Origin: Kineothrix sp. MB12-C1
GTDB taxonomy: Bacteria; Bacillota; Clostridia; Lachnospirales; Lachnospiraceae
Length of the DNA: 64,000 nt
Direction: 5' to 3'
Assembly (NCBI RefSeq): GCF_030863805.1
Contig: NZ_CP132957.1
Coordinates: 434,001-498,000, forward strand
The notes under the pieces: model-generated
What the model was told of the DNA's origin: nothing
Seen by the model: the letters and a program-made list of their open reading frames with translations, nothing else
Databases searched by the model: none
Part shown: piece by piece, positions 1 through 64,000 of the stretch
Layout of the letters: each line of letters begins with the position of its first letter
How positions within the stretch are numbered: the stretch's first letter is position 1
Position numbers and translations under genes: made by a program

Positions 1-9
1 ATCTGTCAT
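1..9 (-). CDS. 5' end of an off-window gene
   Basis: Three codons (Met-Thr-Asp) read leftward off the window. An AAGGGAGAA-type ribosome binding site lies about 6 bases before the start on the minus strand (plus positions 15-23). Nothing can be said of the product. The gene would be divergent from the GTPase gene that follows. Confidence 0.3.
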
Positions 10-195
10 TTTTGTTCTCCCTTCTTACACTTTTAAGAATTTTTTCCCGTAATTAATACTAATATATCGCATTTTTCACAAAAAAGAACTGTAAGGCACC
101 GCGCAGCACCACCATTTTCACTATAAATCATATTTCTTTTTCCCGTATTTTCGCATACTAAAGATGCACATTCCTTGTTTTTACACGATTATTTC

Positions 196-224
196 TTGCA
201 ACTTATCATATACAATGATATACT
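196..224 (+). promoter_or_regulatory. Probable sigma-A promoter of typA
   Basis: TTGCAA (-35) and TATACT (-10) are separated by 17 bases in AT-rich sequence, about 70 bases before the typA start. The spacing is ideal and each box has one or two deviations from consensus. Confidence 0.5.
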
Positions 225-295
225 GAACAAGTTTTATAAATTTAAAAACATGATAAAATTAATCACATTTTGAAAAAGTTAATTGAGGAGTAACT

Positions 296-2122
296 ATGAA
301 GCAAAATAGAGACGATGTAAGAAACATTGCCATTATCGCCCACGTTGACCATGGCAAGACTACTTTAGTGGATGAACTTCTAAAGCAAAGCGGTGTATTC
401 CGTGAAAACCAGGCCGTTACCGAACGCGTAATGGATTCTAACGATATCGAACGCGAGCGAGGTATTACAATTCTCGCTAAGAATACGGCAGTCACATACA
501 AAAGTACGAAGATAAATATTATCGACACTCCCGGACATGCTGATTTCGGCGGCGAAGTGGAACGAGTTCTTAAGATGGTAAACGGCGTTGTTCTCGTAGT
601 CGATGCCTTCGAAGGCGCTATGCCTCAGACAAAATTCGTTCTGAAAAAGGCATTGGAACTACAGCTCCCCGTCATCGTATGCATCAATAAAATTGACCGT
701 CCGGAAGCAAGGCCACGCGAAGTTATCGACGAAGTGTTAGAACTTTTCATAGATCTGGACGCTAACGAAGAACAACTCGACTGCCCTTTCATCTTCGCTT
801 CTGCGAAAACAGGTATCGCTTCCACGGATATCGATGCCAAAGGCTCTGATATGGTTCCCTTGTTCGAAACCATATTAGACTATATTCCTGCACCCTCCGG
901 TGATCCTGATGCAGGCACACAGGTGCTGATCAGTACTATAGACTATAATGAATATGTAGGCCGTATCGGTGTGGGCAAGGTGGATAATGGTTGTGTAAAA
1001 ATCAATCAGGAAGTGGTTATTGTGAACCATCATGATCCCGAAAAGCAAAGAAAAGTAAAAATAAGCAAACTATACGAATTCGATGGACTTAATAAAGTAG
1101 AGGTAAAGGAATCCGGAATCGGCTCTATCGTTGCTATCTCCGGCATTGCGGATATCCACATCGGAGATACTCTTTGTTCTCCGGAATCCCCCACTCCTAT
1201 TACCTTCCAGAAAATATCGGAACCTACTATTGCTATGCATTTTATTGTTAACGACTCTCCCCTCGCCGGACGAGAAGGAAAATATGTTACAAGCCGCCAT
1301 CTGCGCGACCGCCTTTTCCGTGAGTTAAATACCGATGTCTCTCTTCGGGTAGAGGATACTGCCACAACGGAAAGTTTCAAGGTATCAGGGCGCGGTGAGC
1401 TTCACCTCTCCGTACTTATCGAGAATATGCGTAGAGAAGGCTTTGAATTCGCGGTGAGCAAAGCGGAAGTATTATATAAGACCGATGAAGACGGCAAGAA
1501 ACTCGAGCCCATGGAACTCGCTTATGTAGATGTTCCCGAGGAGTTCTCCGGTACGGTCATCGAAAAGCTGAGCCAGAGAAAAGGAGAACTAATTACGATG
1601 GGTATGGCTTCCGGCGGTTACAGCAGGCTGGAATTCTCCATTCCGGCACGTGGACTTATTGGATACCGCGGCGAATTCATGACAGATACAAAAGGTAACG
1701 GTATTATGAATAGTACCTTCAGCGGCTATGGCCCTTATAAAGGAGATATTCAGTATAGAAAACAAGGTTCTCTCATCGCTTTCGAAACAGGCGAAGCCAT
1801 CACTTATGGCCTTTACAATGCACAAGAGCGGGGTACCCTATTCATCGGTCCCGGCGAAAAGGTTTATGCAGGTATGGTCATCGGTCAGAACGGCCGCGGT
1901 GAAGATATTGAACTGAATGTCTGCAAGAAGAAACAGCTTACAAATACGCGCTCTTCCAGCGCTGATGAAGCTCTAAGGCTTAGCCCTCCTAAAGTTCTTA
2001 GCTTGGAACAGGCACTTGAATTTATCGATACGGATGAGCTTTTGGAAGTTACTCCTGAATCTCTGCGAATCAGAAAGAAAATATTAGACCCCACTATGAG
2101 AAAACGTGCATCAAACAAATAG
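296..2122 (+). CDS. typA: Ribosome-associated GTPase TypA/BipA
   Basis: A 608-aa translation-factor GTPase of the EF-G/LepA superfamily; TypA binds the 70S ribosome and acts in 50S assembly and stress or cold adaptation. The P-loop [10 protein letters not shown] lies at about residues 15-24, followed by the RGITI switch, DTPGHADF (G3) and NKID (G4). The C-terminal half shows the TypA-type segment [17 protein letters not shown] and the [11 protein letters not shown] region that contacts the A site. Length is typical. The start has a GAGGAG ribosome binding site seven bases upstream. The gene is monocistronic and ends before a strong hairpin. The identification is secure. Confidence 0.97.
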
Positions 2123-2240
2123 TGTGCTCAGATTGATTGAAAATGACGGAATCGGTAATACCGGATCGTGAAGATATTAGATCAATAGATTATAATATGA
2201 ATAAGTCATAATATGACTTAGATAATAGATAGAAAGTAAG

Positions 2241-2279
2241 TAATAGGGTGAACTGCTCCTGAGGGCGTTCACCCTATTA
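2241..2279. terminator. Hairpin after typA
   Basis: A perfect 13-base-pair stem (TAATAGGGTGAAC and its complement) with a 13-base loop lies between convergent typA and mgtE. The flanks are AT-rich without a long T run, so it may serve as a bidirectional terminator or processing site. Confidence 0.6.
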
Positions 2280-2340
2280 TATTATGGGTCGCGCCCCATA
2301 TATAATAGCACTCCGTGTAGGATGCGCAGCTACGCGCGCG

Positions 2341-2401
2341 GAACAAAAGCTGTGCCGCAAAATATTTAAATCACGAGAGTGGACGAAGCACACTTTTGTT
2401 C
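2341..2401. repeat. Inverted repeat just past mgtE stop
   Basis: GAACAAAAGCTGTG is matched by CACACTTTTGTTC about 34 bases later, giving a 13-base-pair arm with one mismatch. It lies immediately downstream of mgtE on the minus strand. It could be its terminator, though no clean U-tract follows, or a small dispersed repeat. Confidence 0.4.
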
Positions 2402-2407
2402 TGAGTA

Positions 2408-3760
2408 TTAACCAAGATGTAATATATGTGTCGCAATGGTAAAATAAATCATAAGCGAAAGCGCATCGAGTACCGTACTGATAAACGGGCTAGCCATAAC
2501 CGCCGGATCAATCCCTACCCTCTTTGCCAACAGCGGTAGCGTACAGCCTATCACCTTGGCGATAGATACCTCTGCAATTAAAGTCAGACAAATAACCAAG
2601 GCCACATCGAACCCTGACTTGTCAAATAGCAACAACTTAACAAAATATGCTGCTGCTAATGTAATTCCGCAGGCTAATGCCACACGAAGCTCCTTCCATA
2701 TAATCTTAAAGACGTCCCGGTAACTGATTTCCCCGGAAGATATTCCCCGGATAACCGTAGCGCTGACCTGACCTCCTGCATTTCCGCTGGTACTCATCAA
2801 CATCGGAATAAACACAGTAAGCATGGGAACGGCACTGAGCGCCGTTTCAAAGGACGTGATAATACTTCCTGTAAAAGTAGCAGAAATCATAAGGAGCAAC
2901 AGCCAGGGAATCCTCTTTTTCCAAGTTTCGAAAACTCCTGTTTTCATATAGGGCCTGTCACTCGGCACGATAGCCGCCATTTTCTCAATATCTTCCGTCG
3001 CTTCTTCCTGCAAAATATCCACAACGTCGTCTACCGTAACGATACCCACAAGTCTGCCTTCATTATCCACTACCGGCATCGATGAAAAATCGTATTTTTG
3101 AAATTGTCTCGCTACTTCTTCCTGATCCATCAGCGTATGAAGATATATAACATTTTCATGCATAATATCTCCGATGATCGCATCAGGGGGACTTATTAGC
3201 AGGTAACGAAGCGCTACCGTACCTACTAACGTTCTCTTCGGATCAAGTACATAGCATATATTGATAGTTTCGCTGTCTACTCCTATCTGACGGATTCGTT
3301 GTATTGCATCTTCCACCGTCATGGTTTCCTTTAAATCTACGTATTCCACCGTCATAATACTTCCGGCGGAAGAATCCGGGTAACGAAGCAGATGATTGAT
3401 GTCCCGCCTCGTCTCAGCACTCGCATGGGAAAGCATACGCTTTACCATATTGGCCGGCATCTCCTCTAAGAGGTCAGTAGCATCATCGGCCATCAGATTA
3501 TCGATAATATTCGCCGCTTCCTTGTCGGATAACGATGTAATAATATATTGCTGATTATCTACTTCCAGATAAGAAAATACATCCGCCGCTATACTCTTGG
3601 GAAGAATGCGGAATATCTTAAGCAGCTCCTCTCTTCCGAGCTCTTCAATAAGAATTGCGATATCCGCTATGTTAATATCCGAAAGCTTCTGGCGGAGCCT
3701 AGTATACTGCTTGGTTTCCAATAATTCTTTAATAACATCTAAATCTTTGATTTCTTCCAT
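2408..3760 (-). CDS. mgtE: Magnesium transporter MgtE
   Basis: A 450-aa Mg2+ channel/transporter. An N-terminal helical MgtE_N domain (about 1-130) senses Mg2+. It is followed by two CBS domains (about 135-255) and a C-terminal five-helix membrane domain (about 285-450) with the pore signature STSGNAGGQ. The start chosen here (MEEIKDLD) has GGAGGAAC nine bases upstream and gives the usual family length. A longer reading to 3949 would run through a structured leader and overlap the upstream gene, so it is rejected. A 34-codon leader ORF overlaps the start in another frame and probably couples translation to Mg2+ status. Confidence 0.95.
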   Translation of the reverse strand: MEEIKDLDVIKELLETKQYTRLRQKLSDINIADIAILIEELGREELLKIFRILPKSIAADVFSYLEVDNQQYIITSLSDKEAANIIDNLMADDATDLLEEMPANMVKRMLSHASAETRRDINHLLRYPDSSAGSIMTVEYVDLKETMTVEDAIQRIRQIGVDSETINICYVLDPKRTLVGTVALRYLLISPPDAIIGDIMHENVIYLHTLMDQEEVARQFQKYDFSSMPVVDNEGRLVGIVTVDDVVDILQEEATEDIEKMAAIVPSDRPYMKTGVFETWKKRIPWLLLLMISATFTGSIITSFETALSAVPMLTVFIPMLMSTSGNAGGQVSATVIRGISSGEISYRDVFKIIWKELRVALACGITLAAAYFVKLLLFDKSGFDVALVICLTLIAEVSIAKVIGCTLPLLAKRVGIDPAVMASPFISTVLDALSLMIYFTIATHILHLG

Positions 3761-3843
3761 AGCAATGTTCCTCCATATGTGATTTTTATGCTCCGCCTCG
3801 GGAGAGGTATATCCGAACTTGTTGAACTTCGACTTGACTTCAT
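3739..3843 (-). CDS. MgtL-like leader peptide overlapping mgtE
   Basis: A 34-codon reading frame begins with ATG eight bases after AGGAAAGGTGGT and ends with TAG 22 bases inside mgtE. Its peptide begins MKSSRSSTSSDIPLPRRS and continues IKI. The stretch DIPLPRRSIK resembles enterobacterial MgtL (PTPLPRRRLK), whose acidic-proline stretch destabilises ribosomes at low Mg2+ and raises mgtA expression. The mgtE ribosome binding site lies inside this frame. A 12-base-pair stem (GTGGTTTTTATG with CATAAAAATCAC) brackets the proline codons and covers the leader start. The reading frame and motif are seen; the regulatory role is inferred. Confidence 0.6.
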   Translation of the reverse strand: MKSSRSSTSSDIPLPRRSIKITYGGTLLWKKSKI

Positions 3844-3935
3844 AAAAACCACCACCTTTCCTAACATTGCTTTTTCGACATCCGTTGTCGATAAATAAAC
3901 TTACTACTTTGAGTATAATTATATCTCTTAATTTG

Positions 3936-4583
3936 TCAACCACTGACAAAATAAAATTTTTCCAACTCCTCTATTTTCACTTTTCCCGATGTGCTCTCAA
4001 TCAGTTCCTTGCATACTTCTTCCTTTTCCTCATAAGGAACGGTAAGAATTAATCGGACAATATCCGTGTATTCACTGGAATCTATAGCAAGGTTCCTCTG
4101 TGATAATAAGTACTGTATCTTCCCAATTCCATTATAGTCGGTCACAAGCATCAGGCGTACTCCATAACGCATCGTAACGATACGGGAGGCTGCCAAACCC
4201 GCCTGCAGCGCTTGAGTATAGGCCCTTACGAGTCCGCCTGTACCCAGCAATGTTCCGCCGAAATACCGGGTTACCACTGCTGCCACATTGCGTATCTCCG
4301 AGGAAAGGAGGACCTCCAACATCGGCTTTCCTGCCGTCCCGCCAGGTTCACCATCATCGCTGCACCTTGTAATCTGAGCTCGCTCTCCGAGTACAAATGC
4401 GGAACAGTTATGCCTGGCATCCCAATATTTTTTCTTCATCTCTTCAACAAAGGCTGCAGCCTCTTCTTCCGATTCCACGGGAGTAAGCGTTGCGATAAAC
4501 CTGGACTTTTTCTCCACAATTTCACCGCGTCCCCCTTCTTTCAATACTTTATATGGTAAAAAAAGCTGTTCCTTTTCCATCAT
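3936..4583 (-). CDS. YigZ/IMPACT family protein
   Basis: A 215-aa protein of the YigZ (UPF0029/IMPACT) family. An N-terminal IMPACT domain (about 15-125) holds the conserved SRFIA, DARHNCSAFVLG, SDDGEPGGTAG and TRYFGGTLLGTGGLVRAY blocks. A C-terminal DUF1949 ferredoxin-like domain (about 135-215) follows. Bacterial members are thought to bind translation components or nucleotides; the molecular function is unsettled. The start at Met-Met-Glu-Lys is preceded by GAAGGA. The gene lies immediately upstream of the mgtE leader on the same strand. Confidence 0.9.
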   Translation of the reverse strand: MMEKEQLFLPYKVLKEGGRGEIVEKKSRFIATLTPVESEEEAAAFVEEMKKKYWDARHNCSAFVLGERAQITRCSDDGEPGGTAGKPMLEVLLSSEIRNVAAVVTRYFGGTLLGTGGLVRAYTQALQAGLAASRIVTMRYGVRLMLVTDYNGIGKIQYLLSQRNLAIDSSEYTDIVRLILTVPYEEKEEVCKELIESTSGKVKIEELEKFYFVSG

Positions 4584-4707
4584 AAATCCTTCGCTCCACA
4601 ATCAGATGATTCGTAAAAACACGATTTACATTTTATCATAAAACGGAATAAAAGTGTATCCAATTGTGAACAATTCTTAATATAAACGAATTAATTAACG
4701 AAAAAAC

Positions 4708-4736
4708 TTTATTTCACTGGAAGACTTTGCTATAAT
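4708..4736 (+). promoter_or_regulatory. Promoter candidate for the PBP gene
   Basis: TATAAT at the right end is preceded 17 bases upstream by TTTATT, a weak -35. It lies about 50 bases before the PBP start codon. Confidence 0.45.
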
Positions 4737-4784
4737 CGTAATGTTAGTTGTGCTTATTATGCACACTTCAAGGAGGCAAAATTC

Positions 4785-7484
4785 ATGAACTATGGAAAAA
4801 AGGGTGTCAGAAACAAGCAAAAGGCACTCCATTCTACATCTGCGAAGTGGGGAAGAAAATTTGCACTTACATTTTTTAATGTAATCATTATTGCTGTCAT
4901 CGCAACGGCTGTTATTGGCGCCAGTGCAGTCTTCGGTTTATTCCGGGGAATCATCGACAGTGCTCCCGACATCGGCAATATTAATGTGCAGCCGACCGGG
5001 TTTTCCACCTTCGTATATGATATTGACGGTTCTCAAACTGCTAAATTGGTTTCCGCGAACTCCAATCGTATTCCTGTTACCATGGATATGATTCCGGAAT
5101 ATCTCCCCCATGCCTTTGTAGCGGTAGAGGATGAACGCTTTTATGAACACAATGGTATCGACCTTCAAGGAATCATCCGTGCCGGAGTCATCGGCATCAC
5201 TTCCGGTAATTTCTCCGAAGGCGCCAGCACCATCACCCAACAGTTATTAAAAAACAACGTATTTACTGACTGGGTATCGGAAGATGGCTTTATGGAAAAG
5301 GTAGAACGTAAGCTGCAGGAGCAGTATCTCGCTTTGGAACTTGAGAAGATCTCCACCAAGGATGATATTATCTTAAATTATATGAATACGATTAACTTAG
5401 GACAAAATACCCTCGGTGTGCAGGCTGCTTCTCAGCGTTACTTCAACAAATCAGTCAGCGAACTGACTTTATCCGAATGTGCGGTCATCGCGAGCATTAC
5501 TCAGAATCCGAGCCGCTTAAATCCTATTTCCCATCCGGATAAGAATGCGGAAAGACGAGAAAAAATATTAAATTATATGTTCAAGCAAGGATATATCACC
5601 AATGAAGAACTTGACACGGCGATGGCTGACGATGTCTACTCCCGGATACAGACCACTAACAAGGAGATAGAGAACTCCTCCATCAATACATACTTTGTGG
5701 ATGCATTAGTGGATGATGTATTAGAGGACTTGATAGCTGCCGGTTACAATGAAACACAGGCTAATACTCTTCTCTATACCGGTGGTCTTAAGATTTACTC
5801 CACGCAAGATCCTGATGTTCAGGCAATTTGCGACGAGGTTTTCAGCAATCCCGAGAACTATCCCGAGAACGTTAAATGGTATTTAAATTATGAGTTGACC
5901 GTACAGAAGAAAAATGGGGATACGGAAAACTACAGTACCGAAATGTTCAAAGCTTATTTCAAAGAATCGAATTTGAAGTTCAACTTGATTTACTCCTCTC
6001 AGGAGGATGCTATGGCCGCCATCGAAGAATATCAGAATGCTGTTATGGAAGACGGCGATGAAGTATATGCGGAGAAGATCAATCTTACTCCTCAGCCTCA
6101 GGTATCATTCACTGTAGAAGATCAAAGCAGCGGAGCAGTCGTGGCTTTAGTAGGCGGACGCGGTGCCAAAGAAGGAAGCCGAACATTAAATCGAGCTACC
6201 GATACGGTAAGACAGCCCGGTTCCACCTTCAAAATAGTATCCACCTATGCGCCCGCTTTGGATAGTGCCGGTCTTACTCTGGCAAGTGTTTATAACGATG
6301 CACCATTTAACTATGGGGACGGAACACCTGTAAGAAACTGGTACGGAGAAGCTTATCGCGGACTTTGCTCCTTACGTCTCGGTATTCAAGATTCCCTCAA
6401 TATCATAGCGGTTAAAACGCTCACTCAGATTACACCGAGACTCGGCTTTGACTATCTGCAGAATTTCGGTTTTACAACACTCGTTGAAAATGAAGTGATT
6501 GGCGGAGAAACCAAATCGGATATCGTGCAATCATTAGCCCTCGGCGGTATTACGAGAGGTGTCACCAATGAAGAATTAAATGCCGCTTATGCTACGATTG
6601 CTAATCACGGCACTTATGTGAAACCCAGATTATATAATACGGTAGTCGATCATGACGGTAACGTAATTCTGGATAATACACATCCAGAGTCAAAACAGGT
6701 TATTAAGGAAACGACAGCTTTCCTCCTGACAGACGCTATGGTAGACGTTGTAACAAAGGGAACCGGCGGCTCCGTTAATTTCGGCGGTATGGCAATTGCC
6801 GGTAAGACGGGAACTACTTCCGACTACAACGATGTATGGTTCGCAGGCTATACACCTTACTATACCGCTACCACATGGGCAGGCTATGACAATAATACAA
6901 AACTTACCGGTGAAGAAAAAAATCTCGCCAAGAAGCTTTGGAGAACGGCTATGTCTCAGATTCATGCAGATTTACCGAATGAATCCTTCCCTGTTCCTGC
7001 CGGTATCGTAACAGCAACCGTATGCTCCAGATCAGGCAAGTTACCGATACCCGGGTTGTGTGATGCCACATTGACTACAGAATACTTCGCTGATGGAACA
7101 GTTCCTACCGATAGCTGCAATGTCCATTATCAGGGCGCTATCTGTCAGTATAGCTCCTTACCGGCAACAGAATTCTGTCCGTTTAAGGTAGAAGGCGTTC
7201 TGGAGCTCATTCCGGTAGAGGATGTCTCCTTACAGGGCGGCTCTTCCACTACCGCACAGGTTACCAATCCTGATGGCAGCGTATCTACCGTGACTGTTCC
7301 CGCTAATCAGAGCAATCTCTGTCCTCATACTGCCGAGTTCTTCGCTACACCCGGACACGAAGAGATTATCGAACAGCAGCGGGCCGAAATACAACAGCGT
7401 AATATCGCTGCTCAGCAGGCCGCTCTTGCTGCTCAACAGGCGGCAGCCGAACAAGCACAGCAAGCCGGGGAACAACAACCATAA
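4785..7484 (+). CDS. Class A penicillin-binding protein (PBP1A)
   Basis: An 899-aa bifunctional peptidoglycan synthase. A short cytoplasmic N-terminus and one membrane segment (about 25-50) are followed by a glycosyltransferase 51 domain (about 85-260) with EDERFYEHNG and the GASTITQQLLKN motif. The transpeptidase domain (about 440-720) shows the SxxK motif GSTFK, an SLN triad and AGKTGTTSDYNDVWFAGYTP. The tail is rich in Gln and Ala (AAQQAALAAQQAAAEQAQQ), a low-complexity extension common in clostridial PBPs. It makes cell-wall glycan strands and cross-links them outside the membrane. AGGAGG precedes the start, and a strong terminator follows. Confidence 0.95.
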   Translation: MNYGKKGVRNKQKALHSTSAKWGRKFALTFFNVIIIAVIATAVIGASAVFGLFRGIIDSAPDIGNINVQPTGFSTFVYDIDGSQTAKLVSANSNRIPVTMDMIPEYLPHAFVAVEDERFYEHNGIDLQGIIRAGVIGITSGNFSEGASTITQQLLKNNVFTDWVSEDGFMEKVERKLQEQYLALELEKISTKDDIILNYMNTINLGQNTLGVQAASQRYFNKSVSELTLSECAVIASITQNPSRLNPISHPDKNAERREKILNYMFKQGYITNEELDTAMADDVYSRIQTTNKEIENSSINTYFVDALVDDVLEDLIAAGYNETQANTLLYTGGLKIYSTQDPDVQAICDEVFSNPENYPENVKWYLNYELTVQKKNGDTENYSTEMFKAYFKESNLKFNLIYSSQEDAMAAIEEYQNAVMEDGDEVYAEKINLTPQPQVSFTVEDQSSGAVVALVGGRGAKEGSRTLNRATDTVRQPGSTFKIVSTYAPALDSAGLTLASVYNDAPFNYGDGTPVRNWYGEAYRGLCSLRLGIQDSLNIIAVKTLTQITPRLGFDYLQNFGFTTLVENEVIGGETKSDIVQSLALGGITRGVTNEELNAAYATIANHGTYVKPRLYNTVVDHDGNVILDNTHPESKQVIKETTAFLLTDAMVDVVTKGTGGSVNFGGMAIAGKTGTTSDYNDVWFAGYTPYYTATTWAGYDNNTKLTGEEKNLAKKLWRTAMSQIHADLPNESFPVPAGIVTATVCSRSGKLPIPGLCDATLTTEYFADGTVPTDSCNVHYQGAICQYSSLPATEFCPFKVEGVLELIPVEDVSLQGGSSTTAQVTNPDGSVSTVTVPANQSNLCPHTAEFFATPGHEEIIEQQRAEIQQRNIAAQQAALAAQQAAAEQAQQAGEQQP

Positions 7485-7500
7485 TGATAGAATTTTATAA

Positions 7501-7545
7501 AAGAGGCAGTTGCTTTTACAAGCAGCTGCCTCTTCTTTCCTAATT
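7501..7545 (+). terminator. Rho-independent terminator of the PBP gene
   Basis: A 15-base-pair stem (AAGAGGCAGTTGCTT with its near complement) and a TTAC loop are followed by T-rich sequence. Confidence 0.85.
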
Positions 7546-7603
7546 TCTTTTACTTTTATCTCTTTTACTTCTTACTACTTTCACCCTTTGGCATATCCTT
7601 ATT

Positions 7604-7882
7604 CTACACGCCTTTAATATCACGGATTTTCTCTTCTAATGCTTCCACACCGCTTTTTGCATTAGTAATTGCACTGCATTGCTCTACGAAGTCATTATAT
7701 TCTGCCTCTTTGAACTGCTCGTAATAAAGTCTTCCGATTTCCATGTAGTTTTTCTTAATTACCTCTTCACAAGCATTGATCTGACTCCTCAGATTAGCTA
7801 TTTCAGCCAAATCCTTTGCTTTATCCGTTACGTCCTTCCCTGCTGTTACGATTGTAGCTCCTACCTTTTCAAAAAAATCCAT
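7604..7882 (-). CDS. Small coiled-coil protein
   Basis: A 92-aa acidic helical protein with no membrane segment. The N-terminus (MDFFEKVGATIVTAGKDVTD) and the central segment with Cys-Glu-Glu-Val resemble the N-terminal part of small clostridial zinc-ribbon proteins, but the ribbon itself is absent. AGGAGG lies upstream of the start. The function is unknown. It is codirectional with the carbonic-anhydrase-like gene, 29 bases downstream of it. Confidence 0.65.
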   Translation of the reverse strand: MDFFEKVGATIVTAGKDVTDKAKDLAEIANLRSQINACEEVIKKNYMEIGRLYYEQFKEAEYNDFVEQCSAITNAKSGVEALEEKIRDIKGV

Positions 7883-7911
7883 CCTCTTAATCCTCCTATT
7901 TTTGATTTGTT

Positions 7912-8397
7912 TTATGTTTTATAGTTCTGTCCTTCCCTTGCGTACTCCATGGCATTATGTAAGCTAGCCCGCCTCTCTTCTTCCGTCACCTTGCGAAGTA
8001 TTTTACCCGGACAGCCTATAACGAGGGAATCGTCAGGAATTACCATATTCTGAGGCACTAATGCTCCTGCACCTATAATACAGTTTTTCCCTACTTTTGC
8101 TCCATTCAGAATAATAGCTCCCATACCTACCAGCGTATTATCCCCGATTGTACTTCCATGAACGATGGCGCTATGCCCAACAGTTACATTCTCACCGATA
8201 TACACCGGAAAGTCAGTCTCCACATGCACCACTGCATTGTCTTGAATATTGCTTCTATTGCCAATGATAATCTCATCTCTGTCAGCCCTTACGGTAGCAT
8301 GAAACCATATACTGCATTCTTCTCCTACTCTAACATCGCCCAGTACGATTGCTCCCTGTGCAATAAATGCACTACTATGAATCTTCCCTTCTTCCAT
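7912..8397 (-). CDS. Gamma-carbonic anhydrase-like hexapeptide protein
   Basis: A 161-aa left-handed beta-helix protein with repeated [LIV]-G-x-x-x hexapeptides. Metal-ligand-type histidines are in AVVHVET and in GHSAIVHG, as in the gamma-carbonic anhydrase/YrdA/PaaY family. Family members form trimers with one metal per interface; many lack proven anhydrase activity, so the substrate is uncertain. Length is typical. The C-terminus (KVTEEERRASLHNA) is the usual capping helix. Confidence 0.88.
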   Translation of the reverse strand: MEEGKIHSSAFIAQGAIVLGDVRVGEECSIWFHATVRADRDEIIIGNRSNIQDNAVVHVETDFPVYIGENVTVGHSAIVHGSTIGDNTLVGMGAIILNGAKVGKNCIIGAGALVPQNMVIPDDSLVIGCPGKILRKVTEEERRASLHNAMEYAREGQNYKT

Positions 8398-8495
8398 TTC
8401 AAACCTCCGTCATCTGCTTTTGTTACTCCATTCTACTACTATTCTAACTCTTATTTCAATACTATTCTATTTCTTTGCTCTCTTATAATTCCCTG

Positions 8496-9851
8496 TCAGG
8501 AAGAAACAATCTTCTTCTTGGACCATTTTCCTGTCAACATCCATAAAAAGGATATGATATAATTGGCTACCCATCCCATCGGTACCGCATACCAAACCGC
8601 TTCGATTCCCCATATACCGGCAAACTGAAACGATATAAACACACGAATCCCCAGATTTATCAAATTAGCTATCGTAAATACTGCCACATCACCCGCTCCC
8701 CTGAGAACCCCATCCGTAATTGATTTCAGTCCGATAAACACGAAGAAAAAGCGAATAAATGTAATATAAGCATTTCCGACCGCAAAAGCTTCTCCTCCGC
8801 TTTCACTATCGATAAACGCAGAAATTAGTTGCCCATGGAAAATAGTTAATATAAGAAATGTAATCACGGCAAAAGCAAAGATTAAAACATAGGCACTCCG
8901 ATATCCTTGCCTCACTCTATCTGCCCTTTCAGCGCCCATATTCTGTGCGGTAAAAGTGGAAACAGCATTCCCCATCGCAATCATCGATACAATACAAATA
9001 GACTCGATACGGATTCCCGAAGTGTATCCGGCCAGAACTGAGGATCCGAAGCCATTCACTACGGACTGCACAACTAACATTCCAATAGATACAATGGATT
9101 GCTGGATCATAGACGGAAGCGCAATCCTTAACATTTTCCCGAGCATGTCCCCACGGAAGGCTACAAATTTATCTTCCTGCCCTCCATACTGCCTCAAGCG
9201 CCTTGTTAGTATAGAGAAGGAAAGAAGCGCTGAAATCCCCTGCGCAATTACTGTTGCAACCGCCACTCCCGCTACTCCCATATGTAACGAAAGCACCATA
9301 TATAAATCCAACACAACATTTAATATAGAGGAAAAAATAAGAAGATAAAGAGGTGTCTTAGAATCCCCTAAGGAATTAAACAAAGCGGATAAAATATTAT
9401 ACATAAATAAGAATGGAAGTCCTACAAAATAAATCCTTAAATATAAGATTGCATCTGCTAAGATATTTTCCGGTGTCCGAAGTGCCAACAATATATTTTC
9501 GCACATAACGAAACCGAATACTCCCATGACAATGCTAAGAACTGCAAAGCTAATCAGTGCCGTATATACTGATATTTTCATTTTATCATGGAGTCCTGCA
9601 CCCAAATACTGGGAAGTTACTACCGATGCCCCGATTCCTCCTCCTATGGCAATCATAATAAAAACTGTCGTCAGAGAATAAGATGCTCCTACCGCTGCCA
9701 ACGCCTCTTCTCCTACAAATCGCCCTACGATTATTGAGTCTGCCATATTATAAAACTGTTGGAACAAGTTCCCGATTATAAGCGGAAGCGCAAAGAAAAA
9801 CAGTGACTTTCCCGGCGCATCCGTAAGCATGTTGTACTTCTTCATTTTCAA
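8496..9851 (-). CDS. MATE family efflux transporter
   Basis: A 451-aa membrane protein with about 12 hydrophobic segments in two homologous halves. It shows MATE signatures near the N-terminus (PLIIGNLFQQFYNMADSIIVG) and in the middle (LRIALPSMIQQSIVSIGMLV). It probably exports cationic drugs or metabolites using a Na+ or H+ gradient; the substrate cannot be read from sequence. It is transcribed alone, downstream of a terminator that ends the neighbouring sugar operon. Confidence 0.93.
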   Translation of the reverse strand: MKMKKYNMLTDAPGKSLFFFALPLIIGNLFQQFYNMADSIIVGRFVGEEALAAVGASYSLTTVFIMIAIGGGIGASVVTSQYLGAGLHDKMKISVYTALISFAVLSIVMGVFGFVMCENILLALRTPENILADAILYLRIYFVGLPFLFMYNILSALFNSLGDSKTPLYLLIFSSILNVVLDLYMVLSLHMGVAGVAVATVIAQGISALLSFSILTRRLRQYGGQEDKFVAFRGDMLGKMLRIALPSMIQQSIVSIGMLVVQSVVNGFGSSVLAGYTSGIRIESICIVSMIAMGNAVSTFTAQNMGAERADRVRQGYRSAYVLIFAFAVITFLILTIFHGQLISAFIDSESGGEAFAVGNAYITFIRFFFVFIGLKSITDGVLRGAGDVAVFTIANLINLGIRVFISFQFAGIWGIEAVWYAVPMGWVANYIISFLWMLTGKWSKKKIVSS

Positions 9852-9948
9852 ATAACACTCCTTTGTAAGATCATTGTTGCTTCGCCTCTTACTATATTAC
9901 ATATAGTTTTTACAGTAAATAGCCAGATTATTAAAATAAAAGAAAAAC

Positions 9949-9991
9949 CTCCATAAACATTGCATATATTATTACGGCAACGTTTATGGAG
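9949..9991 (-). terminator. Terminator of the AraC-GH3-GPH operon
   Basis: A 15-base-pair arm (CTCCATAAACATTGC with one mismatch in its partner) encloses a 13-base loop. On the minus strand it is followed by GGTTTTTCTTTTATTTT, so it ends transcription arriving from the GPH transporter. Confidence 0.8.
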
Positions 9992-10042
9992 CTTTATATT
10001 ATTTATATTTTATATACGCTTTGAAACTCTTCAAAAATTCTT

Positions 10043-11386
10043 TTATCTCGCTAATCTTCTTTCCGCTAAGTCTTTTGAAATTTGAGGGTAAATCTTATCA
10101 ATATTAGCAAATAGCAAAATAATAAGTCCAACTGCAAATAATACGAACGGAACTGCTGTAAATAACATCTTAATAGCATTAACGGTTTCTGTTGTCTGAG
10201 ATGCGAGCACACCATTATAATGCCCCCACGCAAGTCCCCAGCCAACAACAGCTGCGCCAAATCCTGAGCCAACTTTCATTCCAAAGCTCGTCGCTGAATA
10301 AGTAAGCCCATCAATACGTACTCCGGTCTTCCACTCTCCATAATCTACAATATCCGCAACCATCGCAAACAGTCCTGCCGTATGAGGAATACCACCGATA
10401 CCCAATAATACAAGTCCCGTAATGGTTCCAGGCAATGAAGCCGGCATTACCATCATCATACCAACCCCAAACATTTCTAATACATAACCTATTACAAGGC
10501 TCTTCCATTTTCCAAGCATCTTGGAAATTTGAGGATAAAGAAGATTACCAATCATCTTAGGTAAAATAAAGCATAATGTCAAAGTTCCCATTAATGCCGC
10601 ATTTCCCAATACATCCCTTGCAAAGTAGATACGAATGCCATTATTAATACCAAGTGCTGTATAATTTATAATGAAAATCAAAGTAATTAAAACGAAGTAT
10701 TTATTCTTAAATAGTATCTTAAAGGAATGAATTACAGATACTTTTTCCTTTTCTTCCTTCTTTTCTTGCACATCAACAAAGTTGCGTTCCTTCGTAAAGA
10801 AGAAAGTAATCAGCAACAGTACGATTGCAATTATACCAAAAATAATCGCCATTCCGGTCCAGCCAAATTTGTTAACTAGTTTCATGGTATTGTAGTTGAT
10901 AATTAAAACAACACTCATTGTACAGAAGAATCTCATAGAGCTCATAGTAACACGATCCTTGGGGTCCGGAGCTTCTAAAGACAACAATGTATTATAAGCA
11001 AGGTTACTTGCGGTATAAATAACTGCTGCCATAATAGTATAGGAAATAGCGGCATATGCTATTTTGGCACCACTGCTAAAAGAATCCGGCACGCTAAACA
11101 GCAATACAAGACCAACTCCCATAGGAACTGCAGACCAGAGAATCCATGGTCTCGCTTTACCTAAGCGGGTATGAGTCCTGTCAATAATCACACCCATTCC
11201 TAAATCCGAAAATCCATCCACAAGTCTTGACAACAGCATAATAGTACCTATTACTGCCGCACTAATACCAACATTATCCGTATAATACAATGTTAAGAAA
11301 GAACCAATTGTCGTCCATATAAAGTTACATCCCCCATCACCGACTGCAAAAGCAAGTTTCTCATAAAATGGTATCTTATTTTTCAT
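10043..11386 (-). CDS. GPH-family sugar:cation symporter
   Basis: A 447-aa transporter with 12 membrane segments of the glycoside-pentoside-hexuronide family (major facilitator superfamily). The signature RLVDGFSDLGMGVIIDRT followed by GKARPWILW is characteristic of MelB/XylP/UidB relatives. It likely imports a beta-linked glycoside or oligosaccharide cleaved by the adjacent GH3 enzyme. It is the last gene of the operon, 10 bases after the glycosidase stop. Confidence 0.92.
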   Translation of the reverse strand: MKNKIPFYEKLAFAVGDGGCNFIWTTIGSFLTLYYTDNVGISAAVIGTIMLLSRLVDGFSDLGMGVIIDRTHTRLGKARPWILWSAVPMGVGLVLLFSVPDSFSSGAKIAYAAISYTIMAAVIYTASNLAYNTLLSLEAPDPKDRVTMSSMRFFCTMSVVLIINYNTMKLVNKFGWTGMAIIFGIIAIVLLLITFFFTKERNFVDVQEKKEEKEKVSVIHSFKILFKNKYFVLITLIFIINYTALGINNGIRIYFARDVLGNAALMGTLTLCFILPKMIGNLLYPQISKMLGKWKSLVIGYVLEMFGVGMMMVMPASLPGTITGLVLLGIGGIPHTAGLFAMVADIVDYGEWKTGVRIDGLTYSATSFGMKVGSGFGAAVVGWGLAWGHYNGVLASQTTETVNAIKMLFTAVPFVLFAVGLIILLFANIDKIYPQISKDLAERRLAR

Positions 11387-11396
11387 TTTCTTCCTC

Positions 11397-13463
11397 CTAG
11401 ATTGTAATCGTTGTCTTCAACAAATCCTTTGTTGCACTACTTGTACCCAAATACACCTCATACTCCATATGTTCTATTTCAAATGCATTTTTCTCCTCAT
11501 TAAACCAGGAAAGTTCTGAAACAGGGCAGGATATAATAACCTGACGCTTTTCGCTTTGCTGCAAATGCACTCTTTTAAAACCTTTTAAGGTTTTAAAAGG
11601 TCTTTCAACCTTAGAATGCTCAAATCCCACATACAGCTGCAATACTTCATCTCCTTCACAATCCCCGGTATTTTTCAGTTCACAGCACGCATAAAGTACA
11701 TCATCTGCTACCCATGCTTTCATCTTATCTTTAGTAAAAGATGTATAAGATAAACCAAATCCAAATGGTACTTCCGGTTCCACTCCCTCCTTTTCAAGCT
11801 TTCGGTATCCATGAAAATACTCATAATACTGATACTCTGCATCCCAGTCCACCTGAGGCAAATCACTTTCCTTTTTGGGAATTACGAAAGGAAGTTTCCC
11901 GCTTGGGTTGACATCTCCATAAATAATTTCTCCCAGTGCTGTTCCACCTTCCATCCCCGGATAGTAGGCCATTACAATAGAGCTCACACAGTCTTTCCAC
12001 TCACTTATCAAAATAGTACTTCCGCCAATTAAAACAGCAATTGAGTTATTATTTACAGGTCCTATATGTTTCAGTAACTCTATATCTTCTTTGTGAAGTC
12101 CGAGACCAGTTCTTCGATCCCCGCCAATAGCACCTGTATAGACATCTTCCTTATTCGGAGCAACAAACTCACCCTCGTCATTGAAATCATATCCTACAAC
12201 AAAGATTACTGCATCTGCAGATTCAGCCAGCTTTTTGCAATGATTCAAATCCTCCCCTTCGTAATAAATTACCTCTGTGTTGGAAGATGCCTTTACTATT
12301 CCCTGTAAAGGGGTAACTACATAAGGCGGGAAAACCTGACTTGATCCCTTATCACCAGTCGCTTCATCCTGGGCCAGTTTGCCAAAAACAACAACTTGTC
12401 TGGTTGTTTTCTTATCCAGCGGTAATACATGATTTTGATTTTTAATCAAAGTAATACCTTCTCTCGCAGATTGCAATGCTAACTGTATATGGTCTTTACA
12501 TCCCACCACATCCATCTTTACTCTTTCTTTATCTTCTGTAAAAGCTAATATTGTTCGTATAATCCGAAGGGCCGCATCATCAATTTTACCTTCATCTACC
12601 AGACCTTCCTTCACCGCATTTATAAGCTTTTCGCCAAAAAACTTGGTCACGCACATCTCCATGTTCTGACCACCATTTACTGCCTCTACTGTATCTTTCA
12701 CACCCCATACAAAGTCGCTCATAATAAATCCATCAAATCCCCATTCTTCTTTTAAAACCTGATTTAACAGATAATTATTATGACCACACATCGTTCCTTT
12801 GTAGAGATTATAAGCACTCATAACAGAGCCCGCTCCGGCATCAATACACTTTTTAAAATGAGGAAGAAACACTTCTCTTTCTGTCCTTTTACTACAGTCA
12901 ATATTCACCTTAAATCTTGCATTTTCCATCTGATTAAAGGCGAAGTGCTTCAAGCAGGCCATAACACCATGTTTTTGCACTCCTTTTACCAAAGCTGCTC
13001 CCATCTCTCCTAATTCAAAGGAATCTTCTCCATAGGTTTCCTGACTTCTGCCCCAACCAGGGTTATAGGGCAGATTGATGCATACACCTGCAAAAAGATT
13101 TCCACCAAATGCAAGTACTTCTCTGGCTATTGCTTCTCCTATCTCTTCTTCCAGCTCCGTATCAAAGGTTGCACCCCGAAGCATGGAAACAGGAAAGCAT
13201 GTACTTTTTCCATTTCCGCAAACAACTCCTCTGGGACCATCACAAAAAAGCATGGGGGAAATCCCCTTTTCCGGTATTCCACCCGCCGGATACGGAAACT
13301 GATTATAATGTTCTTTCGTCAATTTCCGTATTGCGCCACGCACCTCTTCAAAGGTCATGCTCCCACTCATCAAGGATACCTTTTCCTCCAACGACAAAGT
13401 ATCTACAATACTTTTCGCCTTATCGGTAAATAACATCCTCTTTTCCTTGCTGTATTTCATCAT
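11397..13463 (-). CDS. Glycoside hydrolase family 3 beta-glycosidase
   Basis: A 688-aa cytoplasmic GH3 enzyme without signal peptide. The N-terminal TIM barrel carries GWGRSQETYGEDSFE and KHFAFN, and the nucleophile region is GFIMSDFVWGV (Asp in MSD). The alpha/beta sandwich domain follows from about residue 335, then a C-terminal fibronectin III-like domain (PFGFGLSYTSF onward). It hydrolyses terminal beta-glycosides, probably beta-glucosides or xylosides imported by the GPH symporter. The start overlaps the AraC gene stop by four bases, indicating translational coupling. Confidence 0.93.
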   Translation of the reverse strand: MMKYSKEKRMLFTDKAKSIVDTLSLEEKVSLMSGSMTFEEVRGAIRKLTKEHYNQFPYPAGGIPEKGISPMLFCDGPRGVVCGNGKSTCFPVSMLRGATFDTELEEEIGEAIAREVLAFGGNLFAGVCINLPYNPGWGRSQETYGEDSFELGEMGAALVKGVQKHGVMACLKHFAFNQMENARFKVNIDCSKRTEREVFLPHFKKCIDAGAGSVMSAYNLYKGTMCGHNNYLLNQVLKEEWGFDGFIMSDFVWGVKDTVEAVNGGQNMEMCVTKFFGEKLINAVKEGLVDEGKIDDAALRIIRTILAFTEDKERVKMDVVGCKDHIQLALQSAREGITLIKNQNHVLPLDKKTTRQVVVFGKLAQDEATGDKGSSQVFPPYVVTPLQGIVKASSNTEVIYYEGEDLNHCKKLAESADAVIFVVGYDFNDEGEFVAPNKEDVYTGAIGGDRRTGLGLHKEDIELLKHIGPVNNNSIAVLIGGSTILISEWKDCVSSIVMAYYPGMEGGTALGEIIYGDVNPSGKLPFVIPKKESDLPQVDWDAEYQYYEYFHGYRKLEKEGVEPEVPFGFGLSYTSFTKDKMKAWVADDVLYACCELKNTGDCEGDEVLQLYVGFEHSKVERPFKTLKGFKRVHLQQSEKRQVIISCPVSELSWFNEEKNAFEIEHMEYEVYLGTSSATKDLLKTTITI

Positions 13464-14383
13464 CCTTTATCCTCCAATATTTCCAGTAAGATTCGTTTTG
13501 CTTCACCTTGTTCAAAATCAAGGTACCCTCTTAGCTTAGGGCTTCCTTCTATGTCTATTTTTCGTTGACGATATTCATTGGGTGTTAATCCTGCACTCTT
13601 TTTAAAAATACGATAAAAAGTATTTTCTGAACCAAATCCACATTCATCAATAATGCATCCGATACTCTTCTCTGTATTTTTCAGTAGCCGTTTAGCTTCA
13701 TTCACTCGTAACGTATCAAGCATTTCTTTTAAAGAAAATCCGGCATGTTCTTTTAAATATCGATATACTGTCTTCTCTCCCATACCAATCTCTTTATAAA
13801 GGCTGCCCATAACGTCTTCTTCTGACAGATTATCTTTCAAATAATCGATAATTTTCATCAGCGTGGCCGCATTGCTGTCAGACTGCTCTGTCTTCAAATG
13901 CATATCATACTGCACATATTCAAATAAATCTGCAATCAAATCATAAACCTTGGCCCTCAAACGGTAGCAAGCCTTCCTGTCCTGCTGCAATACAGGTAAT
14001 ACGATTCCAGCAACTTTCTTCACAAAATAGCTATACTCCTTTTTTGCCGATTCTTCATTCACAACACTGTTTAGATAAAAGCGATAATAAGCATTGTCAC
14101 TATTTTCTTTTTTAAAAAGTCCCGGATCCAATTGTAAAATCATACAAATATTTTGATCTTCACTTTTTATTTCATGTACAGTTTTAGAATTCACCAGAAT
14201 AATATCTCCTTGGTGCATATCGATCGGCTTGGGACTAACACTTACTATAATGCTACCTTTCAACACTACAATTAGTTCATATTCATAGTGCCAATGAAAG
14301 CTACTGCTTTGAATAGAAGCAGCAAAAGCATTAACTGGATATTGATTTTTAAATTCAACTGTTTCAAAAATATATGAGCTCAT
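13460..14383 (-). CDS. AraC-family transcriptional regulator
   Basis: A 307-aa regulator with an N-terminal cupin sensor domain (about 15-110; HWHYEYELIVVLKGS) and a C-terminal double helix-turn-helix AraC domain (about 185-285; GFGSENTFYRIFKKSAGLTPNEYR). It heads the operon with the GH3 and GPH genes and so probably activates it in response to the transported sugar. An extra 20-residue tail follows the DNA-binding domain. Confidence 0.92.
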   Translation of the reverse strand: MSSYIFETVEFKNQYPVNAFAASIQSSSFHWHYEYELIVVLKGSIIVSVSPKPIDMHQGDIILVNSKTVHEIKSEDQNICMILQLDPGLFKKENSDNAYYRFYLNSVVNEESAKKEYSYFVKKVAGIVLPVLQQDRKACYRLRAKVYDLIADLFEYVQYDMHLKTEQSDSNAATLMKIIDYLKDNLSEEDVMGSLYKEIGMGEKTVYRYLKEHAGFSLKEMLDTLRVNEAKRLLKNTEKSIGCIIDECGFGSENTFYRIFKKSAGLTPNEYRQRKIDIEGSPKLRGYLDFEQGEAKRILLEILEDKG

Positions 14384-14692
14384 ATTCTTTTCCTTTTGTG
14401 TAGCCTTATAGATATCATAAAATAATTATATTATAATTTAATAATTTTTGTTGTCACAATCGTTTTAATGTACTGTCAAAAAAGGACATTATGACGATAT
14501 ATCTTATAATATAAATTCCAATTTATACATTTTGTATAATATCTTCTCATTTAATTTGGTTAATTATACCTTGACTAGTGAACCAACCTGTACTAATTTA
14601 GACTAATCCTCATTTCCTATTGGTTCTCTTAACGGATGATATAAGAAGTGTTCCTATGAAGATTCAATTTTCGATAAAAAGTGTTTTTTTCA
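14384..14692. other. Intergenic, AT-rich
   Basis: This is the divergent upstream region between the AraC operon and tRNA-Thr. It is very AT-rich, with no convincing gene or strong hairpin. It presumably holds the operon promoter and AraC sites, which cannot be pinpointed by eye. Confidence 0.4.
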
Positions 14693-14721
14693 TTGACAAA
14701 GATATTCTTAAATGATACAAT
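14693..14721 (+). promoter_or_regulatory. Promoter of tRNA-Thr
   Basis: TTGACA and TACAAT are separated by 17 bases; the -10 ends 13 bases before the tRNA 5' end. It is a near-consensus sigma-A promoter. Confidence 0.8.
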
Positions 14722-14734
14722 GACTTTCGGTATT

Positions 14735-14807
14735 GCTGATGTGGCACAGTCGGTAGCGCACCTCATTGGTAGTGAGGAGGTCACGGGTTCGATTCCCGTC
14801 ATCAGCT
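14735..14807 (+). tRNA. tRNA-Thr (anticodon GGT)
   Basis: A 73-base cloverleaf: acceptor GCTGATG pairs with CATCAGC, and the D-arm has the GGTA loop. The anticodon stem CCTCA/TGAGG holds loop TTGGTAG, reading anticodon GGT (threonine, ACC/ACT). The T-arm is ACGGG-TTCGATT-CCCGT. CCA is not encoded. It has its own promoter and terminator. Confidence 0.93.
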
Positions 14808-14812
14808 TGTGA

Positions 14813-14841
14813 AAAGTCCTTGATTTCAGGGACTTTTTTTA
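14813..14841 (+). terminator. tRNA terminator
   Basis: AAAGTCC and GGACTTT form a stem around a nine-base loop, followed by a run of seven T. Confidence 0.88.
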
Positions 14842-15194
14842 TTGTTGGGATTTGTTTCTTGATGTGGTATTAGAAAAATCATAACTTCATACCTCTCGGT
14901 ATATGACAATGTAATAGTTTAAATCATTCAATCAAAAACACTTTATATATAACACTATTTCCTGTGGAGAAAAAAGAAAAGAAAAAACAGCATTATAATA
15001 AAATCAGGAGCAGAATTCTGTTTCCAGTTTTCTGCTCCATACAACTATTCACAAATCATATATCGGTTCTTGGTATTTTTAAAATATATATATTTATAAT
15101 TTGGATAGCACCACTGCTCTGTTGTTCCCCATGAACATGTGTTTTTGTTCTTTTCATTTGGATATTATTTATCCACTGGGATGACAGCCCCTTC
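14842..15194. other. Intergenic region with one hairpin
   Basis: No gene is seen. A nine-base-pair hairpin (GGAGCAGAA at 15007-15015 with TTCTGCTCC at 15030-15038) could end the lipoprotein transcript from the minus strand. The rest is AT-rich without recognisable structure. Confidence 0.45.
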
Positions 15195-15716
15195 TTATTG
15201 CTTCTCCGTATTAATAGCTATAACTTTTAATCCTTCATCCAGCACTTCTCCAATCCAAACTTCTCCGTTCCCAAGCATAATACCCTGCCAATTAGCAAAA
15301 AGGTTCTTGCAAGAGGCTGTCTCCAACGCCTCTTTATATTCCTCACTTAACACAATATCCGCGTGCGCAAGACTTTCCTCATCTACGTATTCTACTCCTT
15401 GTATCGTGATCGGATAAGTAGCCATCTCAGAAACCGCCGCCCAGTCCTCATTCAAGATAGCTGCCTTCATCGACTCTGCAAACTCTTCTACCTCCTGCTT
15501 TGACTTCGAGGTACACACACTATAATAATCCATATCCTCAGAAACAAGGCTTTCTTCGTCTACTACATCATTATGACTATCCTCTGAATTTTCTTCTGTT
15601 TCATTATCAAAATTTTCCGCTATCCCTTCCCCTCCATTGCCGCACCCCATTAGTATCATAACAATAGATGTAGCTGCTAGTGCCAATACATATTTTCTAA
15701 GCATAATTAACATCAT
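15195..15716 (-). CDS. Acidic lipoprotein, function unknown
   Basis: A 173-aa protein with a type II signal peptide ending in the lipobox LMGC (Cys about residue 25). A strongly acidic linker (about 30-65) precedes a small C-terminal globular part (about 70-170) with AILNEDWAAVSEMATYPITI, a segment seen in small extracytoplasmic SnoaL/NTF2-like domains. It is likely surface-anchored. Several in-frame ATGs follow AAGGAG; the one at 15704 (MLRKY) is an alternative start. Confidence 0.7.
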   Translation of the reverse strand: MMLIMLRKYVLALAATSIVMILMGCGNGGEGIAENFDNETEENSEDSHNDVVDEESLVSEDMDYYSVCTSKSKQEVEEFAESMKAAILNEDWAAVSEMATYPITIQGVEYVDEESLAHADIVLSEEYKEALETASCKNLFANWQGIMLGNGEVWIGEVLDEGLKVIAINTEKQ

Positions 15717-15989
15717 CTCCTTTTTAAATATATCATCTGTTCTGTCCTCTTGGTCACAATAGTAACTTTTTACGCATAGTCTAGTCTACAAATTTTAATA
15801 GCTCACAATCACTACAATATGGCACCCTATTTGACTTTTATAAATCCCCCTTAATTTATCAATAACAACTCTGATTGTAGGATTACAATACATGTGTTAC
15901 AAAACTGAATAATATAAAAGCAAGGATACCTTTTTGTGTTATATTTAAGTCACCACAACAAAAATCAACGCAAAGGAGTGTATTCTCGC

Positions 15990-16196
15990 ATGGCTAGTAT
16001 AACACAGGATATGAGGTACCGTCTATCTCTCATTCATTACGCTGATAAGTATGGGGTCTCTAAGGCTGCCGCTAGATATGAGACCAACCGACAGTATATC
16101 TATCGGTGGAAACGACGCTTTCTCCCTCTTTTCCGAGCGCTAACTCTAAGTAATCTTTTGCTTCCGTATACTCAATGCCAGAAGATCGTTCTTTAA
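15990..16196 (+). pseudogene. IS481-like transposase remnant
   Basis: The first ~44 residues (MASITQDMRYRLSLIHYADK and on to YIYRWKRRF) are the N-terminal helix-turn-helix of an IS481/DDE-type transposase. After RRF the frame departs from the family and stops, so the catalytic core is deleted. AAGGAG lies before the start. The terminator-rich sequence up to about 16.5 kb is probably the far end of the same element. Confidence 0.75.
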
Positions 16197-16357
16197 AAAC
16201 TACCTCTATATCATTACATGCCACAAGCACCTTCAAAGATTAATTATCCTCCATTGATGCTTTTCAATCGAACATCAGTTCTGTATGTATTATAATCGTG
16301 TTGTATAATTGAAAAGAGAGCGGATGCGATTTCCCGATATTTGATACCAAACAAAAA

Positions 16358-16398
16358 GAAATAGCATTCACTTCACCGTCCAAAGTAGATGCTATTTC
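16358..16398. repeat. Hairpin in the IS remnant
   Basis: A 16-base-pair imperfect stem (GAAATAGCATTCACTT) has a nine-base loop. A second short hairpin (TCGGAAC-TTC-GCTTCCGA) follows. Both are probably parts of the decayed insertion sequence. Confidence 0.45.
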
Positions 16399-16468
16399 AA
16401 CAATACATTTTACTGAGGGCAAATCGGAACTTCGCTTCCGACTACCTTTCTAAGTAAATTATACAATG

Positions 16469-16497
16469 GGGTGCTTGAGAAATCAAGTACCCTTTTT
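16469..16497 (+). terminator. Terminator at the IS remnant end
   Basis: GGGTGCTTGA-GAAA-TCAAGTACCC is a ten-base-pair stem with a tetraloop, followed by TTTTT. Confidence 0.8.
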
Positions 16498-16650
16498 GTC
16501 TCTCACTACTAAATCTATTCTCATAGAGACTATCCCAAAGTGTTCGTGTAGAAAACGTTTAAAGTTGGTTGATTTTTTTAGAGTTTTTCTATCCTCTGTC
16601 TGCCAATATATATAGTCTTTCCAGCCATTATCAGTAAAAACTTTATTCAT
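16483..16650 (-). pseudogene. yoeB: Truncated YoeB-family toxin
   Basis: The first ~26 codons (MNKVFTDNGWKDYIYWQTED then RKTLKK) match YoeB/Txe ribosome-dependent mRNA interferases. The following 29 codons are unrelated and run into the IS remnant, so the catalytic part (normally to ~85 aa, with C-terminal Glu/Arg/His and Tyr residues) is missing. The start overlaps the antitoxin stop by eight bases, the normal arrangement. The toxin is presumably dead. Confidence 0.7.
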
Positions 16651-16906
16651 CAACCTCTACCTCAACGAGTTTATGCGTAGAAATAGTTCCATTCTCCAAC
16701 TGTGACTTCGATTCCATTAACCAATCATAGTTAGTTTTATTTCCCATTACGTAAATGTTTTCCATGAGATTATTATAGGACTCTTCTGATAACATTACAA
16801 CGTTCTTATTATTTTTTCTGGTAACAATCATTGTTTCATAATCATCTGTTACTTTATCCATATATGACTTCATATTATCACGAAGATTGGTATAATATTT
16901 TAACAA
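16643..16906 (-). CDS. yefM: YefM-family antitoxin
   Basis: An 87-aa Phd/YefM antitoxin with NLRDNMKSYMDKV, DDYETMIVTRKN, VVMLSEESYNNLMEN and the C-terminal toxin-binding tail TNYDWLMESKSQLENG. The usual N-terminus is matched only from the TTG at 16906. That codon sits inside an AT-rich palindrome also found at the end of a dispersed repeat in this window, so the native 5' region may have been replaced. Met at 16873 is an alternative, shorter start. It would normally neutralise YoeB and repress the operon. Confidence 0.75.
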   Translation of the reverse strand: MLKYYTNLRDNMKSYMDKVTDDYETMIVTRKNNKNVVMLSEESYNNLMENIYVMGNKTNYDWLMESKSQLENGTISTHKLVEVEVDE

Positions 16907-16973
16907 TATTATGAATTTCTGTACTTTTATTATATCGTACAGACAAAAGTTCATTGCCATATCAAAATTCTAT

Positions 16974-17288
16974 TTACTCTTCATTTATTGTTACATTCTT
17001 ATCTTCCTTAAGACGCGGATTCGCAGGAAACCAACCTTTACTCACGCGCTCCGCCTGTTCCTTCAGCTCATGAATGGACCACAGCATAGTAAACCCTAAG
17101 ACTGCGAGACCTCCGGATACAATCGTATGTGAGACAAATAGAGAAGCTGCGCAGCTCACAAGGCCGCCAATTAAGAATACAGGCCAAATCCTCCATGTGA
17201 AATAGTATTCACACTTAATAACAATAGGATGAAACAGACCTATAATAATAAAAGATAGTGCTCCGATAATTAAACCTGATATATGCAT
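16974..17288 (-). CDS. DUF4491 small membrane protein
   Basis: A 104-aa protein with three hydrophobic segments. It has the family-like sequence IGLFHPIVIKCEYYF, then a GG-rich helix, and the tail GWFPANPRLKED. It belongs to the DUF4491 family of Firmicutes membrane proteins, whose role is unknown. The start follows AAGGAGGAAG; the longer upstream frame lacks a ribosome binding site and overlaps the cyclase gene. Confidence 0.8.
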   Translation of the reverse strand: MHISGLIIGALSFIIIGLFHPIVIKCEYYFTWRIWPVFLIGGLVSCAASLFVSHTIVSGGLAVLGFTMLWSIHELKEQAERVSKGWFPANPRLKEDKNVTINEE

Positions 17289-17370
17289 AACTTCCTCCTT
17301 AAACAATAATGTTCGCGTTGATAATACAGCTAAAACATTGCTTTTACCGATTGTAATACAAGTATAATTC

Positions 17371-18873
17371 TCACCGCTCTTCGCAAAGCCGGGAACAATT
17401 GCGTCCGTTGTCTTTTGCTTTATACAAGGCCGAATCCGCCTGGGATAACATCTCATCCAAGGAATATGCGCTTCCTGCTTGAGAATATGCTATTCCGATA
17501 CTAATTGTAACTCTTATTTCATGTCCTTGGTAAAGAATTATTGTATTCTCAATATCCATCCGAAGTCTTTCCACTATGTCGAGCACCTTCTCTACCGGGA
17601 GATTCTCCAACATAACCACAATTTCCTCACCGCCGTAACGCCCTACCATATCATTCTGGCGAAAATAGCCTTTTATAATAGCTGCTATGTCCTGCAGCAC
17701 CATATCTCCACAAGAATGTCCGTAGGTGTCGTTCACTAGTTTAAAATGGTCCAAATCAATCATTAGTAAGGCATATGGATAGCTTTTAGCTTTCTTCGAA
17801 CTTAGCTTAAAATTCGCAAGATCGAAGAAAGTAGCCCTATTATAAATATGCATTAAAGGATCAAAAGTTGCTTTGCTATATAAGCTTTTCAGTTCGTTTT
17901 CTTTATCGGTAATATCATGGAATACAATACAGGTAGCATTTTTCTTATTATTTTGCACGATGTGAGTCTGTGTCACCCTATAAAACCGCATCTCACCATC
18001 TATGGGGAGATATAGCTCACCTTCGTTTTTAAGCCACTGAGGGTCCTTTATGATCTCGCCGGGAAGCAAGGAGGCTAACTCGGGAAACAGATTCTTGGCT
18101 GCCTTATTCGCATCCAAAAAACCGAAATCCTTGCCGTAAACGATAAAGGCATCTCCCATCGATTCAATCACTTGTGCCCGGGCTAACGGTACAACATTAA
18201 GTAAATTCTGCTTCCGAACAGAATATAGGAGCAGTGCCATAGAAAGAGAGACTGCAAAAGGATTCAGATCGATGCGAAGATGATTATAGGAAAAAGTATG
18301 ATAAATATTAACCACAAGGGGCATCAAAATAGATGCCAGCAAGCTAAGGCTCTGCCGTTTCTGCAATTGGCTTCCTATTCTTAGGTTCTTTAGAATACGC
18401 AGGATATTTAAAAATACGAACAGAAAACTATATGCAGTGGCAAGATAGCTCATCGGGCCCGCATATCCATGACAATTAGCAAGCTGCCCATTCCAGAAAT
18501 ATTCGATATGTGTATAATGTAAACGCACTAACGGAAATGCCTGAATGGTGAACAAATTAAATATAGGTAATGCAAAAATCAGACAATGCCTGCGAAGACT
18601 AAAGCGCTTTTCCCCATAAACATCCCGTATGAAAAGATAGTTTAGAATTACAAGGAACGGGGTTCCCATCTTTTGTACCCGCACTCCCATGAATGCAGCT
18701 TCTAACGTAGGAGAAATAATTTCCAACAAGTAACCAAATACATACAGGAAAGTACAGATGGTGGCGAAAATTAAGAAAAATGATCGTTCCGAATTGTGGT
18801 TCGCAACCGCATATATTAACAACAGGACGGAACCTAATGTTGCTGTAAGCATGAACCAAACAAATACATTCAC
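17371..18873 (-). CDS. Membrane-bound diguanylate cyclase
   Basis: A 500-aa signalling protein. About seven N-terminal membrane helices (1-225) form a 7TM-type sensor domain (HisKA_7TM-like). A PAS-like domain (about 230-320; AFIVYGKDFGFLDANKAAKN) and a GGDEF domain (about 335-495) follow. The active-site loop reads GRYGGEEIVVML, i.e. GGEEI, with the last Phe replaced by Ile; the metal/nucleotide residues are otherwise present. It probably makes cyclic di-GMP in response to a membrane ligand. It is monocistronic or leads into the DUF4491 gene. Confidence 0.88.
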   Translation of the reverse strand: MNVFVWFMLTATLGSVLLLIYAVANHNSERSFFLIFATICTFLYVFGYLLEIISPTLEAAFMGVRVQKMGTPFLVILNYLFIRDVYGEKRFSLRRHCLIFALPIFNLFTIQAFPLVRLHYTHIEYFWNGQLANCHGYAGPMSYLATAYSFLFVFLNILRILKNLRIGSQLQKRQSLSLLASILMPLVVNIYHTFSYNHLRIDLNPFAVSLSMALLLYSVRKQNLLNVVPLARAQVIESMGDAFIVYGKDFGFLDANKAAKNLFPELASLLPGEIIKDPQWLKNEGELYLPIDGEMRFYRVTQTHIVQNNKKNATCIVFHDITDKENELKSLYSKATFDPLMHIYNRATFFDLANFKLSSKKAKSYPYALLMIDLDHFKLVNDTYGHSCGDMVLQDIAAIIKGYFRQNDMVGRYGGEEIVVMLENLPVEKVLDIVERLRMDIENTIILYQGHEIRVTISIGIAYSQAGSAYSLDEMLSQADSALYKAKDNGRNCSRLCEER

Positions 18874-19009
18874 CCCAACAACCTCCTTAGTAAAATTTTA
18901 TATATCGTATATAGCCTATTTATTATTTTATCTTGCTTATCTTTTATAATACTCCGTTTTATTACAAGCCACTTCTACACTTTAGTATAGCATAGTCCGG
19001 TTCATTTTT

Positions 19010-19657
19010 CTATACCTTAGCCGCAAGCGGCCATGGTATACTTTCTACTTTTCTCATGGGCATATCCAGCCGCCGCGTACAAAGGTTATCCAAGAGTTGC
19101 TCGGAATGGCTTACAACCAGCATCCCTATATTGCGTCTTGTAATTTCCTCTTTCAAAAAGCTCCATATTTGAGCCTGCGTAATTAAGTCAAGCATAGCTG
19201 TTATTTCATCTGCCAGAATAAATCTCGTATTCTCTCCCAGAGCCCGTGCAATACAGAAGCGTTGCAACTCTCCACCGGACAGTTCTGCCGGATATCGATC
19301 CATCCATTCACGTTCAATTCCAAGACTCTTTATCACATGCTCATCGATAGTTCCTGCCTCAGCAAGTACCCGGGACATCTTCAGCCGGGGATTAACTGCG
19401 AGTTCGGGATGCTGCCAGATCATCTGTACCGGGCAGTAACCGCGGTAATCTTCAATTGGCTTTCCTCCCAAGGTCACCATCCCTGCATCCGGCTTCTCAT
19501 ATCCTGCGAATATTTTACATAACGTAGTCTTTCCATGGCCGCTGGAAGCATATAAACCTACAATCTCGCCACTTTCTATCGCAAGAGAAAAGCTGTGAAA
19601 TATCTGCCGATTGCCATTTTCGTAGCGAAATGACAATTTCTCCCCTTCTAAGATCAT
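19010..19657 (-). CDS. ABC transporter ATP-binding protein (NikE-like)
   Basis: A 215-aa ATPase of the peptide/nickel importer family. Walker A is ASSGHGKTTL, the signature is LSGGELQRF, and Walker B is FILADEITAML, followed by the H-loop histidine in VVSHSEQ. It is shorter than usual DppF/NikE, with a clipped C-terminus. The last codons (WPLAAKV) are encoded by a copy of a dispersed palindromic repeat, suggesting the repeat supplied the stop. It pairs with the preceding ATPase; the genes overlap by four bases. Confidence 0.88.
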   Translation of the reverse strand: MILEGEKLSFRYENGNRQIFHSFSLAIESGEIVGLYASSGHGKTTLCKIFAGYEKPDAGMVTLGGKPIEDYRGYCPVQMIWQHPELAVNPRLKMSRVLAEAGTIDEHVIKSLGIEREWMDRYPAELSGGELQRFCIARALGENTRFILADEITAMLDLITQAQIWSFLKEEITRRNIGMLVVSHSEQLLDNLCTRRLDMPMRKVESIPWPLAAKV

Positions 19658-20496
19658 ACGCTTCTCCCCTCAATATATCCTGTAACCCCTTTGGTATATT
19701 TTCTTTCCTCTATCTGCATTCCATTTTTAGGCATTGCCCGCCGCAAGGCTTTCGTATATGGATGGTGCAGCTTAGATTCCTGTGCGAAGTCTAAAGCCTG
19801 CACTTCTTCCAAAGTCATTCCTTCATAAAATACCACAATTCGGTCTGCCGTCTCCACTGCCAATTCCAGGTCATGAGTAATCAGTAATACTGCCGCACCC
19901 TCATTAGCAATTTCCCGAAAATGGCTCATTACACGTTTTGCCGATGTAATATCCAAGCCGGGGGTAGGTTCATCTGCAATTACCAACTTCGGCCGCTCCA
20001 TGACTGCTGTAGAAATAAGAACCCTTCGTGCCATACCTCCGGAAAGTTCAAAGGGATAGAGATTTTCCGTTTCTTTTCCCAGTCCATAACGGTCTAAAAT
20101 CTGAAAGGTCTTTTCTTTGGATACACTATCCTTAGCATTCTTGCGTATCTGAGGACCGACTTTCATCAGTGGATCCAGATAGGATACATTTTGCGGCACT
20201 AATACGATTTCCTTTCCACGCAACTGCCTTGTTCTTTCTTCTGTGAGCGGAGTACCGTAATAACTCAACGTTCCATTCATAGATGCATTATAAGGCAATA
20301 TCCCTAAAATAGCATGAGCGAGCAGACTTTTTCCACTTCCGCTGGCACCTACAATTGCCACTATTTCTTTTTCATAGACAATGATATTCAAATCTTTTAT
20401 AGCTTGTACCTGTCTTCTTTTAAAAATTCCCGCATACTGCGAAAAGGAAACGGATAAATTCTCTATCTTAAGAACCGGTATTCTTTCCACTTTCAT
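19654..20496 (-). CDS. ABC transporter ATP-binding protein (NikD-like)
   Basis: A 280-aa ATPase of the peptide/nickel (DppD/NikD) family. It has Walker A GASGSGKSLL, Q-loop PQNVSYLDP, signature ELSGGMARRV, Walker B LVIADEPTPGLD and an H-loop histidine in LITHDLE. The C-terminal extension (HHPYTKALRRAMPKNGMQ) is the oligopeptide/nickel-type tail that follows the second half. It energises transport through the two neighbouring permeases. Confidence 0.92.
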   Translation of the reverse strand: MKVERIPVLKIENLSVSFSQYAGIFKRRQVQAIKDLNIIVYEKEIVAIVGASGSGKSLLAHAILGILPYNASMNGTLSYYGTPLTEERTRQLRGKEIVLVPQNVSYLDPLMKVGPQIRKNAKDSVSKEKTFQILDRYGLGKETENLYPFELSGGMARRVLISTAVMERPKLVIADEPTPGLDITSAKRVMSHFREIANEGAAVLLITHDLELAVETADRIVVFYEGMTLEEVQALDFAQESKLHHPYTKALRRAMPKNGMQIEERKYTKGVTGYIEGRSV

Positions 20497-20501
20497 CCTC
20501 C

Positions 20502-21323
20502 TTACTCATGTACGCTGGCAGGATCAAGGGCTCTTCTTGTCACACTGCCAATATAATCGAATAATATAACTGTTACCACTAATGAAAGTCCCGGGAAGAC
20601 CACAAGCCACCAATTCCCCGTAAGCAGATGACGAATGCTTTCGGAAAGAATAACACCGATTGCCGGTTGTTCTGAAGATAAACCAAAGCCTAAAAAAGTA
20701 ATACTCGCTTCATGCAATATGGCATGAGGAAACAGCAACACTAATCCTGTAATAAATTGCGGAACCAGGTGGGGAAGCATATGCATCCTTATAATTTTAC
20801 CCCTGCTGCTTCCTAATTTGGCCGCCACCTGTATATAACCGCTTTGCGTAAGCTGCAGCACCTCTCCTCGTATCACACGGGCAAGAGACATCCAGTGGGT
20901 ACACAATATTCCGATCACTACACCCCGAACACCTTTTCCACAAGCGAATGAGATAAGAATAAGCAGTAGAATATGGGGGATTCCCATCATAAGATCGATA
21001 AGCCCGCCAATCAATATATCTGCTGCCTTCCCCATAACTACTGCTAAAGAACCGAGTAGCAATGCGACTGCCGCACTTACCGTTGCTGTAAGCAAGCCAA
21101 TCCGTATACTCATAGAAAGCCCTGCCATCGTACGGGCAAACATATCACGTCCCATCCAGTCGGTACCGAATGGATATTGTAAGGATGGCGGCTGATTCTT
21201 ATGAATAAAATCAGTTTTCATAGCTGCCTCTGTATATAGAAATCCCAATACGAGAATACAAAGCAAAAAGGAAACCGCAGCCACAAGAAATATAGTCTTA
21301 CCTTTTCTTCCGGGAACATTCAT
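20502..21323 (-). CDS. ABC transporter permease (NikC/DppC-like)
   Basis: A 273-aa inner-membrane permease with one N-terminal and five core membrane helices. The N-terminal segment YPFGTDWMGRDMFARTMAG is the DppC/NikC signature, and an EAA-type loop (AAKLGSSRGKIIRMHMLPHL) contacts the ATPases. The start overlaps the stop of the upstream permease by four bases. Confidence 0.92.
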   Translation of the reverse strand: MNVPGRKGKTIFLVAAVSFLLCILVLGFLYTEAAMKTDFIHKNQPPSLQYPFGTDWMGRDMFARTMAGLSMSIRIGLLTATVSAAVALLLGSLAVVMGKAADILIGGLIDLMMGIPHILLLILISFACGKGVRGVVIGILCTHWMSLARVIRGEVLQLTQSGYIQVAAKLGSSRGKIIRMHMLPHLVPQFITGLVLLFPHAILHEASITFLGFGLSSEQPAIGVILSESIRHLLTGNWWLVVFPGLSLVVTVILFDYIGSVTRRALDPASVHE

Positions 21324-22309
21324 AGCCGTGCCCCCTTTCTCATACGGGGGTCTACTACTCCGTAAAGAACGTCAGCAATAAAGTTTCCTAAAAACACGAT
21401 AGAAGCACTAATAATCGTAATTCCTAAAAGCAGGGGAATATCGCCCCCAAGCCCCGCCGTTACCGCTGCCTGTCCCATACCCGGATAAGAGAAAACCTGC
21501 TCCACCAAAATAGAACCTCCGAATATCTCGCCGATAGAAGCAAATTGAAGTGTGATGGCAGGAAGCAGCACATTCCGAAGTCCATGATTCTTCAATATCT
21601 CCCACCGTTTTTCACCCCGTGCCACCGCGAACAGTACATAGTCACTCTCCATCACATCGATCATTTTTTCCCTTGTGTGCAGAATGATGTTAGATATACC
21701 GGTAATGGACAAAGTGGCTGCCGGAAGCACCGCATGCCATAACTTGTCTGACAAACTTACGGATGCCGCATCCATTCCGATAGGAACACTTAAGCCCACA
21801 GGAAATAATCTAAGCCCAACAGAAAATACGAGAAGAAATATAATCGCAAGCCAAAATGCAGGGGTACTTGCTGTCAGCAACGCATATCCTTTAATGATCC
21901 TATCGATTCTCTTTCCTCTGTTCATTCCTGATAAGATTCCAAGCACAAACCCGATTCCACCCGAAATAATCCATGCGAAAGCCATAAGCAATAGGGAACT
22001 TGATAATTTCTGCATAATAACAGATGAGACACTTTGGCGATACAAAAGAGAAATCCCCATATCTCCCCTGAGAAAATCTCCCGCCCATGCCAGATATCTT
22101 TGAAGGGGAGGCTCATTCACTCCCCAATATATTTCCAGTTTGTCGATTTGCTCCTGACTGAGAGCGCCGAGTGCCGCTTGTCCGATATTAGCCTGAAGAG
22201 GGTCTACCGGAGACAAGGACACTAAGACAAATGCTCCAATGCTCACAAAAAATATCAAAAGAAGCATTCGTATGAAATTCTTTAAGATGTGCCAAACCCA
22301 TTTTTTCAT
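21320..22309 (-). CDS. ABC transporter permease (NikB/DppB-like)
   Basis: A 329-aa permease with six membrane helices and an N-terminal anchor typical of DppB/NikB (FFVSIGAFVLVSLSPVDPLQ). The EAA loop is around AVARGEKRWEILKNHGLRNV. It lies five bases after the binding-protein gene and is coupled to the second permease. Confidence 0.92.
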   Translation of the reverse strand: MKKWVWHILKNFIRMLLLIFFVSIGAFVLVSLSPVDPLQANIGQAALGALSQEQIDKLEIYWGVNEPPLQRYLAWAGDFLRGDMGISLLYRQSVSSVIMQKLSSSLLLMAFAWIISGGIGFVLGILSGMNRGKRIDRIIKGYALLTASTPAFWLAIIFLLVFSVGLRLFPVGLSVPIGMDAASVSLSDKLWHAVLPAATLSITGISNIILHTREKMIDVMESDYVLFAVARGEKRWEILKNHGLRNVLLPAITLQFASIGEIFGGSILVEQVFSYPGMGQAAVTAGLGGDIPLLLGITIISASIVFLGNFIADVLYGVVDPRMRKGARL

Positions 22310-22314
22310 TATAA

Positions 22315-23901
22315 TTACTCAAATCTCCACTGATCCACATTATTTACAATAGACCAGCCGTGTCCATGGGGATGAATCTTTTGAGGTGTAACTTGTAAAT
22401 CACTCTTTGCCCAATATAAATGATCGATGTTCACTAACCATATCCACGGTACATCCCAATCAGTGCCGGTCTCTCCATCCCACTGTGCCTTTTTCCACAG
22501 TTCATAGGACTCTTCCAGATCTTTGCTGGTAAGTGCTTGATCCATATAAGAATCTACCGTTTCATTCTTATAGGGAGAATATGAGGCCAAGCCTGTCTCA
22601 GGCATCGTATGATAAATATTATAAAATTCCATAGGCGTATGGGCACCCCACCCCCACAGCAGCGGCTCTCTCTGCGCCCTATCGTAAGCTACATCCCAGC
22701 CTACTCCTTCAATAGTTACATCAATGCCCAATTCTTCCATCTGATTCGCCGCCTCTGCAGCCAGAGCCTGTCTTACCGAATCATTCGCAGGATAGAGAAG
22801 ATTCATTTCTGCCCTAAGCCCTTCTTTTGTACGAATACCGTCTTCCCCTGCAATCCATCCGGCCTCTTCTAATAATATAACAGCCCCGTCAAAATCATGT
22901 TCTACCACCGCACTGTTATTAAACCACGGCATTTTATCACAGACACTGTAAGCCGGCGTCCCATGGCCATTTAATACATAATCGATCATCTGCTGACGAT
23001 CAATCCCCATAGAAATCGCTCTGCGGATTGCCATGTCACTCGTCACATCATTGCCGATAGCTCCATCACTAGGGATTGCAGGCAAATTAAAACCACGGTT
23101 ATCCACGGTCTCATAACTTAGTAACTCATATCCATCTACCGCTTGTTCCGAATAGGAAGCTGCCGTATAGGCCAAATCCACCTGCCCTGCTTTCACCGCC
23201 GCAAAAGCTGCCGCTTCTTCCATAAATACGATCGTTACCTTCTTCATACGAATTTCTTCCCCATAATAATTGGGATTGGCCTCTAATATAATTTGTTGCC
23301 CTTTATCCCATTGCTTCAGCATATATCTGCCGGAGCCGATAGGTTTTTGCCCGTAATCAGGTCCATAAGCATGCTCCGGAACAATCCCTACAATTGCCAT
23401 AGTATAAGGCCATATGGAATAAGGTTCCGCCATATGGAACTGCACCGTATCATCGTCCAAAGCTTCCGCTCTATCCAACATGGTAAAATCGTTGACAGAG
23501 CTTTCCTCTTTTACCGTGTTATATGTAAACGCAACATCCTGAGCGGTAAGTTTTTCTCCATCGGTAAAAAAGACATCTTCCCTTATCTTGACCGTCCACA
23601 ACAAGCCATCATCACTCACTGAAATATCTTTCGCCAAATCATAAGCAATCTGCAAATCATTTGTAGTAACAGTGAGGGTACTTTGAATCAATGGCTCATG
23701 CACATGTTCCCCTGCACCCCAGCCATATGCCGGGTCGAATCCTGCTTCCGGCTCAGAAGTAACCCCCATGGCCACAATCACTGTATCTTTCAAAGGCTCC
23801 TGATTGTTATCTGAACCGGATAAAACTTCCTCCGGCTTACCACAGCCTGCTAAAGAAGCGAACGCTAAGCATACCGCCAGCAATACAAATACCCTTTTCA
23901 T
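22315..23901 (-). CDS. Nickel/peptide ABC substrate-binding lipoprotein
   Basis: A 528-aa SBP family 5 protein with a lipobox (SLAGC) at about residue 20. The fold signatures FTDGEKLTAQDVAFTYNTV and PIGSGRYMLKQWDKGQ are present. The C-terminal HPHGHGW cluster and several Trp/Tyr residues would suit metal (nickel or metal-chelate) binding, but a peptide ligand cannot be excluded. It is the first gene of a complete five-gene importer. The operon follows the SigH-like gene after 35 bases with no visible terminator. Confidence 0.88.
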   Translation of the reverse strand: MKRVFVLLAVCLAFASLAGCGKPEEVLSGSDNNQEPLKDTVIVAMGVTSEPEAGFDPAYGWGAGEHVHEPLIQSTLTVTTNDLQIAYDLAKDISVSDDGLLWTVKIREDVFFTDGEKLTAQDVAFTYNTVKEESSVNDFTMLDRAEALDDDTVQFHMAEPYSIWPYTMAIVGIVPEHAYGPDYGQKPIGSGRYMLKQWDKGQQIILEANPNYYGEEIRMKKVTIVFMEEAAAFAAVKAGQVDLAYTAASYSEQAVDGYELLSYETVDNRGFNLPAIPSDGAIGNDVTSDMAIRRAISMGIDRQQMIDYVLNGHGTPAYSVCDKMPWFNNSAVVEHDFDGAVILLEEAGWIAGEDGIRTKEGLRAEMNLLYPANDSVRQALAAEAANQMEELGIDVTIEGVGWDVAYDRAQREPLLWGWGAHTPMEFYNIYHTMPETGLASYSPYKNETVDSYMDQALTSKDLEESYELWKKAQWDGETGTDWDVPWIWLVNIDHLYWAKSDLQVTPQKIHPHGHGWSIVNNVDQWRFE

Positions 23902-23936
23902 TTATAAATATCCTCCAAAAGTAATTTTTATTTTTC

Positions 23937-24563
23937 CTAAAGCAATGTTCTTCGCAGCTTCCCCTTAATTCTTTGCAACGCATTATCCGTAGACTTTTCA
24001 TCCTTGCCAAGCACTTTAGCAATCTGCACATAACTCATTCCGGTAATATATAAGTCCAGCACCTGCTTCTCAAAGGAACTAAGCTCACGTTCTATCATTC
24101 GTTCCAGGTTTTCCACGTTTTCCTTATCGATTATCATTTCTTCCGGGCTTAACTCTGACCTGGAAAAAAGTACGTTAAGAAGCTCAGCCTCTTCGCCTCC
24201 CGGTTCTCCGGGAGCAGTCACCTTACTATAGAAAGAAATATACGTATTCAAAGGGGCGTGCTTTTGACGCCCCGAAGCTTGAACTGCCGTATACATCTGC
24301 CTTGATATACATAAATCTGCAAAAGTAAAAAAGCTGGCGTCCCTGCCGCTATCATAATCTCGGACAGCCTTAAATAACCCAATCATACCTTCCTGAATCA
24401 GATCCTCACCATCCGCACCTAAGATATACATGGATTTCGCCTTACTTTTAACCAGGTTCTTATATTTGTCCATAATGTAATCGATAATATCTTCTTCTCC
24501 GTCCCGAAGGCGTAAAATCAGTTCTTCATCGCTATACTGTTCATAAGAATCCCGCATATCCAC
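23937..24563 (-). CDS. sigH: SigH-type sigma-70 factor
   Basis: A 208-aa sigma factor with region 2 (DYIMDKYKNLVKSKAKSMYI, then GADGEDLIQEGMIGLFKAVRDYD) and region 4 (SSFEKQVLDLYITGMSYVQI with an HTH). The architecture and the rlmB neighbourhood fit Spo0H/SigH, the transition-phase and early sporulation sigma factor. It also has a 25-residue insertion between regions (about 110-135). The gene usually sits after yacP; here an SGNH hydrolase gene takes that slot. Confidence 0.85.
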   Translation of the reverse strand: MDMRDSYEQYSDEELILRLRDGEEDIIDYIMDKYKNLVKSKAKSMYILGADGEDLIQEGMIGLFKAVRDYDSGRDASFFTFADLCISRQMYTAVQASGRQKHAPLNTYISFYSKVTAPGEPGGEEAELLNVLFSRSELSPEEMIIDKENVENLERMIERELSSFEKQVLDLYITGMSYVQIAKVLGKDEKSTDNALQRIKGKLRRTLL

Positions 24564-24582
24564 ACCCTTTTCACCTGATTAA

Positions 24583-26358
24583 TTATTGTATAATAATCGC
24601 TTCACCGCTATATTGATAGTTATTTTGCATATCATCTGAAACATTTGTGTTACTATCATTTTGCGCATTATCTGTCTCTTCTTCCGATGGTGAAGAAGGG
24701 GGAATGATAACTGCATTATTTATTACTGCTTCGGTATTCATAGGTTCATCGATAGTATTTTCCCCGGGAGCACTTTCGCTAATGGCCCCTTGAAAAGTAC
24801 CATTTCCGCTCACTGCATCTTGTGAAAGCGCATTACCGCTAATTGTCTCTTCCCGGGAAGAGTTGCCGCTAACTGTCCCTTCCTGAAGACCGCCTCTTTC
24901 TATACTCCGAATTATCTCTGCAGCAAAATGCTCTGCCAGAATCTGATACCCCGCAGGATTACCATGCACGCCATCTGGCATATAGGTGGAGATAACCTGG
25001 GCGTCATGGGTATCGAGCATATTGGAATTATATAAATCGATAACATCTATTTCGTATTCTGCTGCCAGTTCTTTAATAGCATTTACAAAGGCCCTCTGTG
25101 GAAGAAGATAATCTCTTTGCTGCATAAGGTAATCATGCAAAATATTAGGAAGAGGGGTCGCAAATATAATCTTCGCATTGGGGTAATTCTTCTTTAAACC
25201 ACGCATGAGTCCATCCACATCACCATAAAAAGTACGCGGTTTCCGTTCCTCAATACTTCCCAGCTCTTTTGCTGAAGCGGCAAACCCATCATTCGTGCCG
25301 CCCATAACAAGTATGATATCAGAATCTTCCGGAATCTCCTTATAGCGATCCACAAAAGCTTCATCCCAATACCTTCCGTAGGAAGAACCCCCGATTCCCA
25401 GATTATAAACTTCCTGTGCATTCAAAATATTCTTCAATACGGATGGGTAGGAATACTTCTGATATTCTTCCAGATTATTCAGATTGCTTCCAGCCGTTAT
25501 ACTATCGCCCAGACAAGCGATCTTCTTATCGGAGAAATCAATATTTCTTCCGGCTATCTGTGCTTTATCCTCTCCATTCCTCTGAGTAGTCTCCGCATAA
25601 GAAGAACGAATATTCCGCCTCGCCTCTAATGTCATGCCCGACTCGCTATACTCAAACGGAATGACCTGTCCATCTACAACCGCATTGCCCGATATCGTTT
25701 CTGCTTCTTCCTGAGATACTGTATTACCGGATACTGTTTCCGCTCCTTCCGGAGATACTGTATTACCGGATATTGTTTCCGCTCCTTCCGGAGATACGTT
25801 ATTGCCCGATATTGTCTCCGCTTCTTCCGGCAATACCGAGTTACCTGATATGGTTTCTAATTCTTCAGCCGAAGGAGAGCGATCGGATATTGTTTCCCTC
25901 TGTTCCTCCTGCCCAGATGCATTGGCGGAAATACTGTCTTCTTCCGTCTCCTGAGGTCTTGCTTTTTCCGGAACATCTATAATAATCGCATTATCTTCTA
26001 CATTAGAATCATCATAAGGTTCATCCGCCGACTGACCCTCATTCGCAGATACTGCCCCTGATACCACTTCTTGTACTGCTTCTGTTTCTTGTACTATTTC
26101 TTCTTTTACTACATCGTTTATCTTCTTGTCTAAGAATTCTTGCAGGGCTTTCCCATCACCTGACAGCTTTTGAATCTCCATCTGAATATCATCAAGTTCA
26201 GACTGTACCTCCTGATTTCGCACATCCAGCTTCTCCTGGTGTACTTTTTCCCGGTACAAACTATAGCCTTTATAAAACAAAAGCACCGCAAGAACAATTG
26301 CCAATATTCCGATGATATACAATAAAACTTTCTGCATGTGATACATATCTTTTTTCAT
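24583..26358 (-). CDS. SGNH-hydrolase-like protein with repeat linkers
   Basis: A 591-aa protein with an N-terminal membrane anchor (about 10-28), a coiled-coil (35-75) and a low-complexity acidic linker. An SGNH/GDSL esterase domain follows (about 275-490): block I ACLGDSITAG, block III GGTNDGF, block V DGVHGNPAGYQ. The linker carries five copies of a 13-residue unit (ETISGNxVSPEGA), and related SGN motifs recur after the catalytic domain. It is probably an extracytoplasmic esterase acting on wall polysaccharide. The repeat number may vary between strains. Confidence 0.82.
   Translation of the reverse strand: MKKDMYHMQKVLLYIIGILAIVLAVLLFYKGYSLYREKVHQEKLDVRNQEVQSELDDIQMEIQKLSGDGKALQEFLDKKINDVVKEEIVQETEAVQEVVSGAVSANEGQSADEPYDDSNVEDNAIIIDVPEKARPQETEEDSISANASGQEEQRETISDRSPSAEELETISGNSVLPEEAETISGNNVSPEGAETISGNTVSPEGAETVSGNTVSQEEAETISGNAVVDGQVIPFEYSESGMTLEARRNIRSSYAETTQRNGEDKAQIAGRNIDFSDKKIACLGDSITAGSNLNNLEEYQKYSYPSVLKNILNAQEVYNLGIGGSSYGRYWDEAFVDRYKEIPEDSDIILVMGGTNDGFAASAKELGSIEERKPRTFYGDVDGLMRGLKKNYPNAKIIFATPLPNILHDYLMQQRDYLLPQRAFVNAIKELAAEYEIDVIDLYNSNMLDTHDAQVISTYMPDGVHGNPAGYQILAEHFAAEIIRSIERGGLQEGTVSGNSSREETISGNALSQDAVSGNGTFQGAISESAPGENTIDEPMNTEAVINNAVIIPPSSPSEEETDNAQNDSNTNVSDDMQNNYQYSGEAIIIQ
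25668..25866 (-). repeat. 39-bp tandem repeats in the SGNH gene
   Basis: Five near-identical 39-bp units encode ETISGN(T/N/A)VSPEGA. The period is 13 codons, so unit loss or gain keeps the frame. The central units are almost identical at DNA level. Confidence 0.85.
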
Positions 26359-26421
26359 AAAAATTTTATGGCCCTTTCCAATGCCTTCTTCATACCATCC
26401 GACTCTCTGTTTTTCAGCAAT

Positions 26422-27162
26422 CTATGCCATACGCTGTCTGACAATTTCATAAGCCAGAACTCCGGCTGCCACAGATGCATTCAGGGAATCGATATCCCCT
26501 TTCATAGGAATGGATGCAACAAAGTCACATTTCTCCTTTACAAGCCTTCCCACACCTTCACCTTCACTACCTATAACAAGGCCAATCGCACCTTTTAGAT
26601 TCAACTGATACATACTCGTTCCTTCCATATCTGCACAGACAAACCACAACCCTTGTTTTTTCAGTTCCTCTATTGTCTTTGTCAGATTCGTCACCTTAGC
26701 TACCGGCGTATAATTCAATGCACCTGCCGAGGTACGTGCTACCGTGGCTGTCAGACCTGCTGCCCGATTCTTCGGTATAATAACACCATGAGCCCCTGCC
26801 AGATTAGCAGTTCGTATGATGGCTCCGAGATTGTGAGGATCTTCAATATTATCTAACAGAAAGATAAATGGAGGCTCACCTTTCTTTTCGGCCGCCTGCA
26901 AAATATCCTCTACCTGAGCATACTCGTAGGCTGCCGCATAAGCGATGACCCCTTGGTGTTTCCCACTTTCGGACATTTGATCCAGTCTGTCTTTCGTTAC
27001 AAACTTCACGATACAATCCTGTTTCTTAGCCTCTCTTTTTATCGTTGCTATCGGTCCATCCTGGCATCCGTCCAGAATAAATATTTTATCAATCGGTTTT
27101 CCGGAACGAAACGCCTCGATAACCGCATTTCTTCCTTCAATGGTAAATTCTTCATATCTCAT
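26422..27162 (-). CDS. rlmB: 23S rRNA 2'-O-methyltransferase RlmB
   Basis: A 246-aa SpoU-type methyltransferase. An L30e-like N-terminal substrate-binding domain (1-75) precedes the alpha/beta-knot. The three SpoU motifs are LLDNIEDPHNLGAIIRTANL, VIGSEGEGVGRL and IPMKGDIDSLNASVAAGVLAYE. RlmB methylates G2251 (E. coli numbering) in the peptidyl-transferase P loop. It belongs to the conserved cysE-cysS-mrnC-rlmB order of Firmicutes. Confidence 0.95.
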   Translation of the reverse strand: MRYEEFTIEGRNAVIEAFRSGKPIDKIFILDGCQDGPIATIKREAKKQDCIVKFVTKDRLDQMSESGKHQGVIAYAAAYEYAQVEDILQAAEKKGEPPFIFLLDNIEDPHNLGAIIRTANLAGAHGVIIPKNRAAGLTATVARTSAGALNYTPVAKVTNLTKTIEELKKQGLWFVCADMEGTSMYQLNLKGAIGLVIGSEGEGVGRLVKEKCDFVASIPMKGDIDSLNASVAAGVLAYEIVRQRMA

Positions 27163-27257
27163 AGTTCACTCTCTGACCTCATCCATTTCTTAATATACTG
27201 TTGTATGGGTACAACATTCAAAATCCGCCCTATCCGGGCTACTTTCTCATATTTGGC

Positions 27258-27312
27258 GGGTCCCAAAGTCATGTTTTTTCATGCAAGCATGAAACGCATG
27301 ACCTTTTGACCC
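27258..27312. repeat. Long nested hairpin between rlmB and mrnC
   Basis: GGGTCCCAAAGTCATG pairs with CATGACCTTTTGACCC (three mismatches), and inside it TTCATG-CAAG-CATGAA forms a second perfect stem. It looks like a REP-type palindromic unit rather than a simple terminator. It may process or attenuate the cysE-rlmB transcript. Confidence 0.6.
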
Positions 27313-27406
27313 TGGTATTATATTTCATTATATATCTTCCGCACTGCAAACATCCATAGAATATAAGAAAATTAAGCTTTTCTTAAATAAATATTCATAA
27401 ACTTCC

Positions 27407-27841
27407 TTACAGTTCTACTCCGATCTTACGGAAACCTATCTGAACTAAGGCAATCAGCCTGTCCATCTCATCTTGAAGATAAAGATAACCTAATAACGCC
27501 TCTAATCCCGTTGCCTTCCTATAATCGCTGGCTGTCGCATTTTTCGCCTTCGTATAGGTCTTGGCATTCCTTCCCCGCTTATATACCGCCAGCTCTTCCG
27601 GTGTCAATTCCTCCAACAGCGCATCCCCCATCGCCGCCTGGGTGCCCGCATTCACATATTTAATTGCCATATTATGTAGATTATTGGCAGAACGATTCCC
27701 CCGTTCCACCACAACAGTTCTCACAATTACATCGTAAATACTATCTCCGATATAAGCAAGCGTAAGAGGCGAATATTCTTTAATATCCACCTCTTTGCAA
27801 TGAAATTCTGTTTTCAGTTTCTTAATTAAGCTCTTTTCCAT
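27407..27841 (-). CDS. mrnC: Mini-ribonuclease III
   Basis: A 144-aa RNase III catalytic domain without a double-stranded RNA-binding domain. The signature LAYIGDSIYDVIVRTVVVERG contains the metal-binding Asp. The later RGRNAKTYTKAKNATASDYRKATG and EALLGYLYL segments are typical of MrnC, which matures 23S rRNA 5' and 3' ends. The start overlaps the cysS stop by 16 bases. Confidence 0.94.
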   Translation of the reverse strand: MEKSLIKKLKTEFHCKEVDIKEYSPLTLAYIGDSIYDVIVRTVVVERGNRSANNLHNMAIKYVNAGTQAAMGDALLEELTPEELAVYKRGRNAKTYTKAKNATASDYRKATGLEALLGYLYLQDEMDRLIALVQIGFRKIGVEL

Positions 27842-29244
27842 TTAACACCTTCACGGGTATCTTCCAGAATAATCCCCTTTTCCAATAACTCATTACGGAT
27901 TTCATCCGCTCTCGCGAAGTCCTTTCCTTTTCTCGCCGCCTGCCTTGCCTCAATAAGGGCTTCGATATCAGCATCGAGAAGTTCTGCCTTCTTCTCCACG
28001 ATTAGACCGCAAATATCCGCAAGCGTAACGATGATATCCTTTAATTCTCTGATGAACTCTGCACTCTTTGCTGCATCCGCATTGGTATTGGCGAACTTCA
28101 CCAATTCAAAGATCGCGGAAATAGCATCTGCCGTATTGAAATCATCATCCATCGCTTCATCGAATTTTTCTAAAAAGAGGTTCGCTTCTTTAAGTAGAGC
28201 ATTCTCCTTTTCACTTAACGATCCGGAAGATGCATTTTCTAACAAATAATTCAAATTGCTGACGCTCGTTACGATCCTCTCATATCCACTCTTTGCTGAA
28301 TCCATCAAATCAGCGCTGAAATTAAGGGGGCTTCTATAATGTGCGGAAAGCATAAAGAAACGAAGTACCTGCAAGTCATATTTTTCAGCGATATCCCTTA
28401 CTGTAAAGAAGTTTCCTGAGGATTTGGACATCTTTCTATTGTCGATATTTAAAAAGGCGTTGTGCATCCAATATTTAGCAAAAGACTTCCCATTTGCCGC
28501 CTCCGACTGTGCAATTTCATTTTCATGATGAGGGAATACCAAATCTTCTCCGCCCGCATGAATATCGATTTCATCGCCCAAATACTTCTTACTCATCACA
28601 GAACACTCTATGTGCCAGCCGGGGCGGCCGTTGCACCATGGAGATTCCCAGTAAGGCTCATCATTCTTTTTCGGCTTCCAGAGAACGAAATCCAGCGAAT
28701 CTTCCTTTTGATTTTCCCCTGATACGAGAAGCGAACGATTCCCTCCTTGCAGATCATCCAGATTCTTGTGGGAGAGCTTCCCATACTCCTTGAACTTACG
28801 CGTTCTATAGTATACCGTTCCATCTTCCGCCTGATAGGCGAAGCCCTTGTCGATCAGATCCTTTATCATATCGAGCATACCGTCAATTTCATTGGTTGCA
28901 AGAGGATGGGTTGTGGCCGGTCTTACGTTCATCGCTTCCATATCCTTCTTACATTCCTCAATATAGCGTTCGGAAATAACGGCCGCATCCACGCCTTCTT
29001 CGATCGCTTTTTTAATAATCTTATCGTCTACATCTGTGAAGTTGGATACATAGTTCACTTCATATCCCTTATGTTCCATATAGCGTCTTACCGTATCGAA
29101 TACAATCATCGGTCTCGCATTTCCGATGTGAATCAGGTTGTATACTGTCGGGCCGCAGACATACATCTTTACCTTTCCCGGTTCTAACGGTATGAATTCT
29201 TCCTTTTTCTTAGATAACGTATTATAAACTTTCATCTTTTTCAA
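27826..29244 (-). CDS. cysS: Cysteinyl-tRNA synthetase
   Basis: A 472-aa class I synthetase. It has the HIGH-type motif HIGNA within GPTVYNLIHIGNARP, zinc ligands including the first Cys of MYVCGPTVY, and WHIECSVMS, HHENEIAQSEA and KMSKSSGN (KMSKS). The C-terminal DALR/anticodon-binding helices end in GVKWKRA. It charges tRNA-Cys. It is cotranscribed with cysE under a Cys T-box. Confidence 0.97.
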   Translation of the reverse strand: MKKMKVYNTLSKKKEEFIPLEPGKVKMYVCGPTVYNLIHIGNARPMIVFDTVRRYMEHKGYEVNYVSNFTDVDDKIIKKAIEEGVDAAVISERYIEECKKDMEAMNVRPATTHPLATNEIDGMLDMIKDLIDKGFAYQAEDGTVYYRTRKFKEYGKLSHKNLDDLQGGNRSLLVSGENQKEDSLDFVLWKPKKNDEPYWESPWCNGRPGWHIECSVMSKKYLGDEIDIHAGGEDLVFPHHENEIAQSEAANGKSFAKYWMHNAFLNIDNRKMSKSSGNFFTVRDIAEKYDLQVLRFFMLSAHYRSPLNFSADLMDSAKSGYERIVTSVSNLNYLLENASSGSLSEKENALLKEANLFLEKFDEAMDDDFNTADAISAIFELVKFANTNADAAKSAEFIRELKDIIVTLADICGLIVEKKAELLDADIEALIEARQAARKGKDFARADEIRNELLEKGIILEDTREGVKWKRA

Positions 29245-29275
29245 CCCTTTCCATTTTCTTTCGAAGCTTTTCTAT

Positions 29276-29962
29276 CTACTGCTCTTCTGTCGTATGATTT
29301 CGGCGCGTCAGTTCTCTCATCTTCGCCTCTAAGTCCAAGATGCGGTTGGTAAGCTCGCTATTCGCATGCTGTAAATTGGCAATATCCTCTTTCACCGGAT
29401 CCGGAAGGTTCACTTGATCCATTTCTTCCTGCGGAAAGACCTGATTATTCCGCTTTACCACACGACCCGGAACGCCTACTACCGTGGAATTGTCCGGAAC
29501 CTCTTCCAAAACGACGCTTCCCGCACCTATCTTTGAATTATCTCCGATTTTAAAGGAGCCTAATACTTTTGCTCCGGCACTGATCATGACATTATTTCCT
29601 ACCGTCGGATGCCGTTTCCCACATTCCTTACCGGTACCTCCCAAGGTAACCCCCTGATACAATGTCACATTATCTCCAATAATTGTTGTCTCACCGATAA
29701 TCACACCGTGGCCATGATCGATAAAGAACCCTTCTCCGATCTGTGCTCCCGGATGTATTTCTATTCCCGTTTTTCTTACTCCTCTTTGAGATACCCATCT
29801 TGCAAGAAAATAGTGCTTCTTCAAGTACAACTTGTGAGCCAGTCTATAATGAAGCATTACTTTAAAACTGGGATAGAGAAAAACCTCCATCGCACTGTGA
29901 ATGGCTGGGTCGCGCTGTTTGATTATGGCAATCTCTTCCCTCACTCTTCTTAGAAATCCCAT
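29276..29962 (-). CDS. cysE: Serine O-acetyltransferase
   Basis: A 228-aa enzyme making O-acetylserine for cysteine synthesis. The N-terminal helical domain (1-65) is followed by hexapeptide repeats with the catalytic DHGHGVVIGET-type block (FIDHGHGVIIGETTIIG), TLGGTGK and the PTVGNNVMIS turn. A 40-residue C-terminal coiled-coil tail (about 185-228) is unusual. GGAGGAATAGT sets the start at MGFLRR; upstream sequence is the T-box terminator, not coding. Confidence 0.95.
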   Translation of the reverse strand: MGFLRRVREEIAIIKQRDPAIHSAMEVFLYPSFKVMLHYRLAHKLYLKKHYFLARWVSQRGVRKTGIEIHPGAQIGEGFFIDHGHGVIIGETTIIGDNVTLYQGVTLGGTGKECGKRHPTVGNNVMISAGAKVLGSFKIGDNSKIGAGSVVLEEVPDNSTVVGVPGRVVKRNNQVFPQEEMDQVNLPDPVKEDIANLQHANSELTNRILDLEAKMRELTRRNHTTEEQ

Positions 29963-29975
29963 ACTATTCCTCCAT

Positions 29976-30256
29976 ATAAAAAAACTCCGTCCTCCTAAAA
30001 TAATAAGAGACGAAGTTATCCGCGGTTCCACTCTAATTAAAGACGATTTCAAATCATCTTTCCCTTGTGTAGCGTAACGTGCTTTCCCGTACCCGGATAC
30101 TCAATCTTCTATTTCTCCGGATCAGCTCACAAATGCACTTGGGTTATCCTCGTATCGGGACTGCTTTCAGCCGGTGACCTTCCCTCTCTGGCATCGTCAG
30201 ATAACTTACTCTTTTTGTTCGTAGCCTTTATCCTATTTAGACGAAGCTTACTTCTT
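29976..30256 (-). promoter_or_regulatory. T-box leader (Cys) for cysE-cysS
   Basis: The conserved T-box sequence AGAGTGGAACCGCGG lies at 30020-30034. Stem I shows AGAGAGGGAAGG, a distal GGCTGAAAGCAGTCC hairpin and the specifier AAGTGCATTTG with TGC (Cys) at 30135-30137. The terminator stem GACGAAGT/ACTCCGTC is followed by TTTTTTT at the 3' end. Uncharged tRNA-Cys should stabilise the antiterminator and turn on cysE-cysS. The specifier matches both downstream genes. Confidence 0.93.
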
Positions 30257-30261
30257 AGCTT

Positions 30262-30290
30262 AGCATATGCAATAACCCCTTGTTTGTCAA
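30262..30290 (-). promoter_or_regulatory. Promoter of the T-box operon
   Basis: TTGACA and TATGCT are separated by 17 bases on the minus strand, immediately before the T-box stem I. The -35 overlaps the last codons of hflX. Confidence 0.8.
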
Positions 30291-31585
30291 TACATTTTTG
30301 CATATTGTGCATATTTTTGCGCATCTGCCGCATGACAATCTACGGTTAACCGAACACCATCCTCTAAGTATTCCTGTTCCTTTACTTGCGCCTTCTCCAT
30401 AAGATAAGATACTATCTGTCCTTTATCATAAGGAATTAAAAACTGAGCCGATACATAATCGTCATATACCGCCTTTACGATCATATCTGTTAATTCTGTA
30501 AGTCCCTGACCGCCTTTCGCAGACATATAAATCTTATCCTCTCCTACTATTTTAGGCAGGTTCTCCATCTCACATAGATCCGCCTTATTATAAACATAAA
30601 TGACTGGAATATTGGCAGCACCGATTTCCTGTAAAGTCCCCTGAGTCACTTCAATCTGCTTCTTATAATCTTCATCCGAATAATCGATAATATATAAGAG
30701 CAAATCCGCATTTTTCACTTCTTCCAGCGTGGATCGGAACGCCTTAACAAGCCCATGAGGCAACTTATGAATAAATCCTACCGTATCCGCAAGAAGAAAT
30801 TCTTTATTATTTCCTACCTCTATATTCCTAACGGTGGTATCCAGAGTGGCAAAAAGCATATCTTTTTCAAATACCTTCTTCTCTTCATCTTGTAAATATC
30901 GTTCCACCATCGCATTCATTAACGTAGACTTCCCTGCATTGGTATATCCAACCAAAGATACCTTGGGAATTCTCGATGACATACGCCGTTTGCTCTGAGT
31001 TTCCCGCTCCTTCGATACTTCCTCAAGTTCTCTGCGAAGTTCCACCAGACGTTTCTCAATCTTACGCCTATCCAGTTCCAGCTTCTTCTCTCCGGAACCT
31101 TTACTACTCATACTTCCGCTGGCACCACCCTGCCTGGTCAGCGCTTCATGCATCCCAACTAAACGGGATAGCAGATATTGTAACCGTGCTGTCTCCACCT
31201 GCAGCTTGGCCTCTCTTGTTTTCGCCCTTCGGGAGAAAATATCCAAAATCAGAGTCGTTCGATCAAGTACCGGCATCTCCAGATCCCTCTGAAGATTACG
31301 CAATTGGGAGGGTGTCAGGGAATTATCGAAGATAACGATATCCACATTTAAAGCTTTGGCATACTCTTTTACCTCTTGTACTTTTCCCGTACCTATATAA
31401 TGCGCTTTATTTACTGATTCCATCTTCTGAGTCACGACTCCAGCCACCGACATATAACATGCTTCGGCAAGTTCTCCTAACTCCTTCATGGAACGTTCGA
31501 AGTTATCATCTTCCCCTGTATCAAGCCCTACAAGTAATGCTTTCTCCAGCTCCTGTTCCATAACCTCTTTTCTTTCTTCCGTCAT
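30287..31585 (-). CDS. hflX: GTPase HflX
   Basis: A 432-aa ribosome-splitting GTPase. The N-terminal HflX domain (about 25-195) contains VGLDTGEDDNFERS, GTGKVQEV, FDNSLTPSQLRNL and the RRAKTREAKLQVETARLQYL helix. The G domain starts with GYTNAGKSTLMNA (P-loop) and contains ADTVGFIHKLP and NKADL. It rescues stalled ribosomes under heat or antibiotic stress. Codirectional, upstream of the cysE leader. Confidence 0.95.
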   Translation of the reverse strand: MTEERKEVMEQELEKALLVGLDTGEDDNFERSMKELGELAEACYMSVAGVVTQKMESVNKAHYIGTGKVQEVKEYAKALNVDIVIFDNSLTPSQLRNLQRDLEMPVLDRTTLILDIFSRRAKTREAKLQVETARLQYLLSRLVGMHEALTRQGGASGSMSSKGSGEKKLELDRRKIEKRLVELRRELEEVSKERETQSKRRMSSRIPKVSLVGYTNAGKSTLMNAMVERYLQDEEKKVFEKDMLFATLDTTVRNIEVGNNKEFLLADTVGFIHKLPHGLVKAFRSTLEEVKNADLLLYIIDYSDEDYKKQIEVTQGTLQEIGAANIPVIYVYNKADLCEMENLPKIVGEDKIYMSAKGGQGLTELTDMIVKAVYDDYVSAQFLIPYDKGQIVSYLMEKAQVKEQEYLEDGVRLTVDCHAADAQKYAQYAKMY

Positions 31586-31655
31586 CAGGTTCTTCCTTTC
31601 TTACAACTATCCGTTTCACAATTATCTACCACCGAATAAATGGTGTATTTACTCT

Positions 31656-31736
31656 ATACCTTAGCCGCAAGCGGCCAGGTATGTTTCATGCACACTCGCT
31701 TTGCTCGGCGCAGTATAATATTGTTAAAATATTATA
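31656..31736. repeat. Dispersed repeat A, full copy
   Basis: An ~81-bp unit starts with the palindrome ATACCTTAGCCGC-AA-GCGGCCAGGTAT, continues with CACTCGCTTTGCTCGGCGCA, and ends with the palindrome TATAATATTGTTAAAATATTATA. A nearly identical copy lies at 45648-45729 inside the phage element, and a core-only copy at 19012-19041. This copy overlaps the stop codon of the downstream acetyltransferase gene. Confidence 0.85.
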
Positions 31737-32937
31737 CAATCTCATTAATAAAAATATGGGAAAACACTTTTATCCGCTCTATTTCTGTAAGCACTTTCTC
31801 TTTTTCCTTCTCTTCGGAAAAGGAAAAACATTCTTCCGCCTCCCGATAACCAAATACCCAAGAAGTCAGAGCATCGATTCCCACAATGCACATCACTTTC
31901 TTATCATCATCCTCACACTTTTGTATAGAGGCTTCTTCCTCGCTTATCCGATATTCCCACAGACCGTTATTTCCCATAATTATAGGGTCTTCTATCTGAA
32001 TTGTCAGCACCACTTCCTCAGCCTGTCCCTCAGCCTTTGCCTTAGGTTCTTTCAGCCTAAGTAAGGATAGCATGGCTGCTGCGTCCACAATTCGTGCCAT
32101 AATAATTGGCTGGTCATTTTTCTCCTGTAGGATACCAGCTTTCCCGATAAGAGAAGCATTCTCAAAAATAGCTTCCTGAATATCCTCTTTTTCCTCTTCT
32201 TTTGTATGAAGAAAATATCCCTCTATCTTCCGGGGACCTTCCCCGTCTTTTTCCTTTCGTACCAGAAAGATTCCACCCTGCTGTACTTTCAGCTCTTTTA
32301 TGAAAGTTTCATAATAAGATTCATCCCTATTCATAAAAACATCGTAGTGTTCTTCTAAGTAGCGGTTCACATAGAGAAGTAACTCCGAAAGTTCCTCCTC
32401 CTTAAGCAGTGCAACTTCCCATCGCCCGGAGGACAGCTCGAATATCTCCCCGGCTGCTTTCACATTCTGCATCGGAATATTCGTTTCGTACTTCTTCTTG
32501 TCGTAGATATATACAAATTGATAAGGTTCATAAATCTTCGGGCTTGCAGGCATTAGAAAGGTAAAGGGCTGTCCTTGTCCATACATGCGGCTTAAGGAAG
32601 CCTCTAACAGCATCCTCATATATCCTCTGCGCCGATACTGTTCCTGCGTTGCTACACCTACGATGTAATTAGCCTCCTGGCAGATAAATCTGCCACCTAT
32701 CCGCAGCCTCATATTATAAGGAGATAGGTGAAGCATGGCTGCTGCATCCTCATAAGGTATGCTTGCAGCCATCATTTCTCCTATCTTTTCCTTATCTTTT
32801 TCTATTACGAACGCATGATTGCGCTTCACTTTTTCTTCGAAATAATAGTCTGTAAATTCTTGGGAATCCTCAGAAAATACCTTCTCCCATAAAGACTTAA
32901 GGCTAAGGCATTCTTCTCCTCTTATTTCTTTTACCAT
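31732..32937 (-). CDS. Eis-like GNAT acetyltransferase
   Basis: A 401-aa protein with an N-terminal GNAT domain (about 1-150; acetyl-CoA loop VGVATQEQYRRRGYMRML), a second degenerate GNAT-like region and a C-terminal SCP2-type domain (about 285-400), the Eis arrangement. Eis enzymes acetylate aminoglycosides or protein lysines; the substrate here is unknown. It lies 39 bases after ispF, probably cotranscribed. Confidence 0.82.
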   Translation of the reverse strand: MVKEIRGEECLSLKSLWEKVFSEDSQEFTDYYFEEKVKRNHAFVIEKDKEKIGEMMAASIPYEDAAAMLHLSPYNMRLRIGGRFICQEANYIVGVATQEQYRRRGYMRMLLEASLSRMYGQGQPFTFLMPASPKIYEPYQFVYIYDKKKYETNIPMQNVKAAGEIFELSSGRWEVALLKEEELSELLLYVNRYLEEHYDVFMNRDESYYETFIKELKVQQGGIFLVRKEKDGEGPRKIEGYFLHTKEEEKEDIQEAIFENASLIGKAGILQEKNDQPIIMARIVDAAAMLSLLRLKEPKAKAEGQAEEVVLTIQIEDPIIMGNNGLWEYRISEEEASIQKCEDDDKKVMCIVGIDALTSWVFGYREAEECFSFSEEKEKEKVLTEIERIKVFSHIFINEIV

Positions 32938-32976
32938 ATATGTCCGACTCCTTTGTACTACTTAAAAAACGCTCTT

Positions 32977-33519
32977 CTATCGATGGGAACAGCCGCTGCA
33001 TCCATCACATTTGTTGGGAGCTGTCATATCCTCCATGTAATAATTCATAGGGCTCGTAAGCATACAGATCGCTTGTGAGGAAATACCTTCTCCTGTTCCT
33101 GTGAATCCCAGGCCCTCTTCTGTTGTTGCCTTTACATTTACCTGTGCAATATCAATACCAAGCGCCTGCGCAATATTTTCCCGCATCTTATCGATATGGG
33201 GGCGCATCTTAGGAGCCTGTGCAATAATCGTCGCATCGATATTTTCTATTAAAAAGCAGCTCTCCTCCAACTGTCTTCCCACTTCTTTAAGCAGTTCCAT
33301 GGAGGAAGCACCTTTATAGGCTTCATCCGTATCCGGGAAAAGCTTTCCAATATCGCCAAGTGCCGCTGCCCCCAGTAATGCATCCATAACTGCATGCAGA
33401 AGAACATCTGCATCCGAATGACCGAGCAATCCTTTCTCGTAGGGAATCGTAACTCCCCCGACAATCAAATCTCTATCTTCTACTAATCTATGAACATCAT
33501 ATCCCATTCCGATTCTCAT
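32977..33519 (-). CDS. ispF: 2-C-methyl-D-erythritol 2,4-cyclodiphosphate synthase
   Basis: A 180-aa enzyme of the MEP isoprenoid pathway. It has the N-terminal GMGYDVHRL with metal ligands Asp/His, [31 protein letters not shown] and the C-terminal [17 protein letters not shown]. It is about 20 residues longer than most IspF: the tail ends in [10 protein letters not shown], four cysteine/histidine candidates that could bind metal. The core is complete, so activity is expected. Confidence 0.95.
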
Positions 33520-33559
33520 ATGATAATTATCCTCTTTCTTCTCCTGTAATCAAGTTTAT

Positions 33560-33592
33560 GTTACTATTCACGGCTTCGCCATGAACAGCAAC
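33560..33592. repeat. Short palindromic repeat C
   Basis: GTTACTATTCACGGC-TTC-GCCATGAACAGCAAC is an imperfect 15-base-pair hairpin upstream of ispF. Its arms recur at the ends of the structured element at 44686-44843. Confidence 0.6.
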
Positions 33593-33654
33593 AAGTTTAT
33601 TTTAATCTTATTGATTATAGCATTATTTCCCCCAAATAGAAATGCCTTTCTTTC

Positions 33655-33801
33655 CTATCTTTTCTGATTAATCGGCCCTATCCCTTCTTTCCTTATATTA
33701 TGCTCTTGATTTTGATTCTCCGGTTTCGCACTCTGCGTCACAGTATTGAACTTCTCTTCCGTTTTCTTCCTCTGTTCTTGCATTTCCTCTTTCTTATTCA
33801 T
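33655..33801 (-). CDS. Small hydrophilic protein (48 aa)
   Basis: A 48-codon frame with a perfect AAGGAGGT site eight bases before ATG. The product is Lys/Glu/Gln-rich, without hydrophobic segments, ending NIRKEGIGPINQKR. Its composition resembles small clostridial spore-associated proteins, but no family can be assigned with certainty. Confidence 0.55.
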   Translation of the reverse strand: MNKKEEMQEQRKKTEEKFNTVTQSAKPENQNQEHNIRKEGIGPINQKR

Positions 33802-34031
33802 TCTAATTGAACCTCCTTCTCTTATTTATGCTGTGCTACTCCAAACATCTGCAAATTTCTATAATATTATCTACACTTTCTCTTTCCTTCATCCAAGAAA
33901 CCCTCGATTTTCACTTTACATCAATACCTTGTTCAGATTTTTAGCCAATAGTTTGAAAAGGCTTTATACGCTCACACTATTTCTCCACTCACGGCATACT
34001 CTAAAGTAAACTTATATCATAAGGAAATTCC

Positions 34032-34520
34032 ATGGACTTTACATCTCCTTCTACTTACTATACCGGCATCACAGGTATTATCGAACGCATTACTCCTATG
34101 AATTCACAATGCTGTAATCAGATTATTAGCCTCCGTTCCCAAAACGGAACGGTTAATTTCGTTCTTTCTCCGGGAACCTATGTTACGGACAACACGTTGC
34201 TTCGCACAAGAATGCGCATCACTGCTTTCTATGATGCTAACCTCCCGGTTCCTCTCATTTATCCCCCACAATATCAGGCCGCATTCATTGGACGTACGGA
34301 GCCGGGCGAGAACATTATGATCGATTATTTTGATACAAATCTGGTTTCTGCAAATAATTCCCTGAGACTTGCCGTAGACCCCTCCACCAGAGTGAGTACT
34401 GCCAATGGTCAGCAATTCACATGCGACTTGGGTAATCACCTTTTAATGGTCTACTATAGCTTTATTACAAGGAGTGCCCCATCTCAGACAACTCCTGAAA
34501 GAATTATCGTTTTCTGTTAA
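34032..34520 (+). CDS. Conserved beta-rich hypothetical protein
   Basis: A 162-aa protein, without signal peptide or membrane helix, with a beta-rich pattern. The blocks GTVNFVLSPGTYVTDN and FYDANLPVPLIYPPQYQA look like a conserved clostridial family whose function I do not know. C-terminal STRVSTANGQQFTCDLGNHL and TTPERIIVFC resemble the first half, so the protein may be two copies of an OB-like fold. AAGGAAA precedes the start; a strong terminator follows. Confidence 0.65.
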   Translation: MDFTSPSTYYTGITGIIERITPMNSQCCNQIISLRSQNGTVNFVLSPGTYVTDNTLLRTRMRITAFYDANLPVPLIYPPQYQAAFIGRTEPGENIMIDYFDTNLVSANNSLRLAVDPSTRVSTANGQQFTCDLGNHLLMVYYSFITRSAPSQTTPERIIVFC

Positions 34521-34590
34521 GATTTTATATCATAAAAAATTAATACTCTCACGTATTATCATCCCAGGGATTTTCTATGATATAAACAAA

Positions 34591-34645
34591 ACCGGGCGGA
34601 TGAAATCGCCGTCATCTGACGACTCATCTGCCCGGTATTCTTTTT
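34591..34645 (+). terminator. Terminator after the beta-rich gene
   Basis: ACCGGGCGGATGA pairs with TCATCTGCCCGGT (13 base pairs, one G-T) around a 20-base loop, then ATTCTTTTT. Confidence 0.85.
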
Positions 34646-34727
34646 ACTATCATAACGTAACTGTTCGGCACCCGTTACTCCATAACCTCTTTTTAGCCTA
34701 GTTGAAATAAATATTTTCCTTTAATAT

Positions 34728-35876
34728 CTATACTCCGAAAACCGCTGCCGCTCTTCCCATATTCTCTATGACAGGAACAGAAAACGGACACTTGCTCTCA
34801 CAGCTTCCGCACTGAATACAATCCGAGCCGTATGCTGCCAGTTCTCTGTAATGCTGACCAACACCTTTATTCACCGCACTCGCATCCATCGTAGCGATAT
34901 CCAGGTATTTAGTCACCGCCGCTATGTCAATCCCTACAGGGCAGGGCTGACAATGATTACAGTAAACACAGCTTCCTTTAAAATCGCTATTCATACCACG
35001 AATTGCCTCGGTATAATCCAAGTCATCGGAAGTTGCCGATAAATAAGTCACTGCCCCTTCTATCTGCTTTCTGCTCTGGCACCCCACCATAACACTGGCT
35101 ACTGACGGCCTTGTGAGCGCATAATGGATACATTGATGCACCGTGAGCGGCTCCGCAAAAGGCGTATGCTCCTTAGAAAGCAGTTTTCCCCCACCCAAGG
35201 TCTTCATAACGGTAATCGGAATATCCAGTTTATCACATGTACGATACAACTCCAGACGCTTCGCATCGATTTCCAGCATCATGCTTTTATCGAACGCATT
35301 GCTTAAGTAATTCAGCGCATCCACCTCAGCCGGAATCATATCAAAAGCAGGATTGACGCTGAACATCAGCAAATCGACCACTCCCGTCTCCACCACCTTC
35401 TTGGCAATTACCGGATTATGCGAACTGGCACCAATTCCTCGAATCACGCCCGCCCTCTTCAATTCTTCCGCATATCGTACGATATCGGAGTGAAAAACTT
35501 CATCAAAATGCTGTTCGCTATCGATAAAAAATAACATACCAAAGTCTATGTAATCCGTTCCTAAATCCGTCAGAAGATTTTCAAAATATTTCTTGCATGT
35601 GGGCAGATCTCTTGAAATATCATATTGGTGATTGATATCGGTAGAACCGATATGCCCCTGAATCAAGAATTTTTCACGATTTCCTTCGATAGCGCGTCCA
35701 ATCTTCCGCCTAATATCGCTGCCCGGCATAAACACATCCATCATATTGACGCCATATTCCATCGCAGCATCGATGGTTTCCTTCACCACCTCGTAATCCT
35801 TCCCGTCCAGATGTTCCGTTCCAAGCCCAATAATTCCGGCTTCCATCCCGGTCTTTCCCAGCTTCCTATACTTCAT
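34728..35876 (-). CDS. Aldo/keto reductase with 4Fe-4S domain
   Basis: A 382-aa protein. The N-terminal aldo/keto reductase barrel (about 1-270) shows GLGTEHLDG, catalytic-type Asp and Tyr regions, and GVIRGIGASSHNP. A C-terminal ferredoxin-like segment has CVYCNHCQPCPVGID and CIQCGSCESKCPF, enough cysteines for two 4Fe-4S clusters. Such fused reductases in anaerobes probably couple NAD(P)H and ferredoxin; the substrate is unknown. Confidence 0.9.
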   Translation of the reverse strand: MKYRKLGKTGMEAGIIGLGTEHLDGKDYEVVKETIDAAMEYGVNMMDVFMPGSDIRRKIGRAIEGNREKFLIQGHIGSTDINHQYDISRDLPTCKKYFENLLTDLGTDYIDFGMLFFIDSEQHFDEVFHSDIVRYAEELKRAGVIRGIGASSHNPVIAKKVVETGVVDLLMFSVNPAFDMIPAEVDALNYLSNAFDKSMMLEIDAKRLELYRTCDKLDIPITVMKTLGGGKLLSKEHTPFAEPLTVHQCIHYALTRPSVASVMVGCQSRKQIEGAVTYLSATSDDLDYTEAIRGMNSDFKGSCVYCNHCQPCPVGIDIAAVTKYLDIATMDASAVNKGVGQHYRELAAYGSDCIQCGSCESKCPFSVPVIENMGRAAAVFGV

Positions 35877-35915
35877 ATCCCTTGCCTCCTTTTATATAGT
35901 TGCTATTTTTCCTTT

Positions 35916-36593
35916 TTATTTATCAGGTTCCAATACAACGAATGCACCTCCGAGCCCCGGAGCCGCAAGCCATTGTCCCAGATCTATCATTTTCTTACAT
36001 CCCTGATCATAGATCATAGCCTGCATATCTTCCCTTATCGATACCAAAGTTACCCAATGCCAACTATCCAAGTTCCGTACACCGCCATTAGAAAGATTCA
36101 GAAAAGCAATGGGTAAGTTATCAGTAAACGCCGATCTTAAAAAATCTAAAGCTTCTTTCTTCCCAGGGCGCCGTCTTACTAATAACGGAACTTTCAGAAG
36201 TCTTGCCTTAAGCGATATATCCTTCTTAGCTGCATAGGAAAGTACTCCCTTAATAAAAGAAGAAGCCCTGCTCATACCGAATATCCCCGGCGTCACATCG
36301 TGCCAAACTTCCTCCATAAAACGAAGCATTCCCGATTGGTCGGTCCCGTCCCCATCATAGAAACCGGAACAAAGCTCAGGCCTTGTCGCTTTCAAATACC
36401 AAAGCAAATTGGAGGCAGCCGTTGGCCCACATCCCGATAGTCTCTTACGCTTATCGGTGTACCATAGTTGCTGTGCCCCGTAGGAAACCGTTCTTCCGTC
36501 ATGAATGTGTAACCATTCCGGCGAAAGAACCTCCTTTTGCTGCAAAACTTGGTTCGTTACATTCATCGTACAATCACCTTCTCTATATTTCAT
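35916..36593 (-). CDS. C39-like cysteine peptidase family protein
   Basis: A 225-aa cytoplasmic protein of papain-like fold. The candidate nucleophile is in RLSGCGPTAASNLLWYL and the catalytic histidine in DSWHWVTLVSI. The final AAPGLGGAFVVLE is beta-rich. There is no signal peptide or ABC exporter partner, so it is not a bacteriocin processing ATPase; the substrate is unknown. Confidence 0.75.
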   Translation of the reverse strand: MKYREGDCTMNVTNQVLQQKEVLSPEWLHIHDGRTVSYGAQQLWYTDKRKRLSGCGPTAASNLLWYLKATRPELCSGFYDGDGTDQSGMLRFMEEVWHDVTPGIFGMSRASSFIKGVLSYAAKKDISLKARLLKVPLLVRRRPGKKEALDFLRSAFTDNLPIAFLNLSNGGVRNLDSWHWVTLVSIREDMQAMIYDQGCKKMIDLGQWLAAPGLGGAFVVLEPDK

Positions 36594-36647
36594 CCAATTC
36601 TATCTGAATAATTACCATTAATCGACAAGATCTATGTTACTGTGTAA

Positions 36648-36896
36648 TCATTTAAGAATTTCCCCATGAATGCAAACTCTGCCTTCATCCGGACACCTCG
36701 CATCAAATTGCTTTGAACGTATATTCCCATAATCCAATTCCGCACCATTTTGTATTGCATATACAAGAGGATATATCGTGTGCCACAATTCATGGCAAAG
36801 CGGCGGACATAAATCATCAATAATAAATTCATCGCCTTTCTTGCAATAGCCGCCCCTGCATCTACTATCCGTGATGGTTAATTTTACTTTCTCCAT
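36648..36896 (-). CDS. TIGR04076-family small protein
   Basis: An 82-aa protein with spaced cysteines: CRGGYCKKGD, DLCPPLCHELWHTIYPLVYA and ARCPDEGRV. This matches the TIGR04076 family of Cys-rich proteins found in anaerobes, possibly metal or flavin associated; function unknown. It is the last host-type gene before the phage-derived element. Confidence 0.75.
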   Translation of the reverse strand: MEKVKLTITDSRCRGGYCKKGDEFIIDDLCPPLCHELWHTIYPLVYAIQNGAELDYGNIRSKQFDARCPDEGRVCIHGEILK

Positions 36897-37073
36897 TTCT
36901 TCTATCCTCTAAAATCATTTTTATTATGAGAAACAAATCCAAAATAATACAATAAGTTCCAATCACAGAACAAGCATAGCACAAACTCAACTTGCTTACT
37001 ACAAGAAAATCCCTATAGGAAACAGGCAGCTACATGAAAGCATAGGCGTCTTACTATTGAATGATCAGATTTT

Positions 37074-37334
37074 TTATATCAAGCTTTTTATCGTCAATAA
37101 ACTTTCAAATAACGTTACCAAACGGTAATCTTCACTTATTACCTCTTTTTTCACATCCGGGATTCCATATCGTGATATTTCTATATATTTATACAAGGTT
37201 CCGTTCTCTATACCATAATCTCTTAAGTTATCATCTATTAGCATTTGTAATCCGAGTTCTTCACACAAAGCTTGAAAAGCATCGTACTTATCTATACTTC
37301 CCTCTATTGTCGTTCTTATCTTTACCTTTGCCAT
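37074..37334 (-). CDS. Small protein in operon with the sigma-DUF262 gene
   Basis: An 86-aa alpha/beta protein (MAKVKIRTTIEGSIDKYDAF at the start), with no known family recognised. It lies 11 bases downstream of the sigma-DUF262 gene, so the two are cotranscribed from the SOS-boxed promoter. It could be an accessory or anti-sigma-like partner, which is a guess from position. Confidence 0.6.
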   Translation of the reverse strand: MAKVKIRTTIEGSIDKYDAFQALCEELGLQMLIDDNLRDYGIENGTLYKYIEISRYGIPDVKKEVISEDYRLVTLFESLLTIKSLI

Positions 37335-37345
37335 AATATCACCGC

Positions 37346-39259
37346 TTATTTACTTTCTTGTTTGATTTTCTGTGAATCAACGGTCATGTTATAATTTTTG
37401 TTATATTTATCTAAATAACTTTTTACATATGTATTGCTTTTCCTGGAAATATAAGCCTCTTCTTTTTTAATATCCTGCCTTTTCTTTTTCTTGACAAAAT
37501 CCTCTCCCACTTCTTCTTTGTTTGAAATATCAGAATCTTCCATATAGAAATATTCCTTCATAAGTTTCTCCAAATGATTGATTTTATTAATAACTACATT
37601 TTTATCCTTAGTTGATTTCCCATTTAAATCATCGAAGGAAATATCACCGATCCTTTTATTATGTAATGATCTGGCAAATTCAGTCATAAATTCGATGAAT
37701 TTTATATCTTCTAGCCCTATCTTAGCAAATCTTGCAAATAATCCAAACCAAATAAAGGAATCCTTAGAATCGAACATATTAAATATCTCTTCTGTTCCTA
37801 TTCGGGTAAGCCTTTCAATGACATCCTCGAATTCATCGAAGTTTTCCGTCGTTGCATTTTCTTTTATATATTCGCACATATCCTCCTGTTTCTTCTTCCA
37901 ATCATGAAGAAAGTTAGAAGCCATTACACTTTCTACAACAACGCGGTTTATCGTTCCGTTGTTCCCCTCCGACACTTTATATCCGCCCAGATCCTTGAAA
38001 AATGGCATACCGGAAATGCTTTTCACCATGGAAGCGAACTCCTCCCCTAATCTGGTCATACCTTTTTGAGATACGGTCATTGGCTTCCCTTCGTTATATC
38101 TTGCGATATGATAAGCAATATCATCGCCGGAACAATTTAAATATTGAACAATTTCAAAGTTATACTCATTGAATTTATCTTGTAATTCTTCCGGCAAGTC
38201 CGAAAACTTCTTTCCCCTAATGTCGCATTCCCTTTTTTCGCTTTGAGGAAATCCTTTTTCATCTAAAATAGGAATTCCTTTTTCATTTTTAAGCTGTGCC
38301 TGATATACGATATTCCATCTTCTAATATTCTTAGATATTTTATAGCTTCCCTTAACGAATGAATGGGCATTGGTGCAACGCTGTTTGCCATCCAAATCCC
38401 AAATAATAGCAAGTCCGTTTACAATTTGTTCTGCAAGTACAATCGCCGGAATTGGATTGCCCTGTAAAATATCCGAAATGAGATTCCCTTTCATCGCGGG
38501 ACTCCATTGTTCCGACTCCCTTTGAAGAGGATGATCGAATCGGAGTGTATAATTGTCAATCTTCTTAATAATAGATGATATGCTCAGCCTATCTGCCTTA
38601 CTTTTCTCCAAAGTTTGTGTTAAAATCTCTTGCATTTTTTTATTCCCCCTATAGTTTGAATCGCTTGTTATATCGTTACCTCTAAATAAAACTTGTGTAT
38701 TACGGAATGATTTCATCTGACTGCAATGGCCTTCATATTGCTTATCCGATAGCTTTAGCCTTTCTTTTATAGTTTTGACAGGTATTTCATCCATTTTCAT
38801 TTCCACAATTTTTCTTTGTACCTTTGATAAATTACTAAGATACGCTTCTATCTTCTCATCACATGGAATTTCAGCCTTTTCCAATACCTCTTTTTCAACA
38901 TTGATATCGGAGGCCAACGTATCACTAATTGTCACATTTTCCTCTTCTCCGATGGGAGTATCCATAGATAAAGAAAGCCTGTCCGCCTTACGCTTTTCTC
39001 TATTAAGACCTGTCATTATTGTGTCGAACTTGTTATTGAGACAAAACTTAAGATAACTTTCAAATGGAACACCTTTGGACTCATCAAACTCCTCCGTTGC
39101 TTTCCATAATTCTTCGTTAGCCTTGCTATAAAAATCATCATAATCCTTTTGAAATATTCCCCCGAATTTAATAAATAACGAATACGAAACTTTTCTAAGC
39201 TTTGCCATATCATTCGAACAATACTCTTCTAACACTTGTCGCCTTTGCAACGAATTCAC
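37346..39259 (-). CDS. Sigma-70-like / DUF262 fusion protein
   Basis: A 637-aa protein. Residues ~15-85 resemble sigma region 2 (DDFYSKANEELWKATEEFDE with SYLKFCLNNKF and a basic NREKRKADR). Residues ~130-185 look like region 4 (LSKVQRKIVEMKMDEIPVKT and an HTH-like LSDKQYEGH). From ~210 a DUF262 domain begins; its motif IWDLDGKQRCTNAHSF corresponds to the family D-G-Q-Q-R, and long helices follow to ~600. DUF262 is a ParB/GmrSD-N fold that can hydrolyse NTP. The start is GTG six bases after GGAGGTG. It is divergent from the polymerase gene, so a promoter-specificity or switch role is likely but unproven. Confidence 0.75.
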   Translation of the reverse strand: MNSLQRRQVLEEYCSNDMAKLRKVSYSLFIKFGGIFQKDYDDFYSKANEELWKATEEFDESKGVPFESYLKFCLNNKFDTIMTGLNREKRKADRLSLSMDTPIGEEENVTISDTLASDINVEKEVLEKAEIPCDEKIEAYLSNLSKVQRKIVEMKMDEIPVKTIKERLKLSDKQYEGHCSQMKSFRNTQVLFRGNDITSDSNYRGNKKMQEILTQTLEKSKADRLSISSIIKKIDNYTLRFDHPLQRESEQWSPAMKGNLISDILQGNPIPAIVLAEQIVNGLAIIWDLDGKQRCTNAHSFVKGSYKISKNIRRWNIVYQAQLKNEKGIPILDEKGFPQSEKRECDIRGKKFSDLPEELQDKFNEYNFEIVQYLNCSGDDIAYHIARYNEGKPMTVSQKGMTRLGEEFASMVKSISGMPFFKDLGGYKVSEGNNGTINRVVVESVMASNFLHDWKKKQEDMCEYIKENATTENFDEFEDVIERLTRIGTEEIFNMFDSKDSFIWFGLFARFAKIGLEDIKFIEFMTEFARSLHNKRIGDISFDDLNGKSTKDKNVVINKINHLEKLMKEYFYMEDSDISNKEEVGEDFVKKKKRQDIKKEEAYISRKSNTYVKSYLDKYNKNYNMTVDSQKIKQESK

Positions 39260-39327
39260 TTTTGCCACCTCCATTTGAAATATACCAATACCATTTGAGG
39301 TAAGGGTTTATGCTTCCACTGTTTACA

Positions 39328-39356
39328 ATTATAATTCGAACATTAGTTCCTGTCAA
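39328..39356 (-). promoter_or_regulatory. Consensus promoter with LexA-type box in spacer
   Basis: On the minus strand TTGACA, 17 bases, TATAAT: a perfect sigma-A promoter for the sigma-DUF262 gene. The spacer contains CGAACATTAGTTCC (39337-39350), a GAAC-N4-GTTC palindrome like the Gram-positive SOS box (CGAACRNRYGTTYC). A bound LexA would block the promoter. Confidence 0.75.
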
Positions 39357-39365
39357 TGTAATTTT

Positions 39366-39379
39366 CGAACGAATGTTCT
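39366..39379. promoter_or_regulatory. Second LexA/SOS box
   Basis: CGAACGAATGTTCT fits the Gram-positive LexA consensus at all but the last base. It lies 29 bases (about three helical turns) from the first box, between the divergent transcription units, so it may control the polymerase operon too. A possible -10 (TTATAG) lies at 39391-39396. Confidence 0.7.
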
Positions 39380-39472
39380 TAATTTTGGTGTTATAGAAAA
39401 TCAAAAGGAGAATTACCTATTGCAACCATCCACTGGAATTTGAAATTGGCCTCGCCGAAAGGAGCAAAAATA

Positions 39473-39697
39473 ATGACTACTCATCTAACATCGAACAATT
39501 ATTTTTACAATAAGTTACATACTCACCCGATTAAAACGCGTGACGAGCTTCATAAGACCTATAGTGGCAGAATCTATACGAATGATTTTAGTGCTGATTA
39601 CAGAGGTAAGGATGAACGCAAAGGCTCCCCCATCGCTTCTCGCATTGCATCTGATTTTCGATGGGAAGAAAGCTTACGCAATAATTATGAAATCTAA
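39473..39697 (+). CDS. Small protein upstream of the polymerase
   Basis: A 74-aa hydrophilic protein (MTTHLTSNNYFYNKLHTHPI at the N-terminus), no recognised family. AAAGGAGC lies upstream of the ATG. It is the first plus-strand gene of the element, 17 bases before the RNA polymerase gene, so it should be cotranscribed. Confidence 0.6.
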   Translation: MTTHLTSNNYFYNKLHTHPIKTRDELHKTYSGRIYTNDFSADYRGKDERKGSPIASRIASDFRWEESLRNNYEI

Positions 39698-39714
39698 ACT
39701 AGGAGGGCTGACAC

Positions 39715-42555
39715 TTGAATCATACTGGAATCTATATACCATCGATCGATGCTAAGGATATTTATTTATCTTCCCACTTTCTCGAGAATAACCCGGATGG
39801 ATATAATTTGAAACTTAAAGACGGGCAATATAACTTACGGAAATTTACGAATACTTTTGATGACAGCCTGGACTTAATCGAGCTGTTACATATCTACTAT
39901 AAGAGATATAGACGGAATGACTTTTCCTTCAAAGTAAAAAAACATTTATATTCTGTCAGCGTAATTAATCTTACTTTCAAGTATTCCATTAAGGAATGGA
40001 ATCAGATGACTAGAAATACCTATGTGAAATTTGGTTATGATTATAGGAATCTGGTGTTCACCGATTGTATTGCACAAAATAAAGAAGGAGAAATCGTTGG
40101 AATTCAGATTGGTGAAAAGGTAGAAACTCCGATAGACAAACAAAGAATACCTCCCTACTTCTCTTCCATCACTGTTGAAATCCGTGATAAGAAGGACACG
40201 GAAAGAATTATAAATGTACAGACCCAATATCAAAAGGAAAAAGAACCTAAAGTGCTAAAAACAAATGCACAATTGAGGAAAGAACTATACAAGGATGGCT
40301 TTGTCTGTAATGGGGTTAAATATTGCCGTCTAAAGAGATCTTCCGGATCGGCCCGTGTCGGTAAATGTCTGTTCATCAACGAACCATTATTCGAACCGAT
40401 GTTAAGATTCAGTTCCGGTTCCATCTCATTAAAGGAAGGAGAAGAAATCGATCTTGCCGCTTATGAATCTTATATATCCCTTCCTTCCAGTAGCATTATC
40501 GGCACACTTCCTATATCACCTGAAAATATTCTTCTAATCGACGATTATGAAAGCATATTTCGAGAAGACGTCATCGCCACTCATGACGAGGACGGATGGC
40601 TGACAACGACGGAAAGAAATTGTGAGATCTCTAATAATATATGGGACGGACAATCTCTTCTGGATATTTCACTCTTTGGACATTATAAAGAATATGGAAT
40701 GGTTTTACTAAGAAACCTTATGTTCAAATCTTGTTGCTTCAATTGTAATATCCAACAATGGTTTAAAGATAATCATATTACTGATATTTCACAATTAAAC
40801 GGGAAAACAAGGGCCAAACGAATCGAAGATGTGAAATTAATTACTACCCCAAGCAGCATTAAATATTTGAAATTCGATACATTGGATAACTGGCTGGATC
40901 ATCTCTATCCTAATTTCGGCGTTGTTAAGCACGATAAGAAAACTCACTTTTTCGGCGGCCGGCTAGTACAGACCCATTACCAGCTTATTAATACTCTGCA
41001 AATGACAAAAGATGAGGTAAGAGAGTTTCTGCAAGATTCCCTGGAATTTGCCCAAATTCTTAAAAGCAACCCGGAAGTTGTAAGGTATTTTATTAAGTAT
41101 CCTGATATTGATACGATGACTCCTTTATCACATCCGATGACAAATAAAAATGCCGTCATATATAACTTGATGTGTATCAATGATGATTTCACCCACACGA
41201 AATATTATCAGGAGTTCCTAATCGACCTATTAAAAGCATTCTATAAAAATTTAAAGAATGGTCACGTATATGTAAACGGCAACTACTCCACTCTTCTGGG
41301 CAATCCTATGGAAATGCTGCAACAGACTATCGGAAGGTTCCATGGAGAAAGTCAGATTGGTAAAGGAAATATACATAGCAAAAGGTTTCACTATAATAAA
41401 ACACTAATCGCCTCCCGTTCCCCACACGTAACCATCGGAAATATATGGCTTCCATATAATACGGAAAACAAATTGATCGATCGCTATTTTAATCTTACAA
41501 ACGAAATTATAGCAATCAATTCCATCGGTGAGAATGTATTACAGCGATTATCAGGTGCTGACTTCGATAGTGACAGCGTGATGCTAAGCGATAATGAGAT
41601 ACTTATCCGAGCTGCCAAGAGAAATTATGATACTTTTAAAATACCGACCTCTTTTGTCTCTGCCAAAAAGGTCAAGAGATATTACACGCCGGAAGAACAG
41701 GCTGACCTGGATATTAAAACATCCGTAAATAAAATTGGAGAAATTATCAATTTATCTCAAGAACTCAATTCTTTATTGTGGGATAAAATGTACCATGGCT
41801 CTGTTTATGAAGATATCAGGGAATTGTACTATGATATCTGCCAATTAGATGTTATGTCAGGACTTGAAATCGATAAAGCAAAAAAGGAATTCGACATCGA
41901 TAACTCCAAAGAACTGGATAAGATTCGTGCAAAATACAAGGATATCCTTACCGATGAAGATGACAGAAAGAGGATGCCTCACTTTTTCTCCCATATAGCG
42001 AGGCAGAAGGGATATTACAACCCCGATAAAAAAAACTACTGTAAATATGATACTTCCATGGATTATTTGCAGACAATCATCAATGGATTCCGAATTAAAA
42101 ATCCTTATAAAAAGGATTGGCTGCCATTTGTATCTATTTTGAATCATCGCTTATTCAGGACTTCCGGCGTAAATCAGAAACAAATTGACAAGCTTTATAC
42201 CCAGCTAAGGAAATATATAAGTGAGAAAAAGAATATCTATGCCTCTGATTCTGACAATGATGAAAAACGTGAGAAATCACAACTTCTATATACAAACCTG
42301 GTATCCGAGATAGAAAGTGAAATAATTGGTTTCTCTACCTTATATAAGCTGTTGAGTTCCTTGGAGGATAAAGAGAATTCCCAAGTAAAGAATACACTCT
42401 TACAGATATTGTATCTATGCGGCAACGAAAGTTTCAAAAAAGCGATTCTACAGTCAACATCCGAAATCAAACAACTGGAGGAGGACGGAAATGATATAAA
42501 GTTATATGGAATCGGATATCGAATTACAAAAAAGAAGGTCAATTCGGAAATTTAA
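39715..42555 (+). CDS. Single-chain RNA polymerase, YonO/RdRp-like
   Basis: A 946-aa protein. The segment LQRLSGADFDSDSVMLSD (about 609-626) carries the DxDxD metal triad of the second double-psi beta-barrel (NADFDGD in cellular beta', DbDGD in eukaryotic RdRps). About 45 residues earlier SRSPHVTIGNIW matches the RNP-C-HPGDI-type block of QDE-1/YonO relatives. In the first barrel, KRSSGSARVGKCLF resembles the SSSQLREKG(A/C)(W/Y)F motif. In SPbeta, YonO is a single-subunit DNA-dependent RNA polymerase that transcribes phage genes. TTG start, seven bases after AGGAGGG. An HU-like gene follows, then tail genes. Confidence 0.8.
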   Translation: MNHTGIYIPSIDAKDIYLSSHFLENNPDGYNLKLKDGQYNLRKFTNTFDDSLDLIELLHIYYKRYRRNDFSFKVKKHLYSVSVINLTFKYSIKEWNQMTRNTYVKFGYDYRNLVFTDCIAQNKEGEIVGIQIGEKVETPIDKQRIPPYFSSITVEIRDKKDTERIINVQTQYQKEKEPKVLKTNAQLRKELYKDGFVCNGVKYCRLKRSSGSARVGKCLFINEPLFEPMLRFSSGSISLKEGEEIDLAAYESYISLPSSSIIGTLPISPENILLIDDYESIFREDVIATHDEDGWLTTTERNCEISNNIWDGQSLLDISLFGHYKEYGMVLLRNLMFKSCCFNCNIQQWFKDNHITDISQLNGKTRAKRIEDVKLITTPSSIKYLKFDTLDNWLDHLYPNFGVVKHDKKTHFFGGRLVQTHYQLINTLQMTKDEVREFLQDSLEFAQILKSNPEVVRYFIKYPDIDTMTPLSHPMTNKNAVIYNLMCINDDFTHTKYYQEFLIDLLKAFYKNLKNGHVYVNGNYSTLLGNPMEMLQQTIGRFHGESQIGKGNIHSKRFHYNKTLIASRSPHVTIGNIWLPYNTENKLIDRYFNLTNEIIAINSIGENVLQRLSGADFDSDSVMLSDNEILIRAAKRNYDTFKIPTSFVSAKKVKRYYTPEEQADLDIKTSVNKIGEIINLSQELNSLLWDKMYHGSVYEDIRELYYDICQLDVMSGLEIDKAKKEFDIDNSKELDKIRAKYKDILTDEDDRKRMPHFFSHIARQKGYYNPDKKNYCKYDTSMDYLQTIINGFRIKNPYKKDWLPFVSILNHRLFRTSGVNQKQIDKLYTQLRKYISEKKNIYASDSDNDEKREKSQLLYTNLVSEIESEIIGFSTLYKLLSSLEDKENSQVKNTLLQILYLCGNESFKKAILQSTSEIKQLEEDGNDIKLYGIGYRITKKKVNSEI

Positions 42556-42623
42556 CTATGATTAGCCCTTGGGCTTCGTAACCAAATTAAAGTTACTTAG
42601 GAGAGGAAGGAGCGATTACAATA

Positions 42624-42965
42624 TTGGAATCAAAAAAATGTTACAATCAAAAATATTATACTCAAAAATATGTTATAGAGGAAATTCACAAAAAAACAGG
42701 TTACTCCATACGTGAAATCACTATTATCTTAAATTCCCTGCGCAACGTGGTAAAAGATAAATTCAGCGACCGGGACAATCATGTGGAGATAAAAATTTTT
42801 CCCGGGCTAAAAGTGACTTCCAAACATGTTCCTTGTGAGCAATCAAATCTAAATCTATGTACATCCGGAGCGATTACCTCCGAATATCTACTATATTTAA
42901 ACGGTGAATTCAGCGGCCGGTTCAAAAATGAAATAAGAAACCATCATACCTACATGATATCTTAG
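42624..42965 (+). CDS. HU/IHF-like DNA-binding protein
   Basis: A 113-aa protein whose first ~85 residues follow the HU pattern: YVIEEIHKKTGYSIREITII, a helix turn, then LNSLRNVVKDKFSDRDNHVEIKI and FPGLKVTSKHVP in place of GFGTFEVRER. The DNA-binding arm is weakly conserved. TTG start after GGAAGGAG. In SPbeta an HU homologue (YonN) also accompanies the YonO polymerase, which supports a role in late transcription or DNA organisation. Confidence 0.65.
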   Translation: MESKKCYNQKYYTQKYVIEEIHKKTGYSIREITIILNSLRNVVKDKFSDRDNHVEIKIFPGLKVTSKHVPCEQSNLNLCTSGAITSEYLLYLNGEFSGRFKNEIRNHHTYMIS

Positions 42966-43004
42966 GGCCCTAAGTTTATATAAATGTGTTTACCTTTCTC
43001 CAAT

Positions 43005-43043
43005 CTAATGGCGGTGCTGTCACTTCGACAGTATCGCCATTAG
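43005..43043 (+). terminator. Strong hairpin after the HU-like gene
   Basis: CTAATGGCG-GTG-CTGTC and its complement make two stacked perfect stems with an ACTTC loop. No T run follows, so it may be a processing or attenuation site, or a terminator for the element's own polymerase. Confidence 0.55.
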
Positions 43044-43091
43044 CATCTCAAAATACACAATGCGCTTAATCGGTAAGGAGGGATCGTTCCA

Positions 43092-43841
43092 TTGGAAAGC
43101 TTAATTAATAATGAACTTCAAATATATAGAGGAAAAGATTTCATCATTAAAGAAGGGATTATTATCTCCCAGCCTACATTAGATGAAATCTGTAACTACG
43201 GGGAAAGAGAATATTTCCAGCTCATACATACTTTCACTTCCACTCCGGCAGATTTAAAGTGGCAATTGGACGAATCCGGAATCGATTATACCCAAATAAG
43301 TGATTTTGAATTATTTTACCATATGACATATCGAATGTTCACGAAGGAAATGACATCGATTATATTCGGAGATTTAGATTGGTCGAAGTTTCAGCGTTAT
43401 AGCCAAGCGCAAGATGACAGTGAGAAGTTAATTCTATATCATCCCGATGACAATATCGTAGTGGATGAATTCACATATCTTCTTATTACTGAAGTCCTAC
43501 GGAAAATACACGGACTGAAACGCAACAATCAGTTGCCGGGAAATGAAACGACGAAACGCATCCTAATTGAAGATGCAAAAGAAGAATATCTTGCTAATAA
43601 AAATAGAGAATATCGCTCTCAATTAAAAAATTTAATCTCTGCTATGATAAATAGTGAAGGGTTTAAATATAACCACTCTGAGGTTTGGAACATGAAAATC
43701 AATGCTTTTATGGATTCTGTCCAACGAATCAGCAAGATTCAAAATGCGAACCTATTGCTACAGAGTGGATATTCAGGCTATGGAATCAGCCTGAAAGATG
43801 TAGACAAACAACAATTAAACTGGCTGGGAGATCTTGAATAA
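43092..43841 (+). CDS. Possible tail assembly chaperone
   Basis: A 249-aa soluble helical protein. The C-terminal third (MINSEGFKYNHSEVWNMKIN, then FMDSVQRI, ending KQQLNWLGDLE) has the feel of phage tail assembly chaperones (Gp15-like), but the match is weak. TTG start after AAGGAGGG. Chaperones normally lie between tail tube and tape measure; here it precedes the tube gene. Confidence 0.4.
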   Translation: MESLINNELQIYRGKDFIIKEGIIISQPTLDEICNYGEREYFQLIHTFTSTPADLKWQLDESGIDYTQISDFELFYHMTYRMFTKEMTSIIFGDLDWSKFQRYSQAQDDSEKLILYHPDDNIVVDEFTYLLITEVLRKIHGLKRNNQLPGNETTKRILIEDAKEEYLANKNREYRSQLKNLISAMINSEGFKYNHSEVWNMKINAFMDSVQRISKIQNANLLLQSGYSGYGISLKDVDKQQLNWLGDLE

Positions 43842-43882
43842 AGTTCTCTCTTATTGCCGACAAAACGAAAGGAGATTAACTT

Positions 43883-44677
43883 ATGTTTAATCCTAATGAA
43901 GTAATTCTTGAAAAAATCAGAGCGGTTGAGGAGTATGACCCGGAAACAAATGAGATTACCGGCAGATACACTCAGATTGAAAGTCCAGCCTTACAGACAA
44001 CAGCCAACGGCGTTACTGTAACAGATTCAATGGGTGCAGAAATCGCAACCTTCTACAATGCTCAGACAGGTACTTTTAGCTTTACGAATAGCGTACATTC
44101 CCTCGACCTTATGGCAAGCCAGTTCGGTTCAGAGAAAGAAATCGCAGAAGATGATAAGAAGCTTATTATGCCTGTATCCGAAATGATTACCATCGGCTCC
44201 GACCACACTGCAGTCTTGAAATATGTACCTGTGGGTACAGAAGGCGCAGAAGTAAAATATGTAAAACTGATTAACGAAAACAATGAATTCGGTAAGACAT
44301 ACGAAGTATCCGCTACAGCCGGCGAAGGAAAGTTCACAATCGATGCAGCTACAAGAACTATTACAATGCCTGATGACGTAACAGGAAAGATTTTCGTAAG
44401 ATACGAAAAAGAAACATCTACTGCTGTAAAGGTCAGCAAGAGAACCGATAGCGTGCCTAAGGTAAAATCTCTATTGATCCACGCTATTTTCCATAACAAA
44501 TGTAATGTGAACACGGTATATTCCGGCGTTATCTCCGTATCCAGAGCACAGATTGACCCTACTACTGTGGATGTCAATCTCACACCGGACGGAAAGCATT
44601 CCGCATCTTATAAGTTGCAGAAAAACTACTGCGATGAGGATGGTAAGCTGTTCGACATCATCATTAGCGAAGACTAA
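43883..44677 (+). CDS. Probable major tail tube protein
   Basis: A 264-aa beta-rich protein. The C-terminal motif LTPDGKHSASYKLQKNYCDE then GKLFDIIISED resembles the end of tail tube subunits of long-tailed phages. A central insertion (about 110-180; GTEGAEVKYVKLINENNEFG) looks like an Ig-type domain, which would decorate the tube. AAAGGAG lies upstream. It could instead be another structural protein, but it has no capsid (HK97) signature. Confidence 0.55.
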   Translation: MFNPNEVILEKIRAVEEYDPETNEITGRYTQIESPALQTTANGVTVTDSMGAEIATFYNAQTGTFSFTNSVHSLDLMASQFGSEKEIAEDDKKLIMPVSEMITIGSDHTAVLKYVPVGTEGAEVKYVKLINENNEFGKTYEVSATAGEGKFTIDAATRTITMPDDVTGKIFVRYEKETSTAVKVSKRTDSVPKVKSLLIHAIFHNKCNVNTVYSGVISVSRAQIDPTTVDVNLTPDGKHSASYKLQKNYCDEDGKLFDIIISED

Positions 44678-44685
44678 GCTACTGT

Positions 44686-44843
44686 TCACACCCATGGTGC
44701 TCACAGCAACAATATCACACAAATTGCAGGAAGAAAATGCAATTTGGCGTCCGAAGTACTCGCAAAATCGCATAAAAATGCCAAGATAAAGCTTTGGCAT
44801 CGCGATTATGACTTCGCGGAATAGTGGCCGTGAATAGTAACAA
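44686..44843. repeat. Structured palindromic element C2
   Basis: Imperfect terminal inverted repeats (CTACTGTTCAC at left, GTGAATAGTAAC at right) enclose AAATTGCA-loop-TGCAATTT, ATGCCAA-loop-TTTGGCAT and a nested TCCGAAGT/ACTTCGCGGA arm. It has no coding capacity. The ends match repeat C upstream of ispF, suggesting a MITE- or REPIN-like unit sitting between tail genes. Confidence 0.6.
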
Positions 44844-44900
44844 GACTAATACTAATATCCGGGGCGGCATTCATGCTGCCCCAAGTTCAAAGGAGATCTT

Positions 44901-45212
44901 ATGGGCGAAAAATATAATGCGCACTGCTCTATTTGCGGAAAACCTTACAAAATCTGTAAATCCTGTTCCAATGTGAAATCATTCATTCCATGGCGAACAG
45001 TTGCCGATACGATCGAACACTATATGATCTACATGGCGATTCACGGTTATACTCTCTCAAAAGATAAAATAAAAGCGAAACAAGAATTAAACAAATGTGA
45101 TTTATCCGGACTGAAAAACTTCAATCCCGAAATTCAGAAAATTATCGATGAGATTATGTCTTCTGATAATAAAGATATCGAAAAAACAAATGATTTAGTA
45201 ACTATTCAGTAG
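44901..45212 (+). CDS. Small zinc-ribbon phage protein
   Basis: A 103-aa protein with HCSICGKPYKICKSC near the start, a four-cysteine zinc ribbon, followed by a helical part (TIEHYMIYMAIHGYTLSKDK). Similar proteins occur in tail regions of clostridial phages; the function is unknown. The last codons are supplied by repeat B (LVTIQ). AAAGGAGA precedes the start. Confidence 0.6.
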   Translation: MGEKYNAHCSICGKPYKICKSCSNVKSFIPWRTVADTIEHYMIYMAIHGYTLSKDKIKAKQELNKCDLSGLKNFNPEIQKIIDEIMSSDNKDIEKTNDLVTIQ

Positions 45213-45250
45213 GTCCGCACATTTACTGCGCTGACCGTAAGAATATGTGG
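45198..45250. repeat. Dispersed repeat B, copy 1 (inverted)
   Basis: GTAACTATTCAGTAGGTCCG to ACCGTAAGAATATGTGG is the reverse complement of the copies at 45779-45830 and 50676-50728 with few differences. It contains an internal GCGCAGTAAAT(G)TGC palindrome. Confidence 0.8.
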
Positions 45251-45260
45251 GAAAGATATT

Positions 45261-45620
45261 ATGTCAAAACAGAGAACTCACGCTAATACTATGCGTGAAT
45301 TGGAAAGAAAGAAACAAATTGCAGAGATGAAATGTGAAGAGAGAAAACTAAAAGTAGAGATTTTCAGATTATCTATTCCATTTCGTTTATGCATTAAATT
45401 TAATAAGCTAATTGTGCTCCTTTGCGTAGCAGCCATTGTTTCCTATACTATCGCTGCTATTTTATTGCAAAAATATATTGGCATCGAGATAAGCCCTACT
45501 TTAACAACATGTGTATTTACATTTTTCGGAACCGAACTTCTCGGCCTTGCTGGAATAAAAATGGTAGATACCAAATTCAATTCGGAACAGAATCCCTTGG
45601 ATTCCGATGCCGTTGGATAG
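45261..45620 (+). CDS. Small membrane protein with coiled coil
   Basis: A 119-aa protein: a charged N-terminal coiled coil (RELERKKQIAEMKCEERK), then two membrane helices (about 47-70 and 76-100) with a cytoplasmic tail. It is next to the holin-like gene, so a lysis or membrane role is possible; no family recognised. Confidence 0.6.
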   Translation: MSKQRTHANTMRELERKKQIAEMKCEERKLKVEIFRLSIPFRLCIKFNKLIVLLCVAAIVSYTIAAILLQKYIGIEISPTLTTCVFTFFGTELLGLAGIKMVDTKFNSEQNPLDSDAVG

Positions 45621-45647
45621 GATAAAATCTCACATCTCGAAAGAATC

Positions 45648-45729
45648 ATACCTTGACCGCAAGCGGCCACGGTATATTTTTGCACACTCGCTTTGCTCGG
45701 CGCAGTATAATATTGCTAAAATATTATAG
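45648..45729. repeat. Dispersed repeat A copy inside the phage element
   Basis: About 90 percent identical to 31656-31736, including the CCGC-AA-GCGGCCA palindrome, the CACTCGCTTTGCTCGGCGCA middle and the terminal AT palindrome (TATAATATTGCTAAAATATTATA). Confidence 0.85.
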
Positions 45730-45748
45730 CATAAAGACACATTTCAAC

Positions 45749-45830
45749 GTAACTGTTCAGTACCCTCACTTATCTTTTCACGTATCCTTACGGTCCGCGC
45801 AGTAAATGCGCAGACCTACTGAATAGTTAC
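45749..45830. repeat. Dispersed repeat B, copy 2 (full unit)
   Basis: An 82-bp unit bounded by inverted GTAACTGTTCAGTA and TACTGAATAGTTAC, with an internal palindrome (GCGCAGTAAATGCGC). Partial end matches also occur at 34656-34672 and 56983-56996. Confidence 0.8.
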
Positions 45831-45854
45831 ATTTCAACGCACTATGGGAAAGGT

Positions 45855-46295
45855 ATGGTTATTACTATAAATATGGAATTCAATGAAATGATCAACAATG
45901 TATTATATACGATTCTAACTGCGATTCTGCCGGTGGCAGCCTATTATATCGTAAGCCTGACGAAAGCTAAAATCAACGAGAGTACCATTATAGAAGAATC
46001 GGTAAAAAATGAGATTATAAGTAATATGATTAAAGATGCCCTATCGGATGTGACGGACGCCGTCCTTCATGTAAATCAAACTTATGTCGATTCGCTGAAA
46101 GCTTCCGGCAAATTCGATAATGCTGCTCAGAATGAAGCATTCCTCAAAGCATATACAGAGGCCATCATGCTAATCTCAGCCGGAACGCAAGAAATAATTG
46201 AAAAAGTATACGGTTCCTTCGACGAATGGCTCAAATCGAAAATCGAAACTTCCGTGAAGAAAGCGAAAACAATGTCAGAAAAGCAAAGCATGTAA
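45855..46295 (+). CDS. Holin-like protein (LLH type)
   Basis: A 146-aa protein with one N-terminal membrane helix (about 15-32; VLYTILTAILPVAAYYIV) and a long charged amphipathic C-terminal part (KNEIISNMIKDALSDVTDAV). This is the layout of phage holins of the LL-H family. Start choice is open: ATG 45855 almost abuts the GGGAAAGG site, and ATG 45870 (MEFNEM) gives better spacing. No endolysin gene is seen beside it in the window. Confidence 0.6.
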   Translation: MVITINMEFNEMINNVLYTILTAILPVAAYYIVSLTKAKINESTIIEESVKNEIISNMIKDALSDVTDAVLHVNQTYVDSLKASGKFDNAAQNEAFLKAYTEAIMLISAGTQEIIEKVYGSFDEWLKSKIETSVKKAKTMSEKQSM

Positions 46296-46314
46296 GAAAG
46301 GTATGGTGATTAAA

Positions 46315-46545
46315 ATGATTAAATACTTTAAAATGAAACTTTTTATGATGCAACTTAAATTGGCACTTTATGATGCTTTAGCTCACAGCGAAGATTACAT
46401 AACAATGCTCACAAAACTAGCTGTTGCTTCTAAAGATATGGAACCCGATGAAGTCAAAAAAGAATTCTTGAAAGAATTCATCGGTATTGTGCATGATTAT
46501 GTCCATAAAACTGATGAAAAAAGTGAAAATAAAGAAAATGGGTAA
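46315..46545 (+). CDS. Small helical protein after the holin
   Basis: A 76-aa protein with an amphipathic, Met/Leu-rich N-terminus (MIKYFKMKLFMMQLKLALYD) and a charged tail. It begins 19 bases after the holin-like gene, so they are coupled. It could be a membrane-associated lysis accessory. An in-frame ATG at 46303 is closer to the AGAAAGG site. Confidence 0.5.
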   Translation: MIKYFKMKLFMMQLKLALYDALAHSEDYITMLTKLAVASKDMEPDEVKKEFLKEFIGIVHDYVHKTDEKSENKENG

Positions 46546-46677
46546 ATCAATAAAAATACCTTAACATATCATTGAGTCCATCATAAACTTATCCGTGAAT
46601 TAAATAGACTTATCATTGCCGTATATTGGAATTTATGATATATTTACTTGGAAAATAATATTAATTAGGAGAAAAGA

Positions 46678-49218
46678 ATGAAATTTAATTCTAAGGGAAA
46701 GTTTTTTATAATTTGTTGTATTTCAGTTATATTTATAAGCATATTCACATTATGTTATTATCTCTTTCCATATCAAGGGTTACGATATGATAGTGAGGTT
46801 TTTTACCCAGTTGTAAGTGAACATTCTTTAATTGAATTGAATGATAATACCATTGTTTCACAAAGTTTCAATTCTGAAAATATCCATTTAAAAGGATTAA
46901 AATATTATTTAATCAAATCGGAATCAGAAATTACTGGTTCTTTACATATATCAATAATGGATGATGACAATAATTTAATATTAGACAGAAGCATTTCCCT
47001 CTCAGATATAGGGAATGCAGAATGGTATTCCGATTATTTTTCACTTACCCTGAAAAAAAATCATATTTATCAAATAAACATTTCTGCTAAAGAGTGCACA
47101 AATAATAATTTTCCTTATTTAATACTGATGACAAATTATGAACAAAATTCACCCAATTTAGAGACATATCAAAATGGTGAACTTCTTAATGGCAATGTTT
47201 TAATTAGCTACGAATTTGCAAAGCTAAATAGCACCTACATAAATGTTATTGTTTTATTTCTATTTATCCTCTCACTTATTACTATTTTATATACCATTAG
47301 TGCTGCAAGTAATAAAAAGTGGATTTCTATGTTAAATAGTTTGAAATTTTATAAATCTATTCCTATCAAAAAAATAGCTGTGATAGTTTTATTTGTTATC
47401 CAGTTTTTACTAATAATACCTAACATTGTTTACAAGGTTGGAGGATTTAATTTAGATCCATCATGGCGTTATTTTTTAAATATAGCTAATTCTTTAAATT
47501 TAAAATATGGCACTGATATCTACTTCACATATGGACCGTTAGGTTACATATGCTATCTTATGAATTTGGACAATTCATTAACCTACTGGATTGGTATCGG
47601 CATCTGGGGCATTATTTTTGCAATCCATATTCTATTATTATATTGGATATACAGATTATACATAGAAAATAAGGTATCATTCACTGCCATATTTTTATCA
47701 GTGTTAGTCTATATATCTGCAATGTTTGAATCTGAACGAGATAATTATCAATTATATTTATTATTATTATCAGTTGTAATCTATTTCTTAGGTAATAGTA
47801 AGAGTATTATAATAACGAATTTGTTATTGAGTTTAATGTTTTTTTGTAAATTTTCAACCTTTACTAGCGGCGTAGCATTCATAACTATCTTCATTATTCT
47901 GCGCTTTTTCTTTGATAAGGACAAAAAAAGTATTTTATTAATGCTCCCCTCCTTAATAATCGCACCTGTTTCATATTTAATTTATAATCCATCTTTAAAA
48001 GGATTATATGAATATGTTACCGGAATATTGAGAATATCCAGCGGATGGATGAAAACACAGCAATGGGATGATGCCATAACAAACCAAGAATATCGATATT
48101 TACTAATTATTGTTTTAATATACATTATGCTTATAGTCATTTCACTTTTAGTCAACTACCGCAAGTCAGCTATTTTAATTTCTTGCTGCGCTTCGCTATT
48201 TTTTGCATATAAATATTCTGTTACTGCACACGGAATTGCTATGGGGATTTGGCTGGTTTCTATGCTCTTTTCTGTTGTAGTTTTATCCATTGACTTTAGT
48301 ACAATGCATTTACAAATCAGGACAAAGAAAAAATATGCCTTTTATTATGCTGCTTCAATAGTTGGATGCCTATTGATTGCTTCATTATTGAGTATAAATC
48401 TTCATAACAATTTTGGGCAAATTAAGGAAAGTCTTAAAAATAAATTTATTACCTATGCGACTTTAACAGACAGCTCCTTACTCCCTGAGCTATATGACAA
48501 TACCTATATCCCATCGAATATTCTCGAAACAATAGGAAATGATACTGTTACTACATATCCATGGGAAATTGGATATAAGGCCGTCTATACCGATTTAAAT
48601 ATGGTTTACAGCCCTTCTATTCAAAATTGTAACGAATTCATTCCATGGCTCGACCAAAAGGTTGCAGATTATTTCTACTCAGAACAGGCTCCCAAATACA
48701 TTATATTGGAAGATGAAACTATTTACTTTCACATAAAATATCTAGATAATCCTTTGACATGGGAAGCAATCAAGGATAGATATAATGCAGTTATTACACA
48801 AGAAGGTTTTTGCTTATTAGAAAGACAAGATAATATTTCTAAAAGAGAAATAGAGCTAATCCATTCTGAGCTTTACTCTACAAAAGACATTATATATTGT
48901 CCGGAAAATGCAGATTATGTGAAGATCAAATTAAAATATTCATTCTATGGAGAAATTAAGGACTTTTTCTGGAGAACAGGAATGACATACATGACAATTA
49001 ACTATAAAGACGGTTCAAATTGTTCGGGTGTAATCATTGTTCCTAATATGCCTTCCGGCTTTTCTTTAGATTATGTTCCTCAGAACATTGATGACGTATC
49101 GCTCGTATTGAATACAGAAGATTTTACTAAGATGTCATCCATTCAATTTAGCGGAATTGGACTTGATGCTTTAGAAGATAATGTAGAAATTGAATGGTAT
49201 CAATATATTGAAAAATAA
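46678..49218 (+). CDS. Multi-membrane GT-C-like protein (cargo gene)
   Basis: An 846-aa protein with an N-terminal membrane helix, a beta-rich extracytoplasmic domain (about 35-175), about eleven further helices (about 182-570) and a C-terminal soluble domain. The loop DPSWRYFLNIAN and FTYGPLGYICYLMNL resemble membrane glycosyltransferases of the GT-C fold, whose acidic catalytic residues lie in the first loop; the donor is unknown. It has its own AT-rich upstream region, AGGAG site and terminator, and markedly lower GC than neighbours. This is the pattern of a moron inserted before the tape measure, possibly altering host surface glycans. Confidence 0.6.
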   Translation: MKFNSKGKFFIICCISVIFISIFTLCYYLFPYQGLRYDSEVFYPVVSEHSLIELNDNTIVSQSFNSENIHLKGLKYYLIKSESEITGSLHISIMDDDNNLILDRSISLSDIGNAEWYSDYFSLTLKKNHIYQINISAKECTNNNFPYLILMTNYEQNSPNLETYQNGELLNGNVLISYEFAKLNSTYINVIVLFLFILSLITILYTISAASNKKWISMLNSLKFYKSIPIKKIAVIVLFVIQFLLIIPNIVYKVGGFNLDPSWRYFLNIANSLNLKYGTDIYFTYGPLGYICYLMNLDNSLTYWIGIGIWGIIFAIHILLLYWIYRLYIENKVSFTAIFLSVLVYISAMFESERDNYQLYLLLLSVVIYFLGNSKSIIITNLLLSLMFFCKFSTFTSGVAFITIFIILRFFFDKDKKSILLMLPSLIIAPVSYLIYNPSLKGLYEYVTGILRISSGWMKTQQWDDAITNQEYRYLLIIVLIYIMLIVISLLVNYRKSAILISCCASLFFAYKYSVTAHGIAMGIWLVSMLFSVVVLSIDFSTMHLQIRTKKKYAFYYAASIVGCLLIASLLSINLHNNFGQIKESLKNKFITYATLTDSSLLPELYDNTYIPSNILETIGNDTVTTYPWEIGYKAVYTDLNMVYSPSIQNCNEFIPWLDQKVADYFYSEQAPKYIILEDETIYFHIKYLDNPLTWEAIKDRYNAVITQEGFCLLERQDNISKREIELIHSELYSTKDIIYCPENADYVKIKLKYSFYGEIKDFFWRTGMTYMTINYKDGSNCSGVIIVPNMPSGFSLDYVPQNIDDVSLVLNTEDFTKMSSIQFSGIGLDALEDNVEIEWYQYIEK

Positions 49219-49265
49219 GATTTATCTAAACTAATACTTTATGATACTCACTGAGTATTTCAAGA

Positions 49266-49305
49266 GTCTACTCCTTTACACAAAGTAAAGAGGGTAGGCT
49301 TCTTT
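49266..49305 (+). terminator. Terminator after the GT-C-like gene
   Basis: GTCTACTCCTTTAC pairs with GTAAAGAGGGTAGGC (two mismatches) around ACAAA, followed by TTCTTTATT. Confidence 0.75.
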
Positions 49306-49493
49306 ATTGCATATTTATTCCTATTTTGTTTTTATGTTGTATGTTAGAATATGCGGCAAATTCTATATAGAGCATTTTTTAATCATTCCCAAATAACTTG
49401 TATAGCATATGAAGGCTTACAAAGTACAATATGCCGTAAAATTAGCAAGCATATAAACTTATATTTATTTAAAATGAAAGGAGGATTCACGAA

Positions 49494-50198
49494 ATGAATT
49501 CAAACCAGATTACGGCAATTATACAAGAAATATTAGAGAAATCCGGTGGTAAAGGCGTTCAGACGAAAGGCTTGATGGCAGTCGTCGGAAGCTTCAAAGA
49601 CGCTGTTTCCGAATTAAAAAAGATAGATACTCTAGTTACTGAAATCAGCAAAGCTAACCGTTCATTATCTAAGTCAGATCTGGCAAAAATCGCCGATACA
49701 TCCTATGATGCTGCAAGTAAATATGGTAAGTTGGCCGCTGATTATCTCGCTGATGTACAGGCGATGGAAAAGGCGGGATATAAATCCGCACAAAGTATGA
49801 CTAAACTTACAAAAGAAATGGCTACCGTAAGTTCACAGGCAGCCTCTTCAAAAATGGATATCGATGAATTTACATCTTCTTTAACTGACATGATTGCTGC
49901 TACACAAAAAAGCGGAACTGAAATGGCTCGTGTATTTAAGGATATCCTAACAAACATTCAACAAGTAACAATTGCCATCAATTCTTCTGCACCTCTAAAA
50001 AGTCCCATACAATTTCCTTCCAATTTATCGATGGGAAATACAAAAAAGGATAACAATATAGAAACCATCGGTAAAGATTTATTAGATTCAATAGGTAAAA
50101 ATATAATTGAAAATTTATCGTCAAATCATCTGGATTATCGCAAACATGATACAGCGCAAATCTTGCAAGGTTCAGATAAACCCTACTGCTATGGTTAA
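49494..50198 (+). CDS. Tape measure protein, first exon/fragment
   Basis: 234 codons to the first stop, of which most belong to the N-terminal helical part of a phage tape measure (KDAVSELKKIDTLVTEISKA and the AAKYGKLAADYLADVQAMEK-type heptads). AAAGGAGG lies before the ATG. Coding stops soon after SNHLDYRKHD; the final residues probably belong to the intron-like insertion. The downstream 1795-codon frame has no ribosome binding site, so both parts likely form one ~2,000-aa protein after splicing, unless the gene is broken. Confidence 0.7.
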   Translation: MNSNQITAIIQEILEKSGGKGVQTKGLMAVVGSFKDAVSELKKIDTLVTEISKANRSLSKSDLAKIADTSYDAASKYGKLAADYLADVQAMEKAGYKSAQSMTKLTKEMATVSSQAASSKMDIDEFTSSLTDMIAATQKSGTEMARVFKDILTNIQQVTIAINSSAPLKSPIQFPSNLSMGNTKKDNNIETIGKDLLDSIGKNIIENLSSNHLDYRKHDTAQILQGSDKPYCYG

Positions 50199-50675
50199 AA
50201 GCTATAGATAAAACAGGAATGAGTTTATATTTTATAAACAAAAGGGTTTTGGCAAAACGCTTTATATAACCATGTGTGGCTACATGGTTTACAGATTTAG
50301 AAATAACTGTACAAGGACTGGAATGGCTCGTGTGACTCGTAATGTAGCACGATATCCGAATCAGCAGACAGGCGTACTTCTTCCATATCTAAAAGAAAGT
50401 GCCGGTCCCAGAGACTACCAGAGCGGGTGGATACTTATAATATTCATCAAGGTATAGTCCGCAACCTATCATTGAGTGTGATAGAGAAAAAGCCAACCGT
50501 AACTATACGGTGCGTATAAATAGTGAGTAATTATGCTCCTCTTTTTACGACTTCCAAAAACGAAAAAGAGAAAATAAAAGATAATTGTCCAGTTCTCTCA
50601 CAGTTACAAAAGCGAAGATTGCTTTGTGAAAATCCATTAGAACGATCTTCAGTGATGGGACTTTCATTTGCTTTT

Positions 50676-50728
50676 CCACGTATTCTTACGGTCAGCACAG
50701 TAAATACGCAGACTTACTGAATAGTTAC
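50676..50728. repeat. Dispersed repeat B, copy 3
   Basis: CCACGTATTCTTACGGTC followed by an AGCACAGTAAATACGCAGAC core and TACTGAATAGTTAC: about 90 percent identical to copy 2. It lies inside the tape-measure insertion. Confidence 0.75.
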
Positions 50729-50748
50729 AATAAAGTTATATCTTACAG

Positions 50749-51189
50749 TTAAAAGTCACTATGACAATTATTACAATGCCACTGTCTATTCCTTTCTACT
50801 ATGGCATACACCCCCAGCATTGCTACAGAAGCCGCTTTGGATATTCCACTTATTCTACTTGTATTATCGGAACTGCAAAATGGACAAATAACCTGATTGG
50901 TTCTCTTCTCTTCCTTTGTCTTTGTTTGCTGTGACAAGCTTGCTTTAAATTGACTCATTTTCAATTGAAACTCTATCGGGTCTTTTTCTTTGAGTGCTAT
51001 CATAGCTTCAAGAAAGGAGATATCCACTGATGTAAATATAATTATTCTACATTCTTCATCCGTCAAACCTGTATCTTGCATTATTAAATTATGTTCTTCG
51101 CACATTCTAGTATTATCCTTAATAAATGGAAAATATCCGTATAATGGCGGTTTGTGTTCTTCTTTACACTTCGGACAATATTTAAGCAT
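50749..51189 (-). CDS. Antisense zinc-ribbon protein in the insertion
   Basis: A 146-aa protein with two zinc-binding sites: CPKCKEEHKPP near the N-terminus with CEEHN, and CPFCSSDNTSR with CNNCHSDF at the end. A central helix-rich part carries VDISFLEAMIALKEKDP. GGGGGTG lies six bases before the ATG. It is intact and opposite in direction to the tape-measure gene, so it is a passenger of the insertion or a later arrival. Function unknown; no nuclease motif was found. Confidence 0.65.
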   Translation of the reverse strand: MLKYCPKCKEEHKPPLYGYFPFIKDNTRMCEEHNLIMQDTGLTDEECRIIIFTSVDISFLEAMIALKEKDPIEFQLKMSQFKASLSQQTKTKEEKRTNQVICPFCSSDNTSRISGISKAASVAMLGVYAIVERNRQWHCNNCHSDF

Positions 51190-51228
51190 AATCAACACCC
51201 CCTATATTTTTTAGTATATCATATTTAA

Positions 51229-54200
51229 TTATTGGAAGCAATTAAATGGATTTATCTCAATGTGCTCGCAAGCTACGAGAAAAAAAATGGATTGAGTGGG
51301 GCATCAACTCCTATTAAAAATTTACACGAGATACACCCTTTAACGGATGACATCAAAGGCTCTTTAAGTAAAATTTTTGGTAATGATAAATTCAACCTTG
51401 ATGATTATATTGATAATTTTGATTTTTTAGCAAAAATCGTTGGCCAAACAGACACGGCATTTATTAGTTTTCTTGAAACAACCCAAAAATCAGGTACGCT
51501 CTATAAAACATCAGGAGAAGCAATTGCTGGCTTTCAAGCATACCTTAAATCAACATCAAATGCACTCTCACATACAAGCCTGAAAACCAAGGCGCTTTCA
51601 GCTTCTATGCAACTCCTCTCTTCTATTGGCATGACGGCTCTCATCACTGGAATTACATGGGCTTTCGGTGAAGGTATCAAGGCAATAAGTAATTACATCC
51701 ACCGGGTCGAACTGGCACAACAAGTAATGAAAGAACTAAACAGTGAGTTCAATGAAACTCAACAACGTATAAGCTCACATAAGCAACTGGTTAATGAAGT
51801 AGCTAAATCCTTTGATGAGTTGTCAAAAGGTGTAGACACTGCTACTAATAAGAATATAGATTTATCAACAGAGGAATATGAAAAGTTTCTTACTATAAGT
51901 AATAGACTTGCCGATGCTTTTCCCGAATTAAAAACAGGCTTGGATGAAAACGGTAACTCTATTTTAAACATTGGAAGAAATGGTAAAATAGCAAGTGAAG
52001 AATTAGAGAATTTACTTGCGCGAGAAGAAGATTTGGCGAACTTTAAGGCATCTGAAAGTATTGATGAATTATTCGATGCCGCTAAAACTCAGATTGTTGA
52101 TGCGAATACAAAATTAGAACAATATAATCAAACGTTGAAAGATAATGAAGCTTCCCTGCAAATGCTAAAGAATCTTGCAAATGATGGCATAAAAATAGAT
52201 GAGAATGCCACTGGTCCTATATTCTCCGGCAAAAATAGCGAAGCAGATATTGCATACCTAAATGCATTAACTCTAGGAGCACAAAACTTCTATAAAGAGC
52301 TTAACGGTGATAGACGCACTGAACTATATTCCTTAGGTTTTGACGCTTCAAGTTTATTCAGAGCAGAATATGATTTAGATGGAAATTTTGAGATATATCA
52401 AGACTTATTTCAACTATCTCCAGGTGAAATAAAATCACTGCAGGAGCAGATCGATACTCAGATACAGGCAATTTACGGACCCGTTGATGATTCTATAGAT
52501 GCACAATCTCAAAAGGCCAATGAAATGTCTAACCGAATAAACGGTATATGGTCTGATTTTCTTCCAAGTTTAGTTTCTGCAATGAAGTCAAAGCAGACTT
52601 TCAAAAATCTAGATGAAAATACAAAAAACATTGCCCTTAGGATAGTTGAAGGATTAGACTCTAGCTATATGGAATCTATGAATGCTTATGATCCTAACGA
52701 CCCTTACGCATACATCAGAGATAAATTTATATTGCCAATGGGAGAACTTGACGACGCCGATAAAGGCAAATTAGTTCAAGCATTTGAAAAGATATTTACC
52801 TTAGATTATAATGATATTTCGCAATCTAACCAAGATGAAATTACCAGATTAATTGATATTATAGCAGAAATGCTGAATAAATCACCGTTAGAACTTCGCG
52901 TGGCTTTAGGCTATGATACAGATATCACACAAGTTCAGGAAAACTATAAAAAATCTTTGGATGAGGCGAAAAAAGATTTTAGTGGTTATGACATAAAATA
53001 TAATGGTTCCCAGAAGGAATCCAGAAATAATGAACTTGGGAACCAGATAGACAGCTTTTACGGGAAAAATATCAAAACCCAAGATGATTTAGATTTATGG
53101 GAAGAGTTAAAAGAACAAATAAAGGATGCCGAGAAATTGATGGTGGCATTCACTGAAGCTAAGAAAAAAGCTAATGAAGAATCCAATGAAAATCAAATAT
53201 TATCCATCTCCAATACAATAGATTTACTTAATACTCAACTCAAACCTACCTTTGATTCATTGAAATCTGCATACAACACTATTTTCACAGAAGATGGCTT
53301 TACACTAGAGAAGGTAGACCTATCGATGCTCGATTCAATAAAAGCTTCCATAGGAGAATTAGACAAAATCGAGGGAATAGATATTGATCCCTCCTCGTTT
53401 GAACACTTGGCTAAAGTTCTTTCAGATTCCTCTTCCACCCCAGAAGAAGTTAAGCAAGCATTCAATGAATTAGCAACTACCGTAACAAATTCATTAAATC
53501 CTAGTTTATCACAAGCAAGTGGAGAACAGTATCTACTTATTCAGTCTATGCTTGAGTCTCTTGGTATCGTGAATAGCGAAGAAGTCATGATAGAAAAGCT
53601 TGGTTATTCTTATGAAGAATATATTGCTGCAAAAAAAGAAGCTGCTCAAGCAGGATTTGACTTGGCGAATTCTACCGAAGAAGATATTTCACAATTTGTA
53701 ATGGAACAGATTGAAGCGGGAAACTGTGGAGAAGCATTGGCTGTTCTTCAGCTAAAGAAGTTGCTTGTAAATTCTACACAAATTAATGCGACTTCTGATA
53801 TTCAACAAATCCTTCTTTTGGCAAAAGCAGCAAATATCTCTTCATCATCTCTTGTTTCTCTTTCTAATGCAAAAAACCAATTTGATTTAGCCGCCTCCAT
53901 TGGTGATAAGCAAGGTATGTCTCTTGCTGCAAGGGGTATTAAAGAAGCAGGTGAAAAGTTTAAAGAGGAAGTATTAAATCTTGGGGAACTAGACGTTAAC
54001 TTTAATGGTAGTGGTGGCTCTGCTGGCAAGGCAGGGAAAGAAGCCGCCGATGCCTATCTCGAAGCTTTTGAAAAAGAGCTTTCTGAACTCGACTCCCTAA
54101 AAGATCGGGGTAAAATCACAGAGAAGCAATATCTTGACGCCCTCAGACATTTATATGTGAAATATTTCAACCAGAAGAAGAAATATTTAGATCAGTATGA

Positions 54201-56619
54201 GAAATACGAAGACCAATATCTGAGTGGAATGAAATCACTCTATGAGTCCGCTTTCAGCTACATCACAAAGCAAATTGATAAACGAATCGATGCCATCCAA
54301 AAAGAACGCGATGCACAAGTCGAAAGTCTGGAAGCACAAAAGAAGGCCGCTGAAGAATTCTATCAGAATCAAATCGATGCCATTGAAGATGAGATAAAAG
54401 GCGTAGATAAAGAGATTGAGGCCAAGCAGGCACTTATCGAGGCGATCAATGATGCTGCCGATGCCCGCCAGAGAGAAATAGACCTTCAAAAAGCGCAATA
54501 TGATTTGGAACGTATGCAGAACCAGAAAACCATAAGCGTATATAAAGATGGTCAAATGGTTCACGAAGCGAATACATCCGGCATACGAGAAGCTCGCGAG
54601 GAAGTCGAAGATAAAAAGCGGGATATCGAAATCGCTACTATCCAGGAAGTTATCGATGGACTAGAAAAACAGAAGAATATTCTTGAAGAACGTAGGGAAA
54701 CACTCGAAGAAGCATTAGAAGCTTCAAATAAATATTGGGATGTACAGATAGAACAAACCGAAAAGCACTTCGATAACCTGATAAAAGGTATGGAGGAGTA
54801 TAAATCTCGTTGGGAAGAACTTTCCGAAATCGCCGAGGAAGCCAAAATGAAGGTTCTCCTTGAAGAACTCGGTATTTCTGAATCTGATATTCTTAACATG
54901 AGTGAAGAAGCTTTCCAGAATGTTAAAGCATCCTATTTAGGTATCCTTACCGATATGTATCACGGCAACGAACAGATGATGGGGCAACTATCCTTGTTTG
55001 CAGGAATGAACACAGAAACTCTAGGTTACCTGGATTCTACCAAGGACGCATTTGGAGAACTTGCAGACACACCTTTAGACCCTCTTTCTTCTAATATAAA
55101 TGATATTGTTTCTTCTGTATCTTCGCTTTCTGACTCTACCTCTAATATCGGAACAGATGTGTCTGAAGGCCTCTCTCCTTTAAATGATACTTTAGCAACG
55201 TTAAAGGATTTATTGGATGAACTAACAGAACTCTTTAACGATTTTACATTTCCCACTCCCGAAGAAGAAGATTATGCCGAGAAACTAGTTGCTATCAGCG
55301 AGGGGTTCGGAAAGATAGCAGAAAAATGTAAAGAATTTGAATCCATTGACTTCTCTTCTATTATCGGCTCTAGCAACGAAGATTCACAAGATACCGTCGA
55401 TGAAGGAGCTCTCACTGCCGATTCCGGATTTATCGGTTTAGCTTCTGCTATATCAACCGCCGTTGCAGCAATTGATGGTCAGATGAGTGCATTAGCTACT
55501 GCACTCCAAACTGGCAATACTGCTTTCTCCAATCAAGTGGATTATATAAACGATACCTACATTCCTGCATGGGAAAATTTGCAAACCAGACTCGGTGAAA
55601 TTATTGGAGTAAGTGGTAAAAGCAGAAAACATGGCAGTGGAGGACGTTCAAGAGGCGGCGACGATAATGCTGCAACTTCTTCCGATAATAAGGATAAAGC
55701 TACTGCTGGCGAAGGAAGTATCATCGATATTATACAGACCGGCGGAGAAGAGGTATACGAGAAACTACAAGACCCTTGGTTGACTTCTTTTAATGATTTT
55801 GCTACCGGTGAAAATTCCATTCAGAGTATCGCTGAACTTATTCAAGAAATTGTAACTAAAATGGCGGATTCTATACAGAAGAGATGTGAAGAGGCCGCAA
55901 GTGCAATTGATAATTTGACGCAAAAGGCCCTGGATGCTTCAAGTAAATTTGGAATAAACTTTGACGCATCTATTTCTATTGATAAAGATGGATTTCACGG
56001 TTCTCTTCGCATTGGAGAACACGGTACAGTAGGCAGTGCCTTCTCTAATGGTACTACAGGTTCCAATAATATTAAACATCTCCCAATAACCGGGTACAAA
56101 GGACTCTCCCACAACACAAAGAATGCTCTGCGTTCCGAATATGGACAACCGGAGTTAACTGTTTACCCTGATGGAACTGCCGAGATAACCACCGAACCTG
56201 TTATGAGCGATCTGCCGAAAGGTACTGTTATATTTAACGAAGAACAGACCGAGCAAATCATGAATAATAAGGGCACTCTCCTTGGCAACATTCATGATAA
56301 CGATACTGGTTATCCATCTCACCTGACTCCTATCGATTTATCGGATGACAGATTTTCCATGTTTCAGGGACTCCGGAAATATATGGATGGCAGCACTAAC
56401 TCTCTTGCTCTTGTAAACGCTGGTATAAATCCGTTTACAGGAATTGCAGATTCTATCACCGATGTAGACCGAATAATAAATAGTAATAAGAATGACAGAG
56501 CTATCGCAATTAATATAGGAGATATTCAATTGCAGGGAGTTCAGGATGTGAATGGATTATCCGATGCGATTATTACCCGACTTCCGAATATGCTTGTGCA
56601 AGAACTCCATAGGCTATAG
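51229..56619 (+). CDS. Tape measure protein, main part
   Basis: About 1,796 codons. The frame opens right after a stop at 51226-51228 without a ribosome binding site; TTG at 51232 is the first possible start. Hydrophobic segments (SSIGMTALITGITWAFGEGI) and long coiled coils (about 990-1230; KQIDKRIDAIQKERDAQVES, EEVEDKKRDIEIA) are typical of tape measures, which set tail length and are ejected into the host. C-terminal LPKGTVIFNEEQTEQIMNN resembles the usual tape-measure end. With the first fragment the protein would be about 2,000 aa, implying a tail near 300 nm if the usual ~1.5 angstrom per residue applies. Confidence 0.8.
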   Translation, partial: LLEAIKWIYLNVLASYEKKNGLSGASTPIKNLHEIHPLTDDIKGSLSKIFGNDKFNLDDYIDNFDFLAKIVGQTDTAFISFLETTQKSGTLYKTSGEAIAGFQAYLKSTSNALSHTSLKTKALSASMQLLSSIGMTALITGITWAFGEGIKAISNYIHRVELAQQVMKELNSEFNETQQRISSHKQLVNEVAKSFDELSKGVDTATNKNIDLSTEEYEKFLTISNRLADAFPELKTGLDENGNSILNIGRNGKIASEELENLLAREEDLANFKASESIDELFDAAKTQIVDANTKLEQYNQTLKDNEASLQMLKNLANDGIKIDENATGPIFSGKNSEADIAYLNALTLGAQNFYKELNGDRRTELYSLGFDASSLFRAEYDLDGNFEIYQDLFQLSPGEIKSLQEQIDTQIQAIYGPVDDSIDAQSQKANEMSNRINGIWSDFLPSLVSAMKSKQTFKNLDENTKNIALRIVEGLDSSYMESMNAYDPNDPYAYIRDKFILPMGELDDADKGKLVQAFEKIFTLDYNDISQSNQDEITRLIDIIAEMLNKSPLELRVALGYDTDITQVQENYKKSLDEAKKDFSGYDIKYNGSQKESRNNELGNQIDSFYGKNIKTQDDLDLWEELKEQIKDAEKLMVAFTEAKKKANEESNENQILSISNTIDLLNTQLKPTFDSLKSAYNTIFTEDGFTLEKVDLSMLDSIKASIGELDKIEGIDIDPSSFEHLAKVLSDSSSTPEEVKQAFNELATTVTNSLNPSLSQASGEQYLLIQSMLESLGIVNSEEVMIEKLGYSYEEYIAAKKEAAQAGFDLANSTEEDISQFVMEQIEAGNCGEALAVLQLKKLLVNSTQINATSDIQQILLLAKAANISSSSLVSLSNAKNQFDLAASIGDKQGMSLAARGIKEAGEKFKEEVLNLGELDVNFNGSGGSAGKAGKEAADAYLEAFEKELSELDSLKDRGKITEKQYLDALRHLYVKYFNQKKKYLDQYEKYEDQYLSGMKSLYESAFSYITKQIDKRIDAIQKERDAQVESLEAQKKAAEEFYQNQIDAIEDEIKGVDKEIEAKQALIEAINDAADARQREIDLQKAQYDLERMQNQKTISVYKDGQMVHEANTSGIREAREEVEDKKRDIEIATIQEVIDGLEKQKNILEERRETLEEALEASNKYWDVQIEQTEKHFDNLIKGMEEYKSRWEELSEIAEEAKMKVLLEELGISESDILNMSEEAFQNVKASYLGILTDMYHGNEQMMGQLSLFAGMNTETLGYLDSTKDAFGELADTPLDPLSSNINDIVSSVSSLSDSTSNIGTDVSEGLSPLNDTLATLKDLLDELTELFNDFTFPTPEEEDYAEKLVAISEGFGKIAEKCKEFESIDFSSIIGSSNEDSQDTVDEGALTADSGFIGLASAISTAVAAIDGQMSALATALQTGNTAFSNQVDYINDTYIPAWENLQTRLGEIIGVSGKSRKHGSGGRSRGGDDNAATSSDNKDKATAGEGSIIDIIQTGGEEVYEKLQDPWLTSFNDFATGENSIQSIAELIQEIVTKMADSIQKRCEEAASAIDNLTQKALDASSKFGINFDASISIDKDGFHGSLRIGEHGTVGSAFSNGTTGSNNIKHLPITGYKGLSHNTKNALRSEYGQPELTVYPDGTAEITTEPVMSDLPKGTVIFNEEQTEQIMNNKGTLLGNIHDNDTGYPSHLTPIDLSDDRFSMFQGLRKYMDGSTNSLALVNAGINPFTGIADSITDVDRIINSNKNDRAIAINIGDIQLQGVQDVNGLSDAIITRLPNMLVQELHRL

Positions 56620-56621
56620 AC

Positions 56622-56655
56622 CAGAACCACGCTCTGAAATACGGGCGTGGTTCTA
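56622..56655 (+). terminator. Hairpin after tape measure gene
   Basis: AGAACCACGC and its partner GGCGTGGTTCT form an 11-base-pair stem with a 12-base loop in the 60-base gap. It has no T run; it may set expression steps within the tail operon. Confidence 0.5.
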
Positions 56656-56679
56656 TACGTCTTGTGAAAGGAAACAGAA

Positions 56680-56967
56680 ATGAGCGATATTTTAAACAAA
56701 GATATAGAAGCTGTAAAACTGTTAGTATCCCAGTTTATGTCTATCTTGAAAAACCATGAGCACAGCTACGATATAACCTTTTTATCCGTTGTTAAATCAA
56801 TTACTACAAAGGGAGGCTTCACATATTATACCATTCAGGATGAATCGGGTGCTGAGCGGAAAGTAAAGTGCGCAATCCCAAGCGCTCAAATCAAAACAGG
56901 GCAAAGTGTATGGGTGAAAGTTCCCTGTGGAAATTTAAATAAAATGCATATCTGCGGAATTAATTAA
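56680..56967 (+). CDS. Small OB-fold-like tail protein
   Basis: A 95-aa protein: an N-terminal helix then a beta-rich part (GGFTYYTIQDESGAERKVKC, then GQSVWVKVPCGNLNKMHICG). It resembles small OB-type proteins encoded beside distal tail genes in clostridial phages; precise role unknown. GAAAGG lies upstream of the ATG. Confidence 0.55.
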   Translation: MSDILNKDIEAVKLLVSQFMSILKNHEHSYDITFLSVVKSITTKGGFTYYTIQDESGAERKVKCAIPSAQIKTGQSVWVKVPCGNLNKMHICGIN

Positions 56968-57034
56968 AGAAATAAAAGTAACTACTGAACAGTTAATTAA
57001 AAACTAATCTATTAAGGTGGTGAGACTAAACTAA

Positions 57035-58246
57035 ATGGCAAAAACAATACTAAATCGTATCGCTCCTTTCGATGCGAAAAAAGAAAAGATTATCAGTTTT
57101 TCATGGGCCGGAAATCAAGCATATGCGAATCGCTTAATTATATATGACGCTAATTCACTGGCAGTTGTCTACGATAAGAAAATAGATGCTATGACATATA
57201 CTCATACTCTTCCATCCAATACCTTAACCAATGGAAAAAAGTATATTGCACAATGTCAGGTATTCGATGTGGAAGACATCCCCAGTGATTTATCCGATAA
57301 ATTATTTTTTGCTACCTATGAGGCCCCGGAATTCAACTTTTACAATATAGAAAACGAACAGACTATAAAGTCTGCATCCTATGAAGCCATTATCTATTAC
57401 TTCCAGAAAGAATACGAAGAAATTCAATCCTATCGGTTTTATTTATATGATGGTACTAAGACATTGCTCTCCGAAAGCAATACTCTCTATGACGGTAATA
57501 GCATCAAATATACTTATAAAGCCCTGGATAATCATACAAAATATTACGTACGCTGCCAGGGCACAACTGTAAATGGCATGGAAATCGATACCGGATATAT
57601 CCAAATATATACTGACTACAAAGCGCCCTCCTCTTATGGCCTGCTCTATGCCGAAAACGATGCTGTACATGGATACATAAAGCTTCATACCAATGTAACC
57701 GTCATTGAATGCAGCGACAACAAAACCTTTAAATTCGAAGATGGAATGATCGATCTGAGAAATAACTCCATTCACTATGAAGAAGGCTTCGTAATCCCGG
57801 ATGATTTTACACTACTGCTTCGCGGCATGTCTCTGAATCAGACTGCAACCATCCTCGAGTTAAGTAATACACAATACTCTCTCATCCTTAGCTCATATCT
57901 TTATGATGATGGAAGGACTCGATTTAAACTTACAGTACCCAATCCTTTGGGCAACTATATTTTATACTCGAAGCCTGAGTCTTTTGATGCGAATGCGATG
58001 GTTGGAATCTGGATTCGAAGAGTAAAAGATATCTACCAATTGGAAATTTTCGTCGAGGAAAATCCTCTGTTTGAGAATGATATATGGTATGGAAGACAGA
58101 TGCCCAATAATCCCGAATTATATGATAAATGGATCGATACCGATGATTTATTTACTTATGTCGTAGATAAAGACATTATGAAAACTTACACTTCCGATGA
58201 AGAACCCGACGATAAAAACTTAGAAATAGATGATCTATGGATGTAA
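57035..58246 (+). CDS. Distal tail protein with FnIII-like domains
   Basis: A 403-aa beta-rich protein. Two fibronectin III-like domains (about 15-100 and 105-190; NGKKYIAQCQVFD and NHTKYYVRCQGTTVNG mark the ends) precede a carbohydrate-binding-like beta sandwich (about 200-340) and an acidic tail. Such proteins decorate or plug the tail tip. AAGGTGGTGA lies upstream. The next gene starts after 15 bases, with an AAAGGAGGTG site. Confidence 0.65.
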   Translation: MAKTILNRIAPFDAKKEKIISFSWAGNQAYANRLIIYDANSLAVVYDKKIDAMTYTHTLPSNTLTNGKKYIAQCQVFDVEDIPSDLSDKLFFATYEAPEFNFYNIENEQTIKSASYEAIIYYFQKEYEEIQSYRFYLYDGTKTLLSESNTLYDGNSIKYTYKALDNHTKYYVRCQGTTVNGMEIDTGYIQIYTDYKAPSSYGLLYAENDAVHGYIKLHTNVTVIECSDNKTFKFEDGMIDLRNNSIHYEEGFVIPDDFTLLLRGMSLNQTATILELSNTQYSLILSSYLYDDGRTRFKLTVPNPLGNYILYSKPESFDANAMVGIWIRRVKDIYQLEIFVEENPLFENDIWYGRQMPNNPELYDKWIDTDDLFTYVVDKDIMKTYTSDEEPDDKNLEIDDLWM

Positions 58247-58261
58247 AGGAGGTGATATTCT

Positions 58262-59185
58262 ATGTTTTTTCTAGGAAATAATATTCTGGGCGCGGACTGT
58301 CATACGATTCCTCTTACACCCACATCGGTCAAAAACATGACTTATATCGTATTGAAAAATGGCTTATTTGATTGTCTATATATTACGAAAGAAACAGAAT
58401 CCGATCCTACGATGGACTGTCCGAAAGAATGGAATTTCGATACAATTTTTCATGCCGATTTCAACAATACTACTTCCGGCGGTAACGTGGATTGGAATCT
58501 TAAAACGGTATCCCATGTTTTAATAAAGCGTAGGGATAGTGAGCATAATTGGATGACAATTGCCGTCAAGAAAATAAACAGCCTGGAAGATTTCAGAACC
58601 GGCATTATAGCAAACGACTATTTTAATGCAAGCAATACACAGTATGAATATGCCTTGCTTTCCACACTATACGGTACAGAGAGCGAATATTATACTGCTT
58701 TTGCCGATTCAAAGTTCGATTCTATCTTCTTCGCTGAGAAAAATAATATTATCGGCTCTCCTGCCGGCGATGGCTTCTGTGATACCGCAAGAGTCTTCCC
58801 TTCTTCATCCAACGTAACGATTTTAAATAAATATCCCACATATATCCGCAACACAAAGGCGAATTACGATAAGGGCACCTTCCGGGGAAAATTCATGTCT
58901 CTCGACGAGGAAACATGTACCTTCGAAATGGAAAACGGGGAACGCATCCGATTCCAGAGAAAGGTTACAGACTTTCTTTCCGATGGAATGCCCAAGCTTC
59001 TAAAACATTTCGACGGAAGAATATGGCTCATTCAAATTACAGGCGATATTTCGGATACAGCGGATTCTATCTATAATAATAGAGATATTTCCTTTGAATG
59101 GGTGGAAATTGGCAACTGCTTCTCCGAAGAACATTTATATAAAGCGAATCTATCCGATGTCGCTGAAGAATGGTGGAATTTATGA
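58262..59185 (+). CDS. Distal tail/baseplate protein
   Basis: A 307-aa protein (MFFLGNNILGADCHTIPLTP at the start), without recognised domain, followed by a hub-like gene it overlaps by four bases. The C-terminal half has alternating strands (GRIWLIQITGDISDTADS, then DISFEWVEIG) as in distal tail proteins. Role assigned from position and composition. Confidence 0.55.
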   Translation: MFFLGNNILGADCHTIPLTPTSVKNMTYIVLKNGLFDCLYITKETESDPTMDCPKEWNFDTIFHADFNNTTSGGNVDWNLKTVSHVLIKRRDSEHNWMTIAVKKINSLEDFRTGIIANDYFNASNTQYEYALLSTLYGTESEYYTAFADSKFDSIFFAEKNNIIGSPAGDGFCDTARVFPSSSNVTILNKYPTYIRNTKANYDKGTFRGKFMSLDEETCTFEMENGERIRFQRKVTDFLSDGMPKLLKHFDGRIWLIQITGDISDTADSIYNNRDISFEWVEIGNCFSEEHLYKANLSDVAEEWWNL

Positions 59186-60936
59186 TAACTAAATATGACT
59201 TAGATTTAATGACTCAGCTTTCCATTCATTATAATATTAAAATAGAAATATTAAAAGAAAACGGAACTATTTTGGATGTCCTGCAAGGTACTATTGTGGG
59301 CGGTTCTGCTTCCATTGACAGCACCTCTTCCGTTCGAAGGACTTTCTCTGTTACATTGATTCCCACATTATTTGACCGTAACGATACTAAGATATCGGAA
59401 GAAGGCGTAGTCTGGATCAATAAAGAACTACGCCTGTATCTTGGCGTACTAGACTTAAGAAAACAAGAATATATCTATTATTCTATGGGACATTATGTCT
59501 ATACCAATACATCCGGTAATTACGATGCCACTACGAATCAGCTCGTTATCAATTGCAATGACTATATTTCCAAATTGGATGGAACCAAAAACGGACAATT
59601 GGGAGCTCTTACTACTCGCATACCAGCCTATGAAGAGAATCCAAACACAGGAGCCGTTATAAAATATAACGTAATTCGTGAAGCGATGGTCACTGTTTTA
59701 ACGCAACTCGGCTATATTAGGAATTATGTGGTAGACGATATCGGTGAATATAAGGCCATGCCGCAAAATAATGACAAATGGCAGGACTATAGAAAAGAAA
59801 ATACTCTATGGAATGCTATTCCATACGATTTAGAGTTTTCATCCGGAATCTCTGTTCTTACCATTTTGGAAAAGCTTCGTGACCTATATCCCAATTATGA
59901 AATGTTTTTCGATACACAAAACACCTTTATCTGTCAAATGATTCCAAGTTGCTATAGAGACAATATAGTGTTTTCAAATGAATTCCTCAAATCTATTTAT
60001 GTTTCTGAAAATACAAGCACAGAATTAAATAAAGTAAGAAATATCTGCGAAGTATGGGGAAAAGTGATTGATGCCGATTTCTACACAGAAAATTGTACAT
60101 ACGCTAACAACCTCTACACATGTACGATAAACGGCTATGATGAAAAATACTATAATGGTGATATTGTGGCAATTAAGATTCCATCCGCCAATAGTGCAGA
60201 TGCTAAAATAAATATTAACGGATTGGGAGCCATCAGCATCATGGACGAAAACACAGATACTGCCATTAAGAGCAACGCCTTGGAAAAGGGCGTTGTTTTC
60301 GTCTTCAAAATAAAATCCAAGAGGATAAATAATACAACTGTATTTTATGCGTATTTACTCGGTCATTGGCAGGCCCACGGCTTAAACGTTCTCACCGACG
60401 GAACAATCGGTGACAATTATAAATTCTCTGATGGAACTACTTTGAAAAAGTATTCCAAGGAATATTTCCAGAAAAAATATAATTGCGAAAGTATAGAGTT
60501 TCAGACAATACAGAACTCTCCTTTCACTGTACAAAAAATCGGTGAAATATTAGACGTAAAAACCGGCGGTGAATACGAAAATATCACCTCCGACTCTCTC
60601 GCCCTCTCCCGTGCCGAATGGGAAAATTGGAAAAATGCAAGATTAACTGACAGCATCACCTTAACAACAAATCTCGTTCCCTTTTATGATGTCAATATAA
60701 AGGTGTCCTATCAAACATCTGATTCTGACAGAGCAGAACAATATATTATCAAATCGGTCAGCCATGATTTCTCTTCCTGGACATCAACGATTACCATGTA
60801 TAAATTCTATCCTTTATATGATGATATTGTAAAAGAAATGGGAACACACAAGGCATTATCCGAATATAAACACGGGGTGTTAAGTAAATATACCCACAAA
60901 GAATTAGAACAATTAATTGGAGGTGAAAACTATTAA
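59182..60936 (+). CDS. Tail hub protein with inserted fibre domain
   Basis: A 584-aa protein. Residues ~1-290 resemble prophage tail endopeptidase/hub N-termini (RTFSVTLIPTLFDRNDTKIS, then WINKELRLYLGVLD and the FDTQNTFICQMIP block), and the C-terminus (SDRAEQYIIKSVSHDFSSWT) returns to the hub fold. Residues ~310-420 are a tail-fibre-type insertion (ANSADAKININGLGAISIMD). The ATG at 59182 overlaps the upstream stop (ATGA) with GGTGG ahead; the ATG 12 bases earlier is less likely. Confidence 0.65.
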   Translation: MITKYDLDLMTQLSIHYNIKIEILKENGTILDVLQGTIVGGSASIDSTSSVRRTFSVTLIPTLFDRNDTKISEEGVVWINKELRLYLGVLDLRKQEYIYYSMGHYVYTNTSGNYDATTNQLVINCNDYISKLDGTKNGQLGALTTRIPAYEENPNTGAVIKYNVIREAMVTVLTQLGYIRNYVVDDIGEYKAMPQNNDKWQDYRKENTLWNAIPYDLEFSSGISVLTILEKLRDLYPNYEMFFDTQNTFICQMIPSCYRDNIVFSNEFLKSIYVSENTSTELNKVRNICEVWGKVIDADFYTENCTYANNLYTCTINGYDEKYYNGDIVAIKIPSANSADAKININGLGAISIMDENTDTAIKSNALEKGVVFVFKIKSKRINNTTVFYAYLLGHWQAHGLNVLTDGTIGDNYKFSDGTTLKKYSKEYFQKKYNCESIEFQTIQNSPFTVQKIGEILDVKTGGEYENITSDSLALSRAEWENWKNARLTDSITLTTNLVPFYDVNIKVSYQTSDSDRAEQYIIKSVSHDFSSWTSTITMYKFYPLYDDIVKEMGTHKALSEYKHGVLSKYTHKELEQLIGGENY

Positions 60937-62626
60937 TCTAACAACGAACTTAAAACTACAAAAGCCAACAAGTGATGAAAAATATAATGTTCAGACGCAA
61001 AACACCAACATGGATATATTAGATTCGTCCATTAAATCTTTACAAGATAAAGATGCTACTCTAACGAAACAAACAGATTTTACATTACACACAAGCAGCA
61101 AAAACAATCCTCATAACGTTACAAAAGAGCAATTGGGACTTAGTAATCTCATTAACCAAAGGCAGATACCTGCTATCCAGTCTACCGTGACAGATGGCGG
61201 CATTCCCATTTTCGATAGCAATGGATATACACTGAAAGACAGCGGATATACAATTGGGAAATCCGTACCAGAAGATGCTGAGTTTACTGATACACTCTAT
61301 GTTCATCCCGAAAGTGGTGTAGATATAGGCGAATATACCAGGGTATCCGTGGACTCAAACGGACATGTGACTTATGGTAGCAATCCCACAACTTTAGAAG
61401 AATATGGAATCACTGATGCCGCTCCTATCGATCACTCTCATACTGCTGAGGAAATTGGTGCAGATGTTGCAGGCAGCGCCGATAACGCACTGAATCAGGC
61501 AAAAGAATATACTGATTTAAAGGTAGCAGGACAGCATGGGGAAAATGCATTTAAAAAACAGATTGTGGAATCACTTCCTATTGAAGATATTGATACAAAT
61601 ACCATTTATCTTGTATTAAAGCCGGATGCGATTGGGAATGACAATTACAATGAATATATTAATCTCGATGGAACTGCCGATGGATATGAATGGATTGGGA
61701 ATACATTTGTTGATTTAACGGATTATTATAATAAGATAGAAAGTAACAATCTATTCTTATTAAAAGCAAATGTTACAAATAATCTTAACACCACGGTACC
61801 GGGAATGGCCCTTGATGCAACACAGGGTATGATATTAGCCGACATGATTACCGAAAGTGATACTAGAAATACCATTCACCGGATTCCTGTATCAGCTGGA
61901 AAATCTGTAAAGCTTGTGGAATTTATGTTAAGTGAAAGTGAGAGGCAATCTGTGACAATAAGCGTGCGTGGAATGCATTCTCCGGGAACTGCAACAGTTT
62001 GGATGGATTTTGGATATGGGTATGTTTTAGGATCCTCTGTAGAAGTATCTGACCAATATTACATTCCTAGATTGCAAATTAGAAAAAATTACATAACAAA
62101 CAATTTTGAATTATGGATTGTAAATCACATAGACGCCGCTGTATTGAATGATATTATTATTATTGATAACATTTCTATGGGAGAGTATTCTGGAATATTA
62201 ACAGCAACAGTTTCAGATGGTTCTGAAACTGATACAACAATTTCAGGGACTACTCGGATATTTATTGCCTCTGCATATATTCCTCAACTTCAGAGCTACG
62301 AACATAAATCAGTTCCGAAAGTTATTGATGGAAACATTACTATTCCTAATGAATGGTCTTCTAAATACGGACATTTGGTTATTGCCGTATTTTATTCTTA
62401 TTCAAGCACAAGCTATATCGCAACATATATAATAGGATTTTCTCAATTTAGTCCATATACTGTTTCAAAAGCCCCAATACTCCTTAATGCCGATGGAATT
62501 GTACTTAGTACTGTTGTTGTAAACCTGATGATGGAAAATCATACTTCGGAAATATCTTTGGCATATTCCCATTATCCTACAACTGCTGGGCTAACCATAT
62601 CTGATGTTACGGCACACCCTATGTAA
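60932..62626 (+). CDS. Tail fibre/receptor-binding protein
   Basis: A 564-aa fibre-like protein. The N-terminal part has LHTSSKNNPHNVTKEQLGL, the short repeat common in fibres (THNVTKAQVGLG), then LYVHPESGVDIGEY, SVDSNGHVTYG and a second repeat-like HSHTAEEIGAD. The C-terminal half (about 300-564) is beta-rich and probably binds the host. GGAGGTG is followed six bases later by ATT in frame, overlapping the previous stop; if this non-AUG start is wrong, TTG at 60917 is the alternative, but it lies before the ribosome binding site. Confidence 0.7.
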   Translation: MNLTTNLKLQKPTSDEKYNVQTQNTNMDILDSSIKSLQDKDATLTKQTDFTLHTSSKNNPHNVTKEQLGLSNLINQRQIPAIQSTVTDGGIPIFDSNGYTLKDSGYTIGKSVPEDAEFTDTLYVHPESGVDIGEYTRVSVDSNGHVTYGSNPTTLEEYGITDAAPIDHSHTAEEIGADVAGSADNALNQAKEYTDLKVAGQHGENAFKKQIVESLPIEDIDTNTIYLVLKPDAIGNDNYNEYINLDGTADGYEWIGNTFVDLTDYYNKIESNNLFLLKANVTNNLNTTVPGMALDATQGMILADMITESDTRNTIHRIPVSAGKSVKLVEFMLSESERQSVTISVRGMHSPGTATVWMDFGYGYVLGSSVEVSDQYYIPRLQIRKNYITNNFELWIVNHIDAAVLNDIIIIDNISMGEYSGILTATVSDGSETDTTISGTTRIFIASAYIPQLQSYEHKSVPKVIDGNITIPNEWSSKYGHLVIAVFYSYSSTSYIATYIIGFSQFSPYTVSKAPILLNADGIVLSTVVVNLMMENHTSEISLAYSHYPTTAGLTISDVTAHPM

Positions 62627-62814
62627 TTAATAGAATATTATTATAGCTACCACGGAATTTTTAGGAATCCTACACCTGAGAATAGGCTTATAACAACTAA
62701 AATATTATACCAGAGACATAAAGAAATTAGCGAAAAGATTATTGGGCTAAAGAATAAGGTAAATGAAATAATATAAATAAAAATTTAAAACACGTTGATC
62801 GATAAACGGTTTAA
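62627..62814. other. Intergenic with a degraded reading frame
   Basis: AT-rich. A 48-codon stretch without ATG (ending SEKIIGLKNKVNEII at about 62776) may be a leftover of a small tail gene. No ribosome binding site is seen. This gap begins right after the fibre gene. Confidence 0.35.
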
Positions 62815-63242
62815 ATAATATAAATATTCAAATAAATATATCTTTAATTTCTGCAAATCCAGACACAGAACCCAAAACAACAATCAACCCTGACACAAGA
62901 GAAATAAGCATACCAAAAGAATTATATAATTTGCCGTTGTTGCCGATGATAATGCTGAAACATTTAAAACAAGAATCCCTCATTTCTTTGATGATAACAA
63001 TCTAACTAACCGTTATTGCACTAGCACTGTCTCATTTAATAACGCTACTAATAAAAGATGTGTATATATTGTTAGAAACATTACCATTAAGGAATACTCG
63101 TTAATTTTAAATTGTAATATATCCAAGTCTGTGACCGAAAATCAGGTGAAATTCAATTTATAGTTGAATTTAAAAAGAAAGTAAATGAACATGTAATATT
63201 TAAAATTAGATATCATAAATCAAAGAATTATAGAATGATATG
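62815..63242 (+). pseudogene. Frameshifted baseplate-type protein gene
   Basis: Three consecutive frames give one phage-like sequence: INPDTREISIPKELYNL, then (after a shift near 62938) ADDNAETFKTRIPHFFDDNN to YIVRNITIKEYSLILNCN, then (after a shift near 63133) SGEIQFIVEFKKKVNEHVIF. The series matches the N-terminal part of BppU/upper-baseplate-like proteins common in Lachnospiraceae prophages, where such sequence is usually one frame. At least two frameshifts are needed. The start codon is not visible. Confidence 0.7.
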
Positions 63243-63299
63243 ATAAGGTAATTGAAATTTAGGTAAATTACATATACGTAAAAAAATAATAAAAGGAAG

Positions 63300-63659
63300 G
63301 TGATTACTATCGATGATTTTATAATTCAAAACTCTTCTTCATACACCCACGAATACAGTAACTTTCCATATAAACTAATAAAACAACATTATTTCAAGGA
63401 TGCGGACGATTCAGTTGCATCCTTGATTAATGAAATAAATGGATATAAAGAACGTGGGCTGTTTGAATTAGCAGCGAAAAAAATAACAGAATATGAGGAC
63501 ATATTAACACACTATTCTCTCGGTGGTGCAGAAACAATTAATACCATCGAGGAAGAGATAAGAAACGGGCAGATAATGACGATACAAAAATCCCAATGTG
63601 TCTTTTTCGATAATGAACCAGAAATCTGCTCCGTTAATGATGTTTGGATTGGAGCGTGA
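63300..63659 (+). CDS. Small phage-type protein, paralogue 1
   Basis: A 119-aa soluble helical protein ending CSVNDVWIGA. AAGGAAGGTG overlaps the GTG start; in-frame ATT/ATC codons 3-9 bases later would sit better relative to that site. Its C-terminal half parallels the next gene (closing D/E-x-W-I pattern), suggesting tandem duplication. Possibly a tail fibre adaptor or chaperone; no family recognised. Confidence 0.55.
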   Translation: MITIDDFIIQNSSSYTHEYSNFPYKLIKQHYFKDADDSVASLINEINGYKERGLFELAAKKITEYEDILTHYSLGGAETINTIEEEIRNGQIMTIQKSQCVFFDNEPEICSVNDVWIGA

Positions 63660-63665
63660 TAACAA

Positions 63666-63980
63666 ATGCAATATCCATATACTTCTATATTCCCTGATGG
63701 AATTGATGAACGAACATTTTTCCATGATGTTAATCTAGGGAACCTTTCTATCACGGAAGCGTATAATAATTTGATTTCAAATAATAAATATACAGATGCA
63801 AATATATTATTAAATCAGCAAAATGGTCTTCATAACTATTCTGCTGATTTATTTAATTTCATAGAAGCCAAAATTAATACTTGGCAAAAGGCTATATCAG
63901 AAAAAGAGAAATATAATCCCTTCCACCATTCTGCTTCTGAACCAGATATTCTGGTCGGCGAAATATGGATAGATGAATAA
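63666..63980 (+). CDS. Small phage-type protein, paralogue 2
   Basis: A 104-aa soluble protein with helices (LSITEAYNNLISNNKYTDAN, NFIEAKINTWQKAISEKEKY) and an end (VGEIWIDE) like that of the preceding gene, to which it is linked by seven bases. The gene lies at the window edge; more of the element presumably follows. Function unknown. Confidence 0.55.
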   Translation: MQYPYTSIFPDGIDERTFFHDVNLGNLSITEAYNNLISNNKYTDANILLNQQNGLHNYSADLFNFIEAKINTWQKAISEKEKYNPFHHSASEPDILVGEIWIDE

Positions 63981-64000
63981 TCAATAAAAATAGCAAAAAT

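Follow-up and report, generated by a model that had tools for sequence, protein, structure and literature searches.

Fusion of a Sigma Factor-Like Module with a DUF262 Domain

A minus-strand gene in the 64,000-nucleotide stretch of Kineothrix sp. MB12-C1 DNA analyzed here (the window) raises the question of what a sigma-70-like module does when it is joined to a DUF262 domain and placed divergently beside a single-chain RNA polymerase. DUF262 is described in passages of PMC10952713 as typical of defence proteins. The sigma-DUF262 gene (37346..39259, minus strand) encodes 637 aa from a GTG at 39259, or 642 aa from an ATG at 39274.

The sigma part (38675..39259, minus strand) contains a sigma-2 domain, a sigma-3.2 finger-like segment (SMDTPIGEEENVTISDTLASD, residues 103-123) and a sigma-4 domain with its helix-turn-helix; no sigma-3 domain was aligned in it. 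Comparison of the predicted structure, resting on VIA-align results only, assigned a sigma-2/sigma-4 fold and a sigma-finger motif to residues 2-202, and the finger matches that of SigA. The linker behind it has a pLDDT below 50 in the model. Residues 225-577 form a DUF262 fold resembling the front of BrxU. They comprise the DUF262 (ParB/Srx-like) domain itself (residues 225-398; 38081..38602, minus strand), with a GmrSD_N match (PF03235) of 39.3 bits, above the cut-off, and a helical part (37544..38080, minus strand) that matches BrxU to about BrxU residue 416-422. The DGKQR motif (residues 295-299; 38378..38392, minus strand) was followed across 34 aligned rows, where D, G, Q and R occur in 34/34 and K in 33/34.

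A sigma-70-like module and DUF262 in one chain had been read from motifs in the initial annotation. The domain matches and the fold comparison, including the sigma-2/sigma-4 fold obtained for the N-terminal half, establish a real fusion and rule out a chance reading of motifs. A DUF262 restriction enzyme of the GmrSD/BrxU type IV kind is likewise ruled out, as the DUF1524 HNH nuclease gave no match in the 642 aa (Pfam, E ≤ 1). Directly 3′ of the gene lies an 86-aa ORF (window 37074-37334, minus strand) with no relatives among the fetched loci.

Fused and Split Loci and a Predicted Internal Start

Relatives were found in 8 loci in viral contigs, in 38 in genome contigs and, further, in the whole genomes of relatives. 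Removal of repeats and near-copies (e.g., L055 = L003, L066 = L008, L071 = L009 and L037 = L007; L060/L062 near L061, L065 near L064) left 47 distinct sigma-bearing loci, namely 38 fused ORFs, the window included, and nine split pairs. The near-copies L049 and L053 were both retained, as was L088, which is broken inside DUF262; L080, without a sigma end, was uncounted, and L087, with its polymerase ~5 kb off, was taken as not adjacent.

The gene order in the split pairs is sigma first, then DUF262. In L041 and L047, ..RNVSVLF-stop closes the sigma gene, and DUF262 begins no more than ~40 nt further on, preceded by a Shine-Dalgarno sequence. The gap is longer in L042, L079 and L081, where it holds a small ORF (between 12300 and 13240 in L042, L079:10605-10795 and L081:10615-10805); those of L079 and L081 resemble each other. 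On the DUF262 tree of 46 rows, the fused state spans most of the tree, while the split label (nine rows) needs five changes, at least three of them forced by well-supported branches.

Other arrangements were also observed. L074:9983-12691 has ~200 extra repeat-like residues between sigma and DUF262, the frame still being open, and in Clostridium symbiosum ATCC 14940 the broken gene appears as two overlapping ORFs (L088:3602-5259). Stand-alone extra DUF262 genes, more distant from the fused ones, are present at L051:5833-7044, L079:14611-15690, L080:3685-4764, L081:14585-15742 and L050:21004-22008.

An in-frame ATG (M214; 38633..38635, minus strand) behind a Shine-Dalgarno-like AGGGGG (38645..38650, minus strand; anti-Shine-Dalgarno energy -9.3 kcal/mol) is proposed to start a free DUF262 protein of 429 aa (37346-38635). 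A Met at the DUF262 start is shared by 32/34 aligned rows, inside an otherwise little-conserved linker. The junction carries an in-frame ATG with an exact Shine-Dalgarno sequence (at least 5 bases) in 37/38 fused ORFs, compared with 49/605 background ATGs of the same ORFs, and the sole miss is the window's own AGGGGG, with one mismatch. Pairing at the junction, taken as the best among the ATGs there and slightly biased in its favour, is stronger than the background 5th percentile in 38/38, the window included; of the 604 background ATGs, only 1.3% reach the strength of the window's junction. Because the junction ATGs carry this strong pairing, the gene probably yields two products, sigma-DUF262 and free DUF262. 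The fusion reading thus stands as one open chain but was incomplete. An internal ribosome site is also used in cas8/cas11, where a single ORF yields the long protein as well as a separate C-terminal part; those proteins are unrelated to sigma-DUF262, for which the internal start is only predicted.

The Neighbouring Polymerase and Its Co-Occurrence with Sigma-DUF262

On the opposite strand, a 75-aa protein (39473..39697, plus strand; 13 hits in 10 distinct loci) precedes a YonO/QDE-1-type single-chain RNA polymerase (39715..42555, plus strand) with DFDSD at residues 616-620, which is followed by an HU-like DNA-binding protein (42624..42965, plus strand), below the Pfam cut-off. The polymerase has the two-barrel fold with DxDxD, and a polymerase HMM built in this analysis recovers YonO, confirming the divergent single-chain enzyme of the initial annotation and placing it in the YonO/QDE-1 type. 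The order of small protein, polymerase and HU-like protein, the last in the place of yonN, is that of yonP-yonO-yonN in SPbeta. SPbeta differs in being a full phage with terminase and portal, and the 127 of its 134 kb that were searched hold no sigma or DUF262 relative.

A divergent neighbour polymerase, with a gap of up to ~2.3 kb, was found in 25/47 loci (neighbour-type loci). A distance of 20-45 kb mostly separates the two genes in SPbeta-like phages, and 7/8 phage-type records contain the polymerase. Where it is not beside sigma-DUF262 or lies a few kb off, it was present in 16 of the 18 genomes or records searched, with distances derived from match positions and contig ranges. In 10 of these 18, it is divergent on the same contig, 5-45 kb off; in G148, G150 and MT835469.1, a divergent order, at 21-39 kb, results only when the record ends are joined. 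In G155, the two genes share contig and orientation, in G156, 160 kb separate them, and in G152, they are on different contigs; no polymerase was found in G154 or in G149 (73 kb, partial).

An even sample of 200 genomes from the family had the polymerase in 7/8 sigma-DUF262 genomes vs. 9/192 others (Fisher p 4e-8). Sigma-DUF262 therefore goes with the YonO-like polymerase. In those seven genomes, both genes are on the same contig and divergent, with a distance of up to ~1.3 kb in five, 4.6 kb in one and 44.5 kb in another; G079, the eighth genome, is a fragment. The neighbour counts and this co-occurrence rule out a random spread without the polymerase. The expectation that homologues stand beside YonO-like polymerases holds as strong co-occurrence, but adjacent divergent genes are limited to the 25/47 loci. 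Conversely, sigma-DUF262 is missing from 9/16 polymerase-bearing genomes, and from the searched part of SPbeta, and is therefore not a general polymerase subunit. A second sigma-DUF262 copy occurs in G259, and its contig gave no polymerase; the scan covering 184 kb of the own genome recovered only the window's copy.

An SOS-Type Promoter and a Conserved Block between the Divergent Genes

The sigma-DUF262 gene is preceded by a TTGACA-N17-TATAAT promoter (39328..39356, minus strand), a perfect sigma-A match. One LexA-type box overlaps it (39337..39350, strand unassigned) and a second one lies at 39366..39379 (strand unassigned). Promoters were counted in 46/47 loci, with the G009 locus (L007/L037), among the 38 fused ORFs, left out. 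In the 400 nt preceding sigma, 25/25 neighbour-type loci carry a sigma-A promoter of at least 11/12 and 22/25 an exact GAACN4GTTC box, nine of which have two; the 21 other loci have the promoter in three cases and the exact box in two. The resampled sequences of the neighbour-type group gave 0.2% (promoter) and 0.6% (box); these controls, like those for the motif and block counts, are first-order Markov sequences, not exact dinucleotide shuffles. The SOS-type promoter described initially is thus present and recurs across the neighbour-type loci, where sigma-DUF262 is apparently SOS-controlled, as predicted from the LexA-type boxes. In these compact loci, the combination of sigma-A promoter and LexA-type boxes therefore makes sigma-DUF262 the first gene on the SOS side.

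The polymerase side carries a conserved block, CAAAAGGAGAATTACCTATTGC (39402..39423, plus strand), which is proposed as a sigma-DUF262-dependent promoter of the polymerase operon. Its core, AAAAAGAGAA-N-TA, is often present on this side. Upstream of the polymerase ORF, the 420 nt scanned contain no sigma-A promoter of at least 11/12 in 24/24 loci (L066 reaches 10/12); other genes precede the polymerase in some loci, and the operon start may lie further upstream than this. The regions beyond the sigma promoter are also without such a promoter in 24/25 cases, the exception being L083. A de novo motif search in 24 regions, with the LexA-type boxes masked, returned aAAAAaGAGAA.tA with a score of 88.4, compared with 44-56 in eight resampled sets. 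This search is evidence independent of the block matrix, which was hand-made from 17 sites of the same regions and finds the block at 13 bits or more in 16/25 regions, a partly circular count.

Over the 184 kb of own genome covered by the block scan, the window's block, at 26.0 bits, is the single copy at 20 bits or more, and no regulon was seen. The runner-up, L116:12511 with 19.2 bits, falls within an ORF and was dismissed as a chance hit. Low-scoring hits carry no meaning: the window holds 13 hits of at least 11 bits vs. 3.0 in resampled sequence, most of them outside the element. A -35-like GG ~20 nt before the block is weak (G in 9/16 sites at each of two columns), and no clear -35 partner was seen.

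The polymerases preceded by the block are mostly only 14-25% identical to the window's. In 12 large-phage loci, 14 block hits of at least 16 bits were found vs. 3.2 expected; 7/14 are intergenic, including L003:9822 and L005:9874, which lie shortly before sigma-DUF262. Before the remote polymerases of large phages, the block reaches P 0.01 or less in 3/12 scored upstream regions (L096, L099 and L104), nine further loci, five of them polymerases unpaired with sigma-DUF262, being outside this scoring; the block there is therefore not tied to the polymerase start. At six polymerase loci without sigma-DUF262, a small set, no block of at least 15 bits was found upstream in polymerase orientation. 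From these counts, which are small, we read the block as following sigma-DUF262 more than the polymerase.

An Apparently Headless Tail Cluster

The genes after the HU-like protein belong to a tail operon. A phrog_4051 protein (43092..43841, plus strand) is followed by a 264-aa protein (43883..44677, plus strand), possibly the tail-tube protein judging by its position, a holin (45855..46295, plus strand; phrog_13712, 2.9e-29), a tape-measure-like protein (51232..56619, plus strand; phrog_4211, 1.5e-11), a tail protein (59170..60936, plus strand; phrog_1887, DUF5048) and a tail-fibre-like protein (60917..62626, plus strand). An endolysin lies beyond the window, after the tail-fibre-like gene (L113:749-2365). 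Terminase, portal, capsid and integrase were not found among the scanned proteins, of which the 264-, 846- and 403-aa proteins have no assignment. The 846-aa protein (window 46678-49218, plus strand), between holin and tape measure, has a PHROG match at E 0.33 only and none at 0.01 in Pfam or NCBIfam.

The G015 locus is alike (10 proteins scanned), with phrog_4051, endolysin, tape measure, Dit and minor tail proteins, and relatives of the window's tail operon follow the polymerase in further loci. Matches to PHROGs filed under head and packaging are given by one protein of the G015 locus (L039:4938-5720; phrog_2729) and, weakly and to a different PHROG, by the window's fibre-like protein. A search for the YonF-type terminase only was positive in 7/8 phage-type records (G146 and G150 weakly) vs. 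0/21 neighbour-arrangement genomes, the genomes of L064, L067, L072 and L083 being left out of the 25 neighbour-type loci.

The neighbour-type loci appear to be headless tail clusters. By its genes, the element is tailocin-like, with induction predicted from the LexA-type boxes; it is apparently a gut bacterial cluster for a phage-tail-like particle triggered by DNA damage. The own genome also contains a second YonO-like polymerase (L115:12441-15350, at ~550-553 kb) and, at ~541-548 kb (L115:3538-9570), another tape measure that is a close relative of the window's.

Proposed Role of Sigma-DUF262

We propose that sigma-DUF262 serves as the immediate-early switch in an apparently headless tail cluster that is related to SPbeta and under SOS control, with its sigma part acting on the host core polymerase, and give this reading an even chance of being correct. 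Upon DNA damage, LexA would leave the sigma-DUF262 promoter, and the host sigma-A RNA polymerase would then make sigma-DUF262 and free DUF262. On the host core polymerase, the sigma part would read the AAAAAGAGAA-N-TA block and fire the polymerase-tail operon, after which the YonO-class polymerase would continue or amplify late transcription. DUF262 would be an NTP-dependent module that times sigma activity by changing its oligomer state, as in BrxU, and free DUF262 would fill mixed complexes.

According to passages of PMC10952713, BrxU dimers become monomers upon NTP binding, and the nuclease of SspE receives its signal from NTP hydrolysis by DUF262. Because the nuclease is absent here and sigma stands in front of DUF262, we infer an NTP-set oligomer switch on the sigma factor, which would be the simplest transfer of this mechanism. 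The NTP-driven switch of the initial annotation would draw on the conserved DGKQR motif and on the behaviour of DUF262 elsewhere.

Sigma-DUF262 could instead be the promoter-specificity subunit of the YonO-class polymerase, bringing it to the AAAAAGAGAA block and to late promoters, a reading we consider unlikely but worth retaining. The strong co-occurrence (7/8 vs. 9/192 genomes) and the mostly divergent order, even at 20-45 kb, speak for it. The core-facing places of sigma 2.2 also differ from SigA (DLIQEG vs. DFYSKA), on our assumption of which residues face the core. Over 34 pairs with a mean identity of 34% for sigma, 51% for DUF262 and 29% for the polymerase, the distances of sigma and polymerase show a weak correlation (Mantel r 0.12, p 0.018) that could reflect contact; those of DUF262 and polymerase show no clear one (r 0.05, p 0.2), and those of the two domains of sigma-DUF262 correlate clearly (r 0.37, p 0.0005). 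The need of YonO for further factors is left open in passages of Forrest et al. 2017 (PMC5467207).

Four pairs of loci, however, have sigma parts 63-68% and DUF262 parts 82-88% alike beside polymerases only 17-20% identical; between the window and L002, the values are 68%, 82% and 18%. Docking on the polymerase should make a factor change along with that enzyme, whereas docking on the host core would not require this, and similar sigma-DUF262 proteins beside very different polymerases therefore favour the host enzyme. YonO-like enzymes are also described, in passages of PMC7824862, as having no flap insert, which binds sigma in cellular enzymes, and 9/16 polymerase-bearing genomes lack sigma-DUF262. 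The host core would thus be roughly twice as probable a partner as the YonO-class polymerase.

A further and rather improbable form would make sigma-DUF262 an NTP-gated initiation factor for the YonO-class polymerase. Fused and free DUF262 would pair in a mixed, ParB-like dimer, and its NTP cycle, or its recognition of a DNA mark, would load the sigma domains together with the polymerase on the AAAAAGAGAA promoter. If true, no earlier factor of the sigma type would precede sigma-DUF262 for two-barrel polymerases of the RNA-interference kind.

Self-activation, in which the polymerase alone reads the block and sigma-DUF262 acts elsewhere, for instance by lowering host transcription, would account for the sole strong block copy in 184 kb preceding the polymerase operon. 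It appears improbable, as the same block stands before polymerases of very different sequence, is not seen before the six polymerases without sigma-DUF262 and also occurs shortly before sigma-DUF262 in large phages.

There is little to recommend DUF262 as a defence or superinfection-exclusion module riding on the sigma gene, related to PADLOC NsnA and to GmrSD/BrxU. Residues 207-575 do match NsnA (7e-15), the domain is typical of defence proteins (passages of PMC10952713), and free DUF262 is probably made; yet the 642 aa gave no nuclease-domain match, 38 fused ORFs keep the two parts in one open frame, the sigma-DUF262 order is kept in the split loci, and DUF262 is tied to a transcription locus. 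An accidental fusion by loss of a stop codon between neighbouring genes, with no working fused product, is hardly credible: some split forms do stop just before the same Shine-Dalgarno sequence and ATG, and the unconserved linker has ~200 extra residues in L074, but the frame is kept open in 38/47 loci, and the fused state covers most of a tree on which the split state needs at least three changes.

Relation to Known Systems and Biological Meaning

The defective prophage PBSX of Bacillus subtilis makes tail-bearing killer particles; neither PBSX nor its factor Xpf is known to have a DUF262 domain or a private polymerase. Xpf also has sigma-2/sigma-4 and, compared by description, is the nearest functional likeness; PMC10141391 lists it as a positive control factor and associates it with PBSX and with DNA damage. 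With BrxU, GmrSD and SspE, the window protein shares the DUF262 fold, the helical part following it (BrxU residues 1-416) and the DG-x-QR motif. It differs from them in adding a sigma part in front and in having no match to the DUF1524 nuclease that they carry. Neither a sigma-DUF262 fusion nor a YonO-driven tailocin was found in the open-licence library searched, and by term count the word “sigma” is absent from the main text of the GmrSD family paper (PMC4619093).

Passages of the paper characterizing YonO (PMC5467207) leave open by what means the enzyme locates its promoter and whether host or phage factors are required. Sigma-DUF262 may be a missing factor that turns YonO-type polymerases on: a phage-type sigma that travels with YonO-like polymerases and has a defined SOS promoter, a 22-base candidate target and a predicted second product. 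The locus further points to tail clusters of gut Lachnospiraceae that are run by their own polymerase, and to a use in transcription control of DUF262, a domain known from defence.
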